Virus record (IMG/VR): IMGVR_UViG_3300023284_001445 | Coordinates: 1-20,246 of that record | Reading direction: 5' to 3' (one strand) | DNA length: 20,246 bases | From: a virus | In this document: in pieces, positions 1 through 20,246 of the stretch | Layout: each line of letters begins with the position of its first letter | Numbering within the stretch: position 1 is the stretch's first letter | Made by a program: the position numbers and the translations under genes | Notes under the pieces: model-generated | The model's database searches: none | Seen by the model: the letters and a program-made list of their open reading frames with translations, nothing else | What the model was told of the DNA's origin: nothing

Positions 1-417
1 ACTATGGTCCCTCCAATATATAACGATGGGGTCTGGCTCCCAATCTACTAACTGAATGCGGTGGATCTCAAACCCCGCTTCCCACCAGTCCTGGACCTTA
101 AAAGCTCTTAATAGTATTAGTGAAGATGGCCGAGAATGGCCATTAAAGTACCTATAGAAGTTGGAATCATTGTGTAATCCAAGAATTCTAGCGAATTGAT
201 ACTTGCTAATCTCAAATTTATCCATCAAATTGCTTAACACATCTATAGAAGCACCGTGAGAGCCGTAGGGGTTAGTGAAGCCTGAACTGGCCTGAGTGGC
301 AAAGAAGACAGGAGGAACGGCTGCCCGAGCCAATGAGGGAGGGGTTGTAAGGGGTAGCACTCCATTAACTGGAGCTTCGGTTTGTGTGGTTGGGGAATGC
401 TCTGGCTGCTTTATCAA
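1..417 (-). CDS. Putative helix-turn-helix regulator, C-terminus cut by window edge
   Basis: An open frame of 139 codons runs from a TTG at 417 leftward off the window without a stop; a TAG lies in frame at 429-427. The first 55 or so residues are rich in Pro, Thr and Ser and look disordered. Residues about 59-106 have the spacing of a lambda-repressor/XRE-like helix-turn-helix: an LSNLMDKFEIS helix, then YQFARILGL, then FYRYFNGHSRPSSLILLRAF. A Trp-rich segment follows (DWWEAGFEI, DWEP, YWRD). I see no Shine-Dalgarno before the TTG, so the start is uncertain; a GTG at residue 20 and a TTG at residue 29 are alternatives. The gene points away from the rightward array, as an early regulator often does. 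The DNA-binding role rests on pattern only. Confidence 0.6.
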   Translation of the reverse strand, partial: MIKQPEHSPTTQTEAPVNGVLPLTTPPSLARAAVPPVFFATQASSGFTNPYGSHGASIDVLSNLMDKFEISKYQFARILGLHNDSNFYRYFNGHSRPSSLILLRAFKVQDWWEAGFEIHRIQLVDWEPDPIVIYWRDHS

Positions 418-466
418 GTAAGTAGGCTAGGTTAAGTTTAGTGGTCGCTGTGCTAGATCAAGAGTG

Positions 467-495
467 CGTCTGGCTCTTTGTATGCCTCATATAAT
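467..495 (+). promoter_or_regulatory. Candidate rightward promoter (-10 TATAAT)
   Basis: A perfect TATAAT lies at 490-495 in the 166-base gap between the divergent regulator and the first membrane-protein gene. No good -35 hexamer sits 16-18 bases upstream; the best is CGTCTG at 467-472. It would give a leader of about 80 bases before 584. The -10 match alone is modest evidence. Confidence 0.3.
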
Positions 496-583
496 AACAA
501 GATGACGGCTATGGCGGTCAATCCCTATCCCAGTAGGACATCGATTTACACCTGGGAACTGCAAGCCCACACTGCACCTTGCT

Positions 584-799
584 ATGAGTGTTGTCGCTGG
601 ATTGGGGTTGCTCTTGGCTATTGTCATGGGAATGGTGGCGATGGCCCAGATCGATTCCTTGCAAGACCTCAGTAAGACAATCACAACGGGCAGCGTGAAT
701 AGTTTGATGGGGACCACTACATTCCTCATGCTCCTGGTCGTTGTTGTGATTGCTATCGGCGGGGTAGTCGGCGCGCTCTTGTGGATTGTCAAGAAGTAA
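584..799 (+). CDS. Small two-helix membrane protein, 71 aa
   Basis: Residues about 1-21 form one hydrophobic helix (MSVVAGLGLLLAIVMGMVAM). A polar loop with Ser, Thr and Asp follows, then a second helix at about 44-68 (FLMLLVVVVIAIGGVVGALL), ending in a short basic tail VKK. The size and helix-loop-helix layout match the neighbour at 863-1108, and both recall small coat, pilin-like or holin-like membrane proteins. No family motif is recognisable. The ATG at 584 has no clear ribosome binding site. The frame is open upstream only to a stop at 503 and offers no better start. The 63-base gap to the next gene suggests co-transcription. Function unknown. Confidence 0.55.
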   Translation: MSVVAGLGLLLAIVMGMVAMAQIDSLQDLSKTITTGSVNSLMGTTTFLMLLVVVVIAIGGVVGALLWIVKK

Positions 800-862
800 C
801 GAAAGATCATCAAGAGGATCAAGGCAATCCGTAAACAAAGTCCTTCTAGCTAGGAGATTAGC

Positions 863-1108
863 ATGGACAGACGAATACTACTGATCGTGGTTGGTGTAAT
901 CACCATCGTGGTCGGGCTGGTCCTTGAGACCACAATCCTGACCGAAGCGGCCAGTTCCGGGTCGAATGCCAACATCGGGTCATTCTCGGGTGCGCAGGCA
1001 CTCAATGACCTAGTCCCTCTCATCTACAACGCGGTGGTCGTAATGATCGGCGTGGGCATGATGGCAGTGGGCGGCGCTGGCTTGGCCGGGAGAGGACCGG
1101 CAGCTTAG
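863..1108 (+). CDS. Small two-helix membrane protein, 81 aa
   Basis: A good ribosome binding site, AGGAG at 852-856, stands six bases before the ATG. The protein begins with MDRR and a hydrophobic helix (residues about 5-23). A Ser/Asn/Gly-rich loop of about 30 residues follows, then a second helix (about 55-74) ending in a Gly/Ala-rich tail. The topology is that of the preceding 71-residue protein, suggesting a pair acting together in the membrane, perhaps as a pore or a filament/coat subunit. I cannot match it to a family. A strong hairpin at 1125-1159 follows 16 bases after the stop. Confidence 0.65.
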   Translation: MDRRILLIVVGVITIVVGLVLETTILTEAASSGSNANIGSFSGAQALNDLVPLIYNAVVVMIGVGMMAVGGAGLAGRGPAA

Positions 1109-1124
1109 GCTAGGAAGGTGAAGC

Positions 1125-1159
1125 AAAGGGGAGAGTGTGCCACATACACCCTCCCCTTT
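1125..1159 (+). terminator. Strong hairpin after the membrane-protein pair
   Basis: AAAGGGGAG at 1125-1133 pairs perfectly with CTCCCCTTT at 1151-1159. After one A-C mismatch the stem continues with GTGT (1135-1138) pairing ACAC (1146-1149), around the seven-base loop GCCACAT. An A-rich flank precedes it, but only CAC and TT follow the stem, so the U-tract is weak. It may be a leaky terminator or a processing/stability hairpin between the membrane genes and the basic peptide gene. Confidence 0.5.
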
Positions 1160-1202
1160 CACTTAGCCTGGATACCTGACTTAGAGTTTCGGAGGTGAAC
1201 CG

Positions 1203-1289
1203 GTGGCTACAAAGAAAAGAAAGGTCAGCATGAAGACCAGGAAAAAGATTGCCGCGGGAGTCCGAAAGGCCGCCCGCAGAAGGAAGTAG
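1203..1289 (+). CDS. Lys/Arg-rich 28-aa peptide
   Basis: A GTG at 1203 is preceded by an excellent ribosome binding site, GGAGGT at 1191-1196, six bases away. The frame ends at TAG 1287-1289. The product begins MATKKRKVSMKTRKK and ends AARRRK; 15 of 28 residues are Lys or Arg and none are acidic. Its MA-x-K-K-R start faintly resembles the tagged proteins further right (compare MAKKRVGKR at 1529), but it lacks the VGKR core. Such a peptide could bind DNA or RNA, condense the genome or act on membranes; the sequence does not say which. It lies alone between the hairpin at 1125-1159 and the terminator at 1308-1342. The binding site makes translation likely despite the small size. Confidence 0.6.
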   Translation: MATKKRKVSMKTRKKIAAGVRKAARRRK

Positions 1290-1307
1290 TCTCATAGCGG
1301 AGTAACT

Positions 1308-1342
1308 AGCAGCGGGGTAGTAATGCTCCGCTGCTTCTGTTT
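1308..1342 (+). terminator. Rho-independent-type terminator
   Basis: AGCAGCGGGG (1308-1317) pairs with CTCCGCTGCT (1326-1335) through ten base pairs including one G-U, around the eight-base loop TAGTAATG. TCTGTTT follows directly. It lies 19 bases after the stop of the basic peptide gene and closes that unit. Confidence 0.65.
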
Positions 1343-1347
1343 ATAAT
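1342..1347 (+). promoter_or_regulatory. Candidate promoter -10 for the tagged-gene array
   Basis: TATAAT at 1342-1347 overlaps the end of the terminator's T-rich tail, with TG two bases upstream (close to, but not exactly, an extended -10). No -35 match is visible. A terminator followed at once by a promoter would separate the membrane-protein unit from the long array that begins at 1529. Apart from a possible 27-codon GTG frame at 1352-1435 with no binding site and a weak 5-bp hairpin (GCCAG 1473-1477 with CTGGC 1486-1490), I see nothing else in the 1348-1528 leader. Confidence 0.35.
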
Positions 1348-1528
1348 AGCTGTGCTTGTGGCGGTGTGGATGGACACACATCCGAAGAGGAAGGATAGCG
1401 GGACTCTAAGGTGGACTATCCCAGCGGCCAACTGAGAAGAAAAGAGCACCCGGACTCGCCAAAACCTAGAGAGCCAGTGCCGAATCTGGCCTACAAGCAT
1501 AATAGCTAAACCCCAGTTGGAGAGTCAA

Positions 1529-1723
1529 ATGGCCAAGAAACGTGTAGGCAAAAGGAACTTCCGAACCAAGCGCGTCACCCCTACTGCTGGGGATTTTTCG
1601 CGTCCCTTGGTGTTCACTCAGGCCGGGATGGATAGCAAGAACAGCTTCCAAGAAAAGGCTATTACGCAAGGGATGGAGAAGCTGTTGGGGCCGGTGCCGA
1701 AGGGCAAGAGCTTGGGGACGTAG
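1529..1723 (+). CDS. Tagged small protein 1 (MAKKRVGKR start), 64 aa
   Basis: This is the first member of a series of ten small proteins sharing a basic N-terminal tag with core [VI]-G-[KR]-R. The ATG at 1529 has GGAG at 1519-1522, six bases upstream. An in-frame TTG at 1517 would add four residues but would displace the tag from the N-terminus, so 1529 is chosen. After the tag (MAKKRVGKRNFRTKRV) the rest is mixed polar with no recognisable fold: Phe/Gln-containing in the middle and Pro/Gly/Lys near the end. It lies two bases before the next tagged gene. Function unknown; the tag is discussed in the findings. Confidence 0.7.
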   Translation: MAKKRVGKRNFRTKRVTPTAGDFSRPLVFTQAGMDSKNSFQEKAITQGMEKLLGPVPKGKSLGT

Positions 1724-1725
1724 CC

Positions 1726-2061
1726 ATGGCTGGTAGAAGCATAGGCCGCCGCAGAATCCAACACCGCTCCCCCCTCCAAGCCCCCTCCCTCTTTGACGAG
1801 GAGATCGACACAGGAGACGGTGGCCGGGAAGGATTCCTCAACAGTACAGATTCCGCCCTCACCAACGAAAGGCGTGCTCAGAGAGCCGGGAGATTAGTGG
1901 AGACTGCCCGGCAGAGGATTGCTGAGGAAGCCATGACCCGCCAGCTTGGCCACCAGCCTCTTCAGGGTGACCTTACCGGCCCCGAGAGGAAGCTGAACGA
2001 AATCAACGCCAGGGCCGTGGCCGAACACAGAAGGGTCACCGGCGGAGGTGGGGTGGTTTAA
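1726..2061 (+). CDS. Tagged small protein 2 (MAGRSIGRRRI start), 111 aa
   Basis: The tag appears as MAGRSIGRRRI, with Ile for Val and Arg for Lys in the GKR core. An acidic stretch follows (LFDEEIDTGDGG). The C-terminal two thirds are strongly helical and rich in Arg, Glu, Ala and Gln (ERRAQRAGRLVETARQRI, then GPERKLNEINARAVAEHRR), compatible with a coiled coil. This is the longest tagged member. The start is two bases after the previous stop, with GGGGA upstream. Its TAA shares the last A with the next ATG (TAATG), implying translational coupling. No family recognised. Confidence 0.7.
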   Translation: MAGRSIGRRRIQHRSPLQAPSLFDEEIDTGDGGREGFLNSTDSALTNERRAQRAGRLVETARQRIAEEAMTRQLGHQPLQGDLTGPERKLNEINARAVAEHRRVTGGGGVV

Positions 2062-2321
2062 TGGACACATCTGGCGAGTTTGGTCGAGCGCGCTGGGTTG
2101 TCCGTTGGTATAACTGGGCGTTCAAGGATGTAAGAAATCAAAGATTTTGGGCCGGAGTTAGAGAGTTGAGGGGCCAGCAAAACCAGGATATGCGCGACGA
2201 TCCTTCTCTAGGTCGAGACTGGCTAAGAGGGCAGTGTAAAATCTTCCTCTCTCTTTTCGGTGTAGCCTCGTTACCCGGAGTCCTACTGCTTCTAGTCTTA
2301 ACTCTACCAGGATGGATCTAA
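2061..2321 (+). CDS. Small protein with C-terminal membrane helix, 86 aa
   Basis: The protein has no tag. Its first 58 or so residues are charged and rich in Trp and Arg (ARWVVRWYNWAFKDVRNQRF). Residues about 60-84 form one membrane helix ending PGWI at the C-terminus, as in a tail-anchored protein with the charged part in the cytoplasm. It is coupled by TAATG overlaps to the tagged genes on both sides, so it is probably made together with them. A membrane partner of the tagged proteins is one possibility; there is no motif to support any specific function. Confidence 0.65.
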   Translation: MDTSGEFGRARWVVRWYNWAFKDVRNQRFWAGVRELRGQQNQDMRDDPSLGRDWLRGQCKIFLSLFGVASLPGVLLLLVLTLPGWI

Positions 2322-2467
2322 TGGCTCATAGCGTTGGCCGCCGCGCCGTCCGGGTCCGTCCCGTCAGCAACGGAAAGAACCGCCTCACCGTCTCGGGGGA
2401 GAAAGTCGGGGATTTCAAGAGCAAGCGAGTAGCGGAGAAGATCGGCCGGATAAGGTCCGGGCAATGA
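2321..2467 (+). CDS. Tagged small protein 3 (MAHSVGRRAV start), 48 aa
   Basis: The ATG at 2321 shares its A with the TAA of the upstream gene, and the stop at 2465-2467 overlaps the next ATG at 2464. The product is 48 residues: the tag MAHSVGRRAVRVRPV, then NGKNRLTVSGEKVGDFKSKRV and a basic helix to the end. With no acidic cluster, the net charge is strongly positive. The segment from NGKNRLTV to KRVAEKI resembles the SPKG-[GE]-L...FAK segment of the tagged proteins at 2958 and 4275, so the three may share a small beta-alpha domain. Its start and stop are fixed by overlaps on both sides, which supports a real gene. Confidence 0.7.
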   Translation: MAHSVGRRAVRVRPVSNGKNRLTVSGEKVGDFKSKRVAEKIGRIRSGQ

Positions 2468-2760
2468 CGGTAGTCGAGGTTGGCAAGGTAAACGGCTACT
2501 ACTGTTCAGTCTGTGAACAGACCACCTGGACAGTCCACGTGGACGTCGGAACCGCTCCTCCATTCATAGCCTGCCGCGCTACATTCTTCTGTCCCGGCCA
2601 GGCTGTGAGCATGAAGTACCGAAATGTCCCGTCAAGCGTGGCTCCTGAATGGGAATGGTACAAGCCTGGCTCTAAGGGCCTTAAGGGCTTCTCACCCGAG
2701 GTACGAGAACACTGTAAAAAAGGCGGTTTACTACTCCGGCCATTTCAGGAGATGGCATGA
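2464..2760 (+). CDS. Small four-Cys (zinc-ribbon-like) protein, 98 aa
   Basis: Cys14 and Cys17 (YCSVC) and Cys37 and Cys43 (ACRATFFC) have the layout of a zinc ribbon, so a structural zinc is likely. The rest is polar, with a Trp-rich stretch (EWEWYKPGSKG) and a C-terminal helix. The start ATGA overlaps the stop of the tagged 48-residue gene, and its own TGA overlaps the next ATG in the same way. It has no N-terminal tag. Phages often encode such small zinc proteins. No function can be assigned. Confidence 0.65.
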   Translation: MTVVEVGKVNGYYCSVCEQTTWTVHVDVGTAPPFIACRATFFCPGQAVSMKYRNVPSSVAPEWEWYKPGSKGLKGFSPEVREHCKKGGLLLRPFQEMA

Positions 2761-2948
2761 TCACCCGCGCCCGCGCTGTACAAATACTCCAGGAGCACGG
2801 GACCGGTCCCAACATTCCCACAGCATGGTTCCCCGAGGAAAACAATTATGACCCCACCAGCACTTTTGATGAGATAGTCGGGGTGAAAGAGGAATACCAG
2901 TTCATGGAAGTATTGGGGTTTTTGGGGTACTGCTGCCCACACTGTTAA
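2757..2948 (+). CDS. Small protein ending in a Cys cluster, 63 aa
   Basis: The frame starts in an ATGA overlap with the previous stop and ends two-thirds of the way to the next tagged gene. An N-terminal helix (ITRARAVQILQEHG) is followed by an acidic, aromatic middle and a second helix, and the protein closes with GYCCPHC. The final Cys-Cys-Pro-His-Cys could bind a metal or form a disulfide or dimer contact. No family recognised. Both boundaries are set by neighbours, which supports the call. Confidence 0.6.
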   Translation: MITRARAVQILQEHGTGPNIPTAWFPEENNYDPTSTFDEIVGVKEEYQFMEVLGFLGYCCPHC

Positions 2949-2957
2949 GGAGAACAA

Positions 2958-3212
2958 ATGGCTAAGGCCGTTGGCACGAGGCGTAAGCTCGGCTCCCGAC
3001 GCGTAGAGCCTCAATCTATAGATGACATGGTAGCCTCGCTGCGTAAGAAAGGCTTTACTGTCAGACGTGCCGCTGGCTTTTCTGGTCTACATTTTGAGGT
3101 TATTAGCCCAAAAGGCGGGCTCCATGGAAACGCTTTTGCGATCCGCCGCCCCGAGCAATTTGCTAAGATCCTTGCTGGCGAGGATAGATTCTTCAACCCT
3201 CGGAGGGTATAA
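2958..3212 (+). CDS. Tagged small protein 4 (MAKAVGTRRK start), 84 aa
   Basis: GGAG at 2949-2952 stands five bases before the ATG. The tag is MAKAVGTRRKLGSRRV, with Thr where most copies have Lys or Arg. A helix follows (IDDMVASLRKKGFTV), then an alternating beta pattern through HFEVISPKGG, a helix with EQFAKILAG, and a basic end NPRRV. The segment SPKG-x-L ... RPEQFAKILAG aligns by eye with SPKGEL ... NAVRFAKDLLV of the tagged protein at 4275, so these two probably share a domain as well as the tag. That domain could be a small alpha/beta nucleic-acid binder; this is a guess. Confidence 0.72.
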   Translation: MAKAVGTRRKLGSRRVEPQSIDDMVASLRKKGFTVRRAAGFSGLHFEVISPKGGLHGNAFAIRRPEQFAKILAGEDRFFNPRRV

Positions 3213-3425
3213 ATGGCTCGCACTGTAGGTAAAAGAAAGGTCCACAACAAGCGCCTTCTCATGGACGTGGATCGTCCCATCCCCGGTATGGACCAGGAGG
3301 CCGCCTGGCTCATCAACGCCGAAGATGATGCCAGTAGGAACATAGATAAGACCTCTGACGCGGCCATTAAGCGTCTCAGCCGAAACGAACTATTTCCTCT
3401 TCAAGAAAGGAACGGTCTTGGCTAA
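3213..3425 (+). CDS. Tagged small protein 5 (MARTVGKRKV start), 70 aa
   Basis: GGAGGG at 3202-3207 precedes the ATG, which follows the previous stop directly. The tag MARTVGKRKV matches the consensus almost exactly. The remainder is mostly helical and polar, with Met/Asp/Pro (MDVDRPIPGMDQEAAW) and Asp/Arg-rich stretches. Its C-terminal codons overlap the TTG start of the next tagged gene by eight bases. No known domain. Confidence 0.72.
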   Translation: MARTVGKRKVHNKRLLMDVDRPIPGMDQEAAWLINAEDDASRNIDKTSDAAIKRLSRNELFPLQERNGLG

Positions 3426-3573
3426 GAAACGCACAGTTGGCAAGCGCCGGGTTAACGGCAAGAAGGCGTTGAAACAGCAGCACAAGGCTCAAGATGAGGC
3501 CGCCACAAGACAGGGTGCCAACGCTGAACATATCCTAATCAGCATGGGGCAGGCGACACAGAGGGCGTTTTAG
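3418..3573 (+). CDS. Tagged small protein 6 (TTG start, MAKKRTVGKRRV), 51 aa
   Basis: This short gene starts at TTG 3418, overlapping the previous gene by eight bases. AAAGGAA lies about six bases upstream. The start is fixed by homology: the next codons give AKKRTVGKRRV, the array's tag with two extra Lys residues after MA. The rest is a Gln/Ala/Lys-rich helix (KQQHKAQDEAATRQGA) ending RAF. It abuts the next gene (TAG then ATG). It is easily missed because of its length and rare start codon. Confidence 0.7.
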   Translation: MAKKRTVGKRRVNGKKALKQQHKAQDEAATRQGANAEHILISMGQATQRAF

Positions 3574-3738
3574 ATGGCACTCCCAGAAATCTTGTTACTG
3601 CCCGTTCTTGCTGTTTCCATCGGCATCATTGGACTCTACCTGATAGATAAACGCTTCCGTGGGATCGAAATATCGCTCACGGTCACGCCGTACACTCGGG
3701 ACAAGAAGACTCACGTAGGTTCGGCACATAATGGCTAA
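3574..3738 (+). CDS. Single-pass membrane protein, 54 aa
   Basis: The ATG immediately follows the stop of the tagged gene before it. Residues 3-24 form one hydrophobic helix (LPEILLLPVLAVSIGIIGLY). A basic, Thr-rich tail of about 30 residues follows (DKRFRGIEISLTV, then PYTRDKKTHVGS). Positive charge after the helix suggests the tail is cytoplasmic. The stop TAA is inside codons 2-3 of the next tagged gene (ATGGCTAA), an eight-base overlap that should couple their translation. No family recognised. Confidence 0.6.
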   Translation: MALPEILLLPVLAVSIGIIGLYLIDKRFRGIEISLTVTPYTRDKKTHVGSAHNG

Positions 3739-4039
3739 GATCAGTATTGGCAAGAGACGAGTAGGCACCCCTCGCAAACCCCAAACCATCACCCCTGAAG
3801 CTCTCCAGGACTTCAAGGACACGGGCCGGAAGGTTACTGAAAAGTCTGGCGGGATCGTCCTGCTTGATGGATTCAGGAAGTTCCAAGTAGTCGGGGAAAA
3901 GAAGCCGGAGAAGGAAGATACCCCAGAGAAAGAGAGGGCCGATCCTTCCTTCGAGGGGGACTTTGTAGGTCAGGGCTCGGTAACATCCGACTTTGGCATC
4001 ACCGCCAACAACAAGAATGAGCTCACGGAGTTTGTCTAA
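3731..4039 (+). CDS. Tagged small protein 7 (MAKISIGKRRV start), 102 aa
   Basis: The tag is MAKISIGKRRVGTPRKP. Residues about 22-55 look like a compact alpha-beta unit (ALQDFKDTGRKVTEKSGG, then IVLLDGFRKFQVV). The second half is a highly charged, probably disordered stretch rich in Lys, Glu and Asp (EKKPEKEDTPEKERADPSF), ending in a polar tail NNKNELTEFV. The shift from basic tag to acidic tail also occurs in the tagged proteins at 1726 and 4528. The start overlaps the previous stop by eight bases. Confidence 0.7.
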   Translation: MAKISIGKRRVGTPRKPQTITPEALQDFKDTGRKVTEKSGGIVLLDGFRKFQVVGEKKPEKEDTPEKERADPSFEGDFVGQGSVTSDFGITANNKNELTEFV

Positions 4040-4044
4040 AAACT

Positions 4045-4275
4045 ATGCCGCTTGACCCTCTGGTCGAAGAGATCAAAGATGTACCGGCTTTGATTGATTG
4101 GCTAAAAGAAGCAGACTCCGAGTTATTAGCCGCCATCTACGCCCAGCTAGGCTGGAGATTTTATGACCGCGTGGTAGACTGTGGCTCTCATGGCGATATA
4201 GAAGGCATGATGGTTTGGGCGGACCGTATCCATGATATTCGTCGTATCGTAGAAGAACTTGAGAAGGTGGAGTAA
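4045..4275 (+). CDS. Small acidic helical protein, 76 aa
   Basis: This untagged protein is acidic and almost entirely helical: DPLVEEIKDVPALIDWLKEA, then ELLAAIYAQLGWRFYDRVVD, a short Gly/His turn, then MVWADRIHDIRRIVEELEKV. It could be a three-helix bundle. Its negative charge contrasts with its basic tagged neighbours, and its last A is the A of the next tagged ATG (TAATG). An acidic partner for a basic tag is an attractive but untested idea. The ribosome binding site is weak, so reinitiation after the previous gene five bases upstream is likely. Confidence 0.62.
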   Translation: MPLDPLVEEIKDVPALIDWLKEADSELLAAIYAQLGWRFYDRVVDCGSHGDIEGMMVWADRIHDIRRIVEELEKVE

Positions 4276-4526
4276 TGGCCAGAGCCGTAGGAAAACGTTC
4301 GGTCCGCCCACGCTCGCTGGACCCTCGAATTATATTCTCTGAGCGAAAACCGGGGTCTGTTAGCCCTAAAGGCGAATTGATTATCACCGTTTTCTCCCGG
4401 CCAAATGCCGTTCGGTTCGCCAAGGATTTACTGGTAGACCGTAGAGGCGGCATCGTCACTATCGAGAAAAAGAGGCGAATCTTTGGTCGTGGCTCACAGT
4501 GGACTATAAGACACAGGAGCAATTAG
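4275..4526 (+). CDS. Tagged small protein 8 (MARAVGKRSV start), 83 aa
   Basis: The tag is MARAVGKRSVRPRS. The body aligns by eye with the tagged protein at 2958: a strand leading to SPKGEL, then a strand and a helix with RFAKDLLVDR, then basic strands (IVTIEKKRRIFGRGS) and a basic C-terminus RHRSN. It is strongly cationic throughout, which would suit nucleic acid binding. Translation is probably coupled to the acidic helical gene before it by TAATG. One base separates its stop from the next tagged ATG. Confidence 0.72.
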   Translation: MARAVGKRSVRPRSLDPRIIFSERKPGSVSPKGELIITVFSRPNAVRFAKDLLVDRRGGIVTIEKKRRIFGRGSQWTIRHRSN

Positions 4527-4527
4527 C

Positions 4528-4764
4528 ATGGCTAGAACAGTAGGTAAAAGACGAGTCAAAGCGAAAACGCCCGTCGAGCGCAAGAGGGAAGTGAACCTTT
4601 TCGACTTCTCGGATGACTTCGGGACCTTCGAGGATCCCTTTGATGATGGAGACTTCCTCGGGGCAGGCCATCCAAACCCGGCCAGAACCACCAGGGATCT
4701 AACTGGCGTGGCCGTGGGCGTCACGATGGTCGGGATTATCCCGCCGCTGATCTCCACACTCTAG
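4528..4764 (+). CDS. Tagged small protein 9 (MARTVGKRRV start), 78 aa
   Basis: The tag MARTVGKRRVKAKT is the clearest consensus copy. After a basic linker comes an acidic, Phe/Asp-rich stretch (LFDFSDDFGTFEDPFDDG, about residues 24-42). The protein then ends with a hydrophobic, Gly/Val-rich segment (LTGVAVGVTMVGIIPPLIS, about 58-77) that could lie in or on a membrane. The order basic, acidic, hydrophobic in 78 residues is striking. A ribosome binding site GGAG lies eight to ten bases upstream, within the end of the previous gene. A small GC hairpin without a T-tract follows the stop. Confidence 0.72.
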   Translation: MARTVGKRRVKAKTPVERKREVNLFDFSDDFGTFEDPFDDGDFLGAGHPNPARTTRDLTGVAVGVTMVGIIPPLISTL

Positions 4765-4846
4765 TAGGCGGCTGTGACCGCCATCACATCTTCCTCGGTC
4801 CTAATCTGTGACACTACGCCTAGATTGCAGACAAAGGAGCGAGAGT

Positions 4847-5107
4847 ATGTTCTTCCTTATTTGGGGTTTCGGCCATCAAATCATCACGCCTTACGGCCCA
4901 GTAGCCCCAGACGTATGCCCCGACTGTTTCCACCAGATATTCTACCATTTGACTAGAGTACAGACTTGGCTTACCTTGTTCTTCATCCCGGTCATCCCAT
5001 ATTCAACCAAGTATTATCTTTTCTGCCCTGCTTGTAATTTAGGTGCTGAAGTGAAGAGCACGGATATCGGCAACGTGAAAGAGTTGGCAGGCAATGTCTC
5101 AGGCTGA
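4847..5107 (+). CDS. Zinc-ribbon membrane-associated protein, 86 aa
   Basis: AAGGAG at 4834-4839, seven bases before the ATG at 4847, marks this start in preference to an in-frame GTG at 4808. Cys24/Cys27 (CPDC) and Cys60/Cys63 (CPAC) form a zinc ribbon. Between them lies a hydrophobic stretch, WLTLFFIPVIPYSTKYYLFC. This layout, with the MFFxIWGFG start, matches the bacterial zinc_ribbon_15-type family (from memory), which is common in cellular genomes, so this may be a host-derived gene. Its role is unknown. The last 14 bases overlap the next small frame. Confidence 0.72.
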   Translation: MFFLIWGFGHQIITPYGPVAPDVCPDCFHQIFYHLTRVQTWLTLFFIPVIPYSTKYYLFCPACNLGAEVKSTDIGNVKELAGNVSG

Positions 5108-5243
5108 ACGGGATTGGGCGAGAGGAAAGGCTACAAAGCAGGGCGGTAGGTGGCACCCAAAACCCTGTACCTGTATGATGTGCGAATGCATCAGGTTGGC
5201 GAACGCTCAAATAGTCCTTAATGCTACGGAGAGGCGAACGTGA
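5094..5243 (+). CDS. Small Cys-rich protein, 49 aa
   Basis: The ATG lies inside the end of the zinc-ribbon gene (14-base overlap), with GGCAGG just upstream. The product is basic at first (AERDWARGKATKQGGRWHPK), then has the tight cluster CTCMMCEC at residues 25-32. That cluster gives four Cys within eight residues and could bind zinc or an iron-sulfur cluster. A helix follows to the end. It is too short to match to a family. The overlap and plausible binding site are the main support, so the call is moderate. Confidence 0.45.
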   Translation: MSQAERDWARGKATKQGGRWHPKPCTCMMCECIRLANAQIVLNATERRT

Positions 5244-5260
5244 TCATCGTCACATCTTTT

Positions 5261-5308
5261 CCTCCCGTCGCTTGAGATAATAAGCTCAAGTTAAAGACGG
5301 AGGGAGGA
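5261..5308 (+). promoter_or_regulatory. Hairpin that buries the ribosome binding site of the next gene
   Basis: CTTGAG (5271-5276) pairs with CTCAAG (5285-5290) around an eight-base AT-rich loop. Below it, after an internal loop of one base on the left and five on the right, CCGTC (5265-5269) pairs with GACGG (5296-5300). After a three-base bulge, TCCTC (5260-5264) pairs with GAGGA (5304-5308). The last arm contains most of the Shine-Dalgarno GGAGG (5303-5307) of the ATG at 5312, so the RNA can hide its own binding site. It might act as a translational switch or a temperature- or ligand-sensitive element. Confidence 0.45.
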
Positions 5309-5311
5309 GCA

Positions 5312-5488
5312 ATGGAACAGACGACAGCAACCCCAACCGAGCAAGGACGAGCCCCTTATCTTTGCAGCACCAGAATATCCCTGTACACTTTGTGCTCCAG
5401 GCAAGCCGACTTCACAATGGATGTGAACGGAGTGAAACGCCCCCTTTGTCATCGACATTATCAGGAAAGGATGTGGATAGATGGCTAG
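5312..5488 (+). CDS. Small Cys/His protein, 58 aa
   Basis: The strong GGGAGG at 5302-5307 lies just before the ATG and inside the hairpin at 5261-5308. Cys18, Cys28, Cys46 and His49 (LCHRHY) could form one zinc site. The N-terminal 14 residues are Thr/Pro-rich. The stop TAG lies within codons 2-3 of the next tagged gene (ATGGCTAG), an eight-base overlap. Any control exerted by the hairpin should therefore pass to the tagged protein at 5481. No family recognised. Confidence 0.55.
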   Translation: MEQTTATPTEQGRAPYLCSTRISLYTLCSRQADFTMDVNGVKRPLCHRHYQERMWIDG

Positions 5489-5720
5489 AACCGTAGGGAG
5501 GCGCAAGGTCAAGCCCGTAACCTCAGATATTTCCTCAGAGACTTGGATTGCTACTCTCCACCGACAGGGTCGTGTCTTTGATATTGGACAACTCACTCCA
5601 CAGCATAGGCGTGACTTGGATAAAGAGGTAAAAGCAGGCCGAGCCACTAAATCACGAGAGCTTTGGCCATTTGTGAATAGCGGAGGGGTGCACAAGACCG
5701 CCTGGTTCACACGACGGTGA
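5481..5720 (+). CDS. Tagged small protein 10 (MARTVGRRKV start), 79 aa
   Basis: This is the last member of the tagged array; the tag is MARTVGRRKVKPVTS. The body is helical and polar, with WIATLHRQGRVFDIGQL, then PQHRRDLDKEVKAGRATKSR, and an aromatic basic end (HKTAWFTRR). The segment from RQGRVFDIGQLTP to KAGRATK reads like a small helix-turn-helix-type three-helix domain, but I cannot place it. The ATG is ten bases after AAAGGA and overlaps the previous stop. Its TGA shares its A with an ATG at 5720, where the glycosyltransferase should begin. Confidence 0.7.
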   Translation: MARTVGRRKVKPVTSDISSETWIATLHRQGRVFDIGQLTPQHRRDLDKEVKAGRATKSRELWPFVNSGGVHKTAWFTRR

Positions 5721-5802
5721 TGTAACGCTACTCTTCACAATCATCACCGCCGCCCTCGCCCTCCGACTCCTCCTGACCTTAGACCATAACGGGTTTCTCG
5801 GG
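5720..5802 (+). other. Displaced N-terminal coding segment of the glycosyltransferase
   Basis: The frame of the gene at 5803 is open upstream to a stop at 5674. From about 5725 it encodes a convincing first membrane helix (TLLFTIITAALALRLLL) and then the loop leading into the GVDGGAY motif. No ATG, GTG or TTG occurs in that frame before 5803. An ATG does lie at 5720, in a TGATG overlap with the previous stop, but it runs straight into TAA. One extra base after that ATG (for example ATGGTAACG for ATGTAACG) would join it to the helix. A one-base loss or sequencing error is the simplest reading. Confidence 0.6.
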
Positions 5803-7200
5803 GTGGACGGGGGAGCCTACCTTCTAAGTGTAAATACGGTCCTGGGTGACGAGCCCACCAACGCTGGATTTCCTCGGCCACCTCTCGCTCCGGGATGGCT
5901 GTTGGTACCATTTCTCTCCGCCTTTGGGGATGACGTGGGGTATAAAGTGTGGAGTACCTTGGCCTCCATGCTCCCCGTCATCCCCGTATATTTATTTGCC
6001 AAGAGAATCAACCACCGGTACGCCGCTCCCTTCGCTGTAGCCTTCCTGCTGGTGGACCTCCTACACGCTGAGATGATCGTGACCGGAGCTCTCCCCCTCA
6101 TTGGATTTTCTCTTCTAGGTCTGGTCTGGTGGGCCATGTGTTCACTGTCTGAACGCTGGTCTTGGAGAGCCGCAGCCACTCTAACCCTCTCCCTCGGCCT
6201 CATCCCTTGGGTAAACCAAACAACCGCCGGTCTCGCTATAGTGACCATCCCAGTTCTATTTCTCGCCCTCCTGTGGTACAATCGCTCTGCCCCAGGCATC
6301 ATCACAAAGCGCATACTACCGCCTCTAGTCTTCGGCGGTAGTATTGCGTTAGGCGCCCTCCCCTGGTACATGGACGTTCTCCCGGTCACCGGCATTCTCA
6401 ACTACCCCGGCCCTTTCATCTACCTCACCCATGCTTTCGACTCTGCTTGGTGGCAGTTCCTCTTGGCCTGGCCCCTCGGTTTATGGATGATCCGTAGAGG
6501 AAAGGAGCCATGGCTTCGGTCTCTTGGGGTGTTGACCGTCCTTCTCGGGACTCTGCTGGTTTTTCTCTCCACTGATGAGACGGTCATCAATATCTTCTAC
6601 CGGTCCCGGTATCTATTGGCCATCCCGTTCTATGTGGGGATTTCTTGGGTGATTTGGGACCGGTTAGCCCCTCAGATGCCTCCCTGGCTAAAAACAGCGT
6701 CTCCGTGGCTCTCCGGGGCAGCAATGGTGATTCTAGTCGTGGGATACGTGAGTCAATTCAACCGGCAAACGGGTTATTCGGACATGGCAACACCCGCAAC
6801 GGTAGAAGCCTTGGAGTTGATAGCTCGGGAAGACCCTGGCGCCGGGGTGGTGAACAACTCTTTTACTTTGGCCCTGTGGATCAGTGCTCTGAATAAGGTG
6901 CCGAGCCCTCACACCTGGACATGGCAGCCTCCGTCGAGGTTTATAGAGACGGATAAGGACGTAAGATGTGTTCTGGGCTGGGTGGTCGGCTGTGATCACT
7001 CTGGGGCTGCTGGTAGACTGGGAGCCGGGTACGTGTTGATTGACACGAGATTCCCAAACTATAATTCTCGGGCGCCGGGCATCTACCTGGCACCCGAGAA
7101 CCAATGGGAAGTTACAGCAGAGACACCCTGGCTGACTAAGATATTTGAAAAGGGAGCGACTCTAGCGTACAAAATATCCAGCGGGGGTAGGCAGCCTTGA
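5803..7200 (+). CDS. GT-C-type membrane glycosyltransferase (start uncertain)
   Basis: At least 465 residues, and about 490 with the upstream helix, with about ten membrane helices. The early motif GVDGGAY-LLSVNTVLG and the loop FPRPPLAPGWLLVPFLSAFG match GT-C enzymes of the PMT/ArnT/GT39-like group. These use a lipid-phosphate sugar donor on the outer face of the membrane; the Asp in VDGGAY corresponds to the usual first-loop catalytic acid. A soluble C-terminal part of about 130 residues starts after helix ending YVSQFNRQ and includes GAGYVLIDTRF. The GTG at 5803 is only the first available start and would remove helix one, so the true start is probably at 5720 with a base missing. Its TGA overlaps the next TTG. 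Such a gene is unusual in a phage and suggests modification of host surface glycan. Confidence 0.8.
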   Translation: MDGGAYLLSVNTVLGDEPTNAGFPRPPLAPGWLLVPFLSAFGDDVGYKVWSTLASMLPVIPVYLFAKRINHRYAAPFAVAFLLVDLLHAEMIVTGALPLIGFSLLGLVWWAMCSLSERWSWRAAATLTLSLGLIPWVNQTTAGLAIVTIPVLFLALLWYNRSAPGIITKRILPPLVFGGSIALGALPWYMDVLPVTGILNYPGPFIYLTHAFDSAWWQFLLAWPLGLWMIRRGKEPWLRSLGVLTVLLGTLLVFLSTDETVINIFYRSRYLLAIPFYVGISWVIWDRLAPQMPPWLKTASPWLSGAAMVILVVGYVSQFNRQTGYSDMATPATVEALELIAREDPGAGVVNNSFTLALWISALNKVPSPHTWTWQPPSRFIETDKDVRCVLGWVVGCDHSGAAGRLGAGYVLIDTRFPNYNSRAPGIYLAPENQWEVTAETPWLTKIFEKGATLAYKISSGGRQP

Positions 7201-7394
7201 GTCCTCAAACTATTTCAGGCTGGACTCGTGACTGGGGAGTCCTTGTTGTTCACCCTTTTATCTGCTTAAATTGCGGAAAGCGTGTTCAAGGTATGAAGGC
7301 CAGTTGGACTTTATTGTACGGGCACCGGGTTGAGGGCGGGATAGTGTGTGACTCATGCAACTGGAGAAGGCTTTATGGTTATTACCCGAGTTGA
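7197..7394 (+). CDS. Small zinc-ribbon protein, 65 aa
   Basis: The start is a TTG overlapping the previous stop (TTGA), with GGGGG about eight bases upstream. Cys23/Cys26 (CLNC) and Cys51/Cys54 (CDSC) are spaced as a zinc ribbon, with an aromatic C-terminus (RRLYGYYPS). The N-terminus contains Trp residues (GWTRDWG). Its end overlaps the methyltransferase start at 7375 by 20 bases, so the two may be translated together. The rare start codon lowers certainty. No function assigned. Confidence 0.55.
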   Translation: MSPQTISGWTRDWGVLVVHPFICLNCGKRVQGMKASWTLLYGHRVEGGIVCDSCNWRRLYGYYPS

Positions 7395-8043
7395 TAGGCC
7401 GATGGTATTCGACCAGCCAGCCCACATTGCCAGGGAGAGCCACGTCTGGAATGCGCTTTCCCCCTACTTGCCTAATCTTCAAAACAAGTCGGTATTAGAT
7501 TTAGGCTGTGGCTGGGGGGGCTTTGGGAAAAGGGCCGCCGAACAGGGGGCCAAGGTTCTGTTCGTAGATGGCAGGGAGGATAACCTGAGAGTGGCTAAGG
7601 AAGCTGGCCCAAATCACTCTTACATCCACCAGGACATTACAGATCCTTTCTGGTCACCGCCCTTAGTAGATGTCACCCTCTGTTTAGGTGTCTTGTACCA
7701 CGTCGATAATCCTAAAGATGTACTTAGAAAGGTGGCCTCATCTCCTGTATTGGCGATAGAGAGCATCTGTCTGGACCACGATGGGGTTGCTATGGTGATG
7801 CTTCAAGAAGACACGGAGCAAGTGGACTATAGCCTGACAGGCGGGGCTTGTCGTCCTTCTCCGGGCTGGATCGTTCAAGCACTGTACGATATCGGATATA
7901 ACAGTATTACTGCGATTGGGGTCACGAATATTGCAGCCACGCCAGAATGGCCCGGAGCTTTGTGGGACTGGGATTATGAGCATACTTGTGGTTGGCGTCG
8001 AAATGGGCATCAATTGAGGAAGTTGTACATAGCAACAAAGTGA
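7375..8043 (+). CDS. Class I SAM-dependent methyltransferase, 222 aa
   Basis: GGAGAAGG at 7363-7370 sits just before the ATG at 7375, so this start is preferred to an in-frame start at 7348 without such a site. Motif I is LDLGCGWGGF (residues 41-50) and the acidic residue ending the next strand is Asp65 (VLFVDGRE). The post-I and motif IV region QDITDPF ... LCLGVLYHVDNP is typical of Methyltransf_11/23 and CmoB-like proteins. The later segment TGGACRPSPGWI also resembles the CmoB/DUF1698 group. It lies directly downstream of the glycosyltransferase, so a sugar or glycolipid substrate is plausible; a tRNA substrate cannot be excluded. It is the last gene before the convergence with the minus block. 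Confidence 0.82.
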   Translation: MVITRVDRPMVFDQPAHIARESHVWNALSPYLPNLQNKSVLDLGCGWGGFGKRAAEQGAKVLFVDGREDNLRVAKEAGPNHSYIHQDITDPFWSPPLVDVTLCLGVLYHVDNPKDVLRKVASSPVLAIESICLDHDGVAMVMLQEDTEQVDYSLTGGACRPSPGWIVQALYDIGYNSITAIGVTNIAATPEWPGALWDWDYEHTCGWRRNGHQLRKLYIATK

Positions 8044-8069
8044 CAGGCAAGACCCGGCCATTTAAAAAT

Positions 8070-8447
8070 TCAATACCCGCACTTTCCTCGAATATCAGCT
8101 TCGCCCCGGTAGGCCAGTATAACCAAATAGGCATCAAAAATAGTGATGTGGCCCTCATTATCATGGTAAGACCAGTCTCTTGTACTTCTATATCCACGGG
8201 GCACTTCTATATCCCCAGCAGCAAGCTGGTACCATGTGGGAGCCACCCGGCCGGAGGCGAATTGAAGCAGGAGAAGCGCATCGGACATGTCTACCCTTCC
8301 GTCATAGTTCACATCCCCACACCTGGGTGGAATAGGGGCCTTCTGGTCTTTCGCCAAGACTGGGGCCTGAAATATGAATAAGGAAAACAACGCTATCACG
8401 AGGGGGAGTAGCAGAATCCTCCCTCTCCCTTCTCTTCTCCTCCTCAA
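8070..8447 (-). CDS. Secreted dockerin-like protein, 125 aa
   Basis: A very basic n-region (MRRRREGRGR) is followed by a hydrophobic core to about residue 28 and a likely cut after Ala32 (APVLA/KD): a clear signal peptide. Residues 43-66 form a type I dockerin calcium loop, CGDVNYDGRVDMSDALLLL, with Asp45, Asn47, Asp49 and Asp56 in ligand positions. Residues about 78-112 form a second, longer-looped repeat (AAGDI ... NEGHITIFDAYLVIL). Dockerins bind cohesins or fold as small calcium modules; no cohesin gene is in the window. Cys43 and Cys123 could form a disulfide that ties the domain ends. The start is TTG at 8447, seven bases after the upstream stop, with no good binding site, so it is uncertain. 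Confidence 0.75.
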   Translation of the reverse strand: MRRRREGRGRILLLPLVIALFSLFIFQAPVLAKDQKAPIPPRCGDVNYDGRVDMSDALLLLQFASGRVAPTWYQLAAGDIEVPRGYRSTRDWSYHDNEGHITIFDAYLVILAYRGEADIRGKCGY

Positions 8448-8454
8448 GGCGGGC

Positions 8455-8706
8455 TCAACTATGGCCTAGAGGATCGCTAGTGAATCGACGGATAAAAGAC
8501 TCTTCCGCCGCTGTTGTGTCTCTTTCTGCTGGCTCTGTTCGCTCTTGACTCAACTGCCTAAACCAGCTCGGCTCTGGTGAAATGAGGAATTTGTATCTGT
8601 ATTTTGCATACCGGTCGAAATGGTCAGGGCAAATAGCATAGCCCCCAACAATAGTCATTGCATCCTCGGCGCAGGCTCCAACAGAGCAAATGATATTCGC
8701 CATCAT
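8455..8706 (-). CDS. Small Cys/His protein, 83 aa
   Basis: The protein starts with two Met codons (8706 and 8703); the first overlaps the ligase-like gene's stop as ATGA. Cys7, Cys12, Cys26 and His29 (CPDHF) could form a zinc site. A Tyr/Lys-rich helix follows (DRYAKYRYKF), then a Glu/Arg-rich, probably disordered tail. Its position in a tight run with the ligase-like and dockerin genes suggests co-transcription. No family recognised. Confidence 0.6.
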   Translation of the reverse strand: MMANIICSVGACAEDAMTIVGGYAICPDHFDRYAKYRYKFLISPEPSWFRQLSQERTEPAERDTTAAEESFIRRFTSDPLGHS

Positions 8707-9821
8707 GTCCTCTCTTTCCCTTTACTCAATACTCCCACCAACATCCACCAAAACCCCCCAAGATGTCCCATCCAACTATAGTAATCCAGCATGGAGAGGG
8801 AGACCAGGGCTAGCAACATCCACCAAGCCGTCCCGCCTCTACCTCTCAGCAGCGTCCAGGCTGTCACGCCCACCCATAGCCCGGCCGCTAAAACCCCACT
8901 CTCTATAGCTATTCTTAACGGCACGTTGTGGAGGCCTGGATGCTCAGCTACTCCACTAGGCAGAAAAGATGGGATGTGCGGGACGGCCAATCTAGTGGCT
9001 ATCTCTCCGTTCACGCCACGAACACTAGCGAGTAAGCTGTCTAAACCAGAGATGCCGTAGCTAAAAGGTGAAGCGATCACGGCGATGATAATTGTCCCGA
9101 GAGCTACTAGAACGGCTGCCAATACCCTCCAAGATCGCCTCTGAGACACAAGGATAGCCACTAGGGCTACAACCCCGACAATCAACCCCCATCTGCTGCC
9201 GGTGAACAACAGCGCCACCAAGACCGGCGCAGACAACCAAGAATATGACTTGCTGGTACTGATATGAATTAGCCCTAAGACTAAGAATCCCGCAGCCAAG
9301 TTCCCGTTGTTAGCTAGGCCTGTAGGGGCATCGGTCCTAATGAGGAACTGATCAAACCAGTACCAATGCGCCCAGCCTTGGTAGATGACGAGACCGGCGT
9401 GGAAGAGAACCGCAGGGAGCAGCCAATTGAACACGCTGCGGACATGGATATCAGCAAAATACAACAATAGGGCCGGGGCCATCCAAAGTAACACCCCAGC
9501 GGTTAGCTCCCAGTTGCCTGAGCCCCAAAATATGCTCCCAGGGATAGCCAAGGCGTGGAATATGAGAAGGTAAATAAGGGCAGCATATACAGGCCTGGGA
9601 CCAATGGACTTGGGAGAGATCAGAAAACCAGAGAATAGAGCTATCCAGCCGACACTCAACCATGGACTGGTGAAGGACTGCATCATCAGCATGGAGACGA
9701 GGAAGAGGGCGAAGCACGGAGCGGCCAAGGCTTGTCGGTCCAGTGCGATCAGACGCAGAAAGGCCACGGTCAGGAGAAGCTTGGGAAGGTAGGGCCAGTG
9801 GGAGGGGGTTATGGAGAGCAT
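8703..9821 (-). CDS. O-antigen ligase / polymerase-type membrane protein, 372 aa
   Basis: About ten hydrophobic helices span the protein. A long outer loop near the C-terminal third contains LASVRGVNGEIATRLAVPHI and the stretch HPGLHNVPLRIAIESGVLAA. That stretch is the kind of conserved segment seen in the O-antigen ligase/Wzy superfamily (PF04932-type: N-x-x-L...G...G). A middle motif, LANNGNLAAGFLVLGL then LLFTGSRWGLI, is also typical. Such enzymes join or polymerise lipid-linked glycans on the outer face of the membrane. The length is normal for the family. With the GT-C protein at 5803 it suggests the element alters the host surface polysaccharide. The ATG at 9821 lacks a strong binding site. 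Confidence 0.75.
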   Translation of the reverse strand: MLSITPSHWPYLPKLLLTVAFLRLIALDRQALAAPCFALFLVSMLMMQSFTSPWLSVGWIALFSGFLISPKSIGPRPVYAALIYLLIFHALAIPGSIFWGSGNWELTAGVLLWMAPALLLYFADIHVRSVFNWLLPAVLFHAGLVIYQGWAHWYWFDQFLIRTDAPTGLANNGNLAAGFLVLGLIHISTSKSYSWLSAPVLVALLFTGSRWGLIVGVVALVAILVSQRRSWRVLAAVLVALGTIIIAVIASPFSYGISGLDSLLASVRGVNGEIATRLAVPHIPSFLPSGVAEHPGLHNVPLRIAIESGVLAAGLWVGVTAWTLLRGRGGTAWWMLLALVSLSMLDYYSWMGHLGGFWWMLVGVLSKGKERT

Positions 9822-9875
9822 GGCTATGGGAGGCCGCGAACGTACTGCCGTAAAAATTCATTCCGTGCCGCGAAG

Positions 9876-10004
9876 CTAGTCATCCAGGCTAACTGCAAGC
9901 GCACCGGTAACCTTCTCAATCCACCCGTTGCGAATCTCGAACTTTTCGCCAGGGTTATAGAGGAAGTGCCAGACCCTCTTACCCTCTCCTGCTCCATAAT
10001 TCAT
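9876..10004 (-). CDS. 42-aa protein between collagen-like and ligase-like genes
   Basis: A short frame starts at ATG 10004, four bases after the stop of the collagen-like gene, with GAGGTAAGG just upstream, and ends at TAG 9878-9876. The product, starting MNYGAGEGKRVWHFLYNPGE and continuing KFEIRNGWIEKV, looks like a compact beta-rich unit. It fills what would otherwise be a 187-base gap in a tightly packed operon. The remaining 54 bases to the next start at 9821 hold nothing I recognise. Function unknown. Confidence 0.55.
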   Translation of the reverse strand: MNYGAGEGKRVWHFLYNPGEKFEIRNGWIEKVTGALAVSLDD

Positions 10005-10008
10005 TGCC

Positions 10009-10854
10009 TTACCTCGTATCCAGGGTCACGTAGGTGATCTTCGGATCCAACGCTCCATCCCCTGCCACCATCACCCGCACTCGCACCGCCCCGATATCAG
10101 GCAGGAACCTTGGTGTACTGACCCACTGGGTAGATTGATTAGCGAAAGCCGATACACTCTCACCTATATGAGGCGTCAGGAACACCCACCGGCTACCCAG
10201 GCTATTCCAGTACTCGACTCTCAACTTCACCACGTCTTGACTGTCAATATTATGCGCCCACTGAGCCCTCACCGCTTGGGCTACACTGAGGTCCAGAACT
10301 CTCCTGCTAAGTCTCCGGGGAACCTCTGTGCCTGCACTCCCGGCGTCCGTGACCTCAATCCCCTCTGCCGCGAAGAGGAGAGTATAAGGGACAATAATCC
10401 CTGCGATGCCCGGCGCCGCGTTGATGTAGGTAATAGGGCCTGGTGGTCCGGTTCCTCCCGCAGGGCCCTGTGAACCCCCCTCTCCCTTCTCTCCTCTCTC
10501 TCCGGCGCCAGTCTCACCAATGGGCCCAACCTCACCCTGTGGTCCCGCCTCGCCTATTGGGCCGGCCGCGCCGGTCTCTCCTCTCGGCCCCACCCCACCG
10601 TCCCCTCCCACGTCCCCTTTTGGCCCTGGAGGCCCAACAACATCTACTGCCTCACCCTGCGACCCCTTCTCACCTACAGGGCCTTCTACCCCCACCGGTC
10701 CAATCGGTCCTGGAGGGCCTGTACAATATCCGCCCAATAGGAGCAGGATCACCCCCACTAAGGCTAGGAAAATACCGGCCTGGAGGGCGCGTGATAGGTT
10801 GTCTGCTCTACGTTCAATAGGCGACATTTGTGGTGGTTGTGCTGTCTCAGCCAT
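10009..10854 (-). CDS. Membrane-anchored collagen-like protein, 281 aa
   Basis: A polar N-terminus of about 24 residues leads into a membrane helix (residues about 25-43, ending GGYC). A collagen-like Gly-x-y region then runs from residue 46 to 141, rich in GPxG and GExG triplets. The repeat phase breaks twice, at residues 67-74 and 116-118. The C-terminal 140 residues form a non-repetitive domain, probably beta-sandwich, with WAHNIDSQDVVKLRVEYWNS and GAVRVRVMVAGDGA. Phage collagen-like repeats usually occur in tail fibres; the membrane helix here points instead to a cell-surface display protein, or less likely a virion-membrane protein. Its ATGGCTGA start overlaps the upstream stop by eight bases. 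Confidence 0.8.
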   Translation of the reverse strand: MAETAQPPQMSPIERRADNLSRALQAGIFLALVGVILLLLGGYCTGPPGPIGPVGVEGPVGEKGSQGEAVDVVGPPGPKGDVGGDGGVGPRGETGAAGPIGEAGPQGEVGPIGETGAGERGEKGEGGSQGPAGGTGPPGPITYINAAPGIAGIIVPYTLLFAAEGIEVTDAGSAGTEVPRRLSRRVLDLSVAQAVRAQWAHNIDSQDVVKLRVEYWNSLGSRWVFLTPHIGESVSAFANQSTQWVSTPRFLPDIGAVRVRVMVAGDGALDPKITYVTLDTR

Positions 10855-11326
10855 CCGGCCACCTCCGTCCCTCTACCTGTTCCACTGCGGCTGCAATAGC
10901 ATCTAAGGTTAATTCTGTAGGATTATTACACCAACGCTCAACCCAACCATAAACTTGCCTGTTGAGGTAACCTCCATAGAACTCCATACCTGCCCCACGA
11001 CCTTTTACACTACGGATCCTGACACAGAGTCCAACAGTCTGAGCGGCAATTAGCCATACGGCCAAGTCCTGGCTTGCATCCCAACCCTGCTCAGTATGCC
11101 GGTGACACCAACCACATCGGAACTCTTCATTGTCTAGATCATGTCGTGGACAGACGTTAATTCGCACCCCGGTTTCATCCGGGAACAAGTACACGTAGCC
11201 GGTGCCCCCGCAGTTTCTACAAGGGACTAAATCTAACCCAGTGCCGAAATACCTACGCCCGCCACACTCTGGGCACGGCACCTCGACGCCAGCGACTTGG
11301 TTCCACGTTGTAGTTAGAGTGGTCAT
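10847..11326 (-). CDS. Zinc-finger protein with DnaJ-like CxxC motifs, 159 aa
   Basis: Cys18/Cys21 (CPECGG) and Cys36/Cys39 (CRNCGGTG) form a DnaJ-type zinc pair. A second possible site uses Cys59, His62, Cys71 and Cys74 (CGWC). The C-terminal half, from GWDASQDLAVWLIAAQ to LTLDAIAAAVEQVEG, has a strand-helix pattern that resembles small phage proteins of the ABA-sandwich kind, though the match is by eye. The start is an ATGA overlap with the upstream gene. The role is unknown; nucleic acid or protein binding is the usual guess for such a finger. Confidence 0.68.
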   Translation of the reverse strand: MTTLTTTWNQVAGVEVPCPECGGRRYFGTGLDLVPCRNCGGTGYVYLFPDETGVRINVCPRHDLDNEEFRCGWCHRHTEQGWDASQDLAVWLIAAQTVGLCVRIRSVKGRGAGMEFYGGYLNRQVYGWVERWCNNPTELTLDAIAAAVEQVEGRRWPDG

Positions 11327-11712
11327 TCTCCACTCTCTCCTTCTCCCCCACCATAACCGTCCCCTATCACATCCTGCCTCATCCCCACGGTGAACCTATA
11401 CCCGGTCTTGGTCGCTGCATTTGCCGCCGCCTCCACCACCTCCACTGGCACGTTATGCTTCATCAGATATTCCCGCATCTCAGGGACGTTCACGGTATAG
11501 GTGTCTGAGACATTGACCTTGGTACGGGGGAAAAGGAAAGTCTTGGTGTCCTCCATATCATCCGCCAAGGGGGTTAGGATTTTCTTGATCTGGTCGTTGA
11601 TGTCATCGTACATCTTCGCCAGGACAGTCTTGGTCCCTCGGATGTTGAGGAGTTGAAGGTTCAATTCTTCTACTTTTTTATGGTCTAGGATTGTTGTGTT
11701 TGTACGGGGCAT
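11323..11712 (-). CDS. Helical phage protein, 129 aa
   Basis: AGGAGG five bases before the ATG is a strong binding site. Residues about 12-50 form a long charged helix with heptad-like leucines (VEELNLQLLNIRGTKTVLAK), probably a coiled coil. Strands follow (TFLFPRTKVNVSDTYTVNV), then a helix PEMREYLMKHNVPVEVVEAA and a Gly/Glu tail. The arrangement recalls phage proteins of unknown role in replication regions. Nothing allows a specific call. Confidence 0.65.
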   Translation of the reverse strand: MPRTNTTILDHKKVEELNLQLLNIRGTKTVLAKMYDDINDQIKKILTPLADDMEDTKTFLFPRTKVNVSDTYTVNVPEMREYLMKHNVPVEVVEAAANAATKTGYRFTVGMRQDVIGDGYGGGEGESGE

Positions 11713-11720
11713 GACGCCTC

Positions 11721-12146
11721 CTATTCGCGGTCTATTACGTGTACATTGTCGGGTAGTAGAGAGGATATGACCGGCTCAACCTCCTCCCATCTCAGGCCGC
11801 CATTGCCGCAGCCAGGCCGAGGGAGGACAAAAATCAGTTCTGGAAAACACTTTACATGGACAGCAAACTGGACAGCAGATTCCTTAATAAGATCAAGGCT
11901 AGCGCGTTCATGCCAGTGGTGCTTAACAGGGAAGGTGACCAGTTCACTCTTGAGGATATGAGGAAAATTCCCCCACCGCTGAAGGTTCTCCCCCAGGTCT
12001 TTCGCAACACCCGGAAACCGCTGTACTGCTTGGAGTGCTACACCCCTGCCCATTACAGCCTCACCGTTCTTTTTGATGGTCCCGTTCGTGGTGATGCAAA
12101 TCACATCAGCAGGGTAATCCCATATATCGCCGGTCACTACTTTCAT
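11721..12146 (-). CDS. Macro-domain protein, 141 aa
   Basis: The whole protein is one macro domain of normal length. The first strand and loop, VTGDIWDYPADVICITTNG, carry the Asp and Asn used to bind ADP-ribose. The glycine-rich loop is GEAVMGRGVALQA, and the second phosphate-binding loop is RPGCGNGGLRWEEV. Macro domains bind or hydrolyse ADP-ribose derivatives. This small stand-alone type is frequent in phages and may process ADP-ribose-1''-phosphate or remove ADP-ribose from targets. It could counter NAD-dependent host defences, which is inference. It starts nine bases after the polymerase stop, with AAGGGGG upstream. Confidence 0.82.
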   Translation of the reverse strand: MKVVTGDIWDYPADVICITTNGTIKKNGEAVMGRGVALQAVQRFPGVAKDLGENLQRWGNFPHILKSELVTFPVKHHWHERASLDLIKESAVQFAVHVKCFPELIFVLPRPGCGNGGLRWEEVEPVISSLLPDNVHVIDRE

Positions 12147-12155
12147 CGAGCCCCC

Positions 12156-15100
12156 TTATATTTTGTCCATTTCCAACCAGTTCGGCCCTGCCTTTACCTC
12201 CACAGTGATTGGAACCGAGATACGGACTACATTCTCCATAACTCCGACAACCCACTTAGCCATCCCGTCGACCACCATCTTCGGGCACTCCCATACCAAC
12301 TCGTCATGCACCTGTAGGAGCCACCACAAGAAGGCTGGGGAGCTCCTGTGTAGCTTCCCCATAGCCAGCTTAATAACGGCCTGTGCTGAACTTTGCACCG
12401 GCATATTACACGCCTGTCTCTCTCCTGCCGCCCTTATCCGCCTAATAGGACTCTGAACCTCTGGAGTGAACCGGACCCGCCCCACTAGATCCTGAACATA
12501 ACCATTTAACCTGGCAAAGGACTTCACCCCCTCTTGATAGGTTTTAAGCTCCGGCCTCAGTTGATAGTAATTTTTAATAAAATCCCGGCACCGATCCAAA
12601 TCCCAGCCGTCCGCCCCTTCCCTGGCCATCTGAGTCTCCAATCCGTACTCGCTCTCTAGGTAGATAACTCCGAAGCCGATATTCTTGGTGGCCTTATACT
12701 CAACCGAGTTACTATCCACGTCATCCAGGGGGATGCCGAATATCTCCGACATAGTCTCTTTGTGGATATGCCGCCCCTCTCGGAACAGCCGAATCATCGA
12801 CTCGCATTTAGAAAGGTGCGCTACAATTCTCATCTCGATTTGACTGTAATCGGCCGAAAGTAGTACATTCCCCGGCTCACAGATATACCCCTTCCTGATC
12901 AGCCTCCCATCCTCACTTCTAGCCGGTATCTGCATGGAGTTGAAATCCGCCATGGACCATCTACCCGTAGCGGTCCTAGTGACCTTGATCTCTCCGTGGA
13001 TACGGTTATTTTCGTCCACCGCAGCAGGCAGGGTTTCGCAGAAGCTATCTCTCAGGTGGGTGAGGTGACGGTATAGCTCCACTTCAGGAACCACGGGGTG
13101 TTTGATCTTGGCCAACTCCCCTTTAGCCACGGAAGGAAGGCCAGTCTCGGTATACCTACTCGGTTTGAAGCCAAGCCGTTCAAAAAATAGCACTCTAAGT
13201 TCGTTGTCACTATTCGGGTTGAATCTGAATTTCCCACTCCCCCGGCACCGACATGCTTCAGGGTTGGTGTGCGCCGGTGTACTGGCCGTCCCCCAACACT
13301 CAGGACAGGCGAGATTAGCCGTGTCGAATATAATTTCCGCCTGCCTCTCCATTCGCTCCAAGAAGCTCCGGGATAACATGCGTAGATAGTCCGGGTCCAC
13401 CTTAAAACCCCTCTGCATCATCTCTAGAGCGACGGGGAGGGTGGCCTTGTCCATTTCGTAGGTAAACTGTAATCCGGCCTCTTGGATCATGGGCCAGAGG
13501 ACAGACCGTACCCTGCCGGTAGCATCGGCATCCCGGCTGGCGTAATAAACCGCCTTCTCCCTAGGGATATCATCCATAGTCCCGTCCGGCATCATCCCCA
13601 TCACCGCCTCAACCTCTTCCCTCTCTCTCGGGTCTAAGGAATACCAGCGGTTATGAGCGTCTACCGGGCCGCTCTCCAGTACCTTTCCTCCCACCACATC
13701 CGCGACGATTCCTTTCATCTTCCGGGTAATGTGGTGAGGGGTGGTACGCTTGACCTCTAACTTCCCTCTGGTCTTACTCCAAGTCATATCCTCCAGAATT
13801 GGAGGGGAGGGCCAGGCTACTTGGTCCGGGGACCAGTCGTTGCCTTCCAGCCTGTACTTATAGACTCCCTTCTCCACTCGCTCTTTCTTGACCTTGTGAG
13901 CCCCGTAGGCGGTTTTTTTCAGGAGGGTGAGGGTTTTACCCAAATCTTCCTGGTTGACCGGTAGGATAGCCCCTGTGTCCATGCAGGGAGGCTCTTTGTC
14001 CTTGTAGAACCATCCCCCTGAACCGATACACGCCCACGTGGCAAGAAATTTCCTTTTCTCCTCTGTAGTTTCAAATTCCACAGGCATTCCAGGTTTGAGA
14101 GAGATGGCGGTGTTCAGGTAATTCAAGGCTTTCTCTTTTCGGTACGGTGAGACGGTCTCGGTGTAGCTCTCCATCTCCATCCCACAGAAGCGCCAAGCAA
14201 GCTCTTTCAAACCTTGGGGGAGACCGAGAAGGTAGGCCATGAGCATGGTATCGTCGGTATTTTTCGGGAGGGAGAGGAATTGAGCGTCGTAGAGGTAGTT
14301 GTGGACGGTGACCCTAGACTGGCTAACTTTTTCTGCTTCCTGCTCCCACTTATCGGGAAACATGAAAAGGCCTGTCCCTGGATGGCAAGATGTTTGTACG
14401 CTCCAGAGTTTCCCGTCCACGGTCTCTGTGTCTAATGCCCAATCAAAAGGCTCTATATTCTCGCCTTCAGGGAGTTGGCGATAGGACGGCTCGGAGTACT
14501 GGTCTACCCTCTGAAAATCCTCCACACTCTTCCCCGCGACCAACCCACCTAGGACTTTGAAATCAGACTGAATCTCCCGCATTAAGGAGGTGTTGTAGAA
14601 TCCGGCGGCAGGGTGAAACACTGGGAGCAGAACCACCCTAGGTTCTGACTTGACTCCTTGGAGGCCGTCTAGCTCGGTCCCTCCCCCGGACACAGACTCT
14701 ACATATTCTGACTCTGTTTGAGCCATTTCTTCTCCCTTTTCTGTAGGCTGTGTTACTTCCATCGTAGGCGTGGCCTTTAGGACAGTGAGTTTTTCGTGCC
14801 TCTCGGTGAGTCTTGGCATCAACGGCGTCGTACATGTTGTCGGAATGGCTTCCGAGGTAGAGGTGTGTTGGTCTAACGCAAGGTGGGTTGTTACATCGGT
14901 GGAGGATCCACTGCCCTGCTGGGATGGAGCCATAGGTAATCTCCCAGGCAACCCTATGGGCCTTTCGTAATTTTCCTGTCTTTCCCCCGTACTGGAAGGC
15001 CCCATATCCGAATGAGAATCTTCCGGCCTGCCACTCCCAACAATCCCCTGTTGAGTCAACCTTTGACCAGAAGCTATTTTCCATGTTGGTCCGTCTTTGA

Positions 15101-15548
15101 GGATTGGTATTCCATGGACGTGCTCAACAGTCAAACCCTCCCCTAAGAAATACTCAATCGCCACCTTCCCCATAGGGACTATGATTTCCGGCTTCACTAG
15201 GCTTAGCTCCAAGTCCAACCAGCGCTGACCACAGAACCTCGCCTCCTCTCTCGTGGGCGTCCTATTTCCCTTGGGGCGGCATTTAACACAATTGGAGATG
15301 AGACAATCTTCCCTGGCTATACCAATCGATCGTAAGAGAGAATTTAGGTACTGCCCGGCGTCCCCAGTGAACGGCTCACCCTTTTCATCCTCATTCTTGC
15401 CTGGGCCCTCACCGATTAGAGCGACCTTGGCATTCATGGGGCCTACAGCAGGCACCGGCCCCGCGCAGTCTCGTCTTAGAGGGCAGTCGGTACAGCCTCG
15501 GTTGAGGGCGTAGAGGCCAGAGGAGACGGTATTAGCTATTGTCGTCAA
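12156..15548 (-). CDS. Uracil-DNA glycosylase (family 4)-DNA polymerase A fusion, 1130 aa
   Basis: Residues 1-150 match family-4 uracil-DNA glycosylases: GEGPGKNEDEKGEPFTG (46-62), RPKGNRTP (91-98) and iron-sulfur ligands Cys19, Cys22, Cys90 and Cys106. The last glycosylase motif, LLPVFHPAAGFYN (307-319), is separated by a low-hydrophobic insert (about 155-303) that is another frame of a nested HNH gene. A 3'-5' exonuclease domain follows with Asp373/Glu375 (DTE), Asn417 and Asp421 (VHNYLYD), and Tyr669/Asp673 in YYASRDAD; about 250 residues between the second and third motifs exceed the usual spacing. Family A polymerase motifs are DYSQIEMR (900-907), KNIGFGVIY (955-963, Phe959) and VHDE (1080-1083). 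A Cys cluster (Cys748, 751, 766, 768) interrupts the region before motif A. All catalytic residues seem present, so this is the likely replicative polymerase, coupled to uracil detection. Confidence 0.93.
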   Translation of the reverse strand: MTTIANTVSSGLYALNRGCTDCPLRRDCAGPVPAVGPMNAKVALIGEGPGKNEDEKGEPFTGDAGQYLNSLLRSIGIAREDCLISNCVKCRPKGNRTPTREEARFCGQRWLDLELSLVKPEIIVPMGKVAIEYFLGEGLTVEHVHGIPILKDGPTWKIASGQRLTQQGIVGSGRPEDSHSDMGPSSTGERQENYERPIGLPGRLPMAPSQQGSGSSTDVTTHLALDQHTSTSEAIPTTCTTPLMPRLTERHEKLTVLKATPTMEVTQPTEKGEEMAQTESEYVESVSGGGTELDGLQGVKSEPRVVLLPVFHPAAGFYNTSLMREIQSDFKVLGGLVAGKSVEDFQRVDQYSEPSYRQLPEGENIEPFDWALDTETVDGKLWSVQTSCHPGTGLFMFPDKWEQEAEKVSQSRVTVHNYLYDAQFLSLPKNTDDTMLMAYLLGLPQGLKELAWRFCGMEMESYTETVSPYRKEKALNYLNTAISLKPGMPVEFETTEEKRKFLATWACIGSGGWFYKDKEPPCMDTGAILPVNQEDLGKTLTLLKKTAYGAHKVKKERVEKGVYKYRLEGNDWSPDQVAWPSPPILEDMTWSKTRGKLEVKRTTPHHITRKMKGIVADVVGGKVLESGPVDAHNRWYSLDPREREEVEAVMGMMPDGTMDDIPREKAVYYASRDADATGRVRSVLWPMIQEAGLQFTYEMDKATLPVALEMMQRGFKVDPDYLRMLSRSFLERMERQAEIIFDTANLACPECWGTASTPAHTNPEACRCRGSGKFRFNPNSDNELRVLFFERLGFKPSRYTETGLPSVAKGELAKIKHPVVPEVELYRHLTHLRDSFCETLPAAVDENNRIHGEIKVTRTATGRWSMADFNSMQIPARSEDGRLIRKGYICEPGNVLLSADYSQIEMRIVAHLSKCESMIRLFREGRHIHKETMSEIFGIPLDDVDSNSVEYKATKNIGFGVIYLESEYGLETQMAREGADGWDLDRCRDFIKNYYQLRPELKTYQEGVKSFARLNGYVQDLVGRVRFTPEVQSPIRRIRAAGERQACNMPVQSSAQAVIKLAMGKLHRSSPAFLWWLLQVHDELVWECPKMVVDGMAKWVVGVMENVVRISVPITVEVKAGPNWLEMDKI
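14638..15084 (-). CDS. HNH endonuclease nested out of frame in the polymerase gene, 148 aa
   Basis: This same-strand gene lies wholly inside the glycosylase-polymerase gene in a different frame. The N-terminal part, DCWEWQAG ... YGAFQYGG ... KAHRVAWEITYGSIPAG, then ILHRCNNPPCVRPTHL and SHSDNMYD, is the HNH_3-type domain of free-standing phage homing endonucleases, with catalytic His in ILHRC and structural Cys residues. A second motif, THCPKGHAYDGSNT with CRVC near the end, is a common C-terminal zinc module in these enzymes. The N-terminus (ENSFWSKVDSTGDCW) is typical, so the protein looks complete and intact. No strong binding site precedes the ATG. It spans almost exactly the insert between intact glycosylase motifs, so it probably arrived as a mobile gene. 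Confidence 0.85.
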   Translation of the reverse strand: MENSFWSKVDSTGDCWEWQAGRFSFGYGAFQYGGKTGKLRKAHRVAWEITYGSIPAGQWILHRCNNPPCVRPTHLYLGSHSDNMYDAVDAKTHREARKTHCPKGHAYDGSNTAYRKGRRNGSNRVRICRVCVRGRDRARRPPRSQVRT

Positions 15549-15705
15549 TGTTCTCCCCCAGGTAGGAGCCGCAGGTAGGACAGTACTTTAAGATCATCCA
15601 GGCATCTCGCCGACTCCGGTACATCCGCCCGTCCTTACTAGTTGACAGTTGATAGATAAGAGGCTCCTGCCTCGTGTCAACGTGGCTGATCTGTGCCTCT
15701 ACCAT
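15532..15705 (-). CDS. Small protein with C-terminal CxxC, 57 aa
   Basis: GAGGGAAGG just before the ATG at 15705 supports this start over an upstream in-frame ATG at 15747 that would lie deep in the neighbouring gene. The product has a strand-rich N-terminus (VEAQISHVDTRQEPLIYQL), a basic helix (YRSRRDAWMILKY) and then CPTCGSYL, a half zinc site that may need a dimer or partner. It overlaps the polymerase start by 17 bases, so the pair may be coupled. Phage protein of unknown role. Confidence 0.55.
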   Translation of the reverse strand: MVEAQISHVDTRQEPLIYQLSTSKDGRMYRSRRDAWMILKYCPTCGSYLGENIDDNS

Positions 15706-15889
15706 TTCCTTCCCTCTTGTGAATGTACAAATACTGCCGAACTGCATCCTCCGAGAAACCCCAATCCTTCGCTACTCTCTGGATCATCTCCACCTTGGCT
15801 TCAGCTTCCGACTCCGCTTGAATGGAATAGGCGACAGGGATGGGGCGCCACATCTCACCGGTGATTTGGAAGGTCTGAGACTTGGTCAT
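15677..15889 (-). CDS. Small alpha/beta protein, 70 aa
   Basis: The ATGA start overlaps the MazG-like gene's stop. A strand (SQTFQITGEMWRPIPVAYSI) leads into an Ala/Glu-rich helix (AESEAEAKVEMIQRVAKDWG). A second helix, FSEDAVRQYLYIHKRE, follows and then a short polar tail. The pattern of strands then helix with alternating charge recalls small phage proteins with a DUF-type beta-alpha fold, but I cannot name it. The end overlaps the next gene by 29 bases. Confidence 0.55.
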   Translation of the reverse strand: MTKSQTFQITGEMWRPIPVAYSIQAESEAEAKVEMIQRVAKDWGFSEDAVRQYLYIHKREGNGRGTDQPR

Positions 15890-16317
15890 ATCACCTTTCC
15901 TCCGTGCTTCTCCGGCCTCCCCCTGTTGTACTCCATCTTCAGCCTCACCACATCGGCCAAATCTACCCCGGTCTCATCGGCCAAATGCGCTACGCGAATG
16001 ATGATATCGGCCAACTCCACTCCCCAACCCAGAGGCTTTTGGTCCTCGTTACCGTGGTAATACACACCTCGGTAGAGATTATTGGATCTGTACTCCTCCA
16101 GGGCTTCGGAGACCTCACTGTGAATCAAAACCAGTAATTCTCCCACTGATCTCTTCTCTGGCCATTTGGACCGGGCTACCGTTCCCGCCTCGGCTTGAAT
16201 GACTGGGAGGGATGCTTGCCTTGACATACAGGTCTCATGGGCGAACACTCCATTAAGGTCTTGGGGCAAGGCTGGAGTGTTAGGCTCTATGCCTCCACAA
16301 AGCTTACAGGCGATCAT
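15886..16317 (-). CDS. MazG-type nucleotide pyrophosphohydrolase with zinc module, 143 aa
   Basis: The start at 16317 is set by an ATGA overlap with the HIRAN gene's stop; a longer frame to 16422 would run inside that gene. Cys4/Cys7 and, after the loop, HETC (Cys31) suggest a small N-terminal metal site. The rest is a MazG/all-alpha NTP-PPase fold: SVGELLVLIHSEVSEALEEY supplies the first acidic helix, with its E-x-x-E pattern. GWGVELADIIIRVAHLADETG supplies the second, with E-x-x-D. These enzymes hydrolyse nucleoside triphosphates to monophosphate and pyrophosphate, cleaning the nucleotide pool. Phage versions may also act on dUTP or on alarmone levels. A dUTP role would fit the uracil glycosylase-polymerase downstream, as inference. 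Confidence 0.78.
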   Translation of the reverse strand: MIACKLCGGIEPNTPALPQDLNGVFAHETCMSRQASLPVIQAEAGTVARSKWPEKRSVGELLVLIHSEVSEALEEYRSNNLYRGVYYHGNEDQKPLGWGVELADIIIRVAHLADETGVDLADVVRLKMEYNRGRPEKHGGKVI

Positions 16318-16598
16318 ATATCCAGCCCTAACCTCAACCCGAATAAACTTCGCCCTACCTTCTTTAAAGGGACCACCCCTTCCTGGTCTTTGATGACCTT
16401 GACGATAGACGGCCCCCACCACCGCCTAGCCCAACCCCTCGGAAGGAAGCCTACGATTTCTCCATCTACTGTGATAGCACAGGCCTCTTTATCGTGGACA
16501 TTTTCCGGCTGGAGGGAGAGAATCCCCAGGCACCTAGTTGGAAGAGCCTTCACCTTTGGTTGACGGAACGACGTACCCTTTACCTTGATAGCGATCAT
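16314..16598 (-). CDS. HIRAN-domain protein, 94 aa
   Basis: The first 60 residues match the HIRAN domain: KVKGTSFRQPKV, then CLGILSLQPENVHDKEACAI and the VDGEIVGFLPRGWARRW end. HIRAN domains bind DNA ends, notably single-stranded 3' ends at stalled forks in HLTF/Rad5 helicases; bacterial and phage forms are often stand-alone as here. A short basic tail follows (IKDQEGVVPLKKVGRS, then LFGLRLGLDI). It sits between a Cys/HTH protein and the MazG gene, with ATGA overlaps at both ends. It may mark phage replication intermediates; that role is inferred. Confidence 0.75.
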   Translation of the reverse strand: MIAIKVKGTSFRQPKVKALPTRCLGILSLQPENVHDKEACAITVDGEIVGFLPRGWARRWWGPSIVKVIKDQEGVVPLKKVGRSLFGLRLGLDI

Positions 16599-16837
16599 AG
16601 TAATCTTAACTTCAGCCTGTAAATGGATCTCTCAGTCACGGAGAATCTGATTGCTGCCTCCCTAACGTTCAGGCTCTCCCTCACCATAATCTCAAGTACC
16701 TCTCGATCCTTGGCCTCTCTCCGATACTGCGCGGCACCAACGGGATTATCGTATTTGCATTCGGGCAGAGGGCAGTCTTGGCAGGTAGGAGAAACGTCAC
16801 ATCCACCGTCTATATGGGAGGTTTCATACACTCTCAT
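16595..16837 (-). CDS. Cys-cluster and helix-turn-helix protein, 80 aa
   Basis: Cys13, Cys19, Cys22 and Cys27 (CDVSPTCQDCPLPECKYDNP) form a compact metal-binding cluster. Residues about 45-78 read as a helix-turn-helix (EVLEIMVRESLNVREAAIRF, then SVTERSIYRLKLRLL), like the recognition part of a sigma-factor region 4 or a recombinase resolving domain. Small phage proteins with a similar cluster and helix-turn-helix are common and are usually guessed to be regulators. The start ATGA overlaps the ERCC4 gene's stop. The role is inferred. Confidence 0.68.
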   Translation of the reverse strand: MRVYETSHIDGGCDVSPTCQDCPLPECKYDNPVGAAQYRREAKDREVLEIMVRESLNVREAAIRFSVTERSIYRLKLRLL

Positions 16838-17550
16838 CTTGGCCCTAGCTCCCGGTCCACGCTTTCAGTTATAACCTTTCCTATTCCCTTGATAGCTAGC
16901 CAACGCATTTTTGGGGCGTTGATCATCTTTCGAATACCGTCCTCTTTAAATTCCTCCTCGATCCAGCCGCTTCTCTTCCAGTCCACACCCTCTAGCTCCT
17001 TGGCCATTCGGCGCAGTAGGGAGGGCGGCTGGAGGTTGACAGCATTGGGGCGGCGATGGAATCTCAACAGGCTGTTGTGTTTCTCTGGCGGCTCTTGAAA
17101 TAGCTCGTAGAGATCGGTGATCACCCTGGCTGTCTCCCTAACGGTGTGGGTGCGTTTGACCAGCACCCCGCAGTACAAAGAGAGTTCGTTTAGGTACTGG
17201 TCTAGCCTTTTGTAAGTGTGCCCTGTACTAGTCCACCATCCCCTTTCATTCCGGTACTCAATGATGCCGTCAAGGGCCTCTCTCATATAGCCCTCTGGTA
17301 TCTCAAGCACGGTCACGTACCATTCAAACCCCGCCTCCCTGGCCCTCCCTACCTGGTCGATATGTCGCCCGTCATCTAGGCATTTCAGCATGTCCAGAAG
17401 CTTCTTTCGCTCTACACACGACCAGACGATCTCATTGTCCGTCCAGTAGCCTTGGAATATAGCGTCACCGTAGGGTATAGGGCAGGGGATAACAGATGGA
17501 ATGTGCGGGATTAGGTCTTGATCGTTGGGGGCGGAGGTCAGGTAGATCAC
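16834..17550 (-). CDS. ERCC4-type structure-specific nuclease, 238 aa
   Basis: The catalytic pattern of the XPF/Mus81 ERCC4 fold is present: GD at 28-29, the signature ERKKLLD at 47-53 (E-R-K-x-x-x-D), and a strand FEWYVTVLE with Glu83. The following part is helical with Trp/Arg (IIEYRNERGWW). The end (NAPKMRWLAIKGIGKVI) resembles a helix-hairpin-helix DNA-binding element, the usual partner of this nuclease. Family members cut branched DNA such as flaps and forks. The start is GTG at 17550, after the methyltransferase stop, with AGGGG upstream. It would resolve replication or recombination intermediates for the polymerase and the Sak4-like ATPase. Confidence 0.8.
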   Translation of the reverse strand: MIYLTSAPNDQDLIPHIPSVIPCPIPYGDAIFQGYWTDNEIVWSCVERKKLLDMLKCLDDGRHIDQVGRAREAGFEWYVTVLEIPEGYMREALDGIIEYRNERGWWTSTGHTYKRLDQYLNELSLYCGVLVKRTHTVRETARVITDLYELFQEPPEKHNSLLRFHRRPNAVNLQPPSLLRRMAKELEGVDWKRSGWIEEEFKEDGIRKMINAPKMRWLAIKGIGKVITESVDRELGPR

Positions 17551-17553
17551 TAT

Positions 17554-18339
17554 TCATTCGCCCCTAAGAAACCTTGCAACCACTGCCGGTACGATTCCAT
17601 TCCCAAGGGTTCTAAGGCGGTCCACCCGATGGGCAACCCCATCATCCACTCGCCGAAGAGTGGAAAAGGCTTTTCCTGCCACAGATACCGGGTCCAGTCG
17701 TGTAATGTGGTTGTAACTTGATTGCCCGTCCTTTTGTCGTGAGGTTTCATCCCAGGAACCCAAGGGTTTCCATGACTGTCTACCAGATTGTTCAGGTCTA
17801 TACAGTTGCTGGTCAATTTGTTGGCATGAAGAGTAGGCAAGTAAAAACCACCGCTCTCTAAGGTGGGGAGCTCCTGCTTTGGCAGCGGAACACAAACCCC
17901 AAACTGCAGAGTACCTTGCCTCGGAAAGACCCCCAATAACTTCCGCACTATATGGCTCAGCCCCGTCAACCAATCCCCTGACATTCTCCAACAAGACGTA
18001 CTTCGGTCCCACTTCCCGTATAGCCCGTAAGGTATCAGGCCAGAGGTTTCTTGAATCTTCTCTTCCAAGACGTTTCCCAGCGTGTGAATGTGGTTGGCAT
18101 GGGAAACCCGCAGTGATGATATCCACCATTCCGGCCATTGGTCGAAAGTTGGCGGTTCGGATGTCCCTGATGATTGGCGCGAAGTCGAGGAAGCCATCTT
18201 GCATTCGTCTCCAGAGAAGGCGTTGACAGTACGGGTCTGATTCCACGTATCCAATGGTCTGAATGGGTACCTTGGCCAATCGCAATCCCAAGGTGAATCC
18301 ACCATACCCAGAGAAAAGACTAAGTTCCCGGAGCCTCAC
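17554..18339 (-). CDS. C5-cytosine DNA methyltransferase, 261 aa
   Basis: The Dcm-family motifs appear in order: motif I LSLFSGYGGFTLGL (7-20), the adenosine-binding acid in VESDPYC, motif IV GFPCQPHSHAG with catalytic Cys81, motif VI LLENVRG (117-122), motif VIII HLRERWF (159-165) and motif X LRTLGNGIVPAV near the end. The target-recognition part between VIII and X is short, about 75 residues, so the protein is at the small end of the family. No matching restriction enzyme is present, so self-protection against host restriction is the likely job. The start is GTG in a GTGA overlap with the ATPase stop. A second open frame lies across it but shows no protein-like features. Confidence 0.93.
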   Translation of the reverse strand: MRLRELSLFSGYGGFTLGLRLAKVPIQTIGYVESDPYCQRLLWRRMQDGFLDFAPIIRDIRTANFRPMAGMVDIITAGFPCQPHSHAGKRLGREDSRNLWPDTLRAIREVGPKYVLLENVRGLVDGAEPYSAEVIGGLSEARYSAVWGLCSAAKAGAPHLRERWFLLAYSSCQQIDQQLYRPEQSGRQSWKPLGSWDETSRQKDGQSSYNHITRLDPVSVAGKAFSTLRRVDDGVAHRVDRLRTLGNGIVPAVVARFLRGE

Positions 18340-19154
18340 CCGTGTACCAACCCCAACAACGCCTCGAAAGTCACTCCCACCGGAACGTCCGCCGCCGGAT
18401 CTCTGGGGGCTCCCTCCACCAGCCTCCTCCCCACGAGTCCTATATTCTGCCTACAATTCAACACCAGGGCGGAGAACTTCGGCGGTCGGAAACCATCTTC
18501 CCTCTCCAACTGAATTAAGGCCTGAACTGCATTCTCCAACTTGCTAACCCCAGCCCTCTCCCACGTCCCCTTTTGGTTGAACACCTCTCTCATGTGGCAG
18601 ATATAGATGGTGCTGACTTTCGAGGCCTTATACGCCCGAGTGATCAAAGACCGCCAGTCGGAGTTCACCACGTCGAAATTCTGCCTGTCACCTTGGGACA
18701 GCTGGCCGGTATAGCCAAAATGAGCGAGTCTATTAAGCTGGTCCATCTCCGTGGCAGTGTCGAATACCAGCGTGCCTTGGCCAATCTGTTGAAGCTCGGT
18801 GTAGGCGGCGTAGGCCTTATCTTGTACCTCCTCCCAAAGAGCGTTGAACCTTTCTTTCCTTTCTCCTAGAGATCCAGACCGATCACTCACGTCCACCTCC
18901 CAATGGAGGACATCGCCGTTTTGAGAGAACTTCTGAATCACCCCCTCTGTGCCGATGTCCGTGTCAATGTGGATGACAGGTGGAATAGCACCTAGAGCAA
19001 ACGTGGTCTTCCCCCGTTTGTCTCGGGCTTGTACTCCCAGGATAAGCCGCCGGTAGACTTGGGTGGAAGGGATGGAAAATCCGATTGATTTGAGCCTGTC
19101 CAAAGAGACAGCCTGCTCACCTGTGGCCCCTGGATTAGGTACAGTAGTCATCAT
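18336..19154 (-). CDS. Sak4-like RecA-fold ATPase, 272 aa
   Basis: The P-loop region is ILGVQARDKRGKTTFAL (residues 38-54): GKT is intact, but the usual first Gly of G-x-x-x-x-G-K-T is Ala43. Walker B is GTLVFDTATEM with Asp132. The remainder (YICHMREVFNQKGTW, then FSALVLNCRQNIGLV) matches the AAA_24/Sak4 phage ATPases, which act as single-strand annealing recombinases. The protein starts with two Met codons at 19154 and 19151; the binding site is weak. It leads into the methyltransferase and nuclease genes. It probably drives recombination-dependent replication. The atypical P-loop glycine deserves checking. Confidence 0.78.
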   Translation of the reverse strand: MMTTVPNPGATGEQAVSLDRLKSIGFSIPSTQVYRRLILGVQARDKRGKTTFALGAIPPVIHIDTDIGTEGVIQKFSQNGDVLHWEVDVSDRSGSLGERKERFNALWEEVQDKAYAAYTELQQIGQGTLVFDTATEMDQLNRLAHFGYTGQLSQGDRQNFDVVNSDWRSLITRAYKASKVSTIYICHMREVFNQKGTWERAGVSKLENAVQALIQLEREDGFRPPKFSALVLNCRQNIGLVGRRLVEGAPRDPAADVPVGVTFEALLGLVHG

Positions 19155-19161
19155 TTCACCG

Positions 19162-19452
19162 CTATGTATGTTCTTCTTTTTTTAGTAAAGGCTTGTAGGA
19201 GTATTCCCTAGCTATTTCTAAGTCCCACCCGTCAATCTCCCCCCAGCCCTCCTCTGAAAGATCAGGATAAAGAAATACGGAGGCACGGCTACCAGTAGCA
19301 TTAAGACGGACGATAGGGCCTACACATTTCTCTAGGTGGGATACAACTTCATTCCTTATGGTCAAGAGTCCTACAGGCTTACGAGTGAAGCCCCAGTTGC
19401 ACAGGAAGCACCGGACGGACCCGAATGTCTCTAATGTTTCTCTCCCGGTCAT
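19162..19452 (-). CDS. Small Cys/His protein, 96 aa
   Basis: AAGGTG stands about six bases before the ATG at 19452. Cys15/Cys18 (CFLCNWGF) with His39 and Cys43 (HLEKC) form a likely zinc finger. The C-terminal half (ASVFLYPDLSEEGWGEIDGW, then DLEIAREY) is acidic and aromatic, ending LLKKEEHT. The ATG overlaps the TGA of the 45-residue gene (ATGA). No family recognised. Confidence 0.6.
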   Translation of the reverse strand: MTGRETLETFGSVRCFLCNWGFTRKPVGLLTIRNEVVSHLEKCVGPIVRLNATGSRASVFLYPDLSEEGWGEIDGWDLEIAREYSYKPLLKKEEHT

Positions 19453-19586
19453 ATCTTCACCTTATATTTCGGGTTAGGGGCTCCGCAGCGTCGGCAATGG
19501 GGTAATAGCTGAGAGATAAGCTGCCCACCAAGCCCAAATTGCTTCCCTCTCCAGGAGTGTTGCGTAGAGTTTGGGCATTTAGGCAT
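19449..19586 (-). CDS. 45-aa zinc-ribbon protein
   Basis: A short gene is supported by a strong binding site, GGAGG seven to eleven bases before the ATG at 19586. Cys4 with Cys31 and Cys34 (HCRRCGAPNP), and a possible His, could hold a zinc. The start ATGCCTAA overlaps the nuclease stop by eight bases, and its TGA overlaps the next ATG, so it fits the operon's overlap pattern exactly. It is too short to place in a family. Confidence 0.62.
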   Translation of the reverse strand: MPKCPNSTQHSWRGKQFGLGGQLISQLLPHCRRCGAPNPKYKVKI

Positions 19587-20196
19587 TCTCTCTCACCTCC
19601 AGGCTCCTCTTTACATTCATCAACATGGCCCAATTCTCCTCCAACTCCCAATCTTCAAATACAATCTGATGGAGTAGCAATTTGGCATCGGGGGGACTGT
19701 GGAGGATGTAGACCACCGGCATCCATAGGCTGCTGCACCTAGTCATGTAACAGTAAGCTTTGGACTGGGTCATCCATCGCCAGTGGTCTCTAGGGTCGGC
19801 CGGCCGAGCATGGCGGGACTTGATCTCCACCACGGCAAGTATTGGAGCGTTCGGACCAAGGAAACCTTTAGGGAGGAGCAGGCCATCTACTGTACCAATA
19901 GTGTCGTCTAGGGCAATAGGGGCGAGACGTTTACCTTCATAGAAACTCACCCCCCGCTCTGCCGCGTTCTCTTCCACCATCGGCCTTACACAGAACTCCC
20001 ACATCCTCCCCAACGCCATGATCCCGTTCTCTTCAAACACCCCATCATCATGGTAGGCCCACTTGGACTTAGCAGCCTTGGCAGCCTCTCCCACTAGCGT
20101 GGACACATGCCATTTGCTTTCATCCCTAGGCGCCGGTGGGTCCAGCAGGTCCGCCGCTTGAGGAAGGGATAGCTCCTTTGTGGTTAGCTCCGCCAT
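19579..20196 (-). CDS. PD-(D/E)XK nuclease (RecB/Cas4-type exonuclease), 205 aa
   Basis: The catalytic set of a PD-(D/E)XK fold is visible: GRMWE with Glu67, GTVDGLLL with Asp104, VVEIKS with Glu124 and Lys126, and QSKAYCYM with Gln144 and Tyr148 (the QxxxY pattern of RecB-like nucleases). The N-terminal 60 residues are helical and polar. Length fits phage exonucleases that work with a single-strand annealing protein, here the Sak4-like ATPase two genes downstream; together they would form a recombination pair. The ATG at 20196 lies inside the end of the preceding frame, so translation may be coupled. Confidence 0.82.
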   Translation of the reverse strand: MAELTTKELSLPQAADLLDPPAPRDESKWHVSTLVGEAAKAAKSKWAYHDDGVFEENGIMALGRMWEFCVRPMVEENAAERGVSFYEGKRLAPIALDDTIGTVDGLLLPKGFLGPNAPILAVVEIKSRHARPADPRDHWRWMTQSKAYCYMTRCSSLWMPVVYILHSPPDAKLLLHQIVFEDWELEENWAMLMNVKRSLEVRENA

Positions 20197-20246
20197 GGTC
20201 CCTCTAACGCCTCATATTGGATAAGATCAATCACAAAGGAGTCCCT
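20184..20246 (-). CDS. 3' end of a further gene, cut by window edge
   Basis: Reading leftward from 20246, an open frame of 20 codons (RDSFVIDLIQYEALEGPWRS) ends in TAA at 20186-20184, overlapping the nuclease start by 13 bases. Its sequence looks protein-like and the overlap fits the operon. Only the tail is visible, so product and length are unknown, and a chance frame cannot be excluded. Confidence 0.4.
   Translation of the reverse strand, partial: RDSFVIDLIQYEALEGPWRS

What the first reader, a model, noticed from the sequence alone, without database searches (positions are those of the whole stretch)
1529..5720. Ten unrelated small proteins share one basic N-terminal tag
Ten proteins in this array (starts 1529, 1726, 2321, 2958, 3213, 3418, 3731, 4275, 4528, 5481) begin with M-A-[RK]-x-[VI]-G-[KR]-R-x-[VR] and then diverge in length (48-111 aa), charge and predicted structure. 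The codons for the same residues differ widely between copies (for example Arg3 as AGA or CGC, Thr4 as ACT, ACA or ACC), so the peptide rather than the DNA is conserved. This looks like a sorting or docking signal shared by a set of effectors. Possible destinations are the virion interior, a DNA or RNA surface, or one common partner. Known phage internal proteins use shared N-terminal targeting peptides, but I do not recognise this motif. I think it is the best candidate for an undescribed system in the window.
Basis: partly seen in the sequence, partly recalled or inferred. Interest (0 to 1): 0.88.

Follow-up and report, generated by a model that had tools for sequence, protein, structure and literature searches.

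The report
Phage array of shared-tag small proteins
Ten small, otherwise unrelated proteins encoded side by side in a virus of bacteria begin with the same roughly ten-residue basic 'address label', a layout best known from the internal proteins that phage T4 packs into its particle and injects; what the label does here is untested.

Summary
Ten ORFs at 1529-5720 begin MA(x2-4)[VI]G[KRT]R, with Ala2, Gly and the core Arg invariant; the finding's stricter formula fits only four. Conservation stops abruptly after about ten residues. The bodies show no homology that survives correction and no family or PDB match. Pattern-fetched loci aside, the same start occurs once in about 47,700 ORF starts of 2.1 Mb of other loci. 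An N-terminal similarity test finds 31 pairs here, all tag-tag; in 40 kb of phage T4 it finds only IPI/IPII/IPIII, whose capsid-targeting sequence is the closest known analogue. The tag is conserved mainly as peptide, although four copies keep traces of a common DNA ancestor. IMG/VR relatives of the replication block (about 50% identity) exist, but none of the DNA held carries the tag: the array is a singleton in what I could search. Best reading: an N-terminal address tag on many cargos, most likely T4-IP-like loading into the virion. The destination is inferred; a nucleic-acid tether or docking to a host or phage machine remains possible.

The parts
1529..1723 (+). tagged protein 1, 64 aa, MAKKRVGKRNF-
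1726..2061 (+). tagged protein 2, 111 aa, MAGRSIGRRRI-
2321..2467 (+). tagged protein 3, 48 aa, MAHSVGRRAV-
   Evidence: the only one whose frame is not best of six by codon usage
2958..3212 (+). tagged protein 4, 84 aa, MAKAVGTRRK-; possible distant paralogue of protein 8 (p=0.02, uncorrected)
3213..3425 (+). tagged protein 5, 70 aa, MARTVGKRKV-
3418..3573 (+). tagged protein 6, 51 aa, TTG start, MAKKRTVGKRRV-
3731..4039 (+). tagged protein 7, 102 aa, MAKISIGKRRV-, slightly acidic body
4275..4526 (+). tagged protein 8, 83 aa, MARAVGKRSV-; single-sequence model: unconfident first 33 residues, then beta-alpha-beta-beta (mean pLDDT 53.6)
4528..4764 (+). tagged protein 9, 78 aa, MARTVGKRRV-, acidic middle, hydrophobic C-terminus (19-residue Kyte-Doolittle mean 1.84 from residue 60)
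5481..5720 (+). tagged protein 10, 79 aa, MARTVGRRKV-; tag modelled without structure at low confidence, then a small alpha/beta body (mean pLDDT 62.7)
2061..5488 (+). eight untagged small ORFs interleaved with the tagged ones: 2061-2321, 2464-2760, 2757-2948, 3574-3738, 4045-4275, 4847-5107 (zinc ribbon), 5094-5243, 5312-5488
   Evidence: 4847-5107 lies within listed ORF 4808-5107, which matches PF17032
1308..1335 (+). terminator-like hairpin (12 pairs) between the upstream small genes and the array
   Evidence: 12 such sites found in the region against 8.0 expected, so weak evidence alone
1203..1289 (+). 28-aa very basic ORF, GTG start, MATKKRKVSMKTRKKIAAGVRKAARRRK; tag-like KRKV but no VG; membership uncertain
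   Evidence: (D5)

Best explanation
The first ten or so residues form a portable N-terminal address tag (after removal of Met, expected because Ala follows: A-x-[TSA]-[VI]-G-[KR]-R-[RK]-V) that brings a set of unrelated small phage proteins to one common acceptor. Shown: the tag, its sharp boundary, bodies without detectable homology, the compact operon, mainly peptide-level conservation. Inferred: that it is an address with one acceptor. Most likely destination, also inferred: the prohead core or virion interior, so that the cargos enter the cell with the genome as host-takeover or anti-defence proteins, as T4 IPI-III do by their ten-residue capsid-targeting sequence. The positive charge could help by binding an acidic scaffold or the packaged DNA.
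For: Ten N-termini with invariant A2, G and R and a fall to background at offset +6. Bodies without significant homology or database match. N-terminal pairs scoring at least 22: 31 in the window, all tag-tag; 0-5 in eleven related virus contigs; in 40 kb of T4 only the three IP-IP pairs. T4 IPs show the same drop-off. The first ten IPIII residues suffice for packaging (PMC9026906), and IPIII is injected and counters a host block (PMC9391042). All 13 gene junctions from 1529 to 4764 lie between -8 and +9 nt. The array is on the strand converging with the polA block, the orientation of the late (terminase, capsid, tail) operon in the related contig G001.
Against: No head gene lies on this 20-kb fragment, so no prohead core or protease can be shown. 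No consistent prohead-protease-type site follows the tag. The motif is basic and unlike MKTYQEFIAEA. Expression class is unknown. No relative carries the tag. Mostly fragments were compared, and the T4 likeness is one of layout.
Confidence: 0.4

Rival explanations
1. The tag is a nucleic-acid-binding arm: a short basic arm that tethers each small protein to phage DNA, host DNA, or ribosomal or messenger RNA, with the bodies acting locally.
For: Tag net charge +2 to +6 within 10-12 residues, with slight basic bias to offset +9. The tag is low-confidence and without structure in two single-sequence models.
Against: General nucleic-acid binding does not need invariant Ala2, [VI]-G and an abrupt end. 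No known RNA- or DNA-binding family matches above cut-off, and no PDB chain matches the tag profile.
Confidence: 0.22
2. The tag is a docking peptide for one host or phage machine (RNA polymerase, ribosome, membrane or replication partner): the array is a set of interchangeable takeover or counter-defence proteins acting inside the cell and not packaged.
For: The same sequence evidence as for the address tag. Arrays of small accessory genes are common in phages (established knowledge), and tagged and untagged small genes are interleaved here.
Against: No candidate partner identified. No similarity to defence-system proteins, which does not test counter-defence function.
Confidence: 0.2
3. All ten are full-length paralogues from old tandem duplications whose bodies diverged beyond recognition while the N-terminus stayed conserved.
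For: Some pairs show weak body similarity: 2321/3731 p=0.004, 4275/5481 p=0.014, 3731/4528 p=0.015, 2958/4275 p=0.02, of 45 pairs. Several tags share DNA.
Against: No pair survives correction for 45 tests. Lengths run 48-111 aa, body charge -4 to +12, one has a hydrophobic C-terminus. Similarity is at background right after the tag instead of decaying.
Confidence: 0.12
4. A DNA-level cassette: a duplicated start region (ribosome-binding site plus first codons) copied to drive translation, with the peptide incidental.
For: Four copies share 17 nt at 82-94%; slight excess of identical codons.
Against: The upstream 18 nt are no more alike among tagged (0.281) than untagged genes (0.280). Codons for the same residue are close to random across the ten, and untagged genes of the same operon lack the start.
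Confidence: 0.03

Closest known systems
[quoted passage not shown]
   Same: Several small proteins of one phage share about ten N-terminal residues and little or nothing after them; same drop-off and same hit pattern in the same test.
   Different: Unrelated, basic motif with VG[KR]R; ten carriers instead of three; one contiguous operon; no consistent protease site after the tag; no T4-like core or protease seen; packaging not shown.
N-terminal propeptides of giant-phage head proteins (SPN3US, phiKZ)
   Same: N-terminal segments inferred to target proteins into the prohead (PMC5694885).
   Different: Those are mostly long (several over 100 residues) and cleaved; here about ten residues with no identified cleavage motif.
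IMG/VR viruses with the same YqaJ-type exonuclease / Sak4 / ERCC4 nuclease / UDG-PolA block (e.g. IMGVR_UViG_3300025296_000161, _3300032132_000017, _3300008217_000048)
   Same: Replication block in the same order; about 36-57% identity for ERCC4 nuclease, exonuclease and PolA in the closest ones, Sak4 30-39%.
   Different: No tag array in any DNA held from them; the core pattern is absent from the whole contigs of 30 of these records (that pattern does not cover forms with extra residues).

Membership tests
T4-type capsid-targeting sequence / internal head proteins | about ten conserved N-terminal residues on otherwise divergent small proteins | tested here: met
T4-type capsid-targeting sequence / internal head proteins | the CTS sequence itself (MKTYQEFIAEA-like) | tested here: not met
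   no resemblance
T4-type capsid-targeting sequence / internal head proteins | prohead-protease site right after the tag (hydrophobic or small residue, any residue, Glu) | tested here: not met
   no such triplet in the first 45 residues of four proteins; scattered positions (18-40) in the other six
T4-type capsid-targeting sequence / internal head proteins | presence in the virion and injection into the host | not testable with these tools
   needs virion proteomics; this virus is known only from sequence
Single protein family (paralogous array) | homology along the bodies | tested here: inconclusive
   best pair p=0.004 of 45, a few others at 0.01-0.02, not significant after correction; folds not resolved

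The most novel reading that the evidence does not exclude
A new modular sorting system: a basic N-terminal tag, unrelated to the T4 CTS, under which an uncultivated virus carries at least ten exchangeable small cargos, with an acceptor not yet described.
Probability: 0.4. Interest if true: 0.85.

Novelty: new variant of a known kind. Interest (0 to 1): 0.62.

Why it matters
If the tag is an address, it marks a set of unannotated small phage proteins as one functional class and offers a portable tag for directing cargo. It would extend the T4 internal-protein principle to a different virus lineage and to an array three times larger. It also gives a rule (shared N-terminus, unrelated bodies) by which such sets can be sought in other genomes: in 40 kb of T4 the same simple test returned only the internal proteins.

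Tried and rejected
Tag-pattern scans: four of IMG/VR and one of GTDB contigs gave only scattered single hits. Those inspected are a portal-like protein start in two contigs, antisense or internal frames and a few short ORFs; no second copy and no array. tblastn of all ten proteins against INPHARED: no match even at E=10. Pfam, PHROGs, NCBIfam, PADLOC: only weak hits; the most tempting, 5481 to PF25213 at E=0.006, is far below its cut-off. PDB by sequence (tag profile, 5481, 4275) and fold search of 5481 in PDB and viral models: nothing significant. Structure prediction is single-sequence and low confidence. A greedy gene caller dropped tagged genes in favour of longer antisense ORFs and was replaced by an all-ORF test. 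Rfam: no hit. An earlier count said 12 of 13 junctions; the correct count is 13 of 13.

Full report
Observation. The window is a whole IMG/VR record of 20,246 bases. Ten + strand ORFs between 1529 and 5720 start MA(x2-4)[VI]G[KRT]R. Twelve [VI]G[KRT]R matches occur in the six frames and ten are these N-termini. Aligned on V/I, G and the core R are invariant; V/I is 8:2. The mean pairwise BLOSUM score is about zero or below from offset +6, apart from a slight basic bias at +8 and +9. Of 45 tag pairs, 39 beat composition-preserving shuffles at p<0.05. The formula in the finding is too strict (four of ten fit exactly), but the thing it describes is real.

Is it more than chance? Over 2.1 Mb of other loci, 47,686 ORF starts gave five matches to MA(x1-4)[VI]G[KRT]R; four lie in loci fetched by the tag pattern itself, leaving one, and 2,154 called genes gave none. 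A de novo N-terminal clustering test put the window at 8 members against at most 4 in 174 loci and at most 3 in 20 shuffled windows. With a curated gene list the window has 31 similar N-terminal pairs of 231, all tag-tag; eleven related virus contigs have 0-5 pairs; 40 kb of T4, run as a positive control, has exactly three, the IPI/IPII/IPIII pairs. The window gene list was curated by hand; the others were called by script, so the comparison is not perfectly even.

Are the genes real? Codon usage from the long genes of the window favours the tagged frame over the other two + frames in all ten ORFs and over all five other frames in nine. From 1529 to 4764 all 13 junctions lie between -8 and +9 nt. 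A terminator-like hairpin lies at 1308-1335, though such sites are only mildly enriched.

DNA or peptide? Upstream sequences are not shared. Same-residue codons agree 35% of the time against 27% expected (p=0.06; with Ala2 41% against 29%, p=0.009). Copies 3213, 4275, 4528 and 5481 keep 82-94% identity over 17 nt. I read this as tag copying at different times, with selection on the peptide; that reading is inference.

Bodies. No homology that survives correction; body charge -4 to +12; one hydrophobic C-terminus. A few pairs (2321/3731, 4275/5481, 3731/4528, 2958/4275) are suggestive, so some may be distant paralogues. No library match above cut-off. Two single-sequence models place the tag in a low-confidence, unstructured start followed by a small alpha/beta body; these models are weak, and a fold search with one of them found nothing.

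Relatives. The replication block finds kin in IMG/VR: ERCC4 nuclease 36-49%, YqaJ-type exonuclease 45-53% and PolA about 50-57% identity in the closest. G001 (41 kb) shows a late operon (terminase large subunit, major head protein, tail-fibre-like protein) converging on the replication block; the array here lies on the strand that converges in the same way. No relative has the tag in the DNA held, nor the core pattern in the whole contigs of 30 records. The environment and host of these viruses were not established.

Mechanism. One short N-terminal peptide, many unrelated small bodies and one operon is the layout of an address tag. The best studied case is the T4 CTS: ten residues suffice (PMC9026906), the cargos are packaged and injected, IPI inhibits GmrSD and IPIII is needed on a particular host (PMC9391042). 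I therefore put virion loading first (0.4), with a nucleic-acid tether (0.22), docking to a host or phage machine (0.2), paralogy (0.12) and a DNA cassette (0.03) behind. It is not filed as a CTS: the sequence and the protease site were tested and not met, and packaging could not be tested. It may work like one.

Novelty. Shared N-terminal tags on unrelated phage proteins are known in kind; this motif, this number of carriers and this lineage were not found in the collections and papers I could search. The paper search covers open-licence PMC only. I call it a new variant of a known kind, with the possibility that the acceptor is new.

Noticed in passing
window 12156-15548 (-): PolA carries an N-terminal uracil-DNA glycosylase domain (PF03167) ahead of the exonuclease and polymerase domains; the same arrangement is in relative L022.
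   Followed up: partly
window 14638-15084 (-): An HNH_3 endonuclease ORF (PF13392) lies inside the polA reading region in another frame, in a stretch that most relatives lack (L105 has a different insert nearby); looks like a homing element. No Rfam intron match.
   Followed up: partly
window 1203-1289 (+): 28-aa almost purely basic peptide MATKKRKVSMKTRKKIAAGVRKAARRRK upstream of the array, with a 21-nt stretch 81% like part of the 3213 tag region.
   Followed up: no
window 584-1108 (+): Two small hydrophobic, probably membrane-spanning proteins upstream of the array, no family match.
   Followed up: no
window 5803-10854: Accessory region between array and polA: a multi-helix membrane protein without Pfam match and a methyltransferase (+), then a dockerin-like protein, another multi-helix membrane protein and a collagen-repeat protein (-).
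   Followed up: no
L044:6927-10740: Four ORFs with lysine-rich N-termini (MAKKKPKKAPTKGKP-like) in another virus contig; could be chance or a different basic tag.
   Followed up: no

Follow-up and report, generated by a model that had tools for sequence, protein, structure and literature searches.

A probable homing-type HNH endonuclease gene nested out of frame, with neither intron nor intein detected, in a phage uracil-DNA glycosylase-polymerase gene

It has been assumed that selfish endonucleases residing in protein-coding genes can spare the host protein only by means of an intron or intein. How can a complete endonuclease gene then lie within a phage polymerase gene whose own reading frame is nowhere interrupted? 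The question is raised by the window, i.e. the whole 20,246-base stretch of DNA analyzed here, an IMG/VR virus record that is probably a fragment. Its minus strand carries an ORF of 1130 codons (12156-15548), open from end to end, which encodes a fusion of a family-4 uracil-DNA glycosylase (UDG) and a family-A DNA polymerase (Pfam: UDG, PF03167, E=2.7e-26; DNA_pol_A, PF00476, E=2.3e-87), the same domain architecture as in the polymerase of Thermus phage phiLo (PDB 9qhs) and in the SPO1 group. The N-terminal part of the UDG domain is located at 15129-15446 (PF03167, residues 35-140, with the motif GEGPGKNED) and the polymerase domain at 12171-13226 (PF00476, residues 775-1126). The hallmarks of family-4 UDGs are all present, namely the UDG fold, motif A (GE(A/G)PG), motif B (HPA), and four Fe-S cysteines (C19, C22, C90, and C106) that occupy invariant columns in the alignment with relatives. 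On the same strand, at exactly the coordinates given in the original prediction (14638-15084), a second ORF of 148 aa starts from an ATG with an offset of +2 relative to the host frame. It matches the HNH_3 family over profile positions 1-46 of 46 (PF13392, E=3.9e-13, 49.3 bits against a curated cut-off of 24.8) as well as phrog_826 (E=4.1e-37), is also matched in PADLOC, and ends in zinc-ribbon-like cysteines; a sequence search of the PDB returned no relatives at E<=0.1. Elsewhere in the window, a collagen-like protein with GPxGPx repeats is encoded at 10009-10854 (minus strand).

The nested ORF separates two UDG segments that are adjacent in relatives, as had been proposed. In the alignment of UDG4-family-A polymerase relatives without the insert, HGIP leads straight to LPVYHPAAG via a short loop (a gap of 0-12 residues), whereas the window protein has about 149 extra residues at this point. 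The left flank of the insert is formed by the conserved HGIP codons (CATGGAATACCA, 15105-15116, minus strand), the right flank by LPVFHPAAG, i.e. UDG motif B (14601-14627, minus strand). About 30 insert-free relatives were found, 14 of them from the first alignment and the others added later; their identity to the window protein is 53-58% overall and ~47-53% over the best-matching segment, and all close relatives are metagenomic contigs. Whole-protein patterns yielded no close relatives, so that alignments were needed to detect them, and bacterial genomes gave ordinary PolA matches only, none of which extended across the UDG part. The alignment places an insert of ~447 nt at 14643-15089 (minus strand, ends +/- ~15 nt). 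Both of its ends lie within ~15 nt of those of the HNH ORF, and its length is divisible by three because the insert is the HNH ORF. Since no insert-free allele closely related to the window was found, the junctions are fixed only to ~15 nt, and a conversion tract is unreadable in the window. The exonuclease-polymerase part contains another in-frame insert (13818-14096, minus strand), delimited by alignment, that serves as a contrast to the one in the UDG loop: its alternative frames contain stops, and it is an ordinary domain-type insert. At the matching position, the relatives L087 and L088 carry a different, winged helix-like insert.

An AlphaFold model of the UDG part (27-row alignment) shows pLDDT values of 92-98 on either side of the insert and of 34-45 within it. 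The best PDB match of the UDG core is Thermus UDGa (1ui1, 45% identity), and the modeled insert emerges from a beta-hairpin of the UDG domain, so the ~149 residues of host-frame product are predicted to form a disordered surface loop. In keeping with the original prediction, this product is poor in hydrophobic residues (fraction of 0.20 vs 0.33 in the remaining protein).

The host frame corresponds to the +1 frame of the HNH gene and contains no stop across it, while the third frame contains 10. About seven stops had been predicted for such a stretch, a figure that proved too high: with real codon usage, 2.4-2.6 are expected (P(0)=0.047-0.063). This null was checked on 137 other HNH genes, in which 702 stops were observed and 618 expected, and where a stop-free +1 frame occurs once (L078) vs 2.9 expected; after calibration, it gives P=0.047 for the window HNH and P=0.034 (~0.035) for a second nested HNH, in relative L175. 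By itself, the open frame of the window is thus weak, marginal evidence, as had been cautioned; it becomes convincing because of the comparison with homologs and the second case in L175. In the remaining alternative frame of the HNH gene, ~10 stops would be expected, and in both the window and L175 the host frame therefore sits on the quiet frame. As a further nested HNH, L059 was considered and rejected; its +2 frame is open, but the gene is GC-rich and the long frame is unlike a real protein. L011, among the 137 HNH relatives, has an open +2 frame scarcely longer than the HNH itself.

A neighboring methylase gene (17554-18339, minus strand) had been named as a reason for this caution, on account of its own long silent frame, yet it is no suitable control. 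Its second frame (17550-18305) belongs to a kind that is itself stop-poor, with 0-4 stops vs 8-12 expected in the +1 frames of eight phage methylases, and contains methylase-like motifs such as EWMMGLPIGWT. It is probably a real coding sequence, possibly part of a conserved dual-frame methylase overlap. An ERCC4-type nuclease gene (16834-17550, minus strand) adjoins the methylase and polymerase genes.

The second case, contig L175 (IMGVR_UViG_3300009602_001438), carries a homologous HNH in the same loop and the same frame, again with an open host frame. Its product is 63% identical to that of the window; the next best match outside the UDG-loop site reaches 45%. Over 138 sites compared between the two genes, there are 49/32/69 differences at codon positions 1/2/3, where HNH position 3 is position 2 of the host frame. 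This pattern indicates that the HNH frame is constrained, as its proposed role as the ancestral frame implied, and that of the host frame only openness is conserved, not the amino acids. These two are the only nested HNHs found in the UDG-polymerase gene. Grouping their host genes as sisters is rejected by an AU test, and insert-free relatives lie between them; in L166, the sister of L175, the UDG loop is occupied by an unrelated insert of 159 nt, and the next relatives, L177 and L179, have none. Judged from these trees and alignments, the distribution of the HNH is disjunct, as for a mobile element or an often-recombined site.

Further in-frame inserts occupy the same loop, with lengths of 159 nt (L166), 216 nt (L170), 120 nt (L176 and L178), and 99 nt (L223). 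In all six clade lineages with loop inserts, the host frame and a second frame are both open, unlike at the other insertion sites of the gene, where alternative frames mostly contain stops. The host-frame products of the six inserts are likewise disorder-like without exception (hydrophobic fraction 0.13-0.23 vs 0.32-0.34 elsewhere). For L166, L170, and L223, the nested frame, picked after inspection as for all the small ORFs, has a protein-like hydrophobic content of 0.38-0.40, and that of L176 is intermediate (0.27). A weak match of the L166 ORF to DUF4177 (E=0.006) stays below the cut-off, and the L166 and L176 ORFs match each other weakly, among 33 records only at the UDG-loop site. For an alignment of the L166, L176, and L170 ORFs, a beta-alpha-beta-beta arrangement is predicted with moderate confidence (core pLDDT ~83-90); a fold search of the PDB gave no significant match, and isolate phages yielded no convincing free-standing counterparts of the small nested products. 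The inserts of L166, L170, and L176 are likely to encode small non-endonuclease genes, while a coding role of the L223 insert is uncertain. In a distant UDG-polymerase gene (L526, ~2647-3000), a 342-nt in-frame insert at the UDG loop has an open +1 frame rich in Cys/His pairs, for which no family match was found.

Turnover at this site appears to be recent. Apart from its 99-nt insert, L223 is nearly identical to the insert-free L099 and L183 (~3.5% differences), and within ~25 nt at either side of the insert it shows clustered, mostly synonymous changes. Such changes are what a short gene-conversion tract would leave; as the insert is not an HNH, they show exchange at the site, not homing of the HNH itself. 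All six alleles with an insert share the HGIP codon GGA, which is absent from at least 17 members of the clade that lack an insert, i.e. from all of those compared (Fisher 1e-5), a link that is only suggestive, as it was spotted post hoc, the rows are related, and some insert-free outgroup genes also have GGA. On a wider and more tentative reading, which we hold to be somewhat less probable than its opposite, the UDG hairpin would be a cassette site at which HNH, DUF4177-like, and other genes are swapped by recombination, each being translated from a second frame while selection keeps the host frame open. If true, a presumed-essential gene would hold interchangeable hidden cargo.

For the window itself, we consider it probable that the insert is an intron-less and intein-less gene of an HNH homing-type endonuclease, or a recent descendant of one, that is tolerated via read-through of the host frame. 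With neither type of element around it, an HNH gene would have entered the phage UDG-polymerase gene at the tip of the UDG beta-hairpin. Ribosomes in the host frame would read through and yield an enzyme of 1130 aa from whose surface the disordered loop projects, and those initiating at the internal ATG (15084) would produce the HNH protein. The gene could persist as the host frame falls on the stop-poor frame of the HNH and leftover stops are selected away. Spread would proceed by cutting of insert-free alleles and copying of the element during repair; the HNH family and the distribution suggest homing into a conserved loop as the likely mode. Expression of the HNH, cutting of empty sites, homing, and activity of the host enzyme are all inferred from sequence. 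Signals for internal initiation differ between the two cases: in L175, a strong Shine-Dalgarno-like GGAGG lies seven bases ahead of the HNH ATG, and in the window only a weak GGA is present, which counts against this reading, as do the lack of direct repeats at the junctions and the small number (two) of nested HNHs in the gene. In the window, a 13-codon ORF (MEYQSSKTDQHGK, 15074-15115, minus strand) begins inside HGIP, and its stop overlaps the HNH start; it might couple translation to the HNH and is possibly a leader or a relic of an earlier occupant. A search for an internal promoter of the HNH gave a chance-level match only, on the opposite strand.

The strongest competitor, still an unlikely one, is a degenerate relic in which the HNH is inactive or unexpressed, the UDG is disabled, and only translation of the polymerase is required. 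The weak ribosome-binding site in the window and a host frame conserved in openness rather than in amino-acid sequence would both fit. The HNH motifs are intact, however, the gene evolves like a coding gene, and the exchange seen between L223 and L099 speaks against a fossilized site. The original prediction had likewise left a choice between a tolerated 149-residue loop and lost glycosylase function; the modeled disordered loop supports the former, and the preserved UDG4 motifs, Fe-S cysteines, and well-modeled core argue against the latter.

Less probable still is a self-splicing intron, of group I or another type, with the HNH as its ORF and the segment removed from the mRNA. Phage group I introns often carry HNH ORFs, and one such intron is known from the polymerase part of SPO1-type UDG-containing polymerases. 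The insert is little more than the ORF, though, leaving scant space for a catalytic core; Rfam scans give no intron hit at the gathering cut-off or even at E<=5, and the RNA folds no better than shuffled sequences (z=0.94). An intron also sits poorly with a host frame that is open across every clade insert. An intron reading was rejected on these grounds, in line with the prediction that no such element is needed.

Equally improbable is that the openness of the host frame is due to chance or assembly error and the product is not one chain, the gene being truly split. For a single case, a P of ~0.05 would allow this, and split versions with stop/start overlaps do exist among the relatives. A zinc-ribbon ORF splits the UDG-polymerase gene of L240 (3965-6314) at the UDG loop; an HNH splits that of L199 (3974-7051) just upstream of HGIP, and another ORF that of L284 (3947-6373) inside or beside the loop. 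Stop and start codons overlap as TAATG in L240 and, for L199, at the first junction. Against a split in the window stands the host frame kept in all six clade inserts; if the nested frames are coding, the product of P(open) over the six is ~1e-6, a value to which L223 contributes no information and for which the frames were chosen post hoc. As a separate observation, conserved motifs in the polymerase of L106 (2760-5720) are set apart by ~304 additional residues (between host residues 953 and 955), which may represent an intein.

Removal by an intein or by translational bypass can practically be discounted: bypass elements can be linked to endonuclease insertions, as in T4 gene 60, but the junctions offer no repeats as matched take-off and landing sites, a 447-nt hop would far exceed the known 50 nt, and the intein reading was rejected as the host-frame product has no Pfam intein match and is predicted to be disordered.

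The preferred reading, a hidden gene tolerated by read-through, has a precedent, and the kind as such is already known. The ShiLan domain is an out-of-frame HNH hidden in the mycobacteriophage DNA methylase gp65, with no intron or intein, an open host frame, a poorly ordered host-frame product, and a disjunct distribution (Arsenault, Gosselin and Gogarten, 2025; PMC11855218); the paper makes no mention of a glycosylase. Its HNH frame was confirmed in the deposited genome (JN020143). All of these traits are shared with the window, and the offset between host frame and HNH is the same as in the window and L175. Similarity between the window and ShiLan HNHs is remote (best E=0.034), which argues for the same kind but not the same lineage. 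The host of ShiLan is a dispensable methylase, that of the window a UDG-polymerase fusion. Unlike ShiLan, the window HNH has an ATG start and the L175 HNH a clear Shine-Dalgarno sequence, and the UDG-loop site also takes other, likely non-HNH inserts. Free-standing phage HNH_3 proteins (PF13392, phrog_826) agree with the window HNH in family and size but are encoded by ordinary separate genes. In Aeromonas phage Aeh1, the intergenic homing endonuclease gene mobE leaves the host gene nrdA as two chains. As proposed for the window, a homing endonuclease is found in a nucleotide-metabolism gene with no intron, but the window host remains one frame; within its own gene family, a split of this sort is seen in L199 and L240. 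What appears to be new is the UDG-polymerase host, with two HNH cases at one contested site in non-sister hosts, and, likely, the non-endonuclease occupants of that site.

A hidden gene tolerated by read-through would thus be a third way for a selfish endonuclease to spare its host gene, documented to date in phage methylases. A case in a replicative polymerase gene, found twice at one site, makes the idea testable, as a single gene family offers empty sites, a near-identical pair with and without insert (L223/L099), and split-gene alternatives. Hidden genes such as the nested HNH will be missed by annotation pipelines.
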